Assembly (NCBI RefSeq): GCF_005222915.1
Contig: NZ_STFX01000006.1
Span: 124,001-188,000, forward strand
DNA: 64,000 bases
Direction of reading: 5' to 3'
From: Rhizobium sp. FKL33
GTDB taxonomy: Bacteria > Pseudomonadota > Alphaproteobacteria > Rhizobiales > Rhizobiaceae
Both the position numbers and the translations under genes were made by a program. The notes under the pieces are model-generated. The model did not search any database, was not told the DNA's origin, and saw only the letters and a list, made by a program, of their open reading frames with translations. This document shows, in pieces, positions 1 through 64,000 of the stretch; positions within the stretch are counted from its first letter, which is position 1, and every line of letters begins with the position of its first letter.

Positions 1-1
1 G

Positions 2-607
2 TATCAGACGGGCGCCGGCGACGCCGACTTCCCGATCTCCTATGTCGCCTCCGACAACGTGCTCGGCGGGGCGATCGCCGCCCGCGCTCTGGCCGCTGCG
101 ATCGGCGACAAGGGCAAGGTCTATGTGTCCAACGTCAAGCCGGGCATCTCGACGACCGATCAGCGCGAAGAAGGCTTCAAGGCCGAAATGGCCAAGCATC
201 CGGGCATCACCGTGCTTGAGACGCAGTATAACGACAACGACGCCAACAAGGCGGCCTCTCAGCTGCAGGCCGTTTACGCCCGTAACCCCGATCTCTCGGG
301 CGTGTTCGGCGCGAACCTGTTCTCGGCTCTCGGCGCCGCCAACGGCGTCCAGCAGGCGGGCCAGACCGGCAAGGTCCGGGTCGTCGCCTTCGACGCGCCC
401 GGCAGCATTGTCGACAACATCAACTCAGGCCTGGTCGATTTGGCGATCGCCCAGCATCCCGCCGAAATCGGCTATTTCGGCGTCATGGCGGCCTACGCCC
501 ATCTGACCGGCAATTCCGTGCCGACCTCGATCGGCACCGGCTTTACCGTGATCGACAAGTCCAACCTGTCCGATCCGAACGTCGCCAAGTTCATCTACTC
601 GGAATAA
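2..607 (+). CDS. Sugar ABC transporter substrate-binding protein, 5' truncated
   Basis: The last 201 residues of a periplasmic type I (ribose/galactose-class, Peripla_BP_4) sugar-binding protein; the N-terminus and signal peptide lie before the window. The frame is open from base 2. Visible family features are the second-lobe core with QREEGF followed by ANKAASQLQAVYARNPDLSGVFGAN, and the hinge-side segment VRVVAFDAPG. It would deliver a sugar to the permease and ATPase that follow on the same strand. A GC-rich hairpin separates it from the permease, as is common where the binding protein is made in excess. The sugar cannot be read from sequence. Confidence 0.88.
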   Translation, partial: YQTGAGDADFPISYVASDNVLGGAIAARALAAAIGDKGKVYVSNVKPGISTTDQREEGFKAEMAKHPGITVLETQYNDNDANKAASQLQAVYARNPDLSGVFGANLFSALGAANGVQQAGQTGKVRVVAFDAPGSIVDNINSGLVDLAIAQHPAEIGYFGVMAAYAHLTGNSVPTSIGTGFTVIDKSNLSDPNVAKFIYSE

Positions 608-625
608 CCCATACTCCCTGAGCCT

Positions 626-653
626 CGGCGCCCACGCTTCGCGATGGGCGCCG
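626..653 (+). terminator. Hairpin between binding-protein and permease genes
   Basis: A 9-bp perfect stem (CGGCGCCCA at 626-634 pairing with TGGGCGCCG at 645-653), with CGC/GCG able to pair inside the loop, followed by a short T-run. It sits 18 bases after the binding-protein stop. It could be a partial terminator or a 3' mRNA stabiliser giving more binding protein than permease. Confidence 0.5.
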
Positions 654-722
654 CTTTTCCTCGTTTGACGCGTCGGGGCGATGTTGTTCGCCCGGTCGCC
701 GGGACTGAACCCGGGAAAACCA

Positions 723-1787
723 ATGACGGATATTGCAACCATGACGACCGAGGCCGAAAAACACGTCGCGCCGCAGGCCGACCACGCCGAAGCCGGCAAG
801 ACGCTGCTGCAGCGGATCGCCCAACTCAGGGCCTGGCTGTTTCTGGCCGCCCTCATCATCATTTTTGAAATCTGGTCCCGCATTTCGTTCGGCGGCACCT
901 TCGCTTTCTCGTCTTTCAACTGGCAATCGGTGGCGATCTTCGCCGTGGCGCCGCTGCTGATCGCGGTGGGCCAGACCTTTGTCATCATTTCCGGCGGCAT
1001 CGATCTCTCCACCGGCTTCATCATGGGCCTCGCAGCCGTCGTCGCCGCGCATCTGACCAATATCGCCGGTGTCTACATGCCGCTGCCGTTCGCCATGCTG
1101 TTCGGCATTCTGGCGGCCATCGCCGCCGCCGCCATTCCCGGCGTAGTCAACGGCCTCCTGATTTCCCGGCTCAAGATTCCGCCCTTCATCGGCACGCTCG
1201 GCATGTTCGGCGTCGCCCGCGGTGCGGCCTTTCTTCTCGCCGGCGGCACCACTGTGCCGGTCAACAATTCCTGGTTCGCGGCGCTCGGCAATGGCCGTCT
1301 GTTCGGCGTGCCCTATCTGGTCATCGTCACCGCCGTTTTCGTGCTGGCCATGCATTATGTGCTCAGCCAGACCCGGTTCGGCCAGCACAATTACGCCATC
1401 GGCGCCAATGCCCAGGCGGCGCGCCGGGCCGGCATCGACATCAAGGCGCATATCTTGAAGCTCTATGTCCTCTCGGCAATGTGCGCTGGCTTGGGCGGCG
1501 CGCTTTATGCGGCCCGCTTCACCGCCGGCGCAGCGCAAGCGGGCGAGCCTCTGCTGCTCGATTCCGTTGCAGCCGTGGTCATCGGCGGCGCGTCGCTCTT
1601 CGGCGGCTCGGGCTCGATCATCGGCACGGTTGCCGGCGCTCTCGTCATCGCCGTGATCCAATATGGCCTCGTCTTCATCGATGTCGAACCCTTCTGGCAG
1701 TTCATCGCCGTCGGCGTCGTCATCATCATTTCCGTGCTGATCGACCAGGCCCAGCGCCGGTTCAGCGGAGGCAAGCAGGATGAATAG
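723..1787 (+). CDS. Sugar ABC transporter permease (RbsC/FrcC type)
   Basis: Inner-membrane permease of the BPD_transp_2 family, 354 residues from the ATG at 723. An in-frame ATG at 681 would add 14 residues, but 723 has GGGA just upstream and gives a normal N-terminus. The sequence is strongly hydrophobic with about 8-10 predicted membrane segments. It carries the family signature GQTFVIISGGIDLSTG near residue 90, NGLLISRLKIPPFIGTLG, and the cytoplasmic coupling loop AIGANAQAARRAGI. The gene overlaps the downstream ATPase by 8 bases, so the two are translationally coupled. It works with the truncated binding protein to its left. Confidence 0.92.
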   Translation: MTDIATMTTEAEKHVAPQADHAEAGKTLLQRIAQLRAWLFLAALIIIFEIWSRISFGGTFAFSSFNWQSVAIFAVAPLLIAVGQTFVIISGGIDLSTGFIMGLAAVVAAHLTNIAGVYMPLPFAMLFGILAAIAAAAIPGVVNGLLISRLKIPPFIGTLGMFGVARGAAFLLAGGTTVPVNNSWFAALGNGRLFGVPYLVIVTAVFVLAMHYVLSQTRFGQHNYAIGANAQAARRAGIDIKAHILKLYVLSAMCAGLGGALYAARFTAGAAQAGEPLLLDSVAAVVIGGASLFGGSGSIIGTVAGALVIAVIQYGLVFIDVEPFWQFIAVGVVIIISVLIDQAQRRFSGGKQDE

Positions 1788-2526
1788 TCAAACGCCCCTT
1801 CTCGAAGTCCGCAATCTCTCCCGTCATTTCGGCGCGGTCCGGGCCCTCGAAGGCTGCTCCATGGCGGTCCGCCCCGGCGAAGTCGTGGCGCTGGCCGGCG
1901 ACAACGGCGCAGGCAAGACCACAATGATCAAGGCGCTTTCGGGCGTTTACCCGCCGACTTCAGGTGAAATCCTGATCGAAGGCGAGGAGGTGAAGTTCGG
2001 CTCGCCGCAAGAGGCGCGCGCGCTCGGCATCGAAACGATCTATCAGGATCTGGCGCTCGCCGACAATCTCACCATCGGCGCCAATATCTTTCTCGGCCGC
2101 GAACCGATGCGCAAGTTGTTCGGCTTCCTGCCGGCGCTCGACCGCAAGAAGATGGCGGATGCGGCGCGGGAAACCATGGCCAAGCTGGATTTCCACGTCA
2201 AACGGCTGGACGCGCCGGTGAGCAACTTCTCCGGCGGCCAGCGGCAGGCGGTGGCCATCGGCCGCGCCGTCTACTGGAACGCCAAGATCCTGATCATGGA
2301 CGAACCGACCGCAGCGCTCGGCGTGCCCGAACAGCGCAAGGTGATCTCGCTGATCAAGGCGCTGAAGGCGCAGGGCAAGGGCGTGATCTTCATCTCGCAT
2401 AACCTGCAGGACATTTTCGCCGTCTCGGACCGCATCGTGGTGCTGCGCCGCGGGGTCGTCGCAGGCGAAAGACAGATTGCCGAGACGACGCATGACGAGA
2501 TCGTCAAGCTGATGATCGGCGGCTGA
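1780..2526 (+). CDS. Sugar ABC transporter ATP-binding protein, single domain (FrcA-like)
   Basis: A 248-residue ATPase with Walker A GDNGAGKT (residues 40-47), a Q-loop in IYQDLALADNL, the signature FSGGQRQ and Walker B ILIMDEPTAALG. It is half the length of RbsA/MglA, which carry two fused ABC domains; the rhizobial fructose importer ATPase FrcA is single-domain like this one, so a homodimer is expected. It overlaps the permease by 8 bases. It powers uptake of the sugar recognised by the binding protein at the window start. Substrate unknown; the neighbours suggest a sugar or sugar acid feeding the mannonate-type genes nearby. Confidence 0.92.
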   Translation: MNSQTPLLEVRNLSRHFGAVRALEGCSMAVRPGEVVALAGDNGAGKTTMIKALSGVYPPTSGEILIEGEEVKFGSPQEARALGIETIYQDLALADNLTIGANIFLGREPMRKLFGFLPALDRKKMADAARETMAKLDFHVKRLDAPVSNFSGGQRQAVAIGRAVYWNAKILIMDEPTAALGVPEQRKVISLIKALKAQGKGVIFISHNLQDIFAVSDRIVVLRRGVVAGERQIAETTHDEIVKLMIGG

Positions 2527-2546
2527 TCGCCACGCGCTTCGATATC

Positions 2547-2576
2547 GGAGGCTCCGGCTCAAGCGCCGGGTCCTCC
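2547..2576 (+). terminator. Hairpin after sugar ABC operon
   Basis: GGAGG (2547-2551) and CCGGC (2554-2558) pair with GCCGG (2565-2569) and CCTCC (2572-2576), interrupted by one 2x2 internal loop. It begins 21 bases after the ATPase stop and is followed only by TT, so it is a weak terminator or an RNA stabiliser. Confidence 0.45.
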
Positions 2577-2662
2577 TTAAGCCTTGGCAAAGGCGACCAG
2601 CCCTTGATATGAGGCGAAAAGCGCGGACGCGACGGCATCCCGCGTCATCAAGGGGAATAGAC

Positions 2663-3451
2663 ATGCAGAAAGAGACGGCGGCCAGCGCCGCGCTGCCGGC
2701 GGTGCGGCAAAACCGCCTCATCGATCTTCTCCGGCAGCATGGACAACTGACCGTCAACGAATTGATGGAGCAGCTTTCTGTCTCCCGCGACACCGTCCGG
2801 CGAGATCTCGATCAGCTCGAGCAGCGCGGGCTTCTCCTGCGCACCCATGGCGGCGCCGTTTTCAACGATGCGCTGGTGCGCGTCGACACCACGCTCGGCA
2901 GCCGCATGGACGCCTATACCGCCGCCAAGCAGCGGATCGCCAAGAAGGCGGCCTCGCTCATTCGCAATGGCGAAACGCTGATCGTCAATGGCGGCTCCTC
3001 CACCTGCTATTTTGCCGCAGCGCTGGGCGAACGCCGTGATCTGACGCTGATCACCAACAATCTCCGCATTCCGCCTGTTGCGCCCGACAATGCCGTCAGG
3101 GCGCTGCATATTCTCGGCGGCGTCTATTGGCCGGTGTCGCAGGTGACGATCGGCGCAGTCGGCTTTCCCGAAGTCTCCGGCATCAGCGCCGACACGGCCG
3201 TGATCGGCGCCACCGGCTTATCGATCGCCGGCGTCACCATGGGCCGGCTCGACGAGGCCTCGGAGACGGCGGCGATGATCAAGATCGCCAGCCGCGCCAT
3301 CGCGCTCATCGATCATTCGAAATTCGGCGTCACCGCCTTCGCCAAGATCGCCACCTTCGCGCAGATCGGCGTGGTGATCACCGATGAATGGCCGCCCGAG
3401 CCGATCGCTCAGGCGATGAAGAAGGCCGGAACCCAGCTGATTGTCGCTTAA
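2663..3451 (+). CDS. DeoR-family transcriptional regulator
   Basis: A 262-residue repressor. The N-terminal DeoR winged helix-turn-helix (about residues 14-70) contains RLIDLLRQHGQLTVNELMEQL and VSRDTVRRDLDQLEQRGLL followed by RTHGGA, the family hallmark. The C-terminal DeoR sensor domain, which binds sugar phosphates in this family, has the NGGSSTCYFAAAL phosphate-loop-like stretch. An upstream in-frame ATG at 2609 is possible, but 2663 is preceded by AGGGGAA at 2651-2657 and fits family starts. It follows the sugar importer on the same strand and probably controls that operon or the converging epimerase operon. Confidence 0.9.
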   Translation: MQKETAASAALPAVRQNRLIDLLRQHGQLTVNELMEQLSVSRDTVRRDLDQLEQRGLLLRTHGGAVFNDALVRVDTTLGSRMDAYTAAKQRIAKKAASLIRNGETLIVNGGSSTCYFAAALGERRDLTLITNNLRIPPVAPDNAVRALHILGGVYWPVSQVTIGAVGFPEVSGISADTAVIGATGLSIAGVTMGRLDEASETAAMIKIASRAIALIDHSKFGVTAFAKIATFAQIGVVITDEWPPEPIAQAMKKAGTQLIVA

Positions 3452-3452
3452 A

Positions 3453-3493
3453 GCAATTCCAGCAAAAGCGTGGAGCGGTTTTGCTGGAATTGC
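3453..3493. repeat. 41-nt palindrome between convergent genes, rhizobial intergenic repeat type
   Basis: GCAATTCCAGCAAAA (3453-3467) and TTTTGCTGGAATTGC (3479-3493) form a perfect 15-bp stem; two further pairs inside leave a 5-base loop. It starts 2 bases after the DeoR stop and lies before the converging epimerase stop, so it can act as a shared terminator. Near-identical GCAATTCC...GGAATTGC elements are, from memory, dispersed in many Rhizobiales genomes. Confidence 0.7.
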
Positions 3494-3505
3494 GTGAAAA
3501 CAAAC

Positions 3506-4207
3506 TTATAGCGCGCGCAGCCAGGCCATGCGCGCCGGCAGATCCGGATCGTTGAAGGCGAGCGAGCCCATCACAACCGTCTGAGCGCCCGCCTGACGGA
3601 GCAGCGGAACCGTCGTCTCACGGATACCACCATCCGCCGCCAGAACCGCATTGTCGCGGCCGGAGGCGGCGATGAGCGCCCCGGCTTCCTGAAGCCTCGG
3701 GCAGGCGGTTTCCGACAAGCCCTGTCCCTTGACGCCGATGGCCGTGCCGAGCAGCGTGACGAAATCGAGCATGGACACGTAAGGCGCAAGCGCCGACACC
3801 GGCGTCTCCAGCCGCAACACCAGCCCGGCTTTCACGCCCAATTCCGCGATCAGATCCAGCCCTGCGCTGGTGACGTCGCCGGTCTCGGGATGGAAGGAAA
3901 TCAGGTCCGCGCCGGCTTCGGCAAACTGGCGGATCTGGCTGAGCAGGATGTCGCCCTCGATCATCAGATGCACATGGATGGGCTTGGCCGTGAGTTTGCG
4001 GATGCGGGCGATCTGATCGGGAAACATTAGGAAGGACGGGGCGAAACGGCCGTCTGCGGCGTCCGCATGATAGAGATCGACGAAGTCGTCGACCCTGAGT
4101 ATATCGGCTTCGAGATTGGCGAGGTCGGCCGACCACAGCGAATATTCCGCCATCAGGCGCTCGCGCGGCAAAGTGTCGAACCAGTCGGAATTGGGCTTCA
4201 GGCTCAT
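3506..4207 (-). CDS. Ribulose-phosphate 3-epimerase family protein
   Basis: A 233-residue TIM-barrel protein of the Rpe/AlsE family. The metal and catalytic positions are all present: YHADAADGRFAP supplies His47 and Asp49 (the HxD metal pair), VHLMI supplies His80, and AADGGI supplies Asp192. The rest diverges from housekeeping Rpe (for example DAADGRFAP for the usual DVMDGHFVP), so it more likely epimerises a dedicated pathway intermediate such as a ketose phosphate. It is the last gene of a four-gene leftward operon and overlaps the hydrolase start by 4 bases. No sugar kinase is visible to supply the phosphorylated substrate. Confidence 0.85.
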   Translation of the reverse strand: MSLKPNSDWFDTLPRERLMAEYSLWSADLANLEADILRVDDFVDLYHADAADGRFAPSFLMFPDQIARIRKLTAKPIHVHLMIEGDILLSQIRQFAEAGADLISFHPETGDVTSAGLDLIAELGVKAGLVLRLETPVSALAPYVSMLDFVTLLGTAIGVKGQGLSETACPRLQEAGALIAASGRDNAVLAADGGIRETTVPLLRQAGAQTVVMGSLAFNDPDLPARMAWLRAL

Positions 4208-5025
4208 GATCGGGAATCCCTGGATGTCATTCGGAAAAAGGCGGATAGCGCGCCTTTGAGTTCGGCGGCGTAGGCCGTGCGATCCACGGCTTTCGGCGTG
4301 ATTTCGGCGCAGACCGCGCCGGGAATAAACGAGGCGAGTTTTCGCGCGTAATCGAGCGGGTGGACAACGTCGACCCCGTGCCCGACCGTCAATGTCGGGA
4401 CGCGAATGGCGGCAAGATCCTCTTCCGTCACCCCCGGGCCATCAAGCGCGATGTCCAGCAGGAGAGCGGCGAGTTGATCCGGTTCGGGATGGGCGAAGAA
4501 ACCGAGCAACGAGACGAGATTGTCGGGCGCGTGCTCCGCCAGATAAAGCCCGATCGGGGAGGCGGCGAAACTGTCGCGCCCCTCCGCCCCATGCGCCCGG
4601 AGATGGTGGGCGACCGCCACGAATGGCTGCATATTGGTGGGCGCGGCAGCCGTAAGCCAGGCGGGACGCACCAGCGCGAGCGCGTCGATGCGATCGGGAA
4701 AACGGCAGGCGATGTTGAGGGCGACGGCTGCGCCCATGGAAACGCCGCCTATCGAAAACCGTTCGAGGCCGAGACCGTCCGCCGTGGCGATGACGTCATC
4801 GGCAAAGCGGGCGATGGAATAACGCCCCTTGGGATCGAAGGGGCTGAGCCCATGGCCTCGGCATTCCACCGTGACGCGCCGGCACGGCAAATCGGCGGGA
4901 AAGCTGTCGGCGATCTGGTTTCTGTCGCCGCCCAGGCCATGCTGGAAGACAACAGGCGCGCCCGAGCCGATATCCACGACATGGAGCGACGGCGTCGAGA
5001 CCAGTGTCAGTTTGTCCGCCATCAT
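4204..5025 (-). CDS. Alpha/beta-fold hydrolase
   Basis: A 273-residue cytoplasmic alpha/beta hydrolase. It has the oxyanion loop FQHGLGGDRNQ (residues 27-37), the CRGHGLSP turn, and the nucleophile elbow GGVSMG with Ser96. An Asp in VPTLTVGHGVDVVHP and a C-terminal segment would complete the triad, but the expected His near the C-terminus (GHG/GHxP region) is not obvious. A second in-frame ATG follows the first directly. It overlaps both neighbours by 4 bases. Within a sugar-acid operon a lactonase or sugar-ester hydrolase role is plausible but unproven. Confidence 0.85.
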   Translation of the reverse strand: MMADKLTLVSTPSLHVVDIGSGAPVVFQHGLGGDRNQIADSFPADLPCRRVTVECRGHGLSPFDPKGRYSIARFADDVIATADGLGLERFSIGGVSMGAAVALNIACRFPDRIDALALVRPAWLTAAAPTNMQPFVAVAHHLRAHGAEGRDSFAASPIGLYLAEHAPDNLVSLLGFFAHPEPDQLAALLLDIALDGPGVTEEDLAAIRVPTLTVGHGVDVVHPLDYARKLASFIPGAVCAEITPKAVDRTAYAAELKGALSAFFRMTSRDSRS

Positions 5026-5843
5026 ACAGCCAGGCTCCGGAGAAAGTCTGAAACCTCCGGCGCTTCCGCTTCCGACAGTCCATGGGTCACCACAGGACCA
5101 TCGAAACCCACTGCCTTCAAGCGGCGAAACATATCCGGGAAATCCACCACGCCGCGACCGGCGGTCACGAACGCGCCGTCGGCGTCGCGATCCTTGGCAT
5201 GCGCCATGGCGATGCGCGGACCGAGCGCGTCGATTGCGGCCGCCACGATCGCGCGGGCTTCTTCCACGCTCGCCTTTTCGAACAGATTGGCGGGGTCCAG
5301 CACGATCTTCAGCCTGTCCGAGGGCACGGCGGCGAAAAGCCGTGCGGCGTCATCGGCGTCGCGGATCACATTGGCCTGCTCCGGCTCGATCCCAAGGGAG
5401 ACGCAATGCGCTTCGGCAAGCGTCGCGGCGCGGCCCATCTCCTTGATGAGATCCCGCCAGGCTTCCTCCGTCTGATTGTCAGGATGATGCCGCCATTGAT
5501 TGTCGGCATCCCGCGTGCCGGTGCACAAAGTCACCAGGGGAATGCCGAGATCGGCGGCCGCGCGGATGGCGACGCCGAGCCTGACGAGGCCCTCGGCGCG
5601 AACGGCCTTGTCGGGATGGATCATATTATAGGTCGCAGACAGTGCCGAAATCTCGACGCCGGACGCTTGGCGCGCCACCGAGATATCTTCGAGCACGGCC
5701 TCGTCGAGACTGTCCGGCATCGGAGGCAGGCCGCAACAAGCGAAATTGAACTGTACGCAGTCATAGCCCGCAGCCTTGGCAGCTGACAGGACCGGTCCCG
5801 GGCGCTCGCCGGCAAATGTCTTGGCGAAAATGCCGATCTTCAT
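5022..5843 (-). CDS. Sugar phosphate isomerase/epimerase (xylose-isomerase-like TIM barrel)
   Basis: A 273-residue AP_endonuc_2 superfamily protein (IolE/IolI/hydroxypyruvate-isomerase type). It begins KIGIFAKTF, carries SALSATYNMIHPD and LGIEPEQ (the Glu metal ligand region), then LKIVLDPANLFE and MAHAKDRDADGAF for further metal ligands. The gene overlaps the upstream MocA-type oxidoreductase by a single base and the downstream hydrolase by 4, so they are co-translated. Pairing of this fold with Gfo/Idh/MocA oxidoreductases is a frequent theme in polyol and inositol-like catabolism. Exact substrate unknown. Confidence 0.88.
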   Translation of the reverse strand: MKIGIFAKTFAGERPGPVLSAAKAAGYDCVQFNFACCGLPPMPDSLDEAVLEDISVARQASGVEISALSATYNMIHPDKAVRAEGLVRLGVAIRAAADLGIPLVTLCTGTRDADNQWRHHPDNQTEEAWRDLIKEMGRAATLAEAHCVSLGIEPEQANVIRDADDAARLFAAVPSDRLKIVLDPANLFEKASVEEARAIVAAAIDALGPRIAMAHAKDRDADGAFVTAGRGVVDFPDMFRRLKAVGFDGPVVTHGLSEAEAPEVSDFLRSLAV

Positions 5844-6916
5844 CAGACGGCTCCCCTGATCTCTCCGACAAAGATCTTGTCGCCGCTCTCGGCCGACCGG
5901 GCGATCGCCGCCATGGCCCTGACGCTCGCCAGTCCGTCGACGATATTGGCGCCCTGCATGGGCGCGCCGTCGAGAATGACGCGGGCAAAGCCTTCGAGCT
6001 GGCGACGGTAGAAATGACCATCCGCGCCGAGCGGGCGATGATAGGTCGCGGTTCGCTCGTCGAAGATCTCGACTTCGGAAGACCGGTAATACCAGGGGTT
6101 AAAGGTCTTGGCGGTGACGCTGCCATTCTGGCCATAGAGCTGGAAGCCTTCGTGCCAATCCATCCGCACCGCCACAGTCAGGTCGAGATGACCGAGAGAC
6201 CCATCGGCGAATTCCGTTTCGACGAACCAGGAATAGGCGCCGAACCGCTCGAGCAACCGCGCTCGCACCCAGGTGATCTCGCCGCAGAGATAGCGGGCGA
6301 GGTCGACCAGATGGCAGCCATGCGCCAGCATGTAATAGCGCTTGAGATCCGCCTTCGGATTCTCCTTTGGCTTGAGCGCCGCCTTGCTGAAAACAGGCAG
6401 GGGCTGAACCGCATCGGTCATCGTGTAGCGATGCGTGCTGTCGCAATACCAGGCCTTCAACGCCAGGCGCTCGCCCATATCATGGTCGATGAAGCTCTTC
6501 GCCGCCTCGATGCCGGGGTCGAAGCGCTTCATATGGCCGATCTGCAGCACCTTGCCGGTGCGCTCCACCACGGCCTGGAGGGTCTCGACCTCCTCCACGG
6601 AAAGGCCGATCGGCTTCTCGCAGAGAACATGTTTCCCGGCTTCCAGGGCCTTGATCGAGGCCGGCACATGGAATGCGTCCGATGTGGCGATGATCACCGC
6701 TTCAAGCTCGGGATCGGCGAGCATCTGGTCATAGTCGAGATAGATCTTGTCAGGCTCGTAAGTCGCCCCCATGCGGCGGGCGAGATCCTCGGCGGCGTCG
6801 CAGATTGCGTAGAGGCGGCAATTGGCGGCCTTCACGGCGGATTCGAAATGCGCGAACTGGGCGATCGGGCCGCAACCCAATACGCCGACCCGCAATTGCC
6901 GGCTGTCTTTCTTCAC
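5843..6916 (-). CDS. Gfo/Idh/MocA-family oxidoreductase
   Basis: A 357-residue NAD(P)-dependent dehydrogenase. The Rossmann fold starts RVGVLGCGPIAQFAHF, followed by YAICDAAEDLARRMG, the AVIIATSDAFHVP strand and the diagnostic CEKPIGLSVEE containing the catalytic Lys region. The start is GTG at 6916 with a strong GGGAGG ribosome site 5 bases upstream. It leads the operon with the TIM-barrel epimerase, hydrolase and RPE-like gene. It probably oxidises a cyclic sugar, polyol or sugar acid to a keto form that the next genes isomerise. Confidence 0.9.
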   Translation of the reverse strand: MKKDSRQLRVGVLGCGPIAQFAHFESAVKAANCRLYAICDAAEDLARRMGATYEPDKIYLDYDQMLADPELEAVIIATSDAFHVPASIKALEAGKHVLCEKPIGLSVEEVETLQAVVERTGKVLQIGHMKRFDPGIEAAKSFIDHDMGERLALKAWYCDSTHRYTMTDAVQPLPVFSKAALKPKENPKADLKRYYMLAHGCHLVDLARYLCGEITWVRARLLERFGAYSWFVETEFADGSLGHLDLTVAVRMDWHEGFQLYGQNGSVTAKTFNPWYYRSSEVEIFDERTATYHRPLGADGHFYRRQLEGFARVILDGAPMQGANIVDGLASVRAMAAIARSAESGDKIFVGEIRGAV

Positions 6917-6942
6917 GGTTTCCTCCCAAAAATCCGTCAGGA

Positions 6943-6971
6943 AAGAAATGCGCTCTTCTGCGAAATGTCAA
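6943..6971 (-). promoter_or_regulatory. Candidate promoter for the oxidoreductase/epimerase operon
   Basis: On the minus strand a consensus -35 TTGACA (6971-6966) is followed 17 bases later by TTTCTT (6948-6943), 27 bases ahead of the GTG start. Alphaproteobacterial sigma-70 promoters depend mainly on TTGAC. The -10 is weak. Confidence 0.35.
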
Positions 6972-7010
6972 GCGATATGAGCAGATAAACGCATAAATGC
7001 TGAATTCAGA

Positions 7011-7793
7011 TCAAGCGACGCCGAGACCTGCAAGCAGCCCGCCGTCGATCCGATAATCCGCGCCGGTGATGAAACCAGACTTCTCCGACGCCAGAAAACA
7101 GACGAGGCGCGCCACTTCCTCCGGCTCGCCGATGCGGCCGATAGGATGCGCAGCCCCGAAACGGCGGAAGGCATCCTCGACATCGGCGTCGTCGCCGTCG
7201 AAGGTGCGGGCGGCGAGTTCGAGGATCGGGGTGCGGACAGAGCCGGGGCTGATGGAATTCACCCGCACATTGGCTTTAGCGTGATCAAGCGCCATGGCCC
7301 GCGTCAGCGCATGGATCGCGCCTTTGGTCGCGACATAGGCGGCGACATTCTTCTGGCAGGCATGCCCCTGCACGGAGGCGATGTTGAGGATCGCGCCGCC
7401 GCCCTTCTTTTCCATCAGGGGTATTCCGTATTTGCCGGTCAGCTGGATCGAGCCGACATTGACCGCATAGGCGCGCAGGAAAATCTCATGTTCGGTCGTG
7501 ACCACCGTGCCATAGGGGTGCACTGCCGCCGAATTGACGATGACGTCGAGACCACCATGCTCGCGTCCAAGCGCCTCGAATACGGCAGCCACCTGATGTT
7601 CATCCGCGACATCGGCCTGCCGGACGGCAAGGGACAGCGCCTCGCCAGCGGCGATTTCGGCCAGCTCCGCATTCGCCTTGGGATCGATGCCGAGCGCCGT
7701 CACCGTGGCGCCCTCTTTCGCCAGCGCGATCGCCGCCGCGCGGCCGATGCCCGACGTTCCCGTCACTACGGCGATCTTTCCTGAAAACTCCAC
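7011..7793 (-). CDS. SDR-family oxidoreductase
   Basis: A 260-residue classical short-chain dehydrogenase. The cofactor site [20 protein letters not shown] (the NNAG position), the active-site Ser in NIASVQGH and YVATKGAI supplying the YxxxK pair are all present, and it ends with [11 protein letters not shown]. The start is GTG at 7793, preceded by GGAGGAGT. It lies 2 bases after the FadR-type regulator and is divergent from uxuA. In several bacteria an SDR replaces UxuB as the fructuronate/mannonate oxidoreductase, which fits this setting; other sugar-alcohol substrates remain possible. Confidence 0.9.
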
Positions 7794-7795
7794 GA

Positions 7796-8515
7796 TTACT
7801 CCTCCCGATCCGCCTCGGGGCGGACAAAACGCATGCCGTATTCCAGATGCCGGCTCAGCAGATAGGCATAGGCGATCCGGTCCTTCGCCCGGAGAGCCTC
7901 GACGATGGACTTGTGCTCTCGCCAGGTCTCTTCATTGACGAAGCGTGTCTCCTTGCCGAGCCGCATCAGCTCCAACATCGATTGCCGCTGGTGGCGATAA
8001 CTCGCGAGCAGCACGGCATTGCCCGCCAAACCCACCAGTTTTTCGTGAAAGGCGTAGTCGGCTTCCGCCGCTTCGGCGACCGTGGCGCTATCGAGAATCC
8101 GGAGATTGGCTGCGTCCAGGTCAGCAAGCTGCGCCTCCGTCAACGTCAGCAGCGCGGCTTCGCCTGCGCCCGTCTCGACAACCTTGCGAAAACCCTGCAC
8201 TTCGCGAAAAGACGCCGGCGAAATCGCGTGATGCAGAGTGAGAAGCGACGACATCGCATCGGAATGGCGGTTGGCGAGAACCGCGCCGGCCTTCGGCTTG
8301 ATGTCCACGATCCCATAGGCGCGGAGATATTGCAGCGCCTCGCGGACTGTGTTGCGACTGGCTCCGAATTGCTGCGCGAGGTCGCGTTCGGTCGGCAAAG
8401 GATCGCCGAAAGACAAGCGCCGTTCGGCGATCATCTCCTGAATCCGCTCCACCAGCCTCGAGACGGCCGAGCCGCCGGGCTTGCGAGCGCCGCTCTCCGC
8501 TGCCTCGATCTGCAT
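7796..8515 (-). CDS. FadR-subfamily GntR regulator (FCD domain)
   Basis: A 239-residue GntR repressor. The winged helix spans roughly residues 14-80 ([31 protein letters not shown], recognition helix [19 protein letters not shown]). An all-helical FCD ligand domain follows, with [15 protein letters not shown] carrying the Asp/His metal-ligand pattern. I chose ATG 8515 because GGGAGG precedes it; an in-frame start at 8566 lacks such a site and would cover an operator. The gene leads the SDR operon and is divergent from uxuA, so it probably controls both directions and senses a sugar acid. Confidence 0.9.
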
Positions 8516-8537
8516 CTTGTCCTCCCGTCTCAATTGT

Positions 8538-8614
8538 TGGACCAATTTATGATCTTCGTCAACCATGATGGACCAGAGATATCATTATTGATCTCTTTCT
8601 CATTCTGTGGTCCA
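8538..8614. promoter_or_regulatory. Three TGGNCCA operator-like sites between gntR and uxuA
   Basis: The 7-mer TGGNCCA occurs three times in the 123-bp divergent region: TTGGACCAA at 8538-8546, TGGACCA at 8570-8576 and TGGTCCA at 8608-8614. Centres are 31 and 38 bases apart. TGG...CCA half-sites are typical of FadR-type GntR repressors, so these are the likely operators for the adjacent regulator. Confidence 0.6.
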
Positions 8615-8638
8615 ACATTACGGCAAGGGAGGATGATG

Positions 8639-9820
8639 ATGCAGGAATGTTTTCGCTGGTACGGGCCGAATGACCCTGTCACGCTCGACCATATCAAGCA
8701 GGCCGGCGCCACAGGCGTGGTCTCGGCGCTTCACCACATCTATGACGGCTCCGCTTGGCCGGAAGACGAGATTCTGAGCTACAAGCGGCGGATCGAGGCC
8801 GAGGGGCTCGAATGGTCGGTGGTCGAGAGCATTCCGGTGCATAATTCGATCAAGATTGGCGGCCCTGAGCGCAGCGCCTATATCGGCCGCTACAAGGATA
8901 CGATCCGGGCGCTGGCCAAGTCCGGCATCCGCACCATCTGCTACAATTTCATGCCGGTGGTCGATTGGACCCGAACCGATCTCATGTATCGCATGCCCTC
9001 GTCCGGTTATGCGCTGCGCTTCGACGCGATTGATTTCGCGGCCTACGACCTGTTCATTCTTGCGAGACAAGCCGCAGAGGCAGACTACTCCCCCGCACGC
9101 ATAGCCGAAGCGCAAGCTCGGTTCGAAACCATGGACGAGGCGACCCAGGCGCGGATCGAAAAGAACCTGATCGCCGGCCTGCCCGCCACCGAGCGCGCCT
9201 ATGATCGCCCAGCCTTCCGCGCCGCGCTTGCCGACTACGCTGGAATCGACGCCGCGACGCTGCGCGGCAACCTCCATCATTTCCTGCGCGAGATCGTTCC
9301 TGTCGCGGCCGAATGCGGGGCGCGGCTCTGCATTCACCCCGACGATCCGCCATTCTCGCTGTTCGGCCTGCCGCGCGTGGTCTCGACGGCCGAAGACGCC
9401 CGTTCGATCCTCAACGCCGTGGATCTGCCGGAAAACGGCCTGACCTTCTGCACCGGCTCCTATGGCGCCCGCGCCGACAATGATCTCGTCGCCATGGTCG
9501 AGGAATTCGGTCCGCGCATCCACTTCACCCATCTGCGCAATGTGCGGATCGAGCCCGACGGCTCCTTCCACGAATCCGACCATCTCGACGGTTCCGGCGA
9601 CATGGTCGGCGTGATCATGGCGCTGATGAAGGAGGAGAAGCGACGGAGGGAAGAAGGACGGCAGGATTGGCGGATTCCTCTCCGCCCCGACCACGGCCAT
9701 CTGCTTGCCGATGATATCGGCAAGGCGCGGGTCAATCCGGGCTATTCGCTGATCGGCCGCCTGAAGGGATTGGCCGAAATCCGCGGCGTGATGCGAGCCG
9801 TGGAACGGTTGGCGGCGTGA
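8639..9820 (+). CDS. uxuA: Mannonate dehydratase
   Basis: Catalyses dehydration of D-mannonate to 2-keto-3-deoxygluconate in glucuronate/fructuronate catabolism. The 393-residue product matches UxuA in length and opens with [19 protein letters not shown] and GVVSALHHI, nearly identical to E. coli UxuA. Later segments such as [32 protein letters not shown] and HFTHLRNV carry the metal-binding His/Asp/Cys set. Three tandem ATGs (8633, 8636, 8639) follow AAGGGAGG at 8625-8632; 8639 has the best spacing. It is divergent from the GntR/SDR operon and controlled from the shared operator region. Confidence 0.97.
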
Positions 9821-9835
9821 TCGCCGCCCATCGCC

Positions 9836-10336
9836 TCAGATGGGCGCTTCCCAGAGTTCGATAAAGACGTGATCGACATCATCGGCCTCAGCCAGCGCCG
9901 TGCCGAAATAAACTGCGTCGCCAAGCCTTCGATAGGGCCCATCGGGCGTTTCAAGCGTCGCGCGTGTGCGGCCCTTGAAACTTCCGTCAGCCTGCGGGAC
10001 CATCTTGCCGGCATTGGTCACCATGACAGGCGTGCCGTCCTCGAGTTCGAAACAATAGCGGGCCTCGACTGCGTAGGAGCCGTCCGGCAGACGGATTGCA
10101 AAATCCGCGCCGCCAGGAAGGATGCGGCCGCGCCAGCCAATCCCGCGCGCCTCGCCGCCGACGATCGGAAACATCGACCGGACATGGCCCTGGACGGTCA
10201 CGAATTCCAGCGCGGGGCCGAGATCGGCGCGGATGACACAGGCCTTGCGCAGCAAGGGTTCACCGAGCGTCGTGGTCGCGCCGAGCGAAGTCATGTCTAT
10301 GTCGAGGTCATGCGGCTTCATGAGTGACCCGTCCAT
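9836..10336 (-). CDS. DUF3237 family protein
   Basis: A 166-residue (161 if the ATG at 10321 is used) protein of the DUF3237 beta-barrel family, function unknown. Recognisable segments are EPLLRKACVIRADLG, the GGEARGIGWRGRILPGGADF core, ARYCFELEDGTPVMVTNAGKM and a C-terminal GDAVYFGTALAE. It is the last gene of the TetR/amidohydrolase operon and overlaps the amidohydrolase end by 14-29 bases. It converges with uxuA over a 15-base gap. No signal peptide is seen. DUF3237 members often accompany oxidoreductases and amidohydrolases in catabolic clusters. Confidence 0.8.
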   Translation of the reverse strand: MDGSLMKPHDLDIDMTSLGATTTLGEPLLRKACVIRADLGPALEFVTVQGHVRSMFPIVGGEARGIGWRGRILPGGADFAIRLPDGSYAVEARYCFELEDGTPVMVTNAGKMVPQADGSFKGRTRATLETPDGPYRRLGDAVYFGTALAEADDVDHVFIELWEAPI

Positions 10337-11960
10337 CGCAAATCGTCATTCTGATCTCAAGCGCCGCGATTTCTTCCGCAGGCGTCGCCTCGATATCGCC
10401 AGAGAGCAAAACGAGGTCGGCCAGCATGCCCGGTTTCAGCGTCCCGATCTTGTCGTCCATATGACCGACATAGGCGCCGTTGCGCGTGAAGGCGGCGAGA
10501 ACGTCGTGAAGGCCGAGGCGCTGATCCGGCAATCCCGGAAGATGCGGCTTGCGAGTCAGGGCCGTCTGGATGCCGAGAAGCGGATCGATGGGCACGATCG
10601 GCCAGTCCGAAGAGAAGGCGATCGTTGCGCCGGCTTCATGCAGCATCTTCCACGCATAGGCATATGGCGCCCGCTCGGGACCAATGCTGCGCGAGGTCGG
10701 CGTTTCTCCGACCGGCGCATGCAGAGGCTGAACTGAGGCGACCACGCCGAGCTCGGCGAAACGACCGATATCGGCGGGATCGATCATCTCCACATGTTCG
10801 ATGCGATGGCGGCTGTCGCGTGGTCCATTGGCTTCGCGCGCGGCCTGGTAGCCGTCGAGCGTGATGCGGACGGCGGCGTCGCCGATCGCGTGCACGGCGA
10901 TTTGCAGACCCCGGCGATCGGCTTCGATGGCGGCTTGCTTGAAGCTCTCGGCGTCGAAGATCGGGTCGCCACGTAGGCCGGGGCGATCAGAGTATTCGGC
11001 CAGCATAGCGGCGGTGCCGCTTTCGATGACGCCGTCGACAAAGATCTTGACCCGGCCGCAGCTGAGCTTGTCGCCAGTGAAATCACGCGTCATGGCCGAG
11101 GCGCGCTCAAGTTCCGAAAGCGGCATCTCCCGCGTCAGATGGAAAGGCACGGAGATACGGGCAAGCAGTTCGCCGTCCTTCTCGACATCGCTGAGAAGCT
11201 CCAGGAGATGCCGGTTGCCGTCCATATTGTGCATGGAGGTGATACCCTTGGAGGCGACGAACCGCATGCCTGCCTTCAGGGTCTCCATATCCTCGCGCCA
11301 TTCGTCCGGCGTCGGCGTCTGCGGCGGCTCAACGCCGGACATGCCCAGCATTTCGCGGCCGCCTGACGTTCGCAGATCGAGCACCGGCAACAGCGCGAAT
11401 TTTTCGCGCAATTCGCCGGTCGCAAACCCGTCTTCGCCCATCACAACTTCGTTGCCGACAGGCAGGGACTTACCGTTGAGAAGACCCGCCGCCTTCAGCG
11501 CCGCCGTATTGGCGAAGAGCGTATGGAAGTCATAGGCCATAACGGCCAAGGGCCGGTCCGGGCACATGGCGTCGAGAGCATGACGATCGAGCCGCGTGCC
11601 CTTGCCGAGAATTTCGTAATCCGCCCCCTGGGCGAACAGCAGTCCTTCATGGGGACGGGAAGCGGAGAAGGCCTCGACGGCGGCCTTCATCGCATCGAAA
11701 CCCTTGATATCGGCGAGCTGCAACAGGGTCTGGCCATAGGCTCCGGAAAACAGATGCAGGTGGCTCTCGACGAAACCGGGCATCAAACTTGCGCCGTTGC
11801 CGTCCACGATGCGGGTGTCGGGTCCGGCATGGCTCATCACGAGGTCGCGGTCGCCGACGGCCAGAATACGATTTTCCTCAATCGCCAAGGCTTCCGCTCG
11901 CGGCGCTTCATCGTCCATGGTGAGCACATGGGCGTTGATAAAAATGATCGAAGCAGTCAT
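10308..11960 (-). CDS. Amidohydrolase family protein (YtcJ-like)
   Basis: A 550-residue metal-dependent amidohydrolase of the YtcJ/Amidohydro_3 type. It starts ASIIFINAHVLTMDD, has the HxH metal motif in MPGFVESHLHLFSG, further His in ALHAIGDAAVR-like QIAVHAIGDAAVRITLDG and HRIEHVEMI, and the FSSDWPIVPIDPL Asp segment. It ends in the usual IGTLKPGMLADLVLLSGDI. It overlaps the TetR gene by 4 bases and the DUF3237 gene downstream. Because the operon is divergent from a polyamine importer, a role on an N-acyl or amide substrate is a reasonable guess only. Confidence 0.9.
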   Translation of the reverse strand: MTASIIFINAHVLTMDDEAPRAEALAIEENRILAVGDRDLVMSHAGPDTRIVDGNGASLMPGFVESHLHLFSGAYGQTLLQLADIKGFDAMKAAVEAFSASRPHEGLLFAQGADYEILGKGTRLDRHALDAMCPDRPLAVMAYDFHTLFANTAALKAAGLLNGKSLPVGNEVVMGEDGFATGELREKFALLPVLDLRTSGGREMLGMSGVEPPQTPTPDEWREDMETLKAGMRFVASKGITSMHNMDGNRHLLELLSDVEKDGELLARISVPFHLTREMPLSELERASAMTRDFTGDKLSCGRVKIFVDGVIESGTAAMLAEYSDRPGLRGDPIFDAESFKQAAIEADRRGLQIAVHAIGDAAVRITLDGYQAAREANGPRDSRHRIEHVEMIDPADIGRFAELGVVASVQPLHAPVGETPTSRSIGPERAPYAYAWKMLHEAGATIAFSSDWPIVPIDPLLGIQTALTRKPHLPGLPDQRLGLHDVLAAFTRNGAYVGHMDDKIGTLKPGMLADLVLLSGDIEATPAEEIAALEIRMTICDGRVTHEAA

Positions 11961-12646
11961 GCGGCTGAACCTTTGCGGCGGGGTTTTGCAATGCTGTCGT
12001 CTTCGAACAGCATGTGGACGAGCGGCATGATGCGCGCCCTGAGGATGACTTCATGCTCCTCGAGGCTCTGGTCCACATTGGTGATCAGACTCAGGAAGGT
12101 CGGCATCCAGACATCGTGAAACAACTGCGCCAGCAATTTCGGCTGCGGCTCGACCTGCGCGCGCAACTTGAGGTCGAGTTCGGCGAAAAACTCGGCGACC
12201 ACATCGACCAAAGCGTCGGAAACACTGGCATATTGTGCGGCGAGCTCGGTCTCCGGGTGTCGAATGGCCGCGGATTCGGCGTAACGCCAAACTCGTTTGC
12301 CGGCGATTTCCAGCGTGCGGCGCGAGACCCGGGCGAAAAGGTTGAGGATCAGTGTCGCAAGATCGGTGTTTTCGGTCCAGTGCAGCGGACGATCGTTTTC
12401 ACGCGCTTCGGTGGTGCCCTCGCTGATCAGCGCGATCAGCACCCCGTCCTTCGAGCCGAAATAGTTGAAAACCGTCGGCGCGGAGATGCCGGCCGCCGCC
12501 GCGATGTCCGCCATCGTCGTCGCATCTATCCCCTGGCGCGCAAACAGTTCCTGCGCAGCTGAGATGATCTCATCCCGCCGCTTCGCTTTCTTCCGGCTGC
12601 GCAGTCCCGGCTCGGGCTGGCTGACGTCGATAACCACATCGCTCAT
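11957..12646 (-). CDS. TetR/AcrR-family regulator
   Basis: A 229-residue TetR repressor. The N-terminal helix-turn-helix lies at about residues 22-70: RRDEIISAAQELFARQGIDATTM, then AAAAGISAPTVFNYFGSKDGVLIAL. The C-terminal helical ligand domain is not assignable. It starts the leftward amidohydrolase operon and faces potABCD across a 97-bp region that holds a 22-bp palindrome, so it probably controls its own operon and the polyamine importer. Confidence 0.9.
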   Translation of the reverse strand: MSDVVIDVSQPEPGLRSRKKAKRRDEIISAAQELFARQGIDATTMADIAAAAGISAPTVFNYFGSKDGVLIALISEGTTEARENDRPLHWTENTDLATLILNLFARVSRRTLEIAGKRVWRYAESAAIRHPETELAAQYASVSDALVDVVAEFFAELDLKLRAQVEPQPKLLAQLFHDVWMPTFLSLITNVDQSLEEHEVILRARIMPLVHMLFEDDSIAKPRRKGSAA

Positions 12647-12651
12647 TTTTT

Positions 12652-12708
12652 ACACGCTATATTTTTTGTGTCGATAAAAAATTTGGTTGACTAAAATGAT
12701 TTTGTCAA
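12652..12708. promoter_or_regulatory. Divergent tetR/pot control region with two dyads
   Basis: The stronger dyad is at 12687-12708: arms TTGAC and GTCAA 12 bases apart, with AAA/TTT also matching inside (16 of 22 positions symmetric). The second, weaker dyad is ACAC (12652-12655) and GTGT (12668-12671), also 12 bases apart. The TTGACT of the stronger dyad could double as the -35 of the pot promoter. Both suit a TetR dimer. Confidence 0.5.
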
Positions 12709-12743
12709 TACGCATATTGAAGACCTTTGGGGACAAGAGGCTG

Positions 12744-13808
12744 ATGCTCGACATTCGTGAACTTTCTAAGCGCTTCGGTTACGGCAATGCGACGGTGACC
12801 GCGCTGCATGAGGTGAGTTTCTCCATCACGGAAGGAGAATTCTTCACCCTTCTCGGTCCGTCGGGCTGCGGAAAGACAACTCTGCTTCGTCTGATCGCCG
12901 GCTTCAGCGCGCCGAGCGGCGGCGCGCTGATCCTTGACGGCAAGGACATCGCGCAGATGCCGCCCAACCGCCGACCGGTCAACACGGTCTTCCAGAACTA
13001 CGCGCTCTTTCCGCATATGACGGTCGCCCAGAACGTCGCTTTTGCATTGGACGCCCAGGGCAGGCCACGATCCGAGGTGGAGCCGGCGGTGGACGCCATG
13101 CTGAAGCTGGTCCAGCTCGACCATCTCAAGAACCGCAAGAGCTCCGAACTCTCCGGCGGCCAGCAGCAGCGCGTGGCGCTTGCCCGCGCTTTGGTCGCAA
13201 GACCGCGCATTCTTCTGCTCGACGAGCCGCTGTCTGCGCTGGACATGAAGCTCCGCAAGGACATGCAGATCGAACTCAAGCGACTGCAACGCGAAACCGG
13301 CCTTACCTTCATCTTCGTGACCCATGATCAGGAAGAAGCGCTGACGATGTCGGACCGCATCGCCGTGATGAGCGGCGGCCGCGTCCAGCAGATCGCCACG
13401 CCGCGCGAACTCTATGATCGACCTGCCAATCGTTTCGTGGCGGGCTTCATCGGCGAGTCGAATTTCCTGCCCGCCCACGCCAAGGCGGGCGTGATCAGCC
13501 TCGGCGATGCGCGGTCCCCACTCAACGGCGCAGCGGATGGTCCCGTCACGCTGATGATCCGGCCCGAGCATGTGGCGCTTGCGACCACGCTTCCGGAAGC
13601 GCTCAATTTCACCGCAACGGTCAGGCAATCTGTTTTCTTCGGCACGGACACGCATGTGCATCTGGCGCTGCCGGACGGTTCCGCGCTGGTCGCGCGCGTA
13701 CAGAACGCGCTGCATGGCGGCAAAAGGTTCATCGATGGGGAAACCATTCCCGTGGCGCTGCCCGCCGAGGCCCTGCGCGCCCTCGTCGACATGGAGGAAA
13801 AAGCGTGA
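12744..13808 (+). CDS. potA: Polyamine ABC transporter ATP-binding protein (PotA type)
   Basis: A 354-residue ATPase with an ABC domain (Walker [10 protein letters not shown] at residues 38-46, signature [16 protein letters not shown], Walker [13 protein letters not shown]) and a C-terminal TOBE domain ([10 protein letters not shown]). I chose ATG 12744, preceded by AGAGG; an earlier TTG at 12687 lies inside the operator. The combination with two PotB/PotC-type permeases and a PotD-type binding protein identifies a spermidine/putrescine-class importer. Downstream agmatine deiminase suggests agmatine or putrescine as ligand. Confidence 0.92.
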
Positions 13809-14698
13809 GCGCTTCCGAGACATGGCGCCGCTGGGGACTCGTCCTGCCGGCCGTGACGATCATCATGCTGTTTTCGATCCTGCCTCTGAGCGTGGTCGTC
13901 GTCTATTCCTTCCTGACGCCGGGCGACTTCGGCAATGTCAAATGGATATTCTCGACCGATGGCTGGTTCTCCGTCCTCTTCGAGCGTGACATCTTCGACG
14001 ACACGGTCAGTCTTTCAGACGCCAATCTGATCATTCTCGCCCGCTCCGTGGGCCTTTCTCTCGCGACAACGCTGATTACCCTCGTCTTCGGCCTGCCGAC
14101 GGCCTGGTTCATCGCCACCCGCCCGGCCTCGCAACGCGGTTTCTGGTTGTTCCTGATCACCATTCCCTTCTGGACCAACCTTCTCGTCCGCACCATCGCC
14201 GTGCAAGAAATGATCCGCTCCGAGGGAGTCCTAAATCGCCTGCTCATGGCGCTCGGGATCATTCATGAGCCGCTGCAGATGATGTTCACCAATTTCGCGG
14301 TGTTGCTTGGCATGGCCTATGTCTTCCTGCCGCTGATGGTGCTGCCGGTTTATGCGGCCATCGAGAAATTCGATTTTCGCCTCGCGGAAGCCGGCTACGA
14401 CCTCTACGCCTCGCGCCTCTACTGCCTGCGCCGTGTGATCCTGCCGCTGGTGCGGCCGGGCATCATCGCCGGTTCGATCCTCGTCTTCGTGCCGTCGCTC
14501 GGCGCCTATGTGACGCCGCGCATCATGGGCGGCGGCAAGTCGATGATGCTCGGCAATCTCATTGAAATGCAGTTCGGCCAGGGCCGCAACTGGCCGCTCG
14601 GCGCGGCGCTGTCGATCACTCTGACGATTTTGGTGCTCGCGGCCCTCATCTGGTACACGCGCCTCACCTCCGCCCGCAAGGAGCGCAACCATGGTTGA
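13805..14698 (+). CDS. potB: Polyamine ABC transporter permease (PotB type)
   Basis: A 297-residue inner-membrane permease with six predicted helices and the BPD_transp_1 EAA loop ([28 protein letters not shown]). It has the family segment [19 protein letters not shown] and [27 protein letters not shown], characteristic of PotB. The start is GTG at 13805, overlapping the potA stop in a GTGA junction. The gene overlaps potC by 8 bases. Confidence 0.92.
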
Positions 14699-15494
14699 AC
14701 GCGGCTTCGACGTCAAACGCCTGCCCGGCGCGGCCCTGCTCGCCATCGCCTGCTTCGTGATCCTCTACGTGCCGATGGCCATCCTCGTCGCCTATTCCTT
14801 CAATGCCGGCAAGGTGATCGGCAATTGGGAAGGCTTCTCGCTCAACTGGTATTTCATGGCGCTCGAGAACGAAGCCTTCATGGACGCCGCCGTGAACTCG
14901 CTGATCATCGCGACCTCGGCTGCGGTGATATCGACGATCCTCGCCACCATGGCCGCGCTCGCGACCACGCGCGGCGACGGCTTCAGGGGCGAAGGCGCCG
15001 TCCACATTATCTTGAACCAGCCGCTGATGGTGCCGGAAATCGTGCTCGCCATCGCGCTCCTCATCATCATCGGCCAGATCAAGCAGGCGACAGGCTATAC
15101 CGGGCTCGGCTTTCTGATCGCCGCGCACACCACCTTTTGCATTCCCTTCGCCTATCTGCCGATCCGCGCCCGGCTTGAAGGCATGGATCTCAGCCTCGAG
15201 ACGGCAGCCGCCGATCTCTACGCCAGTCGCTTCTATACGTTCCGGCGGGTGACGCTGCCGCTGCTCGCGCCTGCGATCATGGCGGGCTTCATGCTGGCCT
15301 TCGTCGTCTCGCTCGACGACCTCGTGATGAGCGACTTTCTCAAATCTCCCGGCCAGGAAACGCTTCCGACCTATCTCATGGGCGAATTGCGGCGAAACCT
15401 GACTTCGGAAATCTACGCCATTTCCTCGCTTCTGCTCCTCATCAGCGTGCTGATCGTGGCGGGGTCATGGGTGGCAACGCGCAAGAAAAACTAA
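14691..15494 (+). CDS. potC: Polyamine ABC transporter permease (PotC type)
   Basis: A 267-residue permease with about six membrane helices, the EAA loop LETAAADLYASRFYTFRRVTLPLLAPAI, and the PotC-like segment AFVVSLDDLVMSDFLKSPGQETLPTYLMG. It is the partner of the preceding permease, forming the heterodimeric channel. Tight coupling with its neighbours (8-base overlap upstream, 17 bases to the binding protein) marks one operon. Confidence 0.92.
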   Translation: MVERGFDVKRLPGAALLAIACFVILYVPMAILVAYSFNAGKVIGNWEGFSLNWYFMALENEAFMDAAVNSLIIATSAAVISTILATMAALATTRGDGFRGEGAVHIILNQPLMVPEIVLAIALLIIIGQIKQATGYTGLGFLIAAHTTFCIPFAYLPIRARLEGMDLSLETAAADLYASRFYTFRRVTLPLLAPAIMAGFMLAFVVSLDDLVMSDFLKSPGQETLPTYLMGELRRNLTSEIYAISSLLLLISVLIVAGSWVATRKKN

Positions 15495-15511
15495 ACAAAG
15501 AGGTGAACATC

Positions 15512-16546
15512 ATGAAATACGCTTACCGCCTGGCCGCATCCACGGCTCTTCTGGTCAGTGTCGGATTTCCCGCACTCGCCGAAGGGCAGCTCAATATCTA
15601 CAATTTCGGCCTCTACACGCCGCCGGATCTGATCAAGAAATTCGAACAGGCCTATGACGTCAAAGTCTCGGTCACCGAATACGACTCCAACGAAACCGCC
15701 ATGGCCAAGATCGAGGCCGGCGGCCACGGCTTCGACATCGTCATCCCGTCTGCCTCGGTGGTGCCGATCTATATCGAGAAGGGGCTGCTCCTGAAGAGCG
15801 AGCCGTCCCAGATGTCGAACTTCAAGAACGTCAATGCCGAATGGGTCGATGTCGATTGGGACGCCGGTCGCCACTACACGGTTCCGTGGGTCTGGGGCAC
15901 CACCGGCGTGATGGTCAACACCAAGATCTATAAGGGCGACATCAACACCTCTGCCGTCATTTTCGATCCGCCGGAGGAGCTTAAGGGCAAAATCAACGTC
16001 GTCCCCTCAATGAATGACGTCATCGACATGGCGATCGGCTATGTCGGAGGACAACCCTGCACCGATGACAAGACGGTCCTGAAGGCTGCGCGCGACAAGC
16101 TGATGGCGGCCAAGCCCTCTTGGGCGTCGATCGATTATGCGAGCTTCGAGAAGTTCATCAAGGAAGACCTCCAGGCGTCTGTGTTCTGGAGCGGCGCGAC
16201 AATGCGCATCCGCGCTGAAAATCCCGGCTTCGCCTATGGCTATCCGAAGGAGGGCTATGCGCTCTGGCAGGACAACGCCGCCATTCTCGCCGACGCCAAA
16301 AATGTCGAAAACGCCAAACTTTTCCTCAACTTCATCATGGACCCGGAAAATGCGGCGCTGATATCCAACTATACGCGCTATGGCAACGCCATCACGGGCT
16401 CGGAGAAATTCATGGATCCCGAATTGCCGAAGGCGCCGGAAATGAACATTCCGCCTGAACTCAAATCGGCGGCGCATTTCCAGGTGACATGCCCTGCCGA
16501 CGTTCAACAGATCTATACGAAGATCTGGACCGAACTGACGAAATAA
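15512..16546 (+). CDS. potD: Polyamine-binding periplasmic protein (PotD/PotF type)
   Basis: A 344-residue periplasmic binding protein with a Sec signal (KYAYRLAASTALLVSVGFPALA, cleavage after ALA). The mature part starts GQLNIYNFGLYTPPDLIKKFEQAYDVKVSVTEYDSNETAMAKIEAG, the classic PotD/PotF fold opening, with GFDIVIPSASVVPIYIEKGLL and NTKIYK following. ATG 15512 has AAAGAGGTGA upstream; an in-frame ATG at 15467 inside the potC end would destroy the signal peptide. The ligand is probably putrescine, spermidine or agmatine judging from the neighbours. Confidence 0.93.
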   Translation: MKYAYRLAASTALLVSVGFPALAEGQLNIYNFGLYTPPDLIKKFEQAYDVKVSVTEYDSNETAMAKIEAGGHGFDIVIPSASVVPIYIEKGLLLKSEPSQMSNFKNVNAEWVDVDWDAGRHYTVPWVWGTTGVMVNTKIYKGDINTSAVIFDPPEELKGKINVVPSMNDVIDMAIGYVGGQPCTDDKTVLKAARDKLMAAKPSWASIDYASFEKFIKEDLQASVFWSGATMRIRAENPGFAYGYPKEGYALWQDNAAILADAKNVENAKLFLNFIMDPENAALISNYTRYGNAITGSEKFMDPELPKAPEMNIPPELKSAAHFQVTCPADVQQIYTKIWTELTK

Positions 16547-16554
16547 TGCGACAA

Positions 16555-16583
16555 CGCCCGGCGCGATCTCGTCTCGCCGGGCG
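16555..16583 (+). terminator. Hairpin after the binding-protein gene
   Basis: CGCCCGGCG (16555-16563) pairs perfectly with CGCCGGGCG (16575-16583) around an 11-base loop, 8 bases after the potD stop and without a T-run. It probably stabilises the binding-protein mRNA or attenuates transcription into the agmatine deiminase gene. Confidence 0.4.
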
Positions 16584-16624
16584 CCCAGCCTGATTTGCCG
16601 TTCATCACGAAAAGAGTCCCGACC

Positions 16625-17674
16625 ATGACCTGGCGCATGCCCTCCGAAACAGCCCCGCACGACCGCACCTGGATGGCGTTTCCGCGCCAGGGGGCCACGC
16701 TCGGCGAGGGAGAGGCATGGCAGGAAACCGGCTACGCCGCCTGGACCGCCGTCGCCCACGCCATCGCCGAGTTCGAACCTGTTTCCATGGTGGTGGACCC
16801 GTCAGAGCGCGACCGCGCCCGGCGCATGCTGGGCAGCCATGTCGAGATCGTCGAAGCCCCGCTCGACGAATTCTGGATGCGCGATTTCGGCCCGACCTTC
16901 GTGCTCGATGACGAACGGCCCGGCGTCCTCGGCGCCGTGGACTGGATCTTCAACGGCTGGGGCGACCATGAATGGTCCGAATGGAAGAAGGCGAACGAAA
17001 TCGCGCGCCTGATTGCCGTTCATACGGGCGCTGAACTCATTTCCAGCGTGCTGGTCAACGAAGGCGGCGGCATTCATGTCGACGGCGAAGGCACAGTCCT
17101 CGTCACCGACACCGTGCAGCTCGACCCGCGCCGCAATCCCTATGCCGACCGCGCCCGCGTGGAGGCGGAACTCGCCCGCACGCTGGGGGCGACCAAGGCG
17201 ATCTGGCTGCCGCGTGGCCTGACCCGCGATTACGAAGACTTCGGCACCAGCGGCCATGTCGATATCGTCGCGACGATCGCCTCACCCGGCGTATTGCTTG
17301 TCCACAAACAGTCCAATCCCGAGCATCCCGACCACCAGGTTATGCGCGAGATCCGCGGCCTTCTGGCCGAGGCCAGAGACGCCGCCGGCCGGCGCTTCAC
17401 TCTTCTTGATCTCGACGCGCCCGCCCAGATCCGCGACGAGGATGGCTTCGTCGATTTCAGCTACGTCAATCATCTCACCGTCAATGGTGGCGTGATCGCC
17501 TGCGGCTTCGGCGACGAAAAGGCTGACGCTGCGGCTGCCGAGGTTCTGCAGCAGGCCTATCCGGGGCGGAAAGTGGTCACTGTCGATTCCCGCGCCATCT
17601 TCGCGCGAGGCGGCGGCATTCATTGCATCACCCAGCAGCAGCCTGCCGTTGAGACGAAGGCGTCACGATCATGA
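16625..17674 (+). CDS. aguA: Agmatine deiminase family protein
   Basis: Hydrolyses agmatine to N-carbamoylputrescine and ammonia (PPADI guanidino-modifying fold). The 349-residue protein has the family blocks EFWMRDFGPTFV, VDWIFNGWG, EGGGIHVDGEGT, GHVD and the C-terminal GGGIHCITQQQP with catalytic Cys334. I chose ATG 16625 (TWRMPSETAPHD opening, as in known agmatine deiminases); an earlier ATG at 16595 would add 10 residues. It follows the polyamine importer and overlaps the amidase gene by 4 bases, so the two enzymes probably act in sequence. Confidence 0.9.
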   Translation: MTWRMPSETAPHDRTWMAFPRQGATLGEGEAWQETGYAAWTAVAHAIAEFEPVSMVVDPSERDRARRMLGSHVEIVEAPLDEFWMRDFGPTFVLDDERPGVLGAVDWIFNGWGDHEWSEWKKANEIARLIAVHTGAELISSVLVNEGGGIHVDGEGTVLVTDTVQLDPRRNPYADRARVEAELARTLGATKAIWLPRGLTRDYEDFGTSGHVDIVATIASPGVLLVHKQSNPEHPDHQVMREIRGLLAEARDAAGRRFTLLDLDAPAQIRDEDGFVDFSYVNHLTVNGGVIACGFGDEKADAAAAEVLQQAYPGRKVVTVDSRAIFARGGGIHCITQQQPAVETKASRS

Positions 17675-19395
17675 GCCGCTTCGACGTCGTCGAAAAGTCG
17701 ATCGCCGATTTGCGTTTGGCTCTTGAGGCCGGGGCGGTGACGAGCGTGGAACTCGTCGAAGCCTATCTCGCCCGCATCAAGGCATATGACTCTCCGGGCA
17801 CGCCCACCGCGCTCAACGCCATTGTGGTGATGAACCCGGATGCGCTGACGGAAGCGGGAGCCTCCGACGCCCGCCGCAAGAAGGGCGACGTTCTCTCGCC
17901 GCTCGACGGCATCCCCTACACCGCCAAGGACAGCTATCTGGTGCGCGGGCTGACCGCCGCCGCCGGCAGCCCAGCCTTCGAACATCTCATCGCCCAGCGC
18001 GACGCCTTCACGATTGAACGCCTACGCGAAGCCGGCGCGATCTGTCTGGGGCTGACCAATATGCCGCCGATGGCCAATGGCGGCATGCAGCGCGGCGTGT
18101 ATGGACGCGCCGAAAGCCCCTACAATCCCGAATTGCTGACCAGCGCCTTCGCTTCGGGATCGTCAAATGGGTCAGGCACAGCGACATCAGCCTCTTTCGC
18201 AGCCTTCGGATTGGGGGAAGAGACCTGGTCAAGCGGCCGGGCTCCCGCCTCCTATAACGCGCTCTGCGCCTACACGCCCTCGCGCGGCGTCATCTCCGTG
18301 CGCGGCAACTGGCCGCTGGTGCCGACCATGGATGTCGTCGTGCCGCACACCCGCGACATGGCCGACATGCTCGAAATTCTCGATGTCATCGTCGTCGACG
18401 ATCCGGAAGAGCGCGGCGATTTCTGGCGCGCACAGCCCTGGATATCCCTGCCGGCCGCGTCAGCCCTCAGGCCGACAAGCTACCACACCCTTGCGCCTGC
18501 GGACGGACAAGCGGCTCGACAGGTCTTGGCCGGCAAGCGCTTCGGCGTGCCGCGCATGTATATCAATGAAGACCCGGAAGCCGGCTCCAATCCGGAAGGC
18601 GGCATCGGCGGCGCGACCGGCCGGCAGATCGAAACCCGCGCCTCGATCATCGACCTCTGGCGCCAGGCGAAACGCGATTTCGAAGCCGCGGGCGCCGAAG
18701 TCATCTTGGTCGATTTCCCCATGGTGACAAACTATGAGGCCGATCGTCCGGGCGCGCCGTCGATCTTCACGCGCGGTCTCGTCAGCCCGGATTTCCTGCA
18801 TTATGAAATCCACGATCTCTCAGCCTGGGGCTGGGAGGATTTCCTGCAGGCGAATGGCGATCCTGCCCTCAACAGCCTCGCGGATGTCGACGGAAGCCGC
18901 ATTTTCCCGCGTCCGCCCGGCGCGCTGCCGGATCGTTACACCGGCTTCTCCGACGACATCTCGCAATATCCGGCGCTTGCGCGCGCCCGGCCCTATCGCT
19001 CGCTAGAGGAGATCCCGACGCTCGAAGAAGGTCTTCAAGGCCTTGAAGAGACACGGCGACAGGATCTGGAGCTCTGGATGGATGAACTCGGGCTCGACGC
19101 GGTCATCTTCCCCGCCGTCGCCGATATCGGTCATGCCGACATGGATGTGAATCTCGAACACGCCGACCTTGGCTGGCGAAATGGCGTCTGGGTCGCCAAT
19201 GGCAATCTCGCCATTCGCCATCTCGGCATCCCCACCGTCACCGTGCCCATGGGAACCATGGAAGACACAGGCATGCCTATCGGTTTGACATTCGCCGGCC
19301 GCGCCTATGACGACAACAGGCTTCTGGCGCTCGCCGCCGCCTTCGAGAAAACCGGCCAACGCCGGACACCGCCGCCGCGCACGCCAGCGCTCTGA
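17671..19395 (+). CDS. Amidase-signature family hydrolase
   Basis: A 574-residue amidase-signature enzyme. The catalytic Lys86 lies in PLDGIPYTAKDS, the cis-Ser in SGSSNGSG (residues 162-169) and the nucleophile Ser188 in ETWSSGRAPAS. The glycine-serine motif departs from the usual GGSSGGS and the usual GTDTGGS block reads GEETWSS. It is longer than typical amidases (about 450-500), with an insert around residues 230-330. The start overlaps the agmatine deiminase stop by 4 bases, which points to the next pathway step, hydrolysis of N-carbamoylputrescine to putrescine, normally done by nitrilase-type AguB. That assignment is inference. Confidence 0.88.
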   Translation: MSRFDVVEKSIADLRLALEAGAVTSVELVEAYLARIKAYDSPGTPTALNAIVVMNPDALTEAGASDARRKKGDVLSPLDGIPYTAKDSYLVRGLTAAAGSPAFEHLIAQRDAFTIERLREAGAICLGLTNMPPMANGGMQRGVYGRAESPYNPELLTSAFASGSSNGSGTATSASFAAFGLGEETWSSGRAPASYNALCAYTPSRGVISVRGNWPLVPTMDVVVPHTRDMADMLEILDVIVVDDPEERGDFWRAQPWISLPAASALRPTSYHTLAPADGQAARQVLAGKRFGVPRMYINEDPEAGSNPEGGIGGATGRQIETRASIIDLWRQAKRDFEAAGAEVILVDFPMVTNYEADRPGAPSIFTRGLVSPDFLHYEIHDLSAWGWEDFLQANGDPALNSLADVDGSRIFPRPPGALPDRYTGFSDDISQYPALARARPYRSLEEIPTLEEGLQGLEETRRQDLELWMDELGLDAVIFPAVADIGHADMDVNLEHADLGWRNGVWVANGNLAIRHLGIPTVTVPMGTMEDTGMPIGLTFAGRAYDDNRLLALAAAFEKTGQRRTPPPRTPAL

Positions 19396-19410
19396 AGCGG
19401 ATACTTGAAG

Positions 19411-19458
19411 ACAAAAAGAGGCCGAACCGGACATTCCGGTTCGGCCTCTTCGCTTTTT
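19411..19458. terminator. Strong bidirectional terminator between convergent polyamine operons
   Basis: AAGAGGCCGAACCGG (19416-19430) and CCGGTTCGGCCTCTT (19436-19450) form a perfect 15-bp stem with a 5-base ACATT loop. An A-run (19413-19417) precedes it and a T-run (19454-19458) follows, so it works as an intrinsic terminator for both strands. It ends the amidase operon from the left and the aldehyde dehydrogenase operon from the right. Confidence 0.92.
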
Positions 19459-19461
19459 CGA

Positions 19462-20898
19462 TCAGTTCATCTGGGTCACGAAGCGGGTTTCCAGATAGGC
19501 CTCTGTCGCCTCGGAACCACCCTCGGTGCCATAGCCGGAATCCTTGATGCCGCCGAAGGGCACTTCCGGCAGCGCCAGCCCATTGTGATTGATGGTCAGC
19601 ATGCCGGCTTCCACCTGAGCCGCCAGCGCATGCGTCGTCTCGGTAGAGCGGGTGAAGGCGTAGGCTGCAAGGCCGAAAGGCAGGCGATTGGCCTCGACCA
19701 CGGCGTCCTCGAAGCTCGAAAAACGGTTGACGATCGCAAGCGGTCCGAAAGGCTCTTCGTTCATGACCCGCGCCGTGATCGGCACATCGGCGATGACGGT
19801 CGGCTCGAAGAAATAACCCTTGTTGCCGATGCGCTTGCCGCCGGTGACGATGCGCCCGCCCTGGGCGACTGCGTCCTGCAGCATCCCTTCGAGCGCCGGA
19901 ATGCGGCGTTCATTGGCGAGCGGGCCCATTCCCGAATTGGGATCGAGACCATTGCCGACGACGATCTTGCAAGCTGCTTCGGCAAAGCCTTCGAGGAACT
20001 GGTCGGCCACTGCGTCCTGCACGAGGAAACGGGTCGGCGCGACGCAGATCTGGCCGGCATTACGAAACTTCGACGGCGCGGAAACGGCGATCGCCTTCTC
20101 GATGTCGGCATCGTCGAAGACGAGCACGGGCGCATGGCCGCCAAGCTCCATCGTAGCCCGCTTCATGTGGGTCCCTGCCAAGGCCGCAAGCTGCTTTCCG
20201 ACCGGCGTGGAGCCGGTGAAGGAGATCTTGCGGATCACCGGATGAGCGGTGAGATATTCGGAGATCTCGGCGGGCGTGCCGTAAACGAGATTGATGACGC
20301 CAGCCGGCACGCCGGCGTCGGCGAATGCGCGGATCAGTTCGGCCGGCGAAGCCGGCGTCTCCTCGGGCGCCTTCACGATGATCGAGCAACCGGTGGCGAG
20401 CGCCGCCGAGAGCTTGCGGACGACCTGGTTGATCGGGAAGTTCCAGGGCGTGAACGCCGCCACGGGGCCGACCGGGACCTTGATCGCCATCTGCGCCACG
20501 CGTCCGGAGCGGGCCGGAATGATCTGGCCGTATGTGCGGCGCGCTTCCTCGGCGAACCAGTCGATGACATCGGCGCCGGCGAGGATTTCGCTCTTTGACT
20601 GGGCGAGCGGCTTGCCCTGTTCGCGCGTCATCATATAGGCGATCGCATCGACCCGCTCGCGGAGGAGATCGGCGGCCTTGCGCATGATCTTGGAGCGATC
20701 GTAAGCGGACACATCACGCCAGTGGCGAAAACCCTTGTCGGCGGCGGCGAGCGCGAGATCGAGATCGGCGCGGCGGGCATGGGCGATCTTGCCGATCGTC
20801 TCTTCAGTCGCGGGATCCACGACAGCAATTGTTTCGCCCGCGAGCGCATCGCGCCATTCGCCGTCGATGAAGAGTTTGACGTCGGGATAGTTCTGCAT
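19462..20898 (-). CDS. NAD(P)-dependent aldehyde dehydrogenase, succinate-semialdehyde type
   Basis: A 478-residue aldehyde dehydrogenase. Visible motifs are [24 protein letters not shown], the cofactor turn [10 protein letters not shown], the catalytic Glu in [16 protein letters not shown] and the catalytic Cys in [12 protein letters not shown]. Length and sequence resemble GabD-class succinate-semialdehyde dehydrogenases. It is last in the puu-type operon, 101 bases after the amidotransferase. It could alternatively perform the PuuC step (gamma-glutamyl-gamma-aminobutyraldehyde oxidation), because no other aldehyde dehydrogenase is present. Confidence 0.92.
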
Positions 20899-20999
20899 AG
20901 GCTGCTCCTCTTCATGCGACGCGAGGCCGAAGCGATCGCGTCAAAGGGCGTCCGCTGGGAGGACCGGACGCGTGAGAGACTGTTTCAAGCCGCCGGAGA

Positions 21000-21677
21000 T
21001 CAACCTGCCTTCAAAAACGCCGTGATTTCGGCGCCTGTGCGGGCGCGGGCTATATCGGCGACATCAGAGGCGCCGGCCCAGGTCTTGATCTCGTCAGAAA
21101 GAGCCTGGCCGCGGGTCGCGACCAGTCCCCGGATGAAGTCTGCGGTGAATTCCGGGTGCGCCTGATAGGTAAGGGCGGAGTCGCCATATCTCAAGATCGC
21201 GAAGGGACAGCTTTCCGAACCGGCCAGGACTTCGGCTCCCTCGGGCAGTTTCAGAACCTGCTCCTTGTGCCAGGCGAGCAGGGTGCGATCCTCTGCGCCA
21301 TCCGGACCGCGATAGGCGCTCGCGCCGGCCACCCAGCCGCCGGGATTGGCGCCGACCTCGCCGCCGAGCGCCTTGGCGATGGCCTGATGGCCGAAACAGA
21401 TGCCGACCATCGGCCTGCCGGATGACTTGATCTCCTGGATCAGGTCCAAAAGCCTTCCGACCCAGGGATCGTCATCATTGACGGAAAAGCGCGAACCCGT
21501 GATCAGCCAGCCATCGGCGTCCGCGACACTTTCGGGGAAAACGTCATCGACGACGGGATAAACCGCGTATTCAAAGGTCTCTTCCCCTAGCAGACGCCGG
21601 AAGAAGAGATCGTAGTCGCCGAAGTCGGACCTCAGCTCATCCGGCGCGTGGCCGGTCTGGAGAATGCCGATCCGCAT
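21000..21677 (-). CDS. Class I glutamine amidotransferase (possible PuuD-like gamma-glutamyl hydrolase)
   Basis: A 225-residue GATase-1 domain protein with the nucleophile elbow VGICFGHQAIA (Cys94) and the YQAHPEF segment carrying the catalytic His and Glu. In GuaA-like proteins this domain releases ammonia from glutamine. In this operon, which also has gamma-glutamylputrescine synthetase and oxidase genes, hydrolysis of gamma-glutamyl-GABA (the PuuD role) is more likely, though the sequence is closer to GuaA-type amidotransferases than to PuuD. The ATG at 21677 begins MRIGILQTGHAPDEL; the frame is open to 21710. It lies 4 bases after the oxidase gene. Confidence 0.85.
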   Translation of the reverse strand: MRIGILQTGHAPDELRSDFGDYDLFFRRLLGEETFEYAVYPVVDDVFPESVADADGWLITGSRFSVNDDDPWVGRLLDLIQEIKSSGRPMVGICFGHQAIAKALGGEVGANPGGWVAGASAYRGPDGAEDRTLLAWHKEQVLKLPEGAEVLAGSESCPFAILRYGDSALTYQAHPEFTADFIRGLVATRGQALSDEIKTWAGASDVADIARARTGAEITAFLKAG

Positions 21678-21681
21678 GGTG

Positions 21682-22986
21682 TCACACGCCCAGCCGATCG
21701 CGCAGGCCATACCACCAGGCGCCGAGCGCCGTCAGCGGCACGCGGAACGCGCGGCCTCCGGGGAAAGGCAGGCTCGGCAGCGAGGCCCAGACGTCAAAAC
21801 GCTCCGCATGACCCGCCACCGCCTCGCCGAGGATCTTGCCGAGAAGATGGGTGGTGGTGACGCCATGGCCGCTGTCGCCATGGGAGAAATAGACGGTGTC
21901 CGACAGCTTGCCGACATGAGGAATGCGCGTCAGCGTCAGCGCAAAGTTGCCGCTCCAGGCATAGTCGATGCGCGTGTTGGCGAGTTCCGGGAAGGTCTTG
22001 ATCATGTTGGGGCGGATGATGCCGGTGAGATTGGCCGGGTCCTGACCGCCATAGCCGATGCCGCCGCCATAGAGCAGGCGGTTGTCATTGGTGCGCCGGT
22101 AGTAATCCAGCACGTAATTGGCGTCCTCGACGCAGTAATCAGCCGGTAGCAGGCGGTCGAGAAGCGCGGCATCGAGTTTCTCCGTGACCATGACCTGGCT
22201 CGACACCGGCATCATGCGCTCGGTGATCTTGGGCAGAAGATTGCCGAGATAGGCATTGCCGCAAACCAGCAGATAGCGGGATTCGACGCGGCCTTTCGCG
22301 GTCTTCACCACCGCGCGCTTGCCGCTGATATCGACGCTGACGGCGCGGGAATTCTCATAAATCCGGGCGCCGAAACTTTCTGCCGCGCGGGCCTCGCCCA
22401 GCACCAGGTTTAGCGGATGAATATGGCCGCCGCGGATGTCGATCATGCCGCCGATATAGCGCTCGCTTGAAACATAGCGGCCGACATCCGCCTTGGACAC
22501 CATCTCCATGCCGCCGATGCGGTAGCTTTCGCAGCTCTTCTTCACGGCTTCGAATTCGCGCATCTGCTTGGGGGTGAAGGCTGCGAAGAAGCCGCCCTCG
22601 CGCAGATCGCACTCGATGTCATGCTTCGCCACGCGCGCACGGATGATCTCGCCGCCCTCGCGCGACATGGAAGCAAGCTTGCGGGCGATCTCGGGGCCGA
22701 AGCGTCCCTCGATGGTTTCGAAATCGCGGCTATAACCGTTGACGATCTGGCCGCCATTGCGGCCCGAGGCGCCGAAGCCGATGCGCTCGCCTTCGAGAAT
22801 GACGACGCTGAAGCCTTTTTCGGTCAGTTCGAGCGCCGCGGAAACGCCCGTGAAGCCGGCGCCGATGATGCAGACATCGGCCTCAACCGCGCTTTCAAGC
22901 GCTGGGCGAACAGTCTTGTCATTGGCGGTGGCCGCATACCAGGAGGCGACATGGCCGGGATTCTGATGTGCTGTCGAGAGGGTCAT
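21682..22986 (-). CDS. puuB: FAD-dependent oxidoreductase, gamma-glutamylputrescine oxidase type
   Basis: A 434-residue DAO-family flavoprotein. The FAD site is ADVCIIGAGFTGVSAALELTEKGFSVVILEGERIGFGASGRNGGQ, with the ASGRNGGQ turn typical of PuuB and related amine oxidases. A C-terminal GGGIGYGGQ and HGDSGHGVTTTHLLG complete the FAD fold. It would oxidise gamma-glutamylputrescine to the aminobutyraldehyde. It is directly adjacent to the synthetase gene, with stop and start abutting. Confidence 0.9.
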   Translation of the reverse strand: MTLSTAHQNPGHVASWYAATANDKTVRPALESAVEADVCIIGAGFTGVSAALELTEKGFSVVILEGERIGFGASGRNGGQIVNGYSRDFETIEGRFGPEIARKLASMSREGGEIIRARVAKHDIECDLREGGFFAAFTPKQMREFEAVKKSCESYRIGGMEMVSKADVGRYVSSERYIGGMIDIRGGHIHPLNLVLGEARAAESFGARIYENSRAVSVDISGKRAVVKTAKGRVESRYLLVCGNAYLGNLLPKITERMMPVSSQVMVTEKLDAALLDRLLPADYCVEDANYVLDYYRRTNDNRLLYGGGIGYGGQDPANLTGIIRPNMIKTFPELANTRIDYAWSGNFALTLTRIPHVGKLSDTVYFSHGDSGHGVTTTHLLGKILGEAVAGHAERFDVWASLPSLPFPGGRAFRVPLTALGAWWYGLRDRLGV

Positions 22987-24345
22987 TCAAGCCGTCCTGA
23001 TGTAAGCGTCATATTCGACGTCGGTGACTCTGAGGGCGAATTCCTGCAATTCCTGTCGCTTGCAGGCGGCGTAAAGCTGGCGGAACTCGGGGCCGAAGGC
23101 CGCAAAGGCGAAACCGGAATCCGAGAAGCTCTGCACGGCGGCGTGCCAGCTGCGCTCCAATGGCTCGAGATCGGGGGAATGATAGTCGCCGGTCACCGGT
23201 CCGCCCGGATCGACGCGTTCGATCATGCCCATATAGGCCGCCTGCAAGATCATCGCGAGAACGAGATAGGGATTGGTGTCGGCGCCGGCGACGCGATGCT
23301 CGATGCGGGTTGCGGAACGGCCGGCGGTGATGACGCGAACAGCGGCCGACCTGTTATCGAGACCCCAGGAGGCATAGGTCGGCGCGTGTTCGCTCGGCGT
23401 CAGCCGGCGGAAGGAATTGGCGTGCGGCGCGAAGATCGCCGTGCTTTCCTGCATATACTTCAAGAGACCGCCGACCGAATGCATCAGCGCGTCCGACGGA
23501 CCCTTCTCGTCGGCATAGATGTTCACGCCCTGATCGTCGATCATCGAGAAATGCACATGCATGCCGCTGCCGGCCTGGGTGCCGTAGGGCTTGGCCATGA
23601 AGGTCGCGTCGAGCCCGTTCTTGCGCGCCACGCCCTTGACGATGCGCTTGAGCAGCACCGCATTGTCGGCGGCGCGCATGGCGTCGGGCAGGTGGTTGAG
23701 ATTGATCTCGTATTGGCCCGGGCCGTTCTCGCGCAGCGTGGTGTCGGCGGGCACGCCCTGTTCGCGGCAGACGGCGGCGATTTCGCTGAAGACGTCCTCG
23801 AAATCCTGCAACTCGGCGATCGACAGAACCTGGGTCTGGCCCGTATGCCAGCGACCTTCGCGGGTATTGGGCGGACGAACTGGATCGAGCGCCGAGCGAA
23901 CGGGATCGATAAGATAGAATTCAAGTTCGGTCGCCACGACGGGCCGCAGCTTCATGCGCTCGAAACGAGCCAGCACATTCTTCAGCACCTGTCGCGGATC
24001 GGCGTGGAACGGCTCGCCGGCGGCGTTCTGCATGCTGAGCATCACCTGGGCGGTCGGTCGCTTCAACCAGCCGACGCGGGCCAGCGTGCCCGGCACGGCG
24101 CGGCAGATGCCGTCGGGATCGCCGGTGCCTTCGGCCAGACCGGCTTCGTTGACGTCGCGGCCCCAGATATCCAGCGCATAGACCGAGCGCGGCATCGCCA
24201 TGCCCTTGACCAGCACTTCCACGGCGCGTTCGCGCGGAATCCATTTGCCCCTTGGCACGCCGTTCACGTCGATGACGAAGGCTTCCAGCACTTCGACATC
24301 GGGGTTCCTGTCGAGGAAATCGCGCGCTTCCTGTTCATCGATCAT
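22987..24345 (-). CDS. puuA: Glutamine synthetase family protein, gamma-glutamylputrescine synthetase type
   Basis: A 452-residue glutamine-synthetase-fold ligase that would couple glutamate and putrescine with ATP. Family blocks present are ATELEFYL, the GPGQYEINL segment, AKPYGTQAGSGMHVHFS (glutamate and ammonia site), the ASWGLDNRSAAVRV region and the RIEHRVAGADTNPYLVLA segment. The N-terminal EAFVIDVNGVPRGKWIPRE is typical of PuuA/GlnT-like enzymes rather than GlnA. It is the first gene of the puuA-puuB-amidotransferase-dehydrogenase operon, read from the divergent region with the GntR regulator. Confidence 0.92.
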   Translation of the reverse strand: MIDEQEARDFLDRNPDVEVLEAFVIDVNGVPRGKWIPRERAVEVLVKGMAMPRSVYALDIWGRDVNEAGLAEGTGDPDGICRAVPGTLARVGWLKRPTAQVMLSMQNAAGEPFHADPRQVLKNVLARFERMKLRPVVATELEFYLIDPVRSALDPVRPPNTREGRWHTGQTQVLSIAELQDFEDVFSEIAAVCREQGVPADTTLRENGPGQYEINLNHLPDAMRAADNAVLLKRIVKGVARKNGLDATFMAKPYGTQAGSGMHVHFSMIDDQGVNIYADEKGPSDALMHSVGGLLKYMQESTAIFAPHANSFRRLTPSEHAPTYASWGLDNRSAAVRVITAGRSATRIEHRVAGADTNPYLVLAMILQAAYMGMIERVDPGGPVTGDYHSPDLEPLERSWHAAVQSFSDSGFAFAAFGPEFRQLYAACKRQELQEFALRVTDVEYDAYIRTA

Positions 24346-24693
24346 GCGTCACCATATTTTCGGACACGGCGAATTGGGCGCGGATGCGCCGCGCGTTCGG
24401 GCCCGGATTGTCAAACCAGTGTGAAGAGAGGTGCGCCGGCGCAATGCCCACGCGGGATCTGTTTCAGAAAGTGGCCAGCGGCCCTTCATCGATCTTCATG
24501 CAGCAGCGCATCGAAGGCTCCCCGGCTGAATTTGATCATCAGCCCCTTAATATGATCATATTTTTATATGATCTGATCATATTTGTAAATCGGCAAAATT
24601 GCCTGCAAAGTGGTTTTCGCTGTGCTAAGGCGGATTCACCCGCCGAAAACGCGCAGGCGCCGCCGGTTTGAGGGGAAAAAGCAGGGTCGATCG
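24346..24693. promoter_or_regulatory. Divergent puuA/gntR control region with twin TGATC palindromes
   Basis: This 348-bp region is the longest gap in the window, and I see no convincing gene in it. It holds two adjacent palindromes: a perfect 14-mer AATATGATCATATT at 24549-24562, and ATATGATC-T-GATCATAT at 24566-24582 (8+1+8, perfect arms). Their centres are about 18.5 bases apart. A further TGATCA half lies near 24531-24537. These are the likely operators for the FCD-type GntR regulator encoded to the right. The rest is AT-richer non-coding sequence that would hold promoters for both directions. Confidence 0.65.
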
Positions 24694-25452
24694 ATGGACG
24701 CAAAGCAGGTCACGGTCATGGACGAACCGAAGCAGAAGGGCGAATCCACCAAGAAGTGGGTCTATCGCTCGCTGAGCCGCGCGATCATGTCGGGACGTTT
24801 TCCGCCCGGCCAACCGGTCACCATATCGGGTTTATCCGAAAGTCTTGGCGTCAGCACGATGCCGGTGCGCGGGGCGCTCGACCAGTTGATCGCCGACGGC
24901 GCGCTCGAATATCTCGACAACAGGCGCGTGCGCGTTCCCGATATCGGACCCGACAGGTTCGACGAGTTGATCGCGACCCGGATCGCGCTTGAAACGGTGG
25001 CCGCCGAGCGCGCCATGCATTTCATCGACTACATCAGGATCGAGCGATTGCTGCTGCTCGATGGCATGATCGACGAGGCCTATCAGGCCGGCGACATCGA
25101 GCTCGGCATCGAACGCAATTTCGCATTCCACCGCTGCATGTATGAGGTCAGGCCATCCTTCGTGCTGTTGCCGCTGATCGAATCCGTCTGGTTGCGGATG
25201 GGGCCCTTCATGCGCGAGGCGGTCGCCCATCTCGAACAGAGCTATCAGGTCGACCGGCATATGGAGGCGATTGAAGCAATCAAGCGCCGGGACGCGAACG
25301 CGCTCCGGGAGGCCATCACCGCCGACATCCAGGACGGCGCTGGACATGTCGGGCGTCAACGACTGCTCGATGTCGCCAAAGCCAAGATCGTCAATCCCGT
25401 CGCGGCGCTCAAGCAGCGTCCGCCTGAAGGCGGAGCCAAGCCGTCGGCGTGA
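24694..25452 (+). CDS. GntR-family regulator (FCD domain)
   Basis: A 252-residue GntR regulator. The winged helix (about residues 16-85) has VYRSLSRAIMSGRFPPGQPVTISGLSESLG and the recognition helix VSTMPVRGALDQLIADGALE. The C-terminal FCD domain has ERNFAFHRCMYEVR, carrying the metal-ligand His. I chose ATG 24694; an in-frame ATG at 24718 is also possible and the frame is open to 24610. It is divergent from the puu-type operon and probably represses it, with a polyamine or glutamylated intermediate as ligand. Its 3' end overlaps the converging AraC gene by 44 bases. Confidence 0.9.
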   Translation: MDAKQVTVMDEPKQKGESTKKWVYRSLSRAIMSGRFPPGQPVTISGLSESLGVSTMPVRGALDQLIADGALEYLDNRRVRVPDIGPDRFDELIATRIALETVAAERAMHFIDYIRIERLLLLDGMIDEAYQAGDIELGIERNFAFHRCMYEVRPSFVLLPLIESVWLRMGPFMREAVAHLEQSYQVDRHMEAIEAIKRRDANALREAITADIQDGAGHVGRQRLLDVAKAKIVNPVAALKQRPPEGGAKPSA

Positions 25453-25957
25453 CGCCGTTCATTCGCTTGAACAGCTTGCAGAAATGCGCCTGATCGGAAA
25501 ACCCGCAGGCGAGCGCCACCTGCGAAAAGCTCTCGACGCCTTGGCTGAGCATGCGCTTGGCGCGCTCCATTCGCTTCTGCAGCACATAGGCGTAGGGCGT
25601 CGTGCCGAATGTCGCGCGGAAGGCCCGGGTGAAATGGCTGACGCTCAATCCCGCCGACCGCGCCATCGCATCTGCGCTGAGGGCCCCGTCGAGATGGGCG
25701 TCGACATGGTCAAGCACACGCCGCCGCTGCCAGGCGGTCAACGGCCGTTCGGTCGGTTGAGCTGCTTCGACGCGGCGCAGCGCGCAGCCGGTGAGAATCT
25801 CCTGCGCATGGGCGACGCAACGGCGCGCCCGGGAGGGATCGAGCTCCAGGGTCAGTTCCGCTTCATCGAGCAGTTTTAGGAGGGCGCTCACGAGATCGGC
25901 GCTGGCGCTTCTAGCTGTAGGAGACCCGGCAAGGACGGAATCGATTGCGATGGGCAT
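25409..25957 (-). CDS. AraC-family regulator, short form
   Basis: A 182-residue protein whose C-terminal ~100 residues are an AraC double helix-turn-helix: LTAWQRRRVLDHVDAHLDGALSADAMARSAGLSVSHFTRAF, then SFSQVALACGFSDQAHFCKLFKRMNGVTPTAW. The N-terminal ~70 residues are a short helical stretch, much smaller than a cupin sensor. The start has GGAGG six bases upstream. The last 44 bases overlap, antisense, the coding end of the GntR gene. Target unknown. Confidence 0.88.
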   Translation of the reverse strand: MPIAIDSVLAGSPTARSASADLVSALLKLLDEAELTLELDPSRARRCVAHAQEILTGCALRRVEAAQPTERPLTAWQRRRVLDHVDAHLDGALSADAMARSAGLSVSHFTRAFRATFGTTPYAYVLQKRMERAKRMLSQGVESFSQVALACGFSDQAHFCKLFKRMNGVTPTAWLRLQADAA

Positions 25958-25970
25958 ATACGCCTCCTGT

Positions 25971-25992
25971 TCCGGAAAATCATGTCCGGAAA
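25971..25992. promoter_or_regulatory. Tandem TCCGGAAA repeats upstream of the short AraC gene
   Basis: TCCGGAAA occurs at 25971-25978 and 25985-25992, 14 bases apart, just upstream of the AraC start. Direct repeats are the usual AraC-family binding arrangement, but the spacing is short for two subunits. Confidence 0.25.
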
Positions 25993-26062
25993 CTACAAGG
26001 CTACCCGAAATGAAACGAGTTAAGCGCCGTAAAGTTTTGCAAACATCAGAGCGAGAACCAGA

Positions 26063-26992
26063 CTAACGCAGCCGGCGCAGCCTGCCGGGCGACACACCCA
26101 GGATATGTGTGAAATGCCGCGTCAGGTGCGACTGATCGCTGAAGCCGCAGGCGACAGCAATATCCGCGAGCGAATAATCGCTTCCCTCGATCATGCGTCT
26201 CGCCTCTTCGACGCGCCGCTGCATCAGCCACCGATGAGGCGTGAGCCCCGTAGCAGCGCGGAAGGCGCGGATGAAATAGCCCCGGGACAGTGAACAGCCT
26301 TCGGCGATCTCGGCGATCGACACATCGCTCGACAGTCGCGCCTCCATGAGGTCCTTGGCGCGCTGTTCCTGCCAGCGCGCCAAAGCCGGCTGTTTTTCGG
26401 TTACGGGCGCCGCGCCCGCGCATCCATGAGCATGAAGAAGATGCAGGCCTATGGCCATCGACAATTGCTCGACAAACAAGCCGCTCGCCTCTTGCGGCCG
26501 CTCCAGCGTCGGCGCGAAGGCGCGCATCAGATTGGACAACACAGGATCGTCTTCGCCGGCGAACGGAATAAACCCGTCCCCCAAGCGCAAGCCATTTTCC
26601 ACAGCCGTTTCCCTCAGGAAAGCCGTCGAGAGCTCCAGAAGAAGAAAGTCGAAAGGGCCATTCAATTCGGCGCGGTAATCGTCGCCGAAATTGCGGAGAT
26701 AAAGCGAGGAGGACGCAAAACCATAGGCCTGAGATGACGCCCCCCTGAAAATCCGCCGGCTGTGCCCCTGGCTCAGCGACAGGCCGATCAGCGCGCCACG
26801 GCCCGACGCCGGGGTGAAGACTTCAGAGACGCCGTCCTGCTTGACTCCCTTGCGATAAAGCGTCAGCCCACCGCGCTCGAATTCGATATCTGTTCCCAGC
26901 TTGTCCGAGGAGCAACCGAGGCCATCGCGTTGACGCGCCGAACGTCCCAGGGCTTCGACCCGAATCGACGTCGTCGAGGCTGCCGTTGTCAT
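26063..26992 (-). CDS. AraC-family regulator
   Basis: A 309-residue AraC regulator with an N-terminal sensor region of about 190 residues and a C-terminal AraC domain (LSSDVSIAEIAEGCSLSRGYFIRAFRAATGLTPHRWLMQRRVEEARRMI, then SLADIAVACGFSDQSHLTRHFTHILGVSPGRLRR). The ATG at 26992 is chosen; the frame opens with a TTG at 27010. It is divergent from the isochorismatase/XapX operon and probably controls it. It resembles the AraC protein at 33847-34707 over the whole length. Confidence 0.9.
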   Translation of the reverse strand: MTTAASTTSIRVEALGRSARQRDGLGCSSDKLGTDIEFERGGLTLYRKGVKQDGVSEVFTPASGRGALIGLSLSQGHSRRIFRGASSQAYGFASSSLYLRNFGDDYRAELNGPFDFLLLELSTAFLRETAVENGLRLGDGFIPFAGEDDPVLSNLMRAFAPTLERPQEASGLFVEQLSMAIGLHLLHAHGCAGAAPVTEKQPALARWQEQRAKDLMEARLSSDVSIAEIAEGCSLSRGYFIRAFRAATGLTPHRWLMQRRVEEARRMIEGSDYSLADIAVACGFSDQSHLTRHFTHILGVSPGRLRRLR

Positions 26993-27114
26993 GGCGCACT
27001 TATCTCCCAAGATCCTACATTGCGGTCGTCAATCGACGCACGCCATGCTTGCTTTTCGGAATGTCGCATTAAATCCCGCCTCTGTATAGCCGGCGCGCCG
27101 ATGGATAAAAGTAC

Positions 27115-27145
27115 GATTGTCCAAAACCGCTTCAAAAGGACAATC
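27115..27145. promoter_or_regulatory. Inverted repeat GATTGTCC/GGACAATC in araC/ycaC-like divergent region
   Basis: GATTGTCC (27115-27122) and GGACAATC (27138-27145) are perfect inverted repeats, with centres 23 bases apart. They lie 60 bases before the hydrolase start. This is a plausible operator for the adjacent AraC regulator. Confidence 0.45.
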
Positions 27146-27204
27146 TTCAATCGGCGCATTCCGGAATACTAGCCTCATCATCGAAACCTTGACGAGGAAA
27201 CACC

Positions 27205-27858
27205 ATGCTCCAAGCGAAAGCAGCTCCCGGATCGCTCCTGCTCAATCCTGCCGACCACACGCTGATTCTTATCGACTTCCAGTCGCAGATGTCCTTTGCG
27301 ACCAAGTCGATCGACGCAGTGAACCTGCGCAACAACGCCGCTCTGATCTCCCGCGCCGCCAAGGGCTTCGGTGTCTCGACCATCCTGACTACGGTTGCCG
27401 AAAAGAGCTTTTCAGGTCCGATGTTCTCGGAAATCACCAGCGCCTTTCCGGGTCAGAAACTGCTCGACCGCACCTCGATGAACACCTGGGAAGACGAGGC
27501 CGTCATCGCCGAGGTCAACGCCATCGGCAAACCGCGCATCGTGCTCGCCGGCCTCTGGACCAGCGTCTGCATCGTCGGACCTGCGCTGTCGGCCATCGAC
27601 CAGGGCTTCGAAGTCTATGTCATCGCCGACGCCTGCGGCGACGTCTCCACCGAAGCGCATGATCGCGCCATGGAACGCATGATCCAGGCCGGCGCGCGTC
27701 CGATGACCTCGCTGCAATACATGCTCGAACTTCAGCGCGACTGGGCCCGCGGCGAAACCTACGACCTGACGACCGGCATCGCCAAGGAATTCGGCGGCGC
27801 CTACGGCCTCGGGATCATCTACGCCAAGAGCATGTTCGGCGCGTCCGAAGGTCATTGA
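27205..27858 (+). CDS. Isochorismatase-family cysteine hydrolase (YcaC-like)
   Basis: A 217-residue hydrolase of the isochorismatase/YcaC superfamily. The catalytic Asp24 lies in LILIDFQSQM and the nucleophile Cys122 in LAGLWTSVCIVGPALSA. DACGDVSTEAHDRAMERMIQAGARPMTSLQYMLELQRDW is the YcaC-like tail. Substrates of these proteins are mostly unknown. It heads a rightward set with XapX, amidohydrolase, DoxX and alpha/beta hydrolase genes and faces an AraC regulator. Confidence 0.9.
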   Translation: MLQAKAAPGSLLLNPADHTLILIDFQSQMSFATKSIDAVNLRNNAALISRAAKGFGVSTILTTVAEKSFSGPMFSEITSAFPGQKLLDRTSMNTWEDEAVIAEVNAIGKPRIVLAGLWTSVCIVGPALSAIDQGFEVYVIADACGDVSTEAHDRAMERMIQAGARPMTSLQYMLELQRDWARGETYDLTTGIAKEFGGAYGLGIIYAKSMFGASEGH

Positions 27859-27915
27859 TCACCTCGATCCGCGTCCGGGCCGGATGGTCCGGACGTCTCT
27901 CAACAGGAGGCAGTC

Positions 27916-28200
27916 GTGAAAATCTATCTCATGTCGCTCGGAGCGGGGCTGGTGGTCGGCATCGTCTACAGCCTTCTGAACGTGCGGTCGCCGGCGCCCC
28001 CCGTCGTGGCGTTGATCGGACTCCTGGGCATTCTGGTCGGCGAGCAGATCGTGCCGAGCCTGCGCAGCCTGATGGCGCGCGAGCCGGGCTTTTCGTCCTG
28101 GCTGCACCAGATCCAGCCGCACATGTTCGGCCATCTGCCCACGGGTTCGGCGGCCAAACAGGCGACGGCAAAGCCCGACACAGACGAAACCGTCGTCTGA
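27916..28200 (+). CDS. XapX domain-containing small membrane protein
   Basis: A 94-residue protein. The first ~55 residues form the XapX (DUF1427) domain with two hydrophobic helices, MSLGAGLVVGIVYSLLNVRSP and PPVVALIGLLGILVGEQIVP. The Lys/Thr-rich tail is presumably cytosolic. XapX proteins are named for an association with xanthosine utilisation but have no defined activity. It is flanked by hydrolase genes on the same strand (57 and 41 bases away), so it is probably in the same operon. Confidence 0.85.
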   Translation: MKIYLMSLGAGLVVGIVYSLLNVRSPAPPVVALIGLLGILVGEQIVPSLRSLMAREPGFSSWLHQIQPHMFGHLPTGSAAKQATAKPDTDETVV

Positions 28201-28241
28201 AACCGCGCTTCTGAACAGCATCCGCTCCAACGAGGACAGCC

Positions 28242-30140
28242 ATGAACGTCGCCACCAAGGGCTACGCCGCCGCCGATCTCATCCTGCACAACGGCCGCAT
28301 CGTCACACTCGATCGCGCCAATCCGAACGCCACCGCCATGGCCGTCAAGGATGGGAAATTCCTGATGGTCGGACAAGATCATGAGGTCCTCACCCACTTC
28401 GGTCCGGACACGCGGATCGTGGATCTCGGCGGACGGCGCGTGCTGCCGGGGCTGATCGACAACCACACCCATGTCGTCCGCGGAGGGTTGAACTTCAACA
28501 TGGAACTGCGTTGGGACGGCGTGCGCAGCCTTGCCTACGCCATGGACATGCTGAAGCGCCAGGTGGCGGTGACTCCTCCGCCGCAATGGGTACGCGTTGT
28601 CGGCGGCTTCACCGAACATCAATTCGCTGAAAAGCGCCTGCCGACGCTCGACGAGATCAACGCGGTTGCGCCGGATACGCCGGTTTTCATCCTGCATCTC
28701 TATGATCGTGCGCTTCTGAACGGCGCGGCCCTGCGGGCCGTCGGCTACACCAAGGACACGCCCAATCCGCCCGGCGGCGAGATCCAGCGCGACGCGCAGG
28801 GCAATCCGGTGGGTCTCCTGCTCGCCAAGCCCAATGCCGGCATTCTCTACGCGACGTTGGCGCGGGGACCGAAACTGCCTTTCGATTATCAGCTGAATTC
28901 GACGCGGCATTTCATGCGCGAACTCAACCGGTTGGGCGTGACCGGCGTGATCGACGCCGGCGGCGGCTTCCAGAATTATCCCGACGACTACGCCGTCATC
29001 CAGAAACTCGCCGACGATGGCCAGATGACGGTGCGGCTCGCCTACAACCTCTTCACACAGAAGCCGAAGGCCGAAAAGGACGACTTTCTCGCCTGGACCG
29101 CCTCGGTGACCTACAAGCAGGGCACGGACTACTTCCGCCATAACGGTGCCGGCGAAATGCTGGTGTTTTCCGCCGCTGACTTCGAGGATTTCCGCCAGCC
29201 GCGCCCCGACATGCCGCCGGAGATGGAGGGCGAGCTCGAGGATGTCGTGCGAGTCCTGGCCGAAAATCGTTGGCCCTGGCGCATGCACGCCACCTATGAC
29301 GAAACCATCGCGCGGGCGCTCGACGTCTTCGAAAAGGTCAACGCCGATATTCCCTTCACCGGTCTCAACTGGTTTTTCGACCATGCCGAGACCATCTCCG
29401 AACGCTCGATCGACCGTATCGCGGCGCTGGGCGGCGGCATCGCCGTGCAGCATCGCATGGCCTTTCAGGGCGAATACTTCGTCGAGCGCTATGGCCATCG
29501 CGCCGCCGAGGCGACACCGCCTGTGGCGCGGATGCTGCAGAAGGGCGTCAAGACCTCGGCCGGCACCGACGCCACCCGCGTCGCCTCCTACAATCCCTGG
29601 GTTTCGTTGTCCTGGCTGGTGACCGGCAAGACGCTTGGGGGCCTTTCGCTTTACCCTCGCGCCAACTGCCTCGACCGTGAGGAAGCGCTGCGCATGTGGA
29701 CCGAAAATGTCGCCTGGTTTTCCAACGAAGAGGGCAAGAAGGGTAGAATCGAGGCGGGCCAGTTCGCCGATTTCATCGTGCCGGACAAAGATTTCTTCTC
29801 CTGCCCGGAGGACGAAATCTCCTTCATCACGTCCGAGATGACGGTGGTCGGCGGGAGGATCGTCTATGCCGCCGGCGCTTTCGCGGCGCTGGACGATGCG
29901 CCGCTTCCGCCGCCGATGCCTGACTGGTCGCCGGTGCGCAAATTCGGCGGTTACGCCGCCTGGGGCGAACCAGACGGGGCCGGCAAGGCGTCGCTCAGCC
30001 GGATGGCCTCGGCTTGCGGCTGCGCCAACAGCTGCAATCTTCATGGCCATGATCATGCGCGCGCCTGGGCGTCGAATGCGCCGGTGTCGGATTTTTCCGG
30101 CTTCTTCGGCGCGCTCGGCTGCGCCTGCTGGGCGGTGTGA
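28242..30140 (+). CDS. Amidohydrolase family protein (YtcJ-like) with Cys-rich tail
   Basis: A 632-residue metal-dependent hydrolase of the Amidohydro_3 type. It has DLILHNGRIVTLDRANPNATAMAV, the HxH metal pair in LIDNHTHVVRGG, MHATYDETI, the Asp-bearing TSAGTDATRVAS, and GRIEAGQFADFIV. It is about 80 residues longer than usual; the extra C-terminus (about residues 590-632) is rich in Cys and His (SACGCANSCNLHGHDH and the terminal GCACWAV). It sits between XapX and DoxX genes and is distinct from the amidohydrolase at 10308-11960. Substrate unknown. Confidence 0.9.
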   Translation: MNVATKGYAAADLILHNGRIVTLDRANPNATAMAVKDGKFLMVGQDHEVLTHFGPDTRIVDLGGRRVLPGLIDNHTHVVRGGLNFNMELRWDGVRSLAYAMDMLKRQVAVTPPPQWVRVVGGFTEHQFAEKRLPTLDEINAVAPDTPVFILHLYDRALLNGAALRAVGYTKDTPNPPGGEIQRDAQGNPVGLLLAKPNAGILYATLARGPKLPFDYQLNSTRHFMRELNRLGVTGVIDAGGGFQNYPDDYAVIQKLADDGQMTVRLAYNLFTQKPKAEKDDFLAWTASVTYKQGTDYFRHNGAGEMLVFSAADFEDFRQPRPDMPPEMEGELEDVVRVLAENRWPWRMHATYDETIARALDVFEKVNADIPFTGLNWFFDHAETISERSIDRIAALGGGIAVQHRMAFQGEYFVERYGHRAAEATPPVARMLQKGVKTSAGTDATRVASYNPWVSLSWLVTGKTLGGLSLYPRANCLDREEALRMWTENVAWFSNEEGKKGRIEAGQFADFIVPDKDFFSCPEDEISFITSEMTVVGGRIVYAAGAFAALDDAPLPPPMPDWSPVRKFGGYAAWGEPDGAGKASLSRMASACGCANSCNLHGHDHARAWASNAPVSDFSGFFGALGCACWAV

Positions 30141-30150
30141 GGAGAACAAC

Positions 30151-30600
30151 ATGGCTCAAGATTTCGAAGCGCATCTCGCCCGCCGCTGTGCGCCAGCCTT
30201 CACCTCCCATCCCGCCCGCTTCATCGGACTCCTGCTTCTCTGCTCGGCCTATCTGCAGGGCAGCCTGATGAAACTGTTCGATTTCGGCGCGGCGATCGCC
30301 GAAATGCAGCATTTCGGCCTGATGCCCGCCGCGCCAATGGCGGCTGCGGTCATCTTCTTCGAGCTTGCCTGCAGCCTGATGATCCTTTCGGGCTTCTGCC
30401 GCTGGATCGCCGCTCTGGCGCTCGGCGCCTTCACGCTCGCCGCAACCTTCATCGCGCTTCGATTTTGGGAGATGTCTCCGGGGATGGAGCGGACGATGGC
30501 GACCAACGCCTTTTTCGAGCATCTCGGCCTTGCCGGAGCCTTCCTGCTGGTCGCCTGGAGCGATCTGCACAAATGGCGCCGTGGCGTGGACGGCGACTGA
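30151..30600 (+). CDS. DoxX-family membrane protein
   Basis: A 149-residue inner-membrane protein with four predicted helices: PARFIGLLLLCSAYLQGSLMKL, MAAAVIFFELACSLMILSGF, IAALALGAFTLAATFIALRF and HLGLAGAFLLVAWSDL. The RFIGLLLL start and the GGxxL-like second helix are DoxX features. I chose ATG 30151, preceded by GGAGAACAAC; the frame runs open further upstream inside the amidohydrolase. DoxX proteins often pair with redox or stress enzymes. It is 10 bases after the amidohydrolase stop. Confidence 0.87.
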   Translation: MAQDFEAHLARRCAPAFTSHPARFIGLLLLCSAYLQGSLMKLFDFGAAIAEMQHFGLMPAAPMAAAVIFFELACSLMILSGFCRWIAALALGAFTLAATFIALRFWEMSPGMERTMATNAFFEHLGLAGAFLLVAWSDLHKWRRGVDGD

Positions 30601-30630
30601 CAATTCCTCATTTTTCAAGAAAGGAACAAA

Positions 30631-31596
30631 ATGACCTCCCTCGACGATTTCCTCCCGTTGACGCGACGGCAGACCCTGTCGGCCGGGGTCGCGCTTACGG
30701 GCGCACTCGCTCTCAACCTTTCCGCCTCCGTCTCAACCGCAACCGCAGAAGGACACCTGCTCATGTCGACCGGATTCATCGAAACCAAGGACAAGACCAA
30801 GATTTTCTACAAGGACTGGGGTCCCAAGGACGCCCAGCCGATCCTGTTCCATCATGGCTGGCCGCTGTCGGCGGACGCCTGGGACAACCAGATGCTGTTC
30901 TTCGTCCTCAAGGGCTATCGGGTCATCGCCCATGATCGTCGCGGCCATGGACGCTCTGACCAGCCGTGGGAAGGCAACACCATGGATCAATACGCCGACG
31001 ACGTCGCGGAATTGATCGAGAAGCTCGACCTCAAAAACCTGGTGATGATCGGTCACTCAACGGGCGGCGGTGAAGTCGCCCACTATATCGGCCGTCACGG
31101 CGACAAGCGGGTCGCGAAAGCCGTTCTCGTCGGCGCGGTTCCCCCGATCATGCTGAAGACCGACGCCAACCCAGAAGGCCTGCCCATGGAGGTGTTCGAC
31201 GGCATCCGCAAGGGCACGATGGACAACCGCTCGCAATTCTTCAAGGACCTGACCACGCCCTTCTACGGCTTCAACCGCGCCGGCGTGAAGGACAATCAGG
31301 GCTTCCGCGACAGTTTCTGGCTGATGGGCATGCAAGGCGGCATCAAAGGTCTTTACGATTGCGTCAAGGAATTTTCGGAAGTCGATTACACAGACGACCT
31401 CAAGAAGATCGGATGCCCGACGCTGATCATCCATGGCGACGACGACCAGATCGTACCGATTCACGCATCCGCCGAAAAGGCTGCGAAGATCGTCAAGAAT
31501 GCGACGCTGAAAGTCTATGCCGGCGGCAGCCATGGCCTGGCGCAGATCGAAGCGGACAAGTTCAACAACGACGTTCTCGATTTCATCAAGTCGTGA
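30631..31596 (+). CDS. Exported alpha/beta hydrolase, non-heme chloroperoxidase-like
   Basis: A 321-residue alpha/beta hydrolase close to cofactor-free haloperoxidases: [30 protein letters not shown], the nucleophile motif GHSTGGG with Ser143, [12 protein letters not shown] (Asp) and GGSHGL (His). The first ~40 residues carry a Tat-like signal, [20 protein letters not shown]. An internal ATG at residue 45 marks where most cytosolic homologues begin, so an alternative cytosolic start at 30763 is possible. It is last in the set from the isochorismatase gene before a hairpin. Confidence 0.9.
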
Positions 31597-31612
31597 TCAC
31601 CTGAGCACAGCC

Positions 31613-31638
31613 GCGCCCGCCGCCCCGCCGGCGGGCGC
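31613..31638 (+). terminator. GC-rich hairpin after the hydrolase gene
   Basis: GCGCCCGCCG (31613-31622) pairs with CGGCGGGCGC (31629-31638) around a 6-base loop, 16 bases after the stop. There is no T-run, so it may be only a partial terminator before the DUF1275 gene. Confidence 0.4.
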
Positions 31639-31659
31639 GCGTAATGAGAAGGAGCGTCC

Positions 31660-32325
31660 ATGCCCCGCAAGAGCCTGCCCGTAATCCTGAGTTTTAACGC
31701 TGGTTATGTCGATGCGGCTGGGTTTCTAGCGCTTCAGGGTCTCTTCGCCGCCCATGTGACCGGCAACTTCGTCACCATCGGCGCTGCGCTCGTGAACGGA
31801 ACCAGCGGCGTGGTGGCCAAACTCCTGGCGCTGCCGGCTTTCGGCCTGACGATCTTCCTCATCGCCTTTCTGCTCCGGACATTTTCGCCGAGTGAAAAGG
31901 CGGGGCTTGTCGGCCTGCTTGGCGCGCAGACCGCTCTTCTCACGGCCGCTGCAGGCTTGGCGCTGGTCTTCGAGCCTTTCCCAGCCGGAGACCATCTTGC
32001 CTCGATCGCCACCGGATTGACACTGGTCTTCGCCATGGCGACGCAAAATGCGCTTCAGCGTCTGCATCTCGGCAAATTGCCGCCGACCACGATGATGACG
32101 GGCACGACCACCCAGATGATGATCGATCTTGCAGACCGCGCCGCAGGCGTCGAAGGCGAGCAACTTTCGGCGCTTCGCGACCGGATGCGCGCCATGGGCG
32201 CCAATCTCGGCGCTTTCGCACTGGGTTGCGCGATTGCCGCCGCTCTCTACGCCTATCTGGGCTTGGCGTGTCTTTTACTCCCGCCGACCATCTCTTTGGT
32301 TGCGCTTTGGCGTGAACGCACTTGA
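31660..32325 (+). CDS. DUF1275 (YoaK-family) membrane protein
   Basis: A 221-residue hydrophobic protein with about six membrane helices. Diagnostic segments are GYVDAAGFLALQGLFAAHVTGNFVTIGAAL and LVFAMATQNALQRLHLGKLPPTTMMTGTTTQ. DUF1275 proteins are uncharacterised inner-membrane proteins with features of permeases. It lies 63 bases after the hydrolase gene and 5 bases before the converging NB-ARC regulator. Confidence 0.88.
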   Translation: MPRKSLPVILSFNAGYVDAAGFLALQGLFAAHVTGNFVTIGAALVNGTSGVVAKLLALPAFGLTIFLIAFLLRTFSPSEKAGLVGLLGAQTALLTAAAGLALVFEPFPAGDHLASIATGLTLVFAMATQNALQRLHLGKLPPTTMMTGTTTQMMIDLADRAAGVEGEQLSALRDRMRAMGANLGAFALGCAIAAALYAYLGLACLLLPPTISLVALWRERT

Positions 32326-32330
32326 AGCGC

Positions 32331-33725
32331 CTATGCGAGGACCTGATGTCGTTTCGACGCCGCATAGGCGCGAATGGTCCGCAGCATTCGGTAGCAGGTC
32401 GACCCGGAGGACTGATCGGCAACCACGAGCGATTTGGCGACGAGATCGGCAAGCAGACCGCTAAGTGAGCATGAAGACGCAAATGCATCTCCGGCGACAG
32501 TCGCCGCCGACTCCAGGCTGAACTCGCTTTCGAACAACGCGAGTTGAGCGAAAAGTGTCTTCTCTTCGACGCTGAGGAGATCATAGCTCCAATCGAATGC
32601 CGTCAGAAGCGTACGGTGACGATCAAGCGCGGTGCGTCGACCGGAGCTCAGCGCGAAATACAGTTCGTCATTCATGCCATCCATCTCCGAAAGGCACATC
32701 GACGAAAGCTTCGCCGCCGCCATTTCGAGCCCAAGCGGCAATCCATCCATTTTATGGCAGATGCAGACCAGGGCCGGGAGGTCGGCTTCGACCAACCGCC
32801 AGCTCGAATCCTGCGCCTGCGCGCGCTCGACGAACAAGCGCGCGGAAGACGAGCGCAGGACATTCTGGATTGTAACGTCCCCATCCGCATCCGGAAGATC
32901 CAGAGCCGGCGTCCTGACCAGCCATTCGCCTTCGGCCTGAAGCGGTTCGCGACTGGTGGCGATGATCTTCAGCGACGGCGCCGCCCGCAACAACGCTTCG
33001 ACGGTTTCGGCGACACGCTCTATAACATATTCGCAACTGTCCATTACGACGAGGTAGTCTCGCCCGGCGAGACGCTGCGCCGCATTCTCCAGCCCCCCAG
33101 CGTCAGACGCGATCCCGCCGAGACGCTGGATGAGGGAGCCAACAATTGTTTCTGCCTCGTCTAGACAGGCGAGATCGAGAAAAACCGGCGTCAGGCAGTG
33201 CGTTTCGCTGATTTCGAGCGCAACAGCCGTCGCCAGCGTCGTCTTGCCGACACCGCCGGGACCGCAAAGGGTCACAAGCCGCCGCGACCTGCACAGGTCC
33301 GCAAGCTCCGCGAGGAGCAGCTCACGCCCTATGATGCTGGTCAGGGGTCTCGGAAAATCCTGTCGCAGTTGTTCCATCGTTCTCTGGGTCGACTTCAGAT
33401 CGACGAGATCGGCGATAAGGCGATAGCCGCGGCCGTTCTCGTTGACGATCAGCGGCCGCTCCTGCTCATCTGTGCCCAAGAGCCGCCTGAGCGCCGATAG
33501 ATGGACGCGAAGCGCCGCTTCTTCGATCTGCTGCTTGGGCCAGACGCGATCGAGGAGCTCGTTCTTGCTGACGAGCTCTCCCGGTCTTTCGGCAAGAGCG
33601 ATCAGAATTTCCATGGCGCGCGCGCCGATCTTCACCGGCTGACCATTTCGCAGCAACGCCCGCTCTCGGGAGAGCAGCTGAAAGGGCGGGGTCGCCAACC
33701 GGTCGCCTGGGTCGAGATGTTTCAT
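32331..33725 (-). CDS. Winged-helix regulator with NB-ARC ATPase domain, short form
   Basis: A 464-residue one-component regulator. Residues 1-110 are an OmpR/PhoB-type winged helix (RNGQPVKIGARAMEILIALAERPGELVSKNELLDRVWP, then VHLSALRRLLG and GRGYRLIA). Residues 125-400 are an NB-ARC/AAA-like NTPase with Walker A GPGGVGKTT (155-163) and VVMDSCEYVIERV as the Walker B-like stretch. Homologues normally continue with several hundred residues of TPR-like repeats; this protein stops just after the LLRTIRAYA-type sequence. It is transcribed away from the AraC gene above it. Target unknown. Confidence 0.87.
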   Translation of the reverse strand: MKHLDPGDRLATPPFQLLSRERALLRNGQPVKIGARAMEILIALAERPGELVSKNELLDRVWPKQQIEEAALRVHLSALRRLLGTDEQERPLIVNENGRGYRLIADLVDLKSTQRTMEQLRQDFPRPLTSIIGRELLLAELADLCRSRRLVTLCGPGGVGKTTLATAVALEISETHCLTPVFLDLACLDEAETIVGSLIQRLGGIASDAGGLENAAQRLAGRDYLVVMDSCEYVIERVAETVEALLRAAPSLKIIATSREPLQAEGEWLVRTPALDLPDADGDVTIQNVLRSSSARLFVERAQAQDSSWRLVEADLPALVCICHKMDGLPLGLEMAAAKLSSMCLSEMDGMNDELYFALSSGRRTALDRHRTLLTAFDWSYDLLSVEEKTLFAQLALFESEFSLESAATVAGDAFASSCSLSGLLADLVAKSLVVADQSSGSTCYRMLRTIRAYAASKRHQVLA

Positions 33726-33846
33726 CGCGTCATCCTCGGGTCCCCTTATTTGAGAGGCTCAGCGCAAGCTGATCCTTACAACGTCGGCGACGAGGCCAGA
33801 TAGGACGATAGTGCCGCGGTTTGAACAATAGGAACATGAGCGTTTG

Positions 33847-34707
33847 TTACCGGATCATCGGACCCCGCCGCCAGGCCGTGGGCGTCGTTCCGACGCTTTT
33901 GTGAAAGACCCGGCTCATATGGCTTTGATCGGCAAAACCGCAGGCGCTGGCGATCTCCGCAATGGTCATGGCGCTCGCCAGAAGCTGCTTGGCGCGCTCG
34001 ATGCGGAGATCGAGCAACCAGCGATGCGGCGTGACGCCGGTGGTCTGGCGAAAAGCCCGGATGAAGTGACTGCGGGACAGGCCACAGGCCGCCGCGGTGT
34101 CCTCGAGCGAGATCGACCGATTGAAATTTGCCCGCATGAAGTCTTTGGCCATTTCTTCCTGACGCGGAGAAAGCAATCCTCGAGCCCGCAAGGGTCGGTC
34201 GGTCGGAGCGTAGCTATGCAGAAGATGCGAAATAACGGCGTTTTGAACCTGCAACAGAAAGCTCTTGTTGGCGGAAAGCGGACGCTCCAGGGCCGGCAGC
34301 AGCGAAAGCGAGAGGGACATCATTACGGGATCATAGGTCCCGAGTCTGCAGTCCAATTCTGTCACGCCGGAGAAACCGAGGCCGATCGAGGCTCGCGCCA
34401 GCATATCGAAGGGGAGGTGAAAGTCCATGCAATCGTAGCCCGTTAGATATTCGCGACTCCATTGGGCGCGGAGATCCAGAATGGCGACGGCTCCGGGGCC
34501 GAAGGTTCCATCATAGACGGCCTTGCCGTTTCTCCAGATCCTGACGGGAGCCGCGTCATGCAATTGCACGGTTGCCAGATAGGCGCTTTCGACGCCAGCG
34601 AGCGGCATCGGGGTCGCATCCGCGCGAGAATACCGCATGCGTTTGACCGTGATCCCGGCTGTCGACATCGCCGATACGATCGGCGGAACTTTATTGTGTT
34701 CGCTCAT
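33847..34707 (-). CDS. AraC-family regulator
   Basis: A 286-residue AraC regulator: an N-terminal sensor of about 170 residues (SEHNKVPPIVSAM start) and a C-terminal double helix-turn-helix (NFNRSISLEDTAAACGLSRSHFIRAFRQTTGVTPHRWLLDLRIERAKQLL, then TIAEIASACGFADQSHMSRVFHKSVGTTPTAWRR). The frame is open to 34767, but the ATG at 34707 gives the usual length. It follows the ring-cleaving dioxygenase gene on the same strand after an 82-base gap, so it may control it or be co-transcribed. Confidence 0.88.
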   Translation of the reverse strand: MSEHNKVPPIVSAMSTAGITVKRMRYSRADATPMPLAGVESAYLATVQLHDAAPVRIWRNGKAVYDGTFGPGAVAILDLRAQWSREYLTGYDCMDFHLPFDMLARASIGLGFSGVTELDCRLGTYDPVMMSLSLSLLPALERPLSANKSFLLQVQNAVISHLLHSYAPTDRPLRARGLLSPRQEEMAKDFMRANFNRSISLEDTAAACGLSRSHFIRAFRQTTGVTPHRWLLDLRIERAKQLLASAMTIAEIASACGFADQSHMSRVFHKSVGTTPTAWRRGPMIR

Positions 34708-34789
34708 GAGCTTGTCTCGGCGCGCGCGGGCTCGACCGGGGCGCATGCTGCGCCGCCCCGGCTTCACCGTTTCGGATGATTGGGAAGGG

Positions 34790-35725
34790 TCAGACCGGCA
34801 GGAGGCTCGCCGCTTGCGGCAAGGCGCTTTCGATCAGCCAACGTTGCGGCTCGAGCGCCGCCGGCAGCTTCAGATCGGTTCCCAGCCTGGCTGCGTCTTC
34901 ATCGACGAGAAAGCCCGGCCCATCTGTGGCGATCTCGAACAGGACGCCGCCGGGCGTGCGGAAGTAAACCGACTTGAAATAGGTCCGGTCCTTTTCTTCG
35001 GTCACCTCGACACCCCTTGCGACAAGTTCATGCGTCAGCGTCCTGAGCTCCGCGATATCGCGTGCGCGGAAAGCGATATGATCCACCGACCCCGCGCCGG
35101 CGCGCGCCGGCAGGAAATCGCCGGCAGCTCTGAGATCGATGATCCCGGCTCCGCCGGAGGCGACATAACGTTCGACATAGCCATCCACCGCCACCCTGCG
35201 ATAACCGAGCAAGGCGGTGAGAATGTCCGCTGTCGGCCCGCTGCGATCGATGAGCAAAGTGACGTTGTGGACACCGCGCACAGCATGTTCCGCAGGCACA
35301 TCCTTGCCCTCATAGCCAAGCTGATTTTCCAGACCATCCACCCCCACCAGCGCCAATCGGAGGCCATCCGGGTCCCGAAACGGCAAAATCGTCTCGCCGA
35401 AACGTTTTTCGAATGGCGAAAAGCTGACGCCGTTCTGGATGAAACGATGCATCCAGAAGCCGAGCGATTGCCGGGGCGCCGCGAGCCCGACATCCTGGGT
35501 CTCGCCGATGCCCAACCGACCGGGCGCCGTGTCGTCCCAGACGAAGAATGTCAGTATGCTCCCTGGACTTCCTGTTTCATCCCCGAAATAGAGATGATAG
35601 GCGGAGGGCGCTTCGAAATTGACGGTCTTCTTGACCAGACGGCGTCCGAGCACGCGACCATAAAAATCCAGGGTGCGATCGAGGTTTCCGGAATTAGCGG
35701 TAATGTGATGAATGCTGTGCGTCAT
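34790..35725 (-). CDS. VOC-family ring-cleaving dioxygenase
   Basis: A 311-residue protein with two tandem vicinal-oxygen-chelate modules. The opening IHHITANSGNLDRTLDFYGRVLGRRLVKKTVNF matches the ring-cleaving dioxygenase family that includes LinE/PcpA (chlorohydroquinone dioxygenase) and MhqO. A second module begins AVRGVHNVTLLIDR, and HIAFRARDI carries another metal His. An Fe(II) cleavage of a hydroquinone-type ring is likely. ATG 35725 is preceded by AAGGGGAC. It faces a LysR gene across a 151-bp region. Confidence 0.9.
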   Translation of the reverse strand: MTHSIHHITANSGNLDRTLDFYGRVLGRRLVKKTVNFEAPSAYHLYFGDETGSPGSILTFFVWDDTAPGRLGIGETQDVGLAAPRQSLGFWMHRFIQNGVSFSPFEKRFGETILPFRDPDGLRLALVGVDGLENQLGYEGKDVPAEHAVRGVHNVTLLIDRSGPTADILTALLGYRRVAVDGYVERYVASGGAGIIDLRAAGDFLPARAGAGSVDHIAFRARDIAELRTLTHELVARGVEVTEEKDRTYFKSVYFRTPGGVLFEIATDGPGFLVDEDAARLGTDLKLPAALEPQRWLIESALPQAASLLPV

Positions 35726-35770
35726 CGCCAGTCCCCTTGCATCGAGGCGTAATTTATTGCCTGCATGCAT

Positions 35771-35800
35771 AATAAGCGCACGCATTTAGAAAATAAGCGC
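35771..35800. promoter_or_regulatory. Twin AATAAGCGC repeats in LysR/dioxygenase divergent region
   Basis: AATAAGCGC occurs at 35771-35779 and 35792-35800, 21 bases (two helical turns) apart, within the short AT-rich divergent region. Such spacing suits a LysR tetramer binding one face of the DNA. Confidence 0.35.
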
Positions 35801-35876
35801 CATTCGCTTGCATCCTTGCAAAGTCGATCTTGCGTGTTAACATCCGCCCTGCGCGGAATGGAGAGGCGCCACGACC

Positions 35877-36776
35877 ATGAAATCGCTGTCCTGGGATGAT
35901 TTTCGGCTCGTCAAAGCCATAGAACGCGCCCAAGGCATCGCGGGCGCGGCGGCCGAATTGCATCTCGATCAATCGACCATCTTCCGCCGCCTCGGCGCTC
36001 TCGAGGAGAGCCTGGGAGGCCCTCTGTTCGAGCGACGTCGGAGCGGCTATCGATTGACGCCGAACGGCGAGGAAATGGCGCAGGCCGCGGCCCGCATGGA
36101 GGACGATGCGCTGTCGACCGAGCGCCGCATTCGCGGCAAGGCGATCACGCCGCGCGGCGAAATCCGCATCGCCACAGCCGATAGCCTCTTGACCCATCTC
36201 CTGACGCCGATGTTCAGGCGGTTCCAGGATCTTTGCCCGGATATCCGTCTCGACGTGGTGGTCGGCAACGCGCCGCTCAATCTGTCAAAACGCGATGCCG
36301 ATATCGCCATCCGCGCGACACAATCGCCTCCAGACACGCTGGTGGGGCGCAAAGTCGCGCCGATCAACTGGGCGCTCTATGGTCTTGCAGCGGACTATCC
36401 CGATCTCGACGCCTTTCCGGGCGCCGATAGTCTCGCCGAAAAACGCTGGGTGGCTCTGGGCGAAGACATGGCGGCGTTGCGCGCCGTCCGCGCCTTCGTG
36501 AATATTTCGCCGGAGAAAATCGTGTTTCGAGCCAATTCCGTGCTGGCCCTTGCTCAGGCCGTGGAGGGTGGGATCGGCGTCGGGCATCTTCCCTGTTTCA
36601 TCGGCGATCGAAATCCGGCGATGCGTCGGTTGTCAGAGATACGACCGGATATGGGCGACGACCTCTGGCTGCTCACCCATGAGGACCTCCGGCATTCGCC
36701 GCGCATCCGCATCTTCATGGATTTCATCGGCGAGGAATTGATGAAGCAGCGCGCTGTCATCGCAGGAAGCGGCTAG
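35877..36776 (+). CDS. LysR-family regulator
   Basis: A 299-residue LysR regulator: an N-terminal winged helix (LSWDDFRLVKAIERAQGIAGAAAELHLDQSTIFRRLGALEESLGGPLFERRRSGYRLT) and a C-terminal periplasmic-binding-like sensor (RGEIRIATADSLLTHLLTPMFRRFQDLCPDIRLDVVVGN). The AAELHLDQSTIFRRL recognition stretch differs from the usual NVSQPALSRQI. It is divergent from the ring-cleaving dioxygenase and probably activates it in response to an aromatic. Confidence 0.9.
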   Translation: MKSLSWDDFRLVKAIERAQGIAGAAAELHLDQSTIFRRLGALEESLGGPLFERRRSGYRLTPNGEEMAQAAARMEDDALSTERRIRGKAITPRGEIRIATADSLLTHLLTPMFRRFQDLCPDIRLDVVVGNAPLNLSKRDADIAIRATQSPPDTLVGRKVAPINWALYGLAADYPDLDAFPGADSLAEKRWVALGEDMAALRAVRAFVNISPEKIVFRANSVLALAQAVEGGIGVGHLPCFIGDRNPAMRRLSEIRPDMGDDLWLLTHEDLRHSPRIRIFMDFIGEELMKQRAVIAGSG

Positions 36777-36793
36777 CACGCAGGTCCCGGCGA

Positions 36794-37345
36794 TCAATGC
36801 AGGGACATGCCGGCCCCGTCGAGCAGGTGGGCGCAGAGGGCGCCGATCATATGCGGCAGGGAAGGCGGGGCATCCGGTGGATCCTTTTCGAAGCAAGGCA
36901 GGATGGATAGTCCCAAGCGATAGGCGATGGCGTCCTGTTCATTGCGGCGCAGCCGCAACGGCGCGGACGACATGCCCCGCTCACCCTGCCTCGCCTCTTC
37001 AGCGAGCTGGAATGGCAGCACGAAGCCAAGCGCATTGAGGCTCGACGACAAGCGGATGCGCGCGCCTTCAGAAAGATCGATGAGACAGAGTGAACCGCGT
37101 CCATAGCGTCGCCCGGGGAGCGCCTCGCCATTGGCCAGGAGGTCGCAGTGATCGACGGGATCGAGATAGAGCATCACGAAATAAGCCGCCTCAGGGGCGA
37201 GATTGAACTCTCGCGGCTCATCGGCCCGCGCCACAATCCTGATGCTGGCGGCCCGCGCCTCCTCGACGCCGAAAGGGTTGACGACGATCGCGGGAAAGGC
37301 CCTTAGATCGAGCATCCTCGGGTCGTGGCCCGTCTCATGCGACAT
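36794..37345 (-). CDS. AraC-type sensor-like protein lacking the DNA-binding domain
   Basis: A 183-residue protein (216 or more with upstream starts at 37387 and 37474). It resembles the sensor half of the AraC protein at 33847-34707: LDPVDHCDLLANGEALPGRRYGRGSLCLIDLSEGARIRLSS and IAYRLGLSILPCFEKDP align with that protein's LHDAAPVRIWRNGK and LSLSLLPALERPL segments. It ends at the point where the AraC helix-turn-helix would begin. I chose 37345 because GGAG lies 7 bases upstream. It could be a decayed remnant of a full regulator or a stand-alone sensor. Its end abuts the converging LysR gene. Confidence 0.7.
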   Translation of the reverse strand: MSHETGHDPRMLDLRAFPAIVVNPFGVEEARAASIRIVARADEPREFNLAPEAAYFVMLYLDPVDHCDLLANGEALPGRRYGRGSLCLIDLSEGARIRLSSSLNALGFVLPFQLAEEARQGERGMSSAPLRLRRNEQDAIAYRLGLSILPCFEKDPPDAPPSLPHMIGALCAHLLDGAGMSLH

Positions 37346-37428
37346 GGCGTTCTCCGCCGTCCAGACTTCATCATCGAACAATGACATAGGCCTGGAGCGC
37401 CGACTTGGCAAGGACATCCGCCGATGGA

Positions 37429-38070
37429 TCACCCATAGGCGCCGCGGCGCAGGCCTTCGATCCAGTTGTTGCACAGGCGCACGCCTTCTTCAGGACGAAA
37501 GGCGTCCGGGTTGAGGCACCAGGCCAGCCAGAGCCCGTCCATCAGAGCGGTGAAGGAAATGGCGGCGAGGCGGAGATCGGCGACCGCGAAGCCTTCTTCG
37601 CGGGCGAGATCGCCGATGAGACCTTCGACCGTGCGGACGTAATCGCCATATTCCTGCTGCTGCGAGGCGCTCATGCGCGGCGAATGCAGGATCAGGCTCC
37701 AGAACACCACCCAGACGCCGAGCACGTCGCGATCCATCATGATCGGCGAGAAAGAGGCGGCGATGAAGGCGTCGAGCCGCGCTTTCGGCGTGGACTCGGC
37801 CTCATCCACCGCCTTGACGATGGATTGCAGGATGCCCTCGGACATGATGTCGAAGGCATAGGCGACGAGTTCATTGATCTCGCCGAAGTGATGGGTGATC
37901 AGCCCCTGCGTCACACCGGCCTCGGCCGCGATCTGCCGCACGGAGACGCCGGCATTGCCATGCTTGACGATGCAGCGCAGCGCCGCTTCGCCCAATTGGC
38001 GGCGGCGCTCTTCCGGCGCCTCGCGGCGAAAGCGGGCGCGCGTCTTCGGTCCTGTCTTGGCTGTCGTCAC
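37429..38070 (-). CDS. TetR-family regulator, BetI-like
   Basis: A 213-residue TetR repressor with helix-turn-helix QLGEAALRCIVKHGNAGVSVRQIAAEAGVTQGLITHHFG at about residues 25-65. The C-terminal half (LDAFIAASFSPIMMDRDVLGVWVVFWSL, then LMDGLWLAWCLNPDAF) is the BetI/TetR_C_6 type, whose known member senses choline. It is divergent from the flavoprotein-MttB operon and is the obvious candidate regulator; a betaine- or choline-like ligand would fit that operon. Confidence 0.9.
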   Translation of the reverse strand: MTTAKTGPKTRARFRREAPEERRRQLGEAALRCIVKHGNAGVSVRQIAAEAGVTQGLITHHFGEINELVAYAFDIMSEGILQSIVKAVDEAESTPKARLDAFIAASFSPIMMDRDVLGVWVVFWSLILHSPRMSASQQQEYGDYVRTVEGLIGDLAREEGFAVADLRLAAISFTALMDGLWLAWCLNPDAFRPEEGVRLCNNWIEGLRRGAYG

Positions 38071-38119
38071 AATCGAAATCCCCTCATGCTTCTATTTATC
38101 CTGTTCCCGTCCATCCATC

Positions 38120-38202
38120 AACATCATAATTTAATTGATGTTTTCTCTCTTGTTATAAGATCGTATAATTTTTCTTGACTTCAGCAACGGCGCTTCTATC
38201 CT
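38120..38202 (+). promoter_or_regulatory. TetR-type dyads and promoter ahead of the flavoprotein-MttB operon
   Basis: Two dyads lie between the TetR gene and the operon: AACATCA (38120-38126) with TGATGTT (38136-38142), and TTATA-GATC-TATAA at 38153-38168 (14 of 16 positions symmetric). Just downstream, TTGACT (38175-38180) and TATCCT (38197-38202), 16 bases apart, make a good promoter. Binding at the dyads would block RNA polymerase upstream of the -35. Confidence 0.45.
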
Positions 38203-38239
38203 GACCTCAAGATCGGCAAAGCCGGCAAAGGGGAACTCA

Positions 38240-40354
38240 ATGAATGTGATGACGAAACCGCAATCGCGGTATGACGTCCTGTTCGAGCCTGTCCGGATCG
38301 GCCCGGTCACCGCGCCCAACCGTTTTTATCAGGTTCCGCACGCCTCAGGCATGACCAATGCTCTTCCCCGAGTCCGCGCCGGCTTCCGTGAAATGAAGGC
38401 CGAGGGCGGCTGGGGGGTGATCTGCACCGGCGCCTGCTCCATCGACATCTCCTCCGACGACGCGCCTCTGCCGATGGCGACGATGTGGGACGACAACGAT
38501 ATCCGGGCGCATGCGCTGATGACGGAGGCCGTGCATCGCCATGGCGCGCTGGCCGGCGTCGAACTCTGGCATGGCGGCGCCTCCGTGATGAACCGGTCGA
38601 GCCGCATCGCGCCGCTGTCGCCCTCGGGCATTCCCTGGATGGCCACCCATGTCGGTTTCATGGGCAATCTGCGCCCCCGCGCCATGGACAAGCAGGATAT
38701 CCGCGACGTGCTGCGCTGGCAGGCGGAGGGCGCCCGCAAGGCTCGGCAGGCCGGCTTCGACATCGTCTATGTCTATGCCGGCATGGGCTATCTCGGTTAT
38801 GAATTCCTGTTGCCGGAATATAATCACCGCATCGACGACTATGGCGGCTCGATCGAAAACCGCGTCCGCTTCGTGCGCGAACTGGTGGAGGTCACCAAGG
38901 ATGCGGTCGGCAAGGATTGCGGCGTGGCGCTGAGGATTTCGCTCGAGGAATTGCGCGGCCGTCCCGGCCGGCATCTGCCATCTGAGGCGCATGAGGTGAT
39001 TTCGCTGCTGGCCGAGACGCCGGATCTCTTCGACGTCAAGATGGATTCCAGTCCCACCGACTGTTCCGCCTCCCGCTTCACCGGCGAGGGCAGCCATGAG
39101 CCGGTGATCGATTTCGTCAAGACGCTGACGAAAAAGCCTGTTGTCGGCGTCGGCCGCTTCACCTCGCCGGATACGATGGTGAGCCAGATCAGGCGCGGGG
39201 TGCTCGACTTTATCGGCGGCGCGCGTCCCTCGATCGCCGATCCTTTCCTGCCCGCCAAGATCCGCGACGGCCGAGTGGACGAAATCCGCGAATGCATCGG
39301 CTGCAATATCTGCATTTCCAGCTGGCATGACGGCGTGCCGGTGCGCTGCACGCAAAACCCTACCGCCGGCGAAGAATGGCGGCGCGGCTGGCATCCGGAA
39401 AATCCGGGCAAGGCCGAGCGGCGCGAAAAAGTGCTGGTGATCGGCGGCGGCCCCGCAGGGCTCGAAGCCGCGCTCACGCTCGGCCGGCGCGGCCATGAGG
39501 TGACGCTGGCCGAAGCAAGCTCCAGCTTCGGCGGCCGGCTGGTGTTCGAACGCGGTCTTCCCGGTCTTTCGGCCTGGAACCGGGTGGTGGATTATCGCCT
39601 GGGCCGGTTGCGGGAAATGCCCAATGTCCAACTCTATCTCGAAAGCCGGCTTGGGGCCGACGACATCGCCGATTTCGCACCCGATCATGTGGCGGTCGCC
39701 ACCGGCGCGCGCTGGACCAATTTCACCTATTCCTCGATGGAAATCCCGGTCGGCCGCATCGAGCACCCCAATGTCTTCACGCCCGACGACATCGCTGCAG
39801 GGCGAGTGCCCGAGGGCCCGACGCTGGTGTTCGATTTCGACAATTATTACATGGGCGGCGTCATCACCGAACATCTGGCAGGGCGAGGCGTGAGCGTCTC
39901 CTACGCCACCCCGGCGGGGCAAGCCTCGGCCTGGACGATCATGACCAATGAACTGCCGCTGGTGCATCGCGCGCTCAGCCGCCGCGCCGTGCCGGTTACC
40001 ACGCTGGTCACCGTCTCGGATTTCGATGGCGAGGTGGCGACGCTGACCCATATCTTCACCGGCGAGACGGAAAAGCGGCCCTGCCGCAATCTGGTGATCA
40101 CCGGGCTCCGGCTGCCCCGCGACGAACTTTTCCAGGAGTTGCTCGCCCGGCGGGACATGTTGCGTGATGCGGGCGTCAAGACGATCGAACGGATCGGCGA
40201 CACGCTTGCGCCCGGCGCCATCGCCCATGCCGTCCATAGCGGACATCTCTATGCGCGAGAGATGGGGCAGGGGGCCCGGGGCTTCCGCCGGGACGCGCCG
40301 ATCGTCGAGTTCGAGCCGGCCTTCACCTCGCGCGCCGGCTTGGCGGAGGTCTGA
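38240..40354 (+). CDS. Trimethylamine-dehydrogenase-like FMN/4Fe-4S/ADP flavoprotein
   Basis: A 704-residue Old Yellow Enzyme family protein: FMN-binding TIM barrel (residues 1-345), 4Fe-4S site with Cys352, Cys355, Cys358 and Cys370 (ECIGCNICISSWHDGVPVRC), and an ADP/FAD-like Rossmann domain starting VLVIGGGPAGLEA (398-410). It aligns along its length with trimethylamine dehydrogenase (NRFYQVPH; CTQNPTAGEEWRRGWHPE). The Cys that binds FMN covalently there (Cys30) is Ala35 here, and the catalytic His172 position reads Met182 while Tyr169 is kept (Tyr179). N-demethylation of another methylated amine, for example N-methylproline, is plausible. It leads the operon and overlaps the MFS gene by one base. 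Confidence 0.9.
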   Translation: MNVMTKPQSRYDVLFEPVRIGPVTAPNRFYQVPHASGMTNALPRVRAGFREMKAEGGWGVICTGACSIDISSDDAPLPMATMWDDNDIRAHALMTEAVHRHGALAGVELWHGGASVMNRSSRIAPLSPSGIPWMATHVGFMGNLRPRAMDKQDIRDVLRWQAEGARKARQAGFDIVYVYAGMGYLGYEFLLPEYNHRIDDYGGSIENRVRFVRELVEVTKDAVGKDCGVALRISLEELRGRPGRHLPSEAHEVISLLAETPDLFDVKMDSSPTDCSASRFTGEGSHEPVIDFVKTLTKKPVVGVGRFTSPDTMVSQIRRGVLDFIGGARPSIADPFLPAKIRDGRVDEIRECIGCNICISSWHDGVPVRCTQNPTAGEEWRRGWHPENPGKAERREKVLVIGGGPAGLEAALTLGRRGHEVTLAEASSSFGGRLVFERGLPGLSAWNRVVDYRLGRLREMPNVQLYLESRLGADDIADFAPDHVAVATGARWTNFTYSSMEIPVGRIEHPNVFTPDDIAAGRVPEGPTLVFDFDNYYMGGVITEHLAGRGVSVSYATPAGQASAWTIMTNELPLVHRALSRRAVPVTTLVTVSDFDGEVATLTHIFTGETEKRPCRNLVITGLRLPRDELFQELLARRDMLRDAGVKTIERIGDTLAPGAIAHAVHSGHLYAREMGQGARGFRRDAPIVEFEPAFTSRAGLAEV

Positions 40355-41619
40355 TGAACGCTGCCGCTCCCACTCTCTCGCCTTGGTCCGTCGCCTCGCC
40401 GCTTGCCGGCGGGGCGCTGCATGCGGTGGGGTCGGGCCTGTTCCACACGCTTCTGCCCCTGCGGCTGGTGGCGGACGGGCAGGGGGCGGACGCCGTGGGC
40501 CTGGTGGTGGGCGTGGAAGGCGTCGGCTTCATTCTGGGCTGTATCGGCTCTGTCCGGCTGATCCGCTCGGTCGGCGAAGTCAGGGCTTACGCGGCGCTGT
40601 CGGCCATATCGGCGACGCTGATCCTGTGCCTGGGTCTCGATCCGCATCTGGCGCTGTTCATGGCGATCCAGGCGGTGATCGGTTTCGCCAATGCCGGCCA
40701 GGCGGTGGTGATCGAAAGCTGGATCAACGCCATGGTTTCCAATGTCCATCGCGGCCGGGTGCTGACGCTTTATGTGCTGGTGCTCGGCCTGTTCTATGGC
40801 CTCGGCCAGTTGCTCGCCACCAATCTCGATCCCGCCGGCCATCCGATGCTGATGATCACCGCCGGCTTCTATGTCATCGCGCTTGCACCGGTCACCGCCA
40901 TCTGGGTCGGCGAGCCGCAGCTGCATGTGCCGGTGGGCGTCAGGCTGTTCCGCACCTTCGCGATCTCGCCGATCGGCGCGCTGGCCTGCCTGATGACCGG
41001 GCTCATATCCTCGACCTTCGCCTCGGTCGGCCCGCTTTACGGACTGCAGATGAATTTCACTCAGCAGACCATCGTTTTCCTGATGGCGGCCACGCAACTG
41101 GGCGCGCTCTTCCTGCAGTTTCCGCTCGGCTATCTCTCGGACCGGGTGGACAGGCGCGCGATGATGCTGTGGCTGTCGCTTTCGCTCGCGCTGGTCTGCG
41201 GCGTCTTCCTGCTGATGCGGGCGGATTCGCCGTTCTGGCTCTATCTCATCCTGTTTTCGCTGTTCGGCGGCATATCCGAGATCTTCTATCCGCTCGGCGT
41301 GGCGCATGCCAATGACAAGGCCGATCCCGCCGATTTCGTCATGCTGTCGTCCAATCTCCTGCTGATCTGGGCATTCGGCGGCGCGGTGGGTCCGGCGATC
41401 GTGACGGCGGGAGTAGGCTCGTTCGGCGCGGATCTGTTCTTCTGGTACGGCATCGGGCTGTCGGCGCTGTTTGCCGGTTACGCGCTGTTCCGGCTCTACC
41501 GGCAGCCGCCGGCCCGCAAGCGCGAACATTTCGTCGCCTATCCCCAGACCTCGCCGATGGTCTATGAATGGACGCCACATGATCAGGCGGACGGCAGCGA
41601 CGGAAAGGCGGACACATGA
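40354..41619 (+). CDS. MFS transporter
   Basis: A 421-residue major-facilitator protein with about 12 predicted membrane helices. The loop between helices 2 and 3 reads GSVRLIRSVGEVRAYA, and the middle loop is around WVGEPQLHVPVGVRLF. Family resemblance is to the small-molecule, YcaD/quinate-like MFS group (ESWINAMVSNVHRGRVLTLYV). It overlaps the flavoprotein stop by 1 base and the hydrolase start by 4. The operon also has a complete ABC importer, so this protein may import a related compound or export a product. Confidence 0.9.
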   Translation: MNAAAPTLSPWSVASPLAGGALHAVGSGLFHTLLPLRLVADGQGADAVGLVVGVEGVGFILGCIGSVRLIRSVGEVRAYAALSAISATLILCLGLDPHLALFMAIQAVIGFANAGQAVVIESWINAMVSNVHRGRVLTLYVLVLGLFYGLGQLLATNLDPAGHPMLMITAGFYVIALAPVTAIWVGEPQLHVPVGVRLFRTFAISPIGALACLMTGLISSTFASVGPLYGLQMNFTQQTIVFLMAATQLGALFLQFPLGYLSDRVDRRAMMLWLSLSLALVCGVFLLMRADSPFWLYLILFSLFGGISEIFYPLGVAHANDKADPADFVMLSSNLLLIWAFGGAVGPAIVTAGVGSFGADLFFWYGIGLSALFAGYALFRLYRQPPARKREHFVAYPQTSPMVYEWTPHDQADGSDGKADT

Positions 41620-43634
41620 GCCGGATCGTCGAGAGCTTCCCGCGCAAAATCACAACGCTCGATCCGGTGTTTATCACCATGTCGGACGGCGTGACGCTCG
41701 CCGCCACGATTTGGCTGCCTGAAGACGCCGAAGCCGACCCCGTGCCGGCCATTCTCGAACTCATTCCCTACCGGCGCCGCGACGGCACGGTGTTCCGCGA
41801 CATGAAGATGCATCCTTACGTCGCCGGACACGGCTTCGCCTGCGTCCGCGTCGACATCAGGGGATCGGGCGATTCCGAAGGCGTGCTGACCGACGAATAC
41901 ACCGAGCGCGAACAGCGAGACGCGGAAGACATCATCGCCTGGCTGGCCGCACAAAGCTGGTGCACGGGCGCGATCGGCATGACCGGAATTTCCTGGGGCG
42001 GCTTCAACGCGCTTCAGGTGGCGGCCCGACGCCCGCCGGCGCTGAAGGCGGTGATCGCGCTCTGCTGTTCGGATGATCGCTATGCCGATGACGTTCACTA
42101 TTTCGGCGGCAACCTCCTGACCGAAGACGGCATGTGGTCGAGTTTCATGCTCGGCATGAATGCGCTGCCGCCGGACCCTGAGATCGTCGGCGCGCGCTGG
42201 CGCAAGATGTGGCGCGAACGGCTGGAGGCGATCTCCTGCTGGTCGGAGACCTGGCTCCGCCATCAGCGCCGCGACGCCTATTGGGCATTCGGCTCGGTCG
42301 CGGAGGATTTCTCCGCCATCGACATTCCCGTTTATGCGATCAGCGGCTGGGACGACACCTATTTCAACGCCGTGCCCCGGCTGATGCAGGGTTTAAATGG
42401 GCCGAAGAAGGGGCTGATCGGCCCCTGGAGCCATGCCTATCCCTTTCTCGGCGCCCCCGGTCCCGCGATCCATTATCTCAAGGAGGCGATCCGCTGGTGG
42501 CGGCATTGGCTGGTTGGCGAAGACACCGGCATCATGGAGGAACCCGCCTATACCGTGCTGATCAAGGATCCGCACAGGCCGGCGCATTTCTATCCTGAGC
42601 ATCCCGGTCAATGGGTCGGCGAACCCGGCTGGCCGACGCCATCGGTTGAGATGCAGCGGCTCTATCTCAACGCGACGGGGCTTGCAACGGAGCCGGTAAC
42701 GGGTCCCCTCATGCGGCTCAAATCACCCGTCACCGCCGGCCGCGATTGCGGCCGTTACGGCGGCTATGGCGGTGAAGTTCCTGATATGGCCGGCGATCAG
42801 CGCCGCGAGGATGGGTTGGGGCTCTGTTTCCAAACGGCGGAACTCGAAGACGACCTCACAGTACTCGGCGCAGCCGTAGTCGACCTCGAGCTGGCCTCGG
42901 ACCGTCCGCAGGCGACGATCATCGCCAGGCTCTGCGAGGTCTGGCCCGATGGCGTGTCCACATTGATCACCTGGGGCGCACTCAATTTGAGGCAGCGGGA
43001 AAGCCGCGAGGCGCCGACGCCGCTCGTCCCCGGAGAGGTGGTCAAAGCGCGGCTTGAGCTCAATCATTGCGGACGGCGATTGGCGCGCGGCAACCGCCTC
43101 AGGCTGGTTCTCTCCAACCAGCATTGGCCTGTTCTCTGGCCTGCGCCGGGGATGCCGACCTTCACGCTCGCCTCCGGCGCTTCAGTGCTGCTGTTGCCCG
43201 TCCGAACCGCCCAACCCGACGACGGCGGGATCGCCCTTGAGCCCGCCGAAATGTCCCCGCCCGTCGCCGCGACCGAGTTGCGCGAGACGCATGACAGCCG
43301 GATTGTGACGATCGACGCTGGAAAGCGGTGCGAGACGCTGACGCTCGACAGCGATTACGGCCGCCAGAGGCTAGAGGATCGCGGCATCGAAACCTGGTCC
43401 GCAGTGCGCGACGTCATGGCGATCACCGAGGATGATCCGCTGTCGGCCAGACTAGAAACCGGCTGGACGCTCGGCTTCAAGAGCCGCGATTGCGACGCCG
43501 AGGCGACCTCGCGAGTGACGCTGAGGTCGACAGCGACGGAGTTCCATCTGCAATGGCGCATCGAGGCGCGGGAGAAGAACGAGACTATTTTCACGAGGGA
43601 GGGCGAGGCATGGATCGATCGGGATCATCTCTAG
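41616..43634 (+). CDS. CocE/NonD-family hydrolase
   Basis: A 672-residue serine hydrolase of the X-Pro dipeptidyl-peptidase/cocaine-esterase family. The N-terminal alpha/beta hydrolase domain has the VRVDIRGSGDSEG loop, the nucleophile elbow GISWGG with Ser126, Asp in AISGWDDTYFNAV and His in IGPWSHAYP; the C-terminal jelly-roll (PepX_C) domain runs from about residue 330. CocE acts on esters and its relatives on acyl, amide or dipeptide bonds. It is cytoplasmic (no signal seen) and co-translated with the MFS gene, so it probably cleaves the imported compound. Confidence 0.92.
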   Translation: MSRIVESFPRKITTLDPVFITMSDGVTLAATIWLPEDAEADPVPAILELIPYRRRDGTVFRDMKMHPYVAGHGFACVRVDIRGSGDSEGVLTDEYTEREQRDAEDIIAWLAAQSWCTGAIGMTGISWGGFNALQVAARRPPALKAVIALCCSDDRYADDVHYFGGNLLTEDGMWSSFMLGMNALPPDPEIVGARWRKMWRERLEAISCWSETWLRHQRRDAYWAFGSVAEDFSAIDIPVYAISGWDDTYFNAVPRLMQGLNGPKKGLIGPWSHAYPFLGAPGPAIHYLKEAIRWWRHWLVGEDTGIMEEPAYTVLIKDPHRPAHFYPEHPGQWVGEPGWPTPSVEMQRLYLNATGLATEPVTGPLMRLKSPVTAGRDCGRYGGYGGEVPDMAGDQRREDGLGLCFQTAELEDDLTVLGAAVVDLELASDRPQATIIARLCEVWPDGVSTLITWGALNLRQRESREAPTPLVPGEVVKARLELNHCGRRLARGNRLRLVLSNQHWPVLWPAPGMPTFTLASGASVLLLPVRTAQPDDGGIALEPAEMSPPVAATELRETHDSRIVTIDAGKRCETLTLDSDYGRQRLEDRGIETWSAVRDVMAITEDDPLSARLETGWTLGFKSRDCDAEATSRVTLRSTATEFHLQWRIEAREKNETIFTREGEAWIDRDHL

Positions 43635-43692
43635 CCCCGTTGAGGAGACTGCGGGAAAGTGGGCCGCGCCTTGGCCGGGGGAGGGCGACGTC

Positions 43693-44637
43693 ATGACGGC
43701 CTTCATTCTTCGCCGCGTCGCGCTTGGCGGGCTGATCCTGCTTCTGGTCTCCATCCTGCTCTTCCTGATGCTGCATATGATCCCCGGCGACGCAACAGTG
43801 GTGGCGCTCGGGCCACGCTCGACGCCGGAAATGCGCGAAGCCTTCCGCGCGATGATGGGCCTCGACAAGCCGCTCATCGAGCAACTCGTCGCTCATCTTG
43901 TTCGCCTTGCGCATCTCGACCTCGGTCAGGATGTATGGAGCCGCAGGCCGGTCACAGATATCGTCATGGAAGCGCTGCCCTATACGGTGACGCTGGCCTT
44001 CTGCAGTTTCGCCTGGGCGGTGACGCTCGGCACGCTGCTCGGCTGCATCGCCGTAGTTCATCATGGCCGCTGGCAGGATTGGCTGATCGGCCTGTTCTCG
44101 GTGGGCTTCGTCGCCGTGCCGTCCTTCGTGGTGGCGCTTTATTCGCTGCTGTTCTTTGCGGTGACGCTGAACTGGCTGCCGGCGATCGGCGCAGGCGAGG
44201 CGGGCGATCCCCTGTCGCAGATCCGCGCGCTGATCCTGCCGTCTTTCGCCATCGGAATCGGCTGGGTGGGCTATGTCGCCCGCATCATGCGCGCGGCGAT
44301 GATCGAGGCGCTCGGGGAAAGCCATGTCCGGACGCTGCGGGCCTTCGGGGTGAGGGAAAGCCGCATCGTCTATGGCTACGCGCTGCGGCAGGCCTTTCTT
44401 TCGGCGCTGCCGGTGATCGCCATCGGCTTTGGCGGATTGCTCACCGGCTCGGTTTTCGCCGAAATCGTCTTCACACGCCCGGGCTTAGGCAAACTGACCT
44501 ATGACGCGGTGATGTCGCGCAATTATCCGTTGGTGATGGGCGCTGTGCTCATTGCCTCAGCCCTCTATGTCGCCTGCATGATCATTGCCGATCTCCTCGC
44601 CGCAGCGCTGGATCCCCGCGTCAGGAGCGCCCTCTGA
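43693..44637 (+). CDS. Dipeptide/oligopeptide ABC transporter permease (DppB type)
   Basis: A 314-residue permease with about six membrane helices, the N-terminal FILRRVALGGLILLLVSILLFLMLHMIPGD block and the EAA loop IEALGESHVRTLRAFGVRESRIVYGYALRQA. TRPGLGKLTYDAVMSRNYPLVMGAVL is the conserved DppB/OppB end. It is the first of five transporter genes and follows the CocE-type hydrolase after 58 bases. Confidence 0.92.
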   Translation: MTAFILRRVALGGLILLLVSILLFLMLHMIPGDATVVALGPRSTPEMREAFRAMMGLDKPLIEQLVAHLVRLAHLDLGQDVWSRRPVTDIVMEALPYTVTLAFCSFAWAVTLGTLLGCIAVVHHGRWQDWLIGLFSVGFVAVPSFVVALYSLLFFAVTLNWLPAIGAGEAGDPLSQIRALILPSFAIGIGWVGYVARIMRAAMIEALGESHVRTLRAFGVRESRIVYGYALRQAFLSALPVIAIGFGGLLTGSVFAEIVFTRPGLGKLTYDAVMSRNYPLVMGAVLIASALYVACMIIADLLAAALDPRVRSAL

Positions 44638-44638
44638 C

Positions 44639-45544
44639 ATGGCCGAGATCGCCAGCGCCCGGACCGAAGACAGACATCAGGAGCCCGGCGCGCTGGCGCG
44701 GATAGGGGCGGTGATGGTCTCGGTCCTGTCGACACCGCTCGGCTTGATCGGAGCCGCGCTCGTGTTGCTGGTCGTCTTCACGGCGCTGTTTGCGCCCTGG
44801 CTCGCGCCCTATCCGGCCACCGCCATCAATGTGAAGGAGAGGCTTGCCGATCCCTCCTGGGCGCATTGGCTCGGCACCGATCAGCTCGGACGCGATCTCT
44901 TCTCGCGCGTGGTGATCGGCACGCGCACGGCCATGAGCGTTGCGCTGACCGCGCTCACCATTGCGCTTGCGGCCGCACTGCCGCTCGGATTGATTGCAGG
45001 CTATGGGCCGCGCTGGCTGGACGCGCTGATGATCCTCGTCTTCGACAGTTTCTCCTCGCTGCCGATGATCATGCTCGGTCTGACGCTCGTGGTGCTGCTC
45101 GGTCCCGGCCTGGGCACGGTCATCCTCGTCATCGTCCTCTATTGCATTCCGAGCTATGCGCGGCTGGTGCGCGCCCAGGTGCTGAGCCTGAAATCGCTCG
45201 ATTTCATTAGGGCGCAGCAGGCGATGAACGCCAGCACGCCGCGCATTCTCTTCCTGCATCTGCTGCCCAATGCCGTGGGTCCACTGCTCATCCTGGCCTG
45301 TCTCGATCTCTCCACCATCATCACGCTTGAAGCAGGGCTCTCTTTTCTCGGCTTGGGCGTGAAGCCGCAGATCCCCAGTTGGGGCAATATCCTCAGCGAT
45401 GGCTTCGCCGTGCTGCGCAAGACGCCGGTGCCGGTGATCGCCGGCGGCCTGCCGCTGATCATCGCTACGATCGGCTTCACATTCTTCGGCGAGGCCCTGC
45501 GCGACGCGCTCGATCCCAAGCTCGCTAGGAGGCGGTCGACATGA
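44639..45544 (+). CDS. Dipeptide/oligopeptide ABC transporter permease (DppC type)
   Basis: A 301-residue permease, partner of the preceding DppB-type protein. Signature segments are HWLGTDQLGRDLFSRVVIGTRTAMSVALTALTIALA, the EAA loop LKSLDFIRAQQAMNASTPRILFLHLLPNAVGPLL and LEAGLSFLGLGVKPQIPSWGNIL. The ATG at 44639 is one base after the DppB stop; the frame is open upstream to 44585. It overlaps the next ATPase gene by 4 bases. Confidence 0.92.
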   Translation: MAEIASARTEDRHQEPGALARIGAVMVSVLSTPLGLIGAALVLLVVFTALFAPWLAPYPATAINVKERLADPSWAHWLGTDQLGRDLFSRVVIGTRTAMSVALTALTIALAAALPLGLIAGYGPRWLDALMILVFDSFSSLPMIMLGLTLVVLLGPGLGTVILVIVLYCIPSYARLVRAQVLSLKSLDFIRAQQAMNASTPRILFLHLLPNAVGPLLILACLDLSTIITLEAGLSFLGLGVKPQIPSWGNILSDGFAVLRKTPVPVIAGGLPLIIATIGFTFFGEALRDALDPKLARRRST

Positions 45545-46386
45545 CGGACGCACCCGTGCTCGACATCGATAAGGTCAGCATCACCTATAGCGGCGTCGCG
45601 CGCGCCGTCTCAGAGGTCAGCCTGAAAGTCATGCCGGGCGAAGTGGTCGGGTTGATCGGTGAAAGCGGGTCGGGAAAATCAACGTTCGCCCATTCCATTC
45701 TCGGCCTGTTGCCCAAAAGCGCCGAGATCAGCGGGAACCGCATGCGACTTGCCGGCGTCGACCTCTTGACCGCCGGAGAGCGCGATTTCGCCCGCCTGCG
45801 CGGTCCGGCGGCGGCCATGGTGTTCCAGAACCCGATGGCGACCTTCAGCCCGCTGCACCGGATCGGCCGGCAGCTGACGGATTTCCTCTGGCGTGACCGG
45901 ACCTCCACAGAACGTCAGAAGCGGGAGAAAATCATCGCCGCCCTCGCAGACGCCGGCATTTCCGATCCCGAAGCGCGTTTCGACGCCTATCCCTTCGAAC
46001 TCTCGGGCGGCATGTTGCAACGCGTCTCCATCGCCGCCGCCCTGATGTGCGAGCCGGCGCTTCTGATCGCCGACGAGCCGACCACCGCGCTCGATGTCAC
46101 CATGGAAGCGCAGATCCTGCATCTGATGCGCGAATTACGCCAGAGAACCGGCGTGGCGATCCTGATGATTTCACATCAGCTCGGCGTCATCGCCGAAATC
46201 TGCGACCGCGTGGCGGTGATGCAGGCGGGCCGGATCGTGGAGGAGGGGACCGTCGAGCAGATCTTCGCGGACCCGCGACATCCCTATACGCGGGCGCTGC
46301 TCGCCTGCGAATTGTCGCTGGTCGACGACGACGCCAAGAGGCTTCCGGCCATCGCGTGGGATGAGACGATGGAGGCGGCGCGATGA
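45541..46386 (+). CDS. Dipeptide/oligopeptide ABC transporter ATPase (DppD type)
   Basis: A 281-residue ATPase with Walker A GESGSGKS (residues 40-47), [14 protein letters not shown] as the Q-loop, signature [18 protein letters not shown] and Walker [13 protein letters not shown]. It is shorter than most DppD proteins because the C-terminal Cys-rich oligopeptide domain is missing; the other ATPase has it. Four-base overlaps on both sides show translational coupling. Confidence 0.92.
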
Positions 46387-47369
46387 TGGCGACGCCAATC
46401 CTTGAAACGCGCTCCCTCTCGGTCTCCGTTCCCGGCAAGAGCCGCCTGCCATTCGTAAAAGGCCAGACGCTCGATATCCTCCGGGACGTGTCGCTGGATA
46501 TTGGCCGAGGCGAAATCATCTCGATGGTCGGCGAAAGCGGCTCGGGTAAATCGACCTTCGGACGAACATTGGTCGGCCTGATGAACCCGTCCGGCGGCGA
46601 GATCCTGCTCGATGGGGAAGCGCTTCCGAAATCGCAGGCGAGCGTGAGACGGCTGCGGAAGGCGGCGGCGCTTCTCTTTCAGGACCCCGTGACCTCATTC
46701 GATCCCCGCCAGCGCATCGGCTCGATCATCGCCGAGCCGCGCCATATCGCCGGTCGCGGCGATACCGGACGGGACGCAATCGCGGAGCTCGCCGCAAAAG
46801 CCGGTCTCACCCGCAATCTGCTCGAACGCTTTCCGCATGGGCTTTCAGGCGGACAGGCGCGCCGGGCAGCGGTGGCGCGGGCGCTTTCGGTGACGCCGAG
46901 GCTGATTATCGCCGATGAGCCGACCGCCGGCCTCGATCTCTCGGTGCAGGCGGGCGTCCTCAACCTGTTTCTCGACATCCGCGACGATGTCGGCTCGGCC
47001 TTCCTGATCATCACCCATAATCTGGCCGTGGCGCGCCGCGTCTCCGACCGCGTCGCCATCATGTATCTCGGCCGCATCGTCGAGACAGGGCCGACGCGCG
47101 ACATCTTCGCCGCCCCGCGCCATCCCTATACGCAGGCGCTTCTGGCCGCCGAACCCGCGCCGGATCCGCGCAAGCGCCGCACGGAGCCGCCGGTGATCGG
47201 CGAAACGCCGAGCCTCCTGCATCGCCCCACGGGCTGCGAATTTCATCCGCGCTGTCGCTTCGCGCAAGACCGCTGCCGGACCGAAGCGCCTGTTGAGACG
47301 CACCTTTCCGACTACCATCGCATTCGCTGCCACACTCCGCTCGCGCCGCCGGCGTCAGGAGACGGCTGA
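46383..47369 (+). CDS. Dipeptide/oligopeptide ABC transporter ATPase (DppF type)
   Basis: A 328-residue ATPase with Walker A GESGSGKS (residues 50-57), Q-loop FQDPVTSFDPRQRIG, signature LSGGQARRAAVARAL and Walker B LIIADEPTAGLD. The C-terminus is the oligo_HPY domain with the four-Cys pattern in CEFHPRCRFAQDRC and IRCHTPL. It forms the ATPase heterodimer with the DppD-type protein. Confidence 0.92.
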   Translation: MMATPILETRSLSVSVPGKSRLPFVKGQTLDILRDVSLDIGRGEIISMVGESGSGKSTFGRTLVGLMNPSGGEILLDGEALPKSQASVRRLRKAAALLFQDPVTSFDPRQRIGSIIAEPRHIAGRGDTGRDAIAELAAKAGLTRNLLERFPHGLSGGQARRAAVARALSVTPRLIIADEPTAGLDLSVQAGVLNLFLDIRDDVGSAFLIITHNLAVARRVSDRVAIMYLGRIVETGPTRDIFAAPRHPYTQALLAAEPAPDPRKRRTEPPVIGETPSLLHRPTGCEFHPRCRFAQDRCRTEAPVETHLSDYHRIRCHTPLAPPASGDG

Positions 47370-47399
47370 CCGCATCGCATTCAAAAAGAGGGAACGATC

Positions 47400-48956
47400 A
47401 TGACCGGACTGTTGATGAATCGCAGGCATTTCCTTCATACCGCAGCGGCGGCGGCCGGCGCATTGGCGCTGAGACCGGGCCTTTCCTACGCCGTCGAGGG
47501 CGACACGCTGGTGATCCGCGGCGCCTCCGATATCGAGGTCCTCGACCCCGCCTTCCAGAACGGTCTTCTTGAAGAGGAGGTCGGCCGCGCGCTGTTCCTG
47601 TCACTCAACCGGCTGGGCGATGTCCGCGGCGGCACGAAATGGGATCTCTACGCCGCCAAGGAGCTCAAGCAACTGTCGCCGACCGAAATCGGCTTCGAGC
47701 TGCATGACTGGCTGGAATGGACCGGCGGCTATGGCCCCGTCACCGCCGACGACGTGAAATTCTCCTTCGAACGGGTGAAAGATCCCGCCAACGCCTCGGC
47801 CTGGGCCTATGCCTTCGACGCCATGGACAAGGTCGAGGTCACAGGCGAACGCACCGGCGTCATCAAGCTGACGGCGCCCTCGGCGCCGTTCTGGCTGACC
47901 ACCATGCCCTATTACATGGGCAAGATCGTCTGCCGCAAAGCGTTGGAAAAGGCGGGCGGCAAATTCACCACCGAAGCGCCGGCGACGTCAGGCCCCTATG
48001 TGATCGAAAAATGGACGCCGAAGCAAAATCTGACGCTCGCCCTCAATCCCGGCTGGAGGGGACCCGCCCCGATCTTCCCGAAAATCCGTTTCGAGATCGT
48101 CACCGACGATGAGGCCGCCGCGCTCGCCTATGAATCCAAGGCGATCGACTATGCCAAGATCAGCCTCAACACGCTCGCCGCCTATCGCGACAAGCTGCCG
48201 GAGAGTACGGACCTGATCGAGATGGACGGCAATCGCTTTCTGTGGCTCGCCATCAACGTCAACAATGAGAAATTCAAGGACGAACGCGTCCGCCGCGCGA
48301 TCCAATATGCTGTCGATGTCGAGCAGATCATGCAGGGCAGCTATTCCGGCCTCGCCAAGGCGGCCACCGGCGTGATCCCGCCTGGGATGACCGGCCATCG
48401 CGACGCGATCCTCTATCCCGCCGACGCCGCAAAGGCGCAGGCGCTCCTGGAAGAGGCCGGCGTTTCGGAGCTGACGGTGGAGTTGATCTGCCAGAACGAC
48501 AAGACCAGCCAGCTGACCTGCCAGATCGTCCAGGCCCTGCTCGGCCAGATCGGCGTCACCGTCGAGATCAAGGCTTTGGATGACGGCGTTTACTGGACGG
48601 TGGGCGACAAGAGTTCGGGCGACCAGTGGAAGACGCTCGAAATCGCACTGATGAATTTCGCCGGCGGCGTCGATCCCTCCGAAAATCTCACCTGGTTCCG
48701 CCCCTCCCAGATCGGCGTCTACAACTGGTCGCAATTCGACAGTCCCGACTTCGAAAAGCTCTATCAGGAGGGCATGGCCGAGACGGATCCGGCCAAGCGC
48801 GACTTCATCTACAAGAAGATGCAGGATCTGATGGAGGAATCCGGCGGTTTCGTCTTCCTGACGCATGAAACCTTTGCCGCCGTGGCGCGCAAAGGGCTGA
48901 AGCCGCTGATCCTCGCCGATGGCTACCTCGACGTCACCCGCTTCGCCAAAGCCTGA
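47400..48956 (+). CDS. Dipeptide/quaternary-amine-type ABC substrate-binding protein (SBP family 5)
   Basis: A 518-residue periplasmic binding protein of the DppA/OppA class (SBP_bac_5). The N-terminus has a twin-arginine signal (MNRRHFLHTAAAAAGALALRPG, positively charged and hydrophobic, ending near SYA). The mature protein begins DTLVIRGASDIEVLDPAFQN, and later has VTADDVKFSFERVKDP and TAPSAPFWLTTM. The start is ATG 47400 with GAGGG upstream; the ATG at 47415 is an alternative. It follows the ATPases by 30 bases. Ligand unknown. Confidence 0.92.
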   Translation: MTGLLMNRRHFLHTAAAAAGALALRPGLSYAVEGDTLVIRGASDIEVLDPAFQNGLLEEEVGRALFLSLNRLGDVRGGTKWDLYAAKELKQLSPTEIGFELHDWLEWTGGYGPVTADDVKFSFERVKDPANASAWAYAFDAMDKVEVTGERTGVIKLTAPSAPFWLTTMPYYMGKIVCRKALEKAGGKFTTEAPATSGPYVIEKWTPKQNLTLALNPGWRGPAPIFPKIRFEIVTDDEAAALAYESKAIDYAKISLNTLAAYRDKLPESTDLIEMDGNRFLWLAINVNNEKFKDERVRRAIQYAVDVEQIMQGSYSGLAKAATGVIPPGMTGHRDAILYPADAAKAQALLEEAGVSELTVELICQNDKTSQLTCQIVQALLGQIGVTVEIKALDDGVYWTVGDKSSGDQWKTLEIALMNFAGGVDPSENLTWFRPSQIGVYNWSQFDSPDFEKLYQEGMAETDPAKRDFIYKKMQDLMEESGGFVFLTHETFAAVARKGLKPLILADGYLDVTRFAKA

Positions 48957-48968
48957 CCTTAACCCCGA

Positions 48969-48996
48969 GGGCTTCTCTTCGTCGAAGAGAAGGCCC
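48969..48996 (+). terminator. Hairpin between binding-protein and mttB-like genes
   Basis: TTCTCTTC (48973-48980) pairs perfectly with GAAGAGAA (48984-48991) around a 3-base loop, extended by GGGC/GCCC with one bulged G. It starts 12 bases after the stop and runs to 2 bases before the first possible ATG of the next gene. No T-run follows, so it may limit read-through or translation rather than end transcription. Confidence 0.5.
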
Positions 48997-49013
48997 TGAT
49001 GCAGGAGATGACC

Positions 49014-50549
49014 ATGACGCGACAGGCGGGACGCCGCGAGGCAAGACGGGCGGCAGGCGGGATCAGACAGATGGGTTTTGGCGGCGTCGTCAATCGCTAT
49101 CCGCCGATCGGGCTGTTGAGCGAGGACGAGGTCCATTCCATCCATCTCGCCTCGCTCGATCTTCTCGCCCGGACGGGCATGGAGGTGATGCATGGGGAAA
49201 GCCGAAAGCTTCTGAAAGCGGCCGGCGCCGATGTCGACGAGACGAGCCAACGGGTGCGCTTCGATCCCGCCATGATCGAGGAGATCATCCGCAGCGCGCC
49301 ATCGTCCTTCACATTGCAGGCCCGAAATCCCGCCCGCGATCTCCGGGTTGGCGACGGCAGCCTGATTTTCGCGGCCACCGGCGGCCCGGCCTTCGTCTCC
49401 GATCTCGATCGCGGCCGCCGCGCCGGCAATTATCGCGATATGTGCGACTTTATCAAAGTCGTGCAGAGCCTGAATGTCCTTCACCAGGAAGGCGGTTGCC
49501 CCTGCGAGCCGACCGATCTCGATCCTGACTCCCGTCATCTCGATTTCTACGACGCGGCCATCCGGCTGACCGACAAGACCTGGCAATGCTGGGCGCTGGG
49601 CCGCTATCGGGTGGAAGATGCGCTGGAAATGCTGACGATCGCGCTCGGCCAGAGCCGGGACGAGTTGCGCCGGAAGCCGGCGACGCTGACGGTGGTGAAC
49701 TCCAATTCGCCGCTCCGCCTCGACATTCCCATGGGAGAGGGGCTTCTCGCCATGGCGCGGGCCGGCCAACCGGTGGCGATGACGCCGTTTACGCTGTCAG
49801 GCGCCATGAGCCCGGTCACGATCGCCGGCGCGCTCACCCAGCAAAACGCCGAAGCGCTCGCGCTGATCACGCTGGCGCAGATCGCAGCGCCGGGCGCGCC
49901 GGTGCTCTATGGCGGCTTCACCTCGAACGTCGACATGCGCACGGGGTCGCCGGCTTTCGGCACGCCGGAATACGCCAAGGCGCAGATCGCCTCGGGCCAA
50001 CTGGCGCGGAAATACAGCATTCCCTTCCGCTCCTCCAATGTCACGGCGTCGAATACGGTCGATGTCCAGGCGGCCTATGAAAGCGGCATGTCGCTGTGGT
50101 CGACCATCATGGGCGGCGCCCATCTCATCGAACACGCCGCGGGCTGGCTGGAGGGCGGGCTGACCGCCTCGTTCGAAAAGCTGATCCTCGACGCCGAAAT
50201 GCTGCAGATGATGCGCAGCTTCCTCGATCCGCTGCAAGTCAACGCCGACACCCGCGCGGTTGATACCATCGGAGATGTCGGCCCCGGCGGCCATTTCTTC
50301 GGCGCGCCGCACACTATCGCCCGTTTCGAAAACGCCTTTTACGAGCCGATGCTATCAGACTGGCGGAATTTCGAGACCTGGTCCGAGACGGGCGCCCGCA
50401 GCGGCACCGAACGCGCCAACGCCATCTGGAAGGAGCTGCTCAGGACCTATCAGCAGCCAGCGCTGGATCCTGCGATCGAAGACGAACTTGAGGCCTATGT
50501 CGCGCGCCGCAAAGAGGAAATTGGCCGCGGCCAACTCGACGCGGCCTGA
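49014..50549 (+). CDS. Trimethylamine methyltransferase (MttB) family protein, non-pyrrolysine
   Basis: A 511-residue protein of the MttB/MtgB superfamily of corrinoid-dependent methyltransferases. Characteristic stretches include FATGGPAFVSDLDRG, HLDFYDAAIRLTDKTWQCWALG, LAMARAGQPVAMTPFTLSGAMSPVTIAGALTQQNAEAL and the GGHFFGAPHTIARFENAFYEPMLSDW end. There is no in-frame amber codon, so it belongs to the non-pyrrolysine group, whose known members demethylate betaines and carnitine. The start at 49014 has GGAG six bases upstream; 48999 is an alternative but its site is buried in a hairpin. No corrinoid protein or reactivase gene is present in the window. Confidence 0.92.
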   Translation: MTRQAGRREARRAAGGIRQMGFGGVVNRYPPIGLLSEDEVHSIHLASLDLLARTGMEVMHGESRKLLKAAGADVDETSQRVRFDPAMIEEIIRSAPSSFTLQARNPARDLRVGDGSLIFAATGGPAFVSDLDRGRRAGNYRDMCDFIKVVQSLNVLHQEGGCPCEPTDLDPDSRHLDFYDAAIRLTDKTWQCWALGRYRVEDALEMLTIALGQSRDELRRKPATLTVVNSNSPLRLDIPMGEGLLAMARAGQPVAMTPFTLSGAMSPVTIAGALTQQNAEALALITLAQIAAPGAPVLYGGFTSNVDMRTGSPAFGTPEYAKAQIASGQLARKYSIPFRSSNVTASNTVDVQAAYESGMSLWSTIMGGAHLIEHAAGWLEGGLTASFEKLILDAEMLQMMRSFLDPLQVNADTRAVDTIGDVGPGGHFFGAPHTIARFENAFYEPMLSDWRNFETWSETGARSGTERANAIWKELLRTYQQPALDPAIEDELEAYVARRKEEIGRGQLDAA

Positions 50550-50747
50550 TCGGGCCGTCTCCGCCCCGGCCCAGCACTCGTCTCAGAGCCCTGAAAGGAG
50601 CAACGAGACATCTGTGACTCCAATCCGGCGCCTCCGGCTTTCGATGACGCCGCAGATGCGGAACCAGGGCTTAGGGACCGATGTTCGCGCCCGCGACCCC
50701 GGCCGCGTGCGCCATCCGTGTCGCAGGCGCACGCCCCACATCCCGCA

Positions 50748-53159
50748 TCAGCTCGCGGCCTTGACCGCCGCCTCCACGTGGACATCCGAAGAGGCGTCCA
50801 CCCAGCGCAGACCGCCCTGGTAACGCCAGGCCATCCGCCCCTTGTCGTCGAGCGCGAACAGGCTCAGCCAGCCATTGTCGAACAGCGCGCGGACGCCCGC
50901 ATGCCGCTGCAGTATATCTGAAATGGCCTCTTTCGGAGCCTCCACCGCGACTGTCAGGCGCAAGGGTTCATGGACGAAATTCTCGCCGTCATGCACCGAT
51001 TGCCAGGGAAGTCCCGCACGCAGGTTTCCGCCATTGCCTTCGACCACGCCGATGCCGCCGACGACATTGTGCAACAGCTTGTTGCCGGCTCCGAAGAGCG
51101 AGGGCGCGACAGAGGAGCCGAAATATTGCAGGCTGATCCAGCTCGCCACCACAACAGGCGCCGTCAGGATCAGTTCGAGGACCTTGAAGCCCTCGTCCTT
51201 CCGCCAGACATAGTCGTGCAGGAAGGCCTGCCCCTCGAGCGACCGCCCGACCGTGCGACTCCGCGGCGCGGCGATGAAGGCGCGGCAGCCGGCGAGACCA
51301 AATTCCGGGCGCACTTCCGACCAGTCGCGGCTCCGCCCGCTCACATTGCCCGCCTTGGCGCGGGGCAGCCTGAGCGACCGTTCCGCCCGCGTCAGCCGGC
51401 CTGCAAGCGCCAGCCAACTCCGGATGCGCGACAGGTCTTCTGCGGCGACAGCGGCGTCGACATCATCCGTAAACAAGGTGACGGCGTCGGTCGTGGTGTC
51501 ATGCAGACCGGCAAGGAACACAGTATCCGTCGGGATGCGGATGCCCTTCAGCGCCAGCCTCTCGCGCACGCCGCGGTCATTGAGGAGGTCGGCCAGAAGG
51601 CGCGCATTGACATCGCCGGCATAGCCGCCGCAGGCGCCGCAATGCAGCGCGCTGGCATAGGGGTTGTTCACCGTATTGGCGCCATGGCCGGCGATCAACA
51701 CATAGCGAGCGAAGCCTTCGGTCAGCGACATCGCCTTGAGCACCGTCTCGGCCATGCCGGCGCGCAGGTCGAGATCGAGGCTCGGAGAAAGGCGGGGCTT
51801 GGCGGCGTCGGGCCGCTTCCCCTTGCCGAAACCGAAGCCGTCGCGCAGCAGTTTGGCGGCATAGACGGGACCCATCGCTTCAACAAAAGCGAAGGACGAC
51901 ACCGCCGCGAGCTTGAACCGCCCGCAGGCCCGGGTCGCGCGGGCGCTGAACCGCGCCTGCCGATCGGCATCCTTGTTCTCCTCTACCTCGGCGCAGGTGA
52001 AGACCGACGGCTTCAGCAGAACCGGCAGGCGATGTTCGGGCACATCGGAGGCAAAGCCCTTGTGGCTCGCGCCGAGGCCGAAGAAGCCGGCGAAGCCGAG
52101 CGTCCGGATGCCGCCATCCGCGCTTTCGAGCGCGCGCCGGAAGATTTCCGACCGGACATCGATGCAGAAGGCGGCCTGCAGCATCGGCCTGACCTCGGCG
52201 AGTTTTTCGGCCTGCGGCGCGGCGAGGAGTGACGCCAGCTTGCGCTGAGCAGCCCGCTCTACGGCCAGTTGCAGCACAGCGTCGATGCGTATGTCGGCGG
52301 TCGGGGTCAGCGGTTCGGCATGGATCTTCCGCACCTTGCGCCATTCCGCCTCGATTGCGCTCTTGTGCAGCGCATAGAGCGCCTCCTCGAAGACGAGCAG
52401 GATAGCGAGCATCTCAAGCGGGGAGGGGTCGGTGCGGCCCGAGACTTCGGCCTTGAACTGACTATGCCGCGCATATTGCGCCCAGCCCCCGAGCGTCAGC
52501 AGCAGTTGGTGGAAGTACGTCCCCGGCTCGGCTCCGAGGCCGAGCGAGACGGCGGCCCGTTCGATCGCGGCCTCGGGCGCCTCCGGCGTGTCGGCCACAT
52601 GCGCGCCGAAACCCTTGAGACCCAGGATCTCCGGCGTGAGGTCATGCATGGCGAAGGCCCGCCAGGCGGCGTAGAGGCCGTTGCGGCGCGAGGCTGCCCA
52701 GAGCGCCTGCCCCTCATCGAAGAAGCCGGCGGCGAAAGCCCCGATCCTGTCGGCGACGATGGCGGGCCAGTCCTTGCCGGCTGCGCGCGCGGCGAGATCC
52801 GCGATGGTCGGCAAGGCCGCCACTGGCTTGGGCTCCGACGCAGCCGCAGACTTGAGCGCGGCGAGGTCCAGATCGGATGCGCCGAAGGCGGCCAGAGCCG
52901 ACAGCAAATCCTCATCGACAATCTCACCGGAAGCGATCTTGTCGGCATAGTGCTTGCGCGGAAGCGCCAGACGCACGCCGGCGATTCGAGAGAGAAGAGC
53001 GGCCGTGTTGTCGAAAGCTTCGGTCGTCTGGCCGATAAAGGGATTGACGGCAACGGTCGCCGTCAGAGGCCAAGCAGGGGGGATTGCCCTGACGGCCTTG
53101 TCCGCCGCGCGCGAAAGCGTCTGGCCATGCAGCGTGTCGAAAGAGGATGTATCGGCCAT
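50748..53159 (-). CDS. dabA: DabA (DUF2309), inorganic-carbon uptake subunit
   Basis: An 803-residue DUF2309 protein, which is the beta-carbonic-anhydrase-like subunit of the DAB energy-coupled CO2/bicarbonate uptake complex. The zinc and active-site residues are present: Cys332 and Asp334 with Arg336 in FCIDVRSE, and His492 with Cys507 in [23 protein letters not shown] (the 15-residue His-Cys spacing matches DabA of Halothiobacillus). It is cytoplasmic and works with the membrane subunit encoded 4 bases upstream. It converges with the MttB-family gene over 198 bp, which holds only a weak 6-bp hairpin (50552-50572). Confidence 0.93.
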
Positions 53160-53163
53160 GGGT

Positions 53164-54747
53164 TCACTCCTTCACGGATGCGGAGGTTGAGGAGACGGAG
53201 CGGGGGAGGGACCAGCCGCCGAGAAGACGATCAAAAAGCGCGTTGACATAGAGCCCGTTGGCGAGATGAACGCGAAGGCCCGCAGCTGCCGGATGATAGG
53301 CCCAAAGCGGAAACAGCGACTGGGCGACGGCCACTGCGCCAAACGAGATGACGGCGAGCAGCATCAACGTCCATTCGAGCGGACCGGGCGACGGCGGCGG
53401 CGGCAATACGCCATGCATCAGCATGTCGGAGATCCGATGCAGCCCGAAATAGGCGGTCGCCGCCGAGATCGAATAGAGAGAGGTTCGCCAGGTCAACGCC
53501 CATGGAGCGGCGTCCGCCAGGCCCTGGGCAATCAGATAGGCGACGCCGAAGATCAACATGGCGCCGAGAGCCAGCGCCTGAATCGGCATAGGACCGAAGC
53601 CGAACAGGAAGCCGATCGCCGCATAGATGATGAGGGCCAGAAGGAAAGCCCGGCCGACCGCCCGGGCGTTGGGGATCGCCACAGGACCCGGCCTGCGGAT
53701 AGACGCGACGCTTTCGACCGCCGAGCCGGAGGCCAGGAAGGCGTGCGCCTTGTAGAGCGAATGGGCGACGATGTGCAGCAGCGCGATCGGAAACAGGGCG
53801 AGGCCGCTTTGCAGGATCATGAAGCCCATCTGCGCGACAGTCGACCAGGCGAGCGAGGTCTTGACCGCCGGCTGGGTGAGCATCACCACACAGCCGAACA
53901 GCGCGGTGAAGCCGCCGACCATGACGAGAACCGCCAGCACGCCCGGCGCCTGCAGCATGACATCGGCAAACCGGATCAACAGGAAACCGCCGGCATTGAC
54001 CACCCCGGCATGCAGCAGCGCGGAGACCGGCGTCGGCGCTTCCATCATTTCGGTCAGCCAGCCATGGGTCGGAAACTGCGCCGACTTCAGCAGCGCGGCG
54101 AGCGCGAAACACGCGGCGGCGCAGACCGTCAGCGGCAGACCCTGACCCTCGCGCGCAGCGGCCAGAATGGTCGCAATATCGCCGGTTCCGAAGGAAATCG
54201 CCAGAAGCGCAGCGCCGCCGATCAGCGCGGCGTCGCCGAGGCGGGAGACGATGAACTTCTTGCGCGCCGCGCGTCGGGCGGCTGGCCGCTCCGGATAAAA
54301 CAGCAGGAGCCGGTGCAGCAGCAGGCTTGCGCCGGCCCAGCCGATGATCAGGACCAGAAGCGAGCCCGCCTGCACCAACAGCAGGACCGCCGCCAGGGTT
54401 GCCGTCATCCAGCCCGTGAATGCGCCTTGCCGGGCCTCGCCGTCCAGAAAGGTTCCTGCGAAGCGAAGCACCACCCAGCCGATGAAGGAGACAAGGGCGA
54501 GCATCACCAGACTGACGAGATCAAGGCGAACCGAGAAGGTGAAATAGCCGACGCCGATGGTCGCGCTGGTTCCCGCCCCGAAGAGGCCGAGCACAAACCC
54601 CGAAGCGGTAACAACTATTATGGAACTTATTGCGGCGACTTCAGCGGCGCGGATCGCTCCGCGCGGACGCAGGCCCGGGGATCTGAAGGCGTAAAGCGAT
54701 GCCGCCGCGAGCAACAGCGGCGCAAGAAGCGGTAAAGCATGGATCAT
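53164..54747 (-). CDS. dabB: DabB, NuoL/MrpA-type membrane subunit of inorganic-carbon uptake
   Basis: A 527-residue integral membrane protein of the proton-conducting NADH-dehydrogenase subunit 5 family, with about 13-14 predicted helices. Family segments include [51 protein letters not shown] and the Lys/His proton path around [15 protein letters not shown]. Pairing with DUF2309 identifies DabB rather than a Nuo subunit. The ATG at 54747 has GGAG 7 bases upstream; an in-frame start at 54795 is less likely. It is transcribed first in the dabB-dabA operon. Confidence 0.92.
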
Positions 54748-54854
54748 GAGACATCTCCGATCAGAGCTGCGGGCCTGGGAGGCGGCGCCGGGCAATTCAC
54801 GGCTTTGTTATCAGTCGAGTATGCTCAATAAAAATTCATTGTTTCTGCAATTCC

Positions 54855-54871
54855 GTTCTATATTATAGAAC
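54855..54871. promoter_or_regulatory. Perfect palindrome abutting the LysR start
   Basis: GTTCTATA-T-TATAGAAC (8+1+8) lies at 54855-54871, one base before the LysR ATG. It also fits the LysR T-N11-A pattern within a dyad. It occupies the position of the ribosome site, and no other Shine-Dalgarno sequence is visible. Confidence 0.6.
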
Positions 54872-54872
54872 C

Positions 54873-55763
54873 ATGTCCGAGCTGAACTATCATCATTTGC
54901 GCTATTTCCGCGCCGTCGCCCATGACGGAAATCTGACGCGCACGGCCGAACGGCTGAACTTGTCGCAATCGGCTTTATCCATTCAGATCAAGCAGTTGGA
55001 GGAGCGTCTGGGGCATGCCCTGTTCGAGCGTCGGGGCCGGCAACTGTTTCTGACCGAAGCCGGCAGGATCGCGCTCGACCATGCCGACACGATTTTCTCC
55101 ACCGGCGAGGAACTGGTCGAGACGCTGAAGGAAACCGGGCGAACCCGTCGCGCCATCCGCATCGGCGCGCTCGCGACCCTGTCCCGCAACTTCCAGATCG
55201 AGTTTCTTCGCCCCATTCTCGGGCGCTCGGATGTAGACATCATCCTGCGTTCGGGCAGCGCCAGCGAATTGCTAGGAGCGCTGGAGGGGCTCAATCTCGA
55301 CATCGTGCTGTTGAACCAGGCGCCGATGGCCGACTCCGTCACCCCCTTTATCGCCCAGCATGTCTATCAGCAGCGGGTGAGCCTGATTGGCCGTCCGACC
55401 TATGGCCAAGCAGGCGCGACGCTCGCCGATCTCCTTGCTGCCCATCCGGTCATTCTGCCGACGCTCGAAAGCGGCGTCAGGGCGCAATTCGAAGCGCTCG
55501 TCGCCCGTCTCGGCGTGACGCCGCAAGTGGCCGCGGAAGTGGACGACATGGCGATGATGCGTCTTTTGGCGCGCGAAGGCGCAGGCCTCGCAGTATTGCC
55601 GCCGATCGTGGTCAAGGGCGAACTCGAAGCCGGCTCGCTCATGGAGTTCGACGCCCTGCCCGGCATGATCGAATCCTTCTACGCCGTGACCGTCAAACGC
55701 CGCTTCCCAAATCCGCTGATCGGCCCGTTGCTCGATCATGCGATGGACAGGGATATCGGCTGA
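54873..55763 (+). CDS. LysR-family regulator of the dab operon (CbbR-like position)
   Basis: A 296-residue LysR regulator: helix-turn-helix HHLRYFRAVAHDGNLTRTAERLNLSQSALSIQIKQLEERLGHALFERRGRQLFLTEAG and a C-terminal effector domain beginning RRAIRIGALATLSRNFQIEFLRPIL. It has the NhaR-like YHHLRYF opening. It is divergent from dabB-dabA and probably controls CO2-uptake genes. It is followed by a hairpin shared with a converging gene. Confidence 0.9.
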   Translation: MSELNYHHLRYFRAVAHDGNLTRTAERLNLSQSALSIQIKQLEERLGHALFERRGRQLFLTEAGRIALDHADTIFSTGEELVETLKETGRTRRAIRIGALATLSRNFQIEFLRPILGRSDVDIILRSGSASELLGALEGLNLDIVLLNQAPMADSVTPFIAQHVYQQRVSLIGRPTYGQAGATLADLLAAHPVILPTLESGVRAQFEALVARLGVTPQVAAEVDDMAMMRLLAREGAGLAVLPPIVVKGELEAGSLMEFDALPGMIESFYAVTVKRRFPNPLIGPLLDHAMDRDIG

Positions 55764-55826
55764 GGGCCCATAAGGCCCGCAGATGAGGCGAAGAGCAGAT
55801 ACTAATTTCAGCCGGCGAATGCAGAC

Positions 55827-55849
55827 GGGCGGCGCACATGGCGCCGCCC
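55827..55849. terminator. Hairpin between convergent lysR and binding-protein genes
   Basis: GGGCGGCGC (55827-55835) pairs perfectly with GCGCCGCCC (55841-55849) around a 5-base loop, between the LysR stop and the stop of the converging SBP gene. It is GC-rich without a clear T-run on the plus strand. It probably serves both genes. Confidence 0.55.
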
Positions 55850-55870
55850 TTGCTCTCGTTACAGGATCAA

Positions 55871-57127
55871 TTACTCGCCGAGCGACGCCTTGAGCTTGGT
55901 CACTTCGTCGGCTTCCATCTGGCCGACAGTGGTCACTTCGCCGTCCTTGATCTTCCACAGGCGGAAGGGGCCGGTGATGTCGCCATATTTGTCGAAGCTG
56001 ACATTGCCGATCACACCTTCATACTTGATCGGCTTGCCTTCCTTGAGAAGCTTCAGCGCCTTTTCAAACTCCGCCTTGCCGGCATGGATGGGCTCGCCGC
56101 CCGGGGCCACGATTTCCGGAATAGCGGCCTTGATGGCGGCCTTGTCGGCCTTGCCGGCCTTGGCGATGGCGAGCCCGACGATCGCGCCGGCGTCATAGGA
56201 GCGGTCTGCCGCCGGCGCCGCCGGCGAGATGCCGCCCGAAAATTTTTCGTAATTGGCGTTGAAATATTCAGTCGAGGCGGTCGGGCTGGTGCCCGAGGAC
56301 GTGCCATAGGCGTCGTTCAGATATTGCGCGCCGACGGCGGAGATGAAATCTCCGGAATTCATGCCGTCATTGAGCAGGAACTTGGCCGGGCCGCCGCCGG
56401 AGATCCAGGCGCGGGCAATGGTCGCGCCGTCGACCGGCGTGCTGACGAGATAGAGGGCTTCCGGCTCGCCGTTCATTGCGGCGCTGGCTTCGGCCGAATA
56501 GCTCGCCTGCTTTTCGTTATAGGGCGTGGTGGAGGTGATGACGCCGCCGAGCTTGGTGTAGGCGGCGGAAAACTCCTTCACCATGTTGACGCCGAAGTCG
56601 TTGTTGACGTTGATGATGGCGATCTTCTTGAGGCCCTGGTCGATGGCGTATTTCGCCGCAGCCGTGCCCTGCAGCGCATCAGACGTGATGGTGCGGAAGA
56701 ACACGCCATTGGTTTTGCCCTCGCGACCCAGCGCCGTCAGCGTCGGCGAGGACGAAGCGGGCGAGACCTGCGGCACGCCGGCAGGCGCGGTCACCGAGGT
56801 CAGGATCGGGATCGACACCGATGAGATGATGCCGCCGATGATCACCGGCGCCTTCTTGATATTGACCAGCTGGGTCGCCTGGTCCACGGCGACATTGCCC
56901 TGGCTCTGGCTGTCACGGGTGTCCATGACGAGCTTGCAGCCGCCGACGCCGCCGGCGTCGTTGAAGTCGCGGAAGGCCATTTCGATCGATTTTGCGCCGG
57001 CCTTGCCATATTCGCCGGCCGGGCCCGTGAGTTCCATGACGACGCCGACGGTGATGTCGCAATCGGCGGCGAAGGCCGGCAGCGCGAGGCCCGCCAGCAT
57101 GGTGGATGCGAGAACCAGTTTTTTCAT
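55871..57127 (-). CDS. Branched-chain amino-acid-type ABC substrate-binding protein
   Basis: A 418-residue periplasmic binding protein of the LivJ/Peripla_BP_6 class. It has a Sec signal (KKLVLASTMLAGLALPAFA, cut before ADCDITVG), then VGVVMELTGPAGEYGKAGAKSIEMAFRDFNDAGGVGG, typical of the family, and AVGAQYLNDAYG and GEPIHAGKAEFEKALKLL. It is about 40 residues longer than LivJ. Its permeases and ATPases are on the opposite strand beyond the regulator. It lies one base after the aldo/keto reductase gene. The ligand may be an amide or keto compound rather than an amino acid. Confidence 0.9.
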   Translation of the reverse strand: MKKLVLASTMLAGLALPAFAADCDITVGVVMELTGPAGEYGKAGAKSIEMAFRDFNDAGGVGGCKLVMDTRDSQSQGNVAVDQATQLVNIKKAPVIIGGIISSVSIPILTSVTAPAGVPQVSPASSSPTLTALGREGKTNGVFFRTITSDALQGTAAAKYAIDQGLKKIAIINVNNDFGVNMVKEFSAAYTKLGGVITSTTPYNEKQASYSAEASAAMNGEPEALYLVSTPVDGATIARAWISGGGPAKFLLNDGMNSGDFISAVGAQYLNDAYGTSSGTSPTASTEYFNANYEKFSGGISPAAPAADRSYDAGAIVGLAIAKAGKADKAAIKAAIPEIVAPGGEPIHAGKAEFEKALKLLKEGKPIKYEGVIGNVSFDKYGDITGPFRLWKIKDGEVTTVGQMEADEVTKLKASLGE

Positions 57128-57128
57128 G

Positions 57129-58175
57129 TCATTCCCCTTTGTTGAGATTGTATTTCATGATGCTCCCATGACGTCCCGTCCGATCCCGTTCGAGCGTGTA
57201 GACGTCCCCTTCCAGCTCCTTCGCCTCGGCCATGACGGCCTCGATTTCGGAGAGATCCTCGTCCGACAAAGTCGTGTCGGAAATCGCCAGATTGGCGGCG
57301 AGATGATCGCGATTGCGCGCGCCGACGATGACCGCAGCCACGCCCGGCCGCCGCAGCATGGCGGCGCTGGCGATCGTGGCGATGTCGGTGCCGCGCCGGT
57401 CGGCGATGCGGCGCAGCGCGCCGAGCAGCGCCTGGAACAGATCCCAGCCGCCGATATCGTCGATGATCAGCTTGTATTTGGTGAGCGAGCGGTTCTCTAG
57501 CGGATGCTCGGGCTCAGTCACACCAAGCCAGCGATCGCTCAGGAAGCCGCCAGCAACGGTGCCGTAACAGAAAAGAGCAAAGTTGTTCTCGGCGGCAAGC
57601 GCTGTCATCCGCTTTTCGGGACGCCGGTCCAGGAGCGAATATTGCAGTTGCAGCGAGGCCAGCGGCACGCCGGATCCGATCAGCGCCTCGATATGATCGC
57701 TGTCGAAATTGGTGGCGCTGACCTTGTCGATCTTGCCCGCCGCCTGCAGTTCCTTCAACCAGCCCGCTGTCTCCAGCCAGCCGTCGATGTCGTAAGCCCA
57801 CCAGTGAAACTGGACGAGATCGAGCCGCTCCAGATTGAGCCGCTTGAGCGAGGTGTCGATGACGCCTTCGACATAGGCCTTGCTAATGGTGGGCAGCACC
57901 GCGAGATCGGGCACGAATTTGGTGTGAACCCGGATGCGATCAAGCGCTTCCTGGCCGCGCAGATCGCGATAGCGGAGCCGAAAGCGGCCGATCATCTCCT
58001 CGACGCCGGTATAGATGTCGGCGCAGTCGAAGGTGGTTATGCCCGCATCGGCGAACGCCACCATGTCGTCGATGGCGGCGTCGGGATCGACAGCGCCATG
58101 GCCGCCCGCCAATTGCCAGCCGCCGCGAATGACGCGGGAAATCTCGTAGCCGGGCGCGAGGGTAATGCGTTGCAT
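57129..58175 (-). CDS. Aldo/keto reductase
   Basis: A 348-residue aldo/keto reductase. The tetrad residues are visible: Asp in TFDCADIYTG with the Tyr four residues later, Lys in RVHTKFVPD and His in QFHWWAYD. It ends in the GVAAVIVGARNRDHLAAN cofactor-binding stretch. It resembles the larger reductase at 62762-64000 through the same QFHWW segment and YGTVAGGFLSDRWLG. It lies 4 bases after the TIGR04076 gene in the leftward operon. Confidence 0.92.
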   Translation of the reverse strand: MQRITLAPGYEISRVIRGGWQLAGGHGAVDPDAAIDDMVAFADAGITTFDCADIYTGVEEMIGRFRLRYRDLRGQEALDRIRVHTKFVPDLAVLPTISKAYVEGVIDTSLKRLNLERLDLVQFHWWAYDIDGWLETAGWLKELQAAGKIDKVSATNFDSDHIEALIGSGVPLASLQLQYSLLDRRPEKRMTALAAENNFALFCYGTVAGGFLSDRWLGVTEPEHPLENRSLTKYKLIIDDIGGWDLFQALLGALRRIADRRGTDIATIASAAMLRRPGVAAVIVGARNRDHLAANLAISDTTLSDEDLSEIEAVMAEAKELEGDVYTLERDRTGRHGSIMKYNLNKGE

Positions 58176-58179
58176 GATG

Positions 58180-58521
58180 TCAGTCTTTCAAGGGAACGGC
58201 AGTGGTTTCGGCATGGCTGAACCTGCGCAAGCCCAGCCGCTTGATGCGCAGACGCGTGCCGCAATTGGGGTCCGGACAGGCGATTTCGGCGTCGGTGGTC
58301 ATCCAGTCATGCGGATGTGTGGGGCGCTGCTTGGCGGCTAGAAGCGGCAGAACCGAGGCGAGCGAATAGATCGAAAAGCCCTGCCCCGGCGGCAGATGCA
58401 GCATCTCGCCGCGAAGCTCGAAATGATCGCCGGGCTTGGCGCCGCAATAGACGGGCCCTTTTTCAGGAATCACCACCTCGACGCGGAGATCGTAGAGTTC
58501 AAACAGATCATTGACGCTCAT
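58180..58521 (-). CDS. TIGR04076 family protein
   Basis: A 113-residue protein of the TIGR04076 family. Visible features are LRVEVVIPEKGPVYCGAKPGDHFEL, GFSIYSLASVLPLLAAKQ and the Cys-bearing IACPDPNCGTRLRIKRLG. The family is small, of unknown function and often near aldo/keto reductases and 4Fe-4S/ABC genes. ATG 58521 has GAGG upstream; the frame is open to 58533. It lies 8 bases after the GntR gene and 4 before the aldo/keto reductase. Confidence 0.85.
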   Translation of the reverse strand: MSVNDLFELYDLRVEVVIPEKGPVYCGAKPGDHFELRGEMLHLPPGQGFSIYSLASVLPLLAAKQRPTHPHDWMTTDAEIACPDPNCGTRLRIKRLGLRRFSHAETTAVPLKD

Positions 58522-58529
58522 GGCATTCC

Positions 58530-59240
58530 TCACGCGGCCTGTTCGGCCAGAAGCCGGGTTCTGACGAGATCGAAGGACCGCCCGATGTCGTTGGCGAGGG
58601 CCCGCGTCGCGCCCTCGGCGTCGCCACGTTCGATCGCTTCGATCATCGCCCAGTGATGGTCGGTGGCGGCAAGCCCGCCCTGCTCGTCATGGATCTGGGC
58701 GGCAGCGCGCACGACCGGGCCGGACTGAAGCCACAGACTTTCGACGATCGGGATCAGCACATTGGAGCCAGCCGCCTGATAAATGTGAAAATGGAAGCGC
58801 TGATTGAAGCTCGACGTCACTGGGCCGATGTCGTTTCCATGCTCTCCAAAGGCCGCATCGCATTGCCTGTTGATCTCCTTGAGGATCTCGTGATCCTGCA
58901 CAGTCAGATTGGCGATGGCGAGCTCGACCATCCGGCCTTCGATCAGCACGCGGGCGCGTTCGAGGTCGTCGAGCCGTTGCCGGGTGATGAGGGGCACACG
59001 AACGGTTCTGTTCGGCATTGCCTCCAGCGCCTGTTCAGAGACGAGGCGACCGAGCGCTTCGCGCACCGGCATGGTGGAGGTCTGCAGCCGTTCGGCGAGA
59101 TCGACGATGCGCAACGCATCTCCGGCAGCGAAGCCTCCCGAGATCAGCGTCTGGCGCAATTGGCCGTAGACCCGATCCTGCACGGTTTCACGCCCGACCG
59201 GCGTCAGGCCTTCCACGCGATTGGGCTGTATGTCCGTCAT
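58530..59240 (-). CDS. GntR-family regulator (FCD domain)
   Basis: A 236-residue GntR regulator with a winged helix (VYGQLRQTLISGGFAAGDALRIVDLAERLQTSTMPVREALGRLVSEQALE) and an FCD ligand domain with FNQRFHFHIYQAAGSN. The recognition segment STMPVREAL is nearly the same as STMPVRGAL in the regulator at 24694-25452. ATG 59240 is chosen; the frame is open to 59306 but would cover the operator. It leads the leftward operon and is divergent from the ABC genes, so it probably controls both. Confidence 0.9.
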   Translation of the reverse strand: MTDIQPNRVEGLTPVGRETVQDRVYGQLRQTLISGGFAAGDALRIVDLAERLQTSTMPVREALGRLVSEQALEAMPNRTVRVPLITRQRLDDLERARVLIEGRMVELAIANLTVQDHEILKEINRQCDAAFGEHGNDIGPVTSSFNQRFHFHIYQAAGSNVLIPIVESLWLQSGPVVRAAAQIHDEQGGLAATDHHWAMIEAIERGDAEGATRALANDIGRSFDLVRTRLLAEQAA

Positions 59241-59296
59241 CCCCCGCCTCATGCGTTTTCCGGCGAAATACCGGTTGATTTTCTTCCGGTCATAAA

Positions 59297-59308
59297 GTTT
59301 GATCAAAC
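59297..59308. promoter_or_regulatory. Perfect palindrome in gntR/livG divergent region
   Basis: GTTTGATCAAAC, a perfect 12-bp palindrome with a TGATCA core, lies 32 bases before the ABC ATPase ATG in the 100-bp divergent region. It matches the core of the palindromes by the other FCD regulator (24549-24582), which has a similar recognition helix. Confidence 0.55.
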
Positions 59309-59340
59309 ATCACACATCAAATCAAGTCTGAATCTTGCAA

Positions 59341-60141
59341 ATGGCCGCCAGCACAGTTCAAACCACACCGGCCCCCCTCCCGCCCGTCATCGAGGCGCGG
59401 CGCCTGACCAAACGTTTCGAGGGCCTGACCGTGGTCTCCGAGATGTCGCTGACCGTCGGGCGCGGCGAGATGGTCGGCCTGATCGGACCGAACGGCGCCG
59501 GCAAGACGACGATGTTCAACCTCATTGCCGGCAGCCTGAAACCCACCTCCGGCGAACTCTGGATTTCCGGCCGCGAAGTCTCGGGCGCCGCGCCTGAAAC
59601 GCGCATCGCGCATGGCTTGGCGCGCACCTTCCAGATCCCCCGTCCTTTTCCTGAGATGAGCGTGCTTGAAAATGTGCTGGTCGGCGGCCAGCAGCAGGTC
59701 GGCGAAAGCCTGTTCGCCAACTTTCTCCGTCCGTCGGCGGTGCGCGCCCGCGAGACCGCGCTGATCGACAAGGCCCGCAGTCTTCTTGACTTCGTCACGC
59801 TGTCGCATCTCGAACATCAGCCAGCCCGTGTTCTCTCGGGCGGCCAGCGCAAGCTGCTCGAACTCGCCCGCGTGCTGATGGCCGATCCCGATGTCATCCT
59901 GCTCGACGAGCCGGCGGCGGGCGTAAATCCCGTCTTGCTGGAGGTGATCATCGAACGCGTGACGGCGCTCAACCGTCAGGGCGTCTCCATCCTGCTGATC
60001 GAGCACAATATGGACATGGTCTCCCGGCTCTGCTCGCGCGTCGTCGCGATGGCTCTCGGAAAGCCGCTGGCGGAAGGCTCTCCTGCGGATGTGGCGGCTA
60101 ACCCTGCAGTCATAGACGCCTATCTCGGAGGCGGACTGTGA
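59341..60141 (+). CDS. Branched-chain amino-acid-type ABC ATPase (LivG type)
   Basis: A 266-residue ATPase with Walker A GPNGAGKTT (residues 49-57), signature VLSGGQRKLLELARVLM, Walker B VILLDEPAAGVN, and the LivG-specific GLARTFQIPRPFPEMSVLENVLVGGQ. The ATG at 59341 is used; an in-frame TTG lies six bases earlier. It overlaps the next ATPase by 4 bases and forms the LivG/LivF heterodimer. Confidence 0.92.
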   Translation: MAASTVQTTPAPLPPVIEARRLTKRFEGLTVVSEMSLTVGRGEMVGLIGPNGAGKTTMFNLIAGSLKPTSGELWISGREVSGAAPETRIAHGLARTFQIPRPFPEMSVLENVLVGGQQQVGESLFANFLRPSAVRARETALIDKARSLLDFVTLSHLEHQPARVLSGGQRKLLELARVLMADPDVILLDEPAAGVNPVLLEVIIERVTALNRQGVSILLIEHNMDMVSRLCSRVVAMALGKPLAEGSPADVAANPAVIDAYLGGGL

Positions 60142-60881
60142 ACGACATCGTCCTCTCCACCCATGCCCTCGTGGCCGGTTACGAACCCGACCTGCCCATC
60201 GTCCGCGGCGTCGATTTCGAGGTGCTGAAGGGCGAGCTCGTGGTGTTGCTCGGTCCCAACGGCGCAGGCAAATCCACTTTCGTCAAGGCGATCGCCGGCC
60301 TCGTGCCTATCCATTCGGGCGCGATGACGCTGAACGGCCGCGACATCACCCGCGTCGCTCCGCATCGGAAAGTGGCGGAAGGGCTGGGCTTCGTGCCGCA
60401 GACCGAAAATGTCTTCGCCACGATGAGCATTCTCGAAAACCTGCAGATCGCGGTTGCGCATCTGCCGCGGTCCCAGCGCAAGACGGCGATCGAGGCGCTG
60501 TTTGCCCGCTTTCCAGATCTGGCGTCCAAGCCCTCTCGCCTCGCCGGCGCGCTGTCGGGCGGACAACGTCAGATGCTCGCGGTCGCACGCGCCCTGGCGC
60601 TCGATCCGCCCGTCATCATTCTCGACGAGCCCTCGGCGGGCCTGTCGCCCAAGATCGTCGGCGAGGTCTTTTCCATGCTGCGCAGCGTAAACGCCAGCGG
60701 CGTGACCGTGATCCTGGTCGAACAGAATGTGAAGGCCGCGCTCGCCATCGCCAGCCGCGCCGTGATCCTGGCCGAGGGACAGATCCGCCATCAGGGAACG
60801 CCTGCAGAACTGGCAGATGACCCGCTGGTCGGCAAGATCTATCTGGGCGCGACCCATCCGAGTGAAAGGGGCTCCCCATGA
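60138..60881 (+). CDS. Branched-chain amino-acid-type ABC ATPase (LivF type)
   Basis: A 247-residue ATPase with Walker A GPNGAGKST (residues 39-47), signature LSGGQRQMLAVARAL and Walker B VIILDEPSAGLSP. LGFVPQTENVFATMSILENLQI is the usual LivF Q-loop. It overlaps both neighbours by 4 bases. Confidence 0.92.
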   Translation: MNDIVLSTHALVAGYEPDLPIVRGVDFEVLKGELVVLLGPNGAGKSTFVKAIAGLVPIHSGAMTLNGRDITRVAPHRKVAEGLGFVPQTENVFATMSILENLQIAVAHLPRSQRKTAIEALFARFPDLASKPSRLAGALSGGQRQMLAVARALALDPPVIILDEPSAGLSPKIVGEVFSMLRSVNASGVTVILVEQNVKAALAIASRAVILAEGQIRHQGTPAELADDPLVGKIYLGATHPSERGSP

Positions 60882-61789
60882 ACCCGCAATTTCTGATGGA
60901 CGGGCTGATTGCCGGATCGATCATCGGGCTCGGCGCGGTCGGCGTGACGCTGACCTATTCGATCCTGCGCTTTTCCAATTTCGCACATGGCGAGCTTCTG
61001 TCCTGGGGGGCTTATCTCGCCCTCGCCGCCTCGGGCGCGCTCGGCTATCTCGCGCCCGGGCTCACGGCCCCCATCGGCCCTTTCTCCTTCGGCTGGTCGC
61101 TGCCATCGGGGCTGCTTCTCGCCATCGTGCTGACTGGACTGCTGGCGCTGGCCGTGGATGCGATGCTGTTTTCCAGTTTTCGGCGCCGTGGCAGCGCCGT
61201 GATCATCATGGTCATGGCGAGTTTCGGCGCGTCGCTAGCTTTGCGCAGTATCCTCGAATTCATCTTCACCTCCAGTCCCGCCTATTTCACCAATGCGCTG
61301 CAGATCGCCATGAAGCTCGGCGGGGGCCTGCGCGCCACGCCCGACCAGCTGCTGATGCTGGCGCTCGCGGCCATCGCGGTGATCGTTGTGCATCTGCTGA
61401 TGACCCGCACCGATATCGGCCGCGCCATGCGGGCGGTCAGTGAAAATCCCGCGCTCGCCAGCATCGCCGGCATCGATGTGCGCCGTGTGATCCGCACGGT
61501 CTGGTTTCTCGGCGCGGCGCTCGCCTGCGTGGCCGGCGTGATGAGCGGTCTGCTCATCCAGATCCGCCCCTATCTCGGCCATGACCTGCTGTTGCCGCTG
61601 TTCGCAGCCGCGATCCTCGGCGGCATCGGCAGCGTGCCGGGCGCCATGCTGGCGGGGCTGATCATCGGCCTTTGCGAGGCGCTGGCGGTTCAGCTTGTCG
61701 GCGCGGAATGGCGCGCGGCGGTCGCCTTCGTCATCCTCATCGCGGTTCTGCTCGCGCGCCCGCGCGGCCTGTTCGGGAGAGCGACATGA
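60878..61789 (+). CDS. Branched-chain amino-acid-type ABC permease (LivH type)
   Basis: A 303-residue membrane protein with about eight helices. It opens NPQFLMDGLIAGSIIGLGAVGVTLTYSILRFSNFAHGELLSWGAYLALAAS, which is the LivH N-terminus, and later has RTDIGRAMRAVSENPALASIAGIDVRRVI and the ILGGIGSVPGAMLAGLIIGLCEAL block. It overlaps LivF and LivM-type genes by 4 bases each. Confidence 0.92.
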   Translation: MNPQFLMDGLIAGSIIGLGAVGVTLTYSILRFSNFAHGELLSWGAYLALAASGALGYLAPGLTAPIGPFSFGWSLPSGLLLAIVLTGLLALAVDAMLFSSFRRRGSAVIIMVMASFGASLALRSILEFIFTSSPAYFTNALQIAMKLGGGLRATPDQLLMLALAAIAVIVVHLLMTRTDIGRAMRAVSENPALASIAGIDVRRVIRTVWFLGAALACVAGVMSGLLIQIRPYLGHDLLLPLFAAAILGGIGSVPGAMLAGLIIGLCEALAVQLVGAEWRAAVAFVILIAVLLARPRGLFGRAT

Positions 61790-62757
61790 GCCTCGATATC
61801 CTCGCTTACGCCGCCTTCTTTCTGACGATGGCTCTGACCTATGCGGTCATCTGCCTCGGGCTAAATGTCCAATGGGGCATGACCGGTCTCTTCAATGTCG
61901 GCGTCGCCGCTTTCGTGGCGGTCGGCGCCTATACATCGGCCATTCTGACGACGCCCGACGCTCCCGACCGGCTGGGCGGCTTCGGCCTGCCGATCGTGGT
62001 GGGCTGGCTGGGGGCCGCCATTCTTTCGGGCCTTTTGTCCTGGGGCGTCGGGGCGCTAACGATCCGCCTGCGCGCCGATTATCTCGCCATCGCCACCTTC
62101 GGCGTGGCGGTGACGATGCAGCTCGCCATGCTCAATCTACAGCCGGTCACCGGCGGCGCCTTCGGCATCGGCTTCATTCCCCGCCCCTTCGGCGTTTGGC
62201 AGGAAAATGCCGCATTGTTCAGCTTCTCCAATCTCGGCGTCATGGCCGTCGTCGTTCTCTGCCTCTATCTCGGCCTGGAGCATCTGGCGAAAAGCCCCTG
62301 GGGCCGCGTGCTCCGCGCCGTGCGCGAGGATGAAACGGCGGCGCAGGCGCTCGGCAAGCGGCCGATCCGCTTCCGCCTGCAAGCCTTTACCCTCGGCGGC
62401 GCGATCATGGGGCTCGCCGGAGCCTGCCAGGCGCATTTCATCGGCTTTATCGCGCCGGACAATTACATGCCGATCCTCACCTTCCAGGTCTGGGCCATGC
62501 TGATCGTCGGCGGCTCCGGCAACAACAAGGGCGCGATTGCAGGCGCCATCCTTGTCTGGGGTCTTTGGGCGCTCACCGCATCCGCCGTCTCGAGTTTCGT
62601 TCCGCCCGACCAGCAAGCGCGCGCCGCCTCTCTGCAAATCGTCGCGATCGGCGTCGGGCTCTGCCTGATGCTGCTCTGGCGCCCTCGCGGCCTGTTCGGA
62701 GAGGTCAGCCCGCTGAGCCGCCTCAAATCCGCCCGCGCCGTAAAAAACAAGGACTGA
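61786..62757 (+). CDS. Branched-chain amino-acid-type ABC permease (LivM type)
   Basis: A 323-residue membrane protein with about eight to ten helices: [58 protein letters not shown], the coupling stretch [43 protein letters not shown] and the [11 protein letters not shown] ending. ATG 61786 is chosen; the frame is open upstream to 61672. It follows the LivH-type permease and precedes the reductase by 4 bases. Confidence 0.92.
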
Positions 62758-62761
62758 CAAC

Positions 62762-64000
62762 ATGACCGCCCGCCCCGACCGTATCCGCCTCACCCCCGAT
62801 CTCGAGGTCAGCCGCCTCGTCTGCGGTCTATGGCAGGTCGCCGACATCGAGAAGAATGGCGAGACCATCGATCCGGAAACCGGCGCCGACGCGCTGGCCG
62901 CCTATGCGAAAGCGGGCTTCGACACATTCGACATGGCCGATCATTACGGCTCTGCCGAAATCATCACCGGCCGGCTGCTGGCCCGCTTCGAGGGCGCCGA
63001 CAGACCGCGCGCCTTCACCAAATGGTGCCCGGAGCCAGGCCCGATGAGCCGTGACATCGTGCGGCGCGGCGTCGAAGAGCGGCTGCAGCGGCTGAACGTC
63101 TCCAAGATCGACCTTCTGCAATTTCACTGGTGGACATTCGAGCATCCGGCCTGGCTCGACGCCCTGCATGAAATGCAGGCGATGAAGGACGAGGGTCTCA
63201 TCGGCGCGCTCGGTCTCACCAATGTCGACGCGGCGCATCTGGCGCTGGCCTTGGCTGATGGCATCGAGATCGTCAGCAATCAGGTGTCGTTCTCGCTCAT
63301 CGATCGGCGCGCGGCAGGCGATCTCTCCCGCGTCTGCGCCCGATCCGGCGTCAAGCTTCTCGCCTATGGCACGCTCTGCGGCGGTTTCCTGTCGGAAAAA
63401 TGGCTTGGCCAGCCCGAGCCGGCGGAGATCGCAGACTGGAGCCGGTCGAAATACAAGCGTTTCATCGACGCCGCCGGCGGCTGGGAGCCCTATCAGGCCA
63501 TCCTCCGCGCCGCCTCAAACATCGCCCGCAAGCACAACGTCTCGCTTTCCAATGTCGCGAGCCGCTGGGTCCTAGAGCATCAGGCCGTCGCGGCCACCAT
63601 CATCGGCGCGCGTCTCGGCGAGAGCGAGCATCGCGACGACAATCTGAATGTCTTCCGCTTCGCGCTCGACGCTGACGACCATGCCGCGCTGGATGCGGCT
63701 TTCGGTGAGACCACGCCCATTCCCGGCGATTGCGGCGACGAATATCGCAAGCCGCCATTCCTCACGGCGTCCGGCGACCTCAGCCATCATCTGGATGCAA
63801 TCCCTTCGGTCTATCAGGCCGTTCCCGTGCCGGGACGTCCTGATCGTCTCAGGGTATCCTCGGGCAGCGTCTGGGAGCCGATCGCCGGCTATAGCCGCGC
63901 GGTCCGCGTCGGCGACCGCATCCTTGTCTCCGGCACCACCGCAACCCATGGCGCGAACCGCTGCGTCGCCCCGGGAGACCCCGGCGCGCAGGCGACCTAT
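62762..64000 (+). CDS. Aldo/keto reductase fused to RidA-like domain, 3' truncated
   Basis: Open from ATG 62762 to the window end (413 codons, no stop). Residues 1-325 are an aldo/keto reductase with Asp in TFDMADHYG, Tyr nearby, Lys in AFTKWCPEP and His in LQFHWWTFE. After a linker ending [15 protein letters not shown], the segment [30 protein letters not shown] matches the opening of RidA/YjgF (imine/enamine deaminase) proteins. The C-terminal part of that domain, with its substrate Arg, is outside. It is the fifth gene of the livG-type operon, 4 bases after the permease. A fused reductase-deaminase suggests handling of an imine or amide intermediate. Confidence 0.88.

Follow-up and report, generated by a model that had tools for sequence, protein, structure and literature searches.

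In a 64,000-nucleotide window of Rhizobium sp. FKL33, nine contiguous genes on the forward strand (38240-50549) probably encode an aerobic quaternary ammonium pathway, with two demethylations and an optional supply of the amine from a conjugate; we give this reading a probability of about 0.62. In the first step, the MttB homologue would transfer one methyl group from the quaternary amine to the corrinoid protein MtgC, MtgD would move the methyl on to tetrahydrofolate and a MetF-like enzyme would oxidise it, with RamA keeping the corrinoid active. In the second step, the resulting tertiary amine would be oxidised by a TMADH-like flavin/4Fe-4S protein (labelled OYE here), with electrons passing to ETF; formaldehyde and a secondary amine are the most likely products. 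The free compound would be taken up by an MFS transporter, and an ester or amide conjugate would be imported by a Dpp-type system and cut by a CocE-type hydrolase into the amine and a second nutrient. Since one quaternary plus one tertiary step would yield a common secondary amine, our guess, weakly held, is that the substrate is a betaine with two N-methyl groups, e.g. proline betaine.

Layout of the operon and its probable regulator

The original prediction counted eight contiguous same-strand genes with 1-4-base overlaps in most junctions. Contiguity and strand hold, but ORF calling in the window gives nine genes, and overlaps of the predicted sizes (1, 4, 4 and 4 bases) are found at half of the junctions (4 of 8) rather than most; the others are gaps of 58, 1, 30 and 42 bases, the first being the largest. 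The gene families that had been named are all matched by profiles (Oxidored_FMN/TMADH-like, MFS_1, CocE/NonD, ABC importer, MTTB). The run opens with the OYE gene (38240-40354), a TMADH/histamine dehydrogenase-like flavin and 4Fe-4S amine dehydrogenase that we propose for the second step on the basis of domains, alignment and tree. It continues with a probable importer of the free substrate (MFS_1; 40354-41619) and a CocE/NonD serine hydrolase (Peptidase_S15 and PepX_C; 41616-43634), which profiles and residue alignment suggest to act on esters or amides. Profile matches then identify a DppB/GsiC-type permease (BPD_transp_1; 43693-44637), a DppC/NikC-type permease (BPD_transp_1; 44639-45544), DppD-type (45541-46386) and DppF-type (46383-47369) ABC ATPases, both with oligo_HPY, and a family 5 solute-binding protein (SBP_bac_5; 47400-48956). 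For the second permease we revised the start, which is most likely the ATG at 44639 rather than the TTG at 44585. The last gene (48999-50549) encodes a non-pyrrolysine methyltransferase of the MttB superfamily, proposed for the first step from its profile match and its position in the MttB tree.

A probable repressor of the TetR family (37429-38070, reverse strand) is encoded divergently, and its orthologues, 68-96% identical, occupy the same divergent site beside the OYE gene in relatives. It had been described as BetI-like. A relationship to BetI is indeed seen, but membership is not, as the protein falls short of both NCBIfam BetI cut-offs, with 99.8 bits where 118 are required and 95.8 where 201.3 are. 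Its probable operator, judged by conservation and rarity, is the palindrome TTATAAGATCGTATAA at 38153-38168, which is recognisable in 14 of 14 aligned TetR-OYE intergenic regions. This is the sole match in the window at up to two mismatches and the sole match in the 5.3-Mb genome at up to one mismatch, with none for the reversed-pattern control. Adjoining the palindrome are promoter-like elements on the forward strand (-35 TTGACT, -10 TATCCT; 38175-38202), a consensus match in a region that holds three such matches versus 2.1 in shuffles; bases resembling -35 and -10 are present in the alignment of the intergenic regions. We infer that TetR, bound at the palindrome, keeps the operon repressed until, presumably, a quaternary amine releases it.

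The flavoprotein and its two kinds of partner

OYE has the FMN domain, the dinucleotide-binding region and all four 4Fe-4S cysteines of the broad TMADH family, and it retains the TMADH Asp267 column. The family assignment of the original prediction is thereby upheld; the active site departs from it, with Ala35 in place of the FMN-linking Cys and Met182 in place of His172, which rules out that OYE is TMADH itself. We take Cys30 of TMADH to carry the 6-S-cysteinyl FMN link, and the role of His172 is likewise assumed. In the pairwise alignment, Ala65 of OYE stands opposite Tyr60 of TMADH, an observation from which we draw nothing.

In a tree computed by a quick method, OYE belongs to a clade of 48 rows (SH-aLRT 100); L079 (in-frame stop within the hit span) and L061 (several genes split; absent from the MttB tree as well) were left out of this tree. 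All 48 rows have Ala for the Cys, Met for His172 and Ser in the aromatic column, whereas the neighbouring group shows Cys, His and an aromatic residue there in 35/35 rows. From these alignments, the clade is apparently a new subfamily of flavin/4Fe-4S amine dehydrogenases.

Does OYE remove a methyl group, or does it oxidise the larger side of the amine? In the latter case it would resemble histamine dehydrogenase or 6-hydroxypseudooxynicotine oxidase (Pno) and release dimethylamine or methylamine plus an aldehyde, with no formaldehyde, while the start of the pathway would be unchanged. The closest solved relatives, 6l6j and two histamine dehydrogenases (634, 628 and 592 bits), rank ahead of TMADH (473), and since deaminating enzymes are found among its relatives, OYE may release a methylamine in the second step. 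Pno, of the same family, is described in the portions of PMC5500553 used here as releasing methylamine, and its gene is clustered with those for ETF, MFS and TetR. However, neither the histamine dehydrogenase nor the Pno precedent fits a clade that has lost the three residues kept throughout the neighbouring group, and no aldehyde dehydrogenase is present among the nine genes, so that we consider this course unlikely. For the favoured oxidative demethylation, ETF is the candidate acceptor; ETF alpha and beta genes adjoin each module in an Ensifer locus (L062).

The 48 rows of the clade comprise 24 with an MttB partner, 13 with a Group V-like Rieske oxygenase as partner, 11 with neither in view and none with both. 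One of the loci, L073, was classed as MttB-linked by hand because its MttB, 9 kb off, closes the same operon, and a fourteenth Rieske row (L134, OYE 46%) falls outside the clade. The checked OYE columns are identical in MttB-paired (24/24) and Rieske-paired (13/13) members. In the neighbouring group, 0 of 35 rows reach the thresholds for either partner, a contrast that is blurred by two loci: in L127 a less similar Rieske (38%) that carries ECYHC lies 1 to 2 kb from the OYE, and L141 has a Rieske of 36% that lacks the motif. The main Rieske partner (at least 42% identical to the probe, beside OYEs of at least 62%) carries ECYHC in 13 of 13 full ORFs, matching Glu205-Cys206-x-x-Cys209 of CntA as given in excerpts of PMC10952381. 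Its OYE partners come from Gammaproteobacteria and one Rhizobium plasmid. L077 has a second Rieske (34%) that lacks ECYHC; Rieske proteins of the FKL33 genome are at most 38% identical to the L077 Rieske.

The prediction that Rieske-type genomes would be without MtgC failed: MtgC is present in 13 of 14, so a lost corrinoid system does not account for the swap of MttB and Rieske. In three loci (L069, L062, L075), OYE, CocE and importer are present but both MttB and the Rieske are missing from view, and a search of the L075 genome at 1e-20 found no MttB, so that the first step is not universal. An enolase-family gene near the Rieske gene of L061 was considered as a hydroxyproline betaine epimerase, an idea that found no support: by sequence, the solved structures related to it are sugar-acid dehydratases and unnamed enzymes of the mandelate racemase type. 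A literature search for hydroxyproline betaine gave only unrelated work among the matches listed. At somewhat below even odds, we speculate that these clusters represent a widespread, undescribed aerobic pathway. The first demethylation of the quaternary amine would fall to one of two unrelated enzymes, a corrinoid methyltransferase, seen chiefly in Alphaproteobacteria, or a Rieske oxygenase, seen chiefly in Gammaproteobacteria; either one would pass the same tertiary amine to the new flavin/iron-sulfur subfamily, and in Alphaproteobacteria the pathway would be fed by dedicated import and hydrolysis of a natural conjugate of the amine.

Proposed conjugate supply and corrinoid step

All nine genes stand in identical order in G001, G003, G006, G007 and G065. 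The original prediction had made its case depend on conserved order; this is kept in close kin only, but the gene set and the palindromes persist further. Cultured relatives that carry the cluster include Mesorhizobium loti DSM 2626 and Phyllobacterium pellucidum BT25. The comparison supports one regulon of two modules, A (TetR, TMADH-like flavoprotein, MFS and MttB homologue) and B (CocE-type hydrolase and Dpp-type importer). Module B is nested in A in the window; elsewhere it adjoins A in different arrangements, and in a few genomes the two are separate. Two split cases carry the window palindrome ahead of both parts, namely L062 (at 30186 and 15997) and G005 (at 15163 of L041 and 9710 of L040). 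In five loci whose TetR is a different one, a second palindrome precedes both operons; it is absent or weak in most loci compared, which counts against the argument for shared control. By their conserved set and common palindromes the genes nevertheless look like one unit, as had been proposed, apparently controlled by a single repressor in many relatives, and the statement that no standard pathway has this set is borne out in that no description of it was found among the literature matches listed.

The hydrolase scores 218 bits as CocE/NonD (cut-off 66.3), with S15 and PepX_C, and aligns with the Ser, Asp, His and Tyr of cocaine esterase, which we take to be the Ser-Asp-His triad and the oxyanion Tyr. 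The importer has the Dpp/Opp-type composition of two permeases, two oligo_HPY ATPases and a family 5 binding protein. The last reaches 83.8 bits for the DppA equivalog (cut-off 1005), has a Tat signal match under its cut-off and yields a poor predicted structure (mean pLDDT 63).

We hold it improbable that hydrolase and importer serve an unrelated peptide or ester and have only the regulator in common with MttB and OYE, which would then act on a free amine imported by the MFS transporter. CocE is indeed missing from 9 of 33 MttB-linked loci, with two of these genomes, G005 and G094, carrying the module elsewhere; in the locus sequence examined, it is also missing from 14 of 15 Rieske-linked loci and found in one of the 15. 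The CocE of L064, just under the cut, was scored as present. MFS is retained beside OYE in clusters without CocE and importer on the same locus (L041, L050, L052). The pair is moreover generic: of 20 CocE loci further removed, 18 have homologous ABC genes, and the one analysed further, L180, lies within a purine-catabolism cluster. Yet this CocE-Dpp type is combined with module A in four or more arrangements and, where the two are separated, still follows the palindrome that they share, while several CocE-Dpp clusters have no MFS at 60% identity. In L193, finally, a separate, more distant CocE-Dpp block is accompanied by an M19 dipeptidase gene and by another MttB, 44% identical.

Among the MttB-family proteins of aerobes, many have no assigned substrate. 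The homologue in the operon matches PF06253/MTTB over its full length (632 bits, positions 4-500 of 500), has no internal stop and no in-frame amber, i.e. it is non-pyrrolysine, and scores 336.5 bits for the trimethylamine MttB equivalog TIGR02369, under the cut-off of 525. In the MttB tree, from which L101 was left out (in-frame stop within the hit span), 33 OYE-linked rows (one duplicate pair) and two unlinked rows form one clade (98/94); its sister clade of 18 rows includes one paralogue from the FKL33 genome and no OYE-linked row. Many loci were drawn with the OYE query, which favours OYE-linked MttBs, and a ranking by MttB alone, with places 1-10 (window included) all OYE-linked and six linked among the next 25, covers this bias only in part.

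The pairing of two demethylation-type enzymes, flavin/4Fe-4S and MttB, is confirmed by gene content. The role given to the MttB homologue needs correction: the family was right, but the protein requires MtgC, MtgD and RamA, which are encoded off the operon. The genes for MtgC, MtgD, the MetF-like protein, DUF1638 and RamA all lie on another contig (C54) of the same genome, and MttB can thus act in trans. MtgC is found at 80% or more in 31 of 32 MttB-type genomes (in pieces in G152), and G008 has it only as a 52-residue fragment. A variant of glycine betaine breakdown, with MttB as MtgB and the flavoprotein as dimethylglycine demethylase, would agree with the BetI-related TetR and with the MtgBCD-type betaine demethylation reported for aerobic Rhodobacteraceae in sections of PMC12478193, but is very unlikely, as the operon MttB lies outside the clade of 2QNE, 4YYC and the L065 protein of its own genome, a second MttB near mtgC, mtgD and ramA already groups with S. 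meliloti 4YYC and shares 39% identity with the operon MttB in a different clade, and the importer is of the peptide type.

The cluster provides one MttB clade with a defined partner enzyme, a transporter and a hydrolase, and also with an interchangeable alternative enzyme and a probable operator, so that the substrate can be sought by simple induction and binding tests. If true, the proposed two-step pathway would give soil, plant-associated and marine bacteria a further way of drawing carbon, nitrogen and one-carbon units out of quaternary amines; it would also offer a natural experiment in which corrinoid and iron-oxygenase solutions swap within one pathway.

Comparison with known systems

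In the stachydrine route of S. meliloti, a quaternary-amine demethylase (the Rieske enzyme Stc2) is followed by a flavin demethylase (StcD). The operon would follow the same two-step order, with MttB in the place of the Rieske enzyme. StcD is an N-methylproline demethylase according to passages of PMC12239276, from which we infer that the sole OYE relative on pSymB is StcD; this relative lacks one cluster cysteine in the alignment, and its 29% identity over residues 6-635 rules out that OYE is StcD. Group V Rieske oxygenases (CntA, Stc2) are echoed by the ECYHC Rieske partners of the same flavoprotein clade in other genomes, but none is encoded in the window. The nicotine hybrid-pathway cluster shares the flavoprotein family together with ETF, MFS and TetR, but acts on another substrate, and the parts of PMC5500553 used here describe no MttB or Rieske step. 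With TMADH, histamine dehydrogenase and Pno, OYE shares the layout of FMN, 4Fe-4S and dinucleotide-binding regions, the cluster cysteines and the Asp267 column, and ETF genes are nearby in one relative; it differs from TMADH by the Ala, Met and Ser of its clade. Aerobic Rhodobacteraceae use MtgBCD for methyl transfer from glycine betaine via corrinoid to tetrahydrofolate, as stated in the available text of PMC12478193. The FKL33 genome resembles this system in combining an MttB-superfamily protein with genes for MtgC, MtgD, a MetF-like protein and RamA, but the window MttB belongs to a separate clade, shares its operon with a flavoprotein, a hydrolase and an importer, and has mtgC and mtgD on another contig.

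Gene cluster and its two modules

The nine genes at 38240-50549 (forward strand) encode a TMADH/histamine dehydrogenase-like flavin and 4Fe-4S flavoprotein (here OYE, 38240-40354), an MFS protein, a CocE/NonD hydrolase, a DppBCDF-type ABC importer, a family 5 binding protein and an MttB homologue, and a BetI-related TetR gene is divergent from them. Four of the eight junctions overlap and the largest gap is 58 bases. Among solved chains, OYE is closest to 6L6J, two histamine dehydrogenases and TMADH, and CocE to cocaine esterase, with whose catalytic Ser, Asp, His and Tyr it aligns. The MttB, one of five homologues in the strain's own 5.3-Mb genome (where the window is on contig C49), has a full-length MTTB match without an in-frame stop; its closest solved chains are 4YYC, 2QNE and the glycine betaine methyltransferase 9YCE. 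Immediately 3' of the cluster, on the opposite strand, lies a DabA-type inorganic carbon transporter gene (window 50748-53159), and a DabA match stands beside the cluster in genome G002 (locus L045) as well.

Named records that carry the cluster whole or for the most part include Mesorhizobium, Phyllobacterium and Ensifer. In a synteny sample of 20 loci fetched by place, the window's gene order recurs in genomes G001, G003, G006, G007 and G065; G002 has the full set and G077 lacks the MFS gene only. Other genomes resolve the set into module A (TetR, OYE, MFS, MttB) and module B (CocE and the Dpp-type importer): G004 and G008 have module A with no CocE or importer in between, and G005 carries module A on one contig and module B on a second. 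In G088, G070 and Mesorhizobium sp. B2-1-8 an OYE-MttB pair lies beside a CocE-importer block in an orientation differing from the window, Fuscovulum ytuae has yet another order, and in Ensifer adhaerens (L062) about 14 kb separates the two parts, which share a plasmid on which no MttB was found. Frames are split in L061 (CP087971.1: CocE, permease, ATPase, binding protein, Rieske, second OYE) and by frame changes in L045 of G002 (OYE, CocE, MttB), which looks like sequencing error, not decay.

CocE shares the locus in 24 of the 33 loci with an MttB gene near the OYE gene (MttB-linked; L037 and L045, near-copies of the window, included): 23 of these pass the 41% cut, and L064 was counted as present with an annotated CocE marginally below it. 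It occurs in none of 37 loci with an OYE below 60% and neither partner, and was not found in the available sequence of 14 of the 15 Rieske-linked loci. CocE with a Dpp-type importer is a common pair: homologous ABC genes accompany 18 of 20 further CocE loci (43-47% identity) within 15-16 kb of sequence, with none in the 15-16 kb examined at L181 and L185 and none near the strain's own CocE paralogue (L068). At one of these loci, L180 (G059:C16:87000-103000), the pair is probably part of purine breakdown, for its neighbours encode a xanthine dehydrogenase-type subunit, a polysaccharide-deacetylase/OHCU decarboxylase fusion, a ureidoglycolate lyase and a deaminase; some of the other CocE loci are surrounded by ORFs of similar lengths. 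Locus L193 (G088:C22:7000-23000) holds an importer, CocE (43%), MttB (44%), TetR and an M19 membrane dipeptidase within 0-10.6 kb, a separate, more distant CocE-Dpp/MttB link hinting at a peptide-like conjugate.

A flavoprotein clade with MttB or Rieske partners

The OYE scan of named genomes covered the best 80 of at least 591 relatives. In the tree of 95 rows, 48 form one clade (SH-aLRT 100, quick method), of which 24 have an MttB (45% identity threshold), 13 have a Rieske gene (40%) that lies within 4.5 kb of OYE, 11 have neither, including L080, L091 and L106 with one flank short or missing, and none has both. In the neighbouring group, 0 of 35 rows have either partner at these thresholds; L127 has a Rieske of 38% with the motif ECYHC 1 to 2 kb off, L141 one of 36% that lacks the motif and is about 3 to 4 kb off, and L137 (a SAR324 MAG) two weak MttB-like matches (26-27%) between two OYE genes at 2.6-12 kb. 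Since six more MttB-linked OYEs and L114 fall outside the clade of 48, the pairing seems to have arisen repeatedly. L069, L062 and L075 have OYE, CocE and importer with neither MttB nor Rieske in view, and a search of the L075 genome at 1e-20 found no MttB, its sole B12 match being MetH-sized. The OYE of L101 (CP059262.1), a MAG recorded as Exiguobacterium profundum, groups with Rhodobacterales; the genome label is probably wrong.

In the MttB tree (58 rows, 57 different), 33 OYE-linked and two unlinked sequences form one clade (98/94), none of the 18 rows of the sister clade, among them the strain's own paralogue L066, is linked, and the strain's paralogue L065 groups with S. meliloti 4YYC. 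The linked share of the clade is inflated because most linked rows were drawn with the OYE query. The rank-order count, made with OYE ignored, is unaffected: places 1-10 (window's included) are all linked, as are 6 of the next 25.

In Rhizobium sp. RCAM05350 (L061), a split Rieske gene occupies the place of the window's MttB, beside an OYE that shares 77% identity with that of the window across residues 2-658. Three full Rieske ORFs have Pfam Rieske and ring-hydroxylating catalytic domains, and the L061 fragment the Rieske domain. The main Rieske of L077 has CntA and Stc2 (3VCA) among its best solved relatives. ECYHC is present in 13 of 13 full Rieske ORFs at least 42% identical to the Rieske probe and beside OYEs of at least 62%; it matches Glu205-Cys206-x-x-Cys209 of CntA, whose two cysteines are a pair that occurs in some Group V oxygenases of quaternary ammonium compounds (PMC10952381). 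A second Rieske of L077 (34%) lacks the motif. Pairwise identity is 48-81% for 12 of the 13 Rieskes and 32-37% for that of L086, and the L077 Rieske has no match above 42% in 34 genomes (32 MttB-type plus G151 and G157). Loss of MtgC as the cause of the swap was rejected, as MtgC would be absent, yet is present in 13 of 14 Rieske-type genomes.

We compared the columns of TMADH Cys30, Tyr169, His172, Trp264, Asp267 and Trp355 and of the four cluster cysteines, placed by structure-chain alignment or, for Trp264, which falls in a gap there, by the alignment of the OYE rows alone. All 48 clade rows have Ala, Tyr, Met, Ser, Asp, Trp and four Cys, and the 35 rows of the neighbouring group Cys, Tyr, His, aromatic, Asp/Glu, Asp/Asn and four Cys. 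MttB-paired and Rieske-paired OYEs differ at no compared column, which suggests that both partners pass on the same kind of intermediate.

Palindromes before both modules

The palindrome TTATACGATCTTATAA and its variants are common to 14 aligned TetR-OYE intergenic regions; a promoter-like -35/-10 lies beside it, with a promoter count no higher than in shuffles. We scanned 13 genomes or records, allowing up to one mismatch; the reversed-pattern control gave 0 in all of them, and the strain's own genome has a single site, before OYE. At this cutoff no site was found in the clusters of G006, G007 and G077, whose copies are diverged variants, and one one-mismatch site lies outside the cluster in each of G005 and G006. 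In two split cases the palindrome also precedes module B: at 15997 of L062, 5' of MFS-CocE, and at 9710 of L040, 5' of the CocE of G005, both copies left out of building the search matrix. L061 has one copy at 10502 and a weaker one at 24897. Both L061 (22779-24897; Rhizobium RCAM05350) and L062 (16374-18368; Ensifer) have an additional, less closely related OYE paralogue near a copy, and the regulon of these two may thus include a third enzyme.

Another palindrome, TTGTACGATCGTTCAA, occurs in clusters whose TetR is not the same (30-34%); it precedes both OYE and CocE at up to two mismatches in 5 of 32 loci scanned (L046, L063, L069, L070, L074). The remainder mostly have one copy, three-mismatch sites only, or none; it was not found in L064, L096, L101, L105, L114 and L117. 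Mononucleotide shuffles gave 4 matches at up to three mismatches in 2.4 Mb. G094, in which about 180 kb separates the modules, has one one-mismatch and two three-mismatch sites. These putative operators support a reading of modules A and B as one regulon.

A proposed two-step pathway

Contig C54 of the strain's genome carries another MttB, MtgC (both B12 domains), DUF1638, a MetF-like protein, MtgD (pterin-binding) and RamA, the set that excerpts of PMC12478193 describe in Rhodobacteraceae as demethylating glycine betaine aerobically. The same excerpts describe marine bacteria with mtgC and mtgD as frequently having several MtgB-domain ORFs, up to seven, so MttBs without an assigned role are to be expected. 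On contig C24 (L055, 8.7-11.5 kb), another MttB paralogue adjoins a class I/II aminotransferase gene, possibly a separate amine pathway.

Non-pyrrolysine MttB and Group V Rieske families both attack quaternary amines (excerpts of PMC12478193 and PMC10952381). Since both act on such amines, the first step, by MttB or Rieske, would most likely convert a quaternary to a tertiary amine. In a second step OYE, a TMADH-family enzyme, would oxidise the amine with ETF as acceptor; ETF is the electron acceptor of TMADH, and ETF alpha and beta genes adjoin both modules in Ensifer. This step could be either demethylation or deamination; Pno, of the same family, is described in excerpts of PMC5500553 as releasing methylamine. 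Judging by the peptide-type importer and CocE, the substrate may arrive as a conjugate; the MFS protein points to the free form.

No cluster of this composition appears among the literature matches listed (titles and abstract openings, with subscription journals mostly outside the scope). The linkage, the MttB/Rieske interchange and the flavoprotein subfamily appear unreported among those matches; singly, MttB, TMADH-like enzymes, Rieske demethylases and CocE-Dpp pairs are already known.
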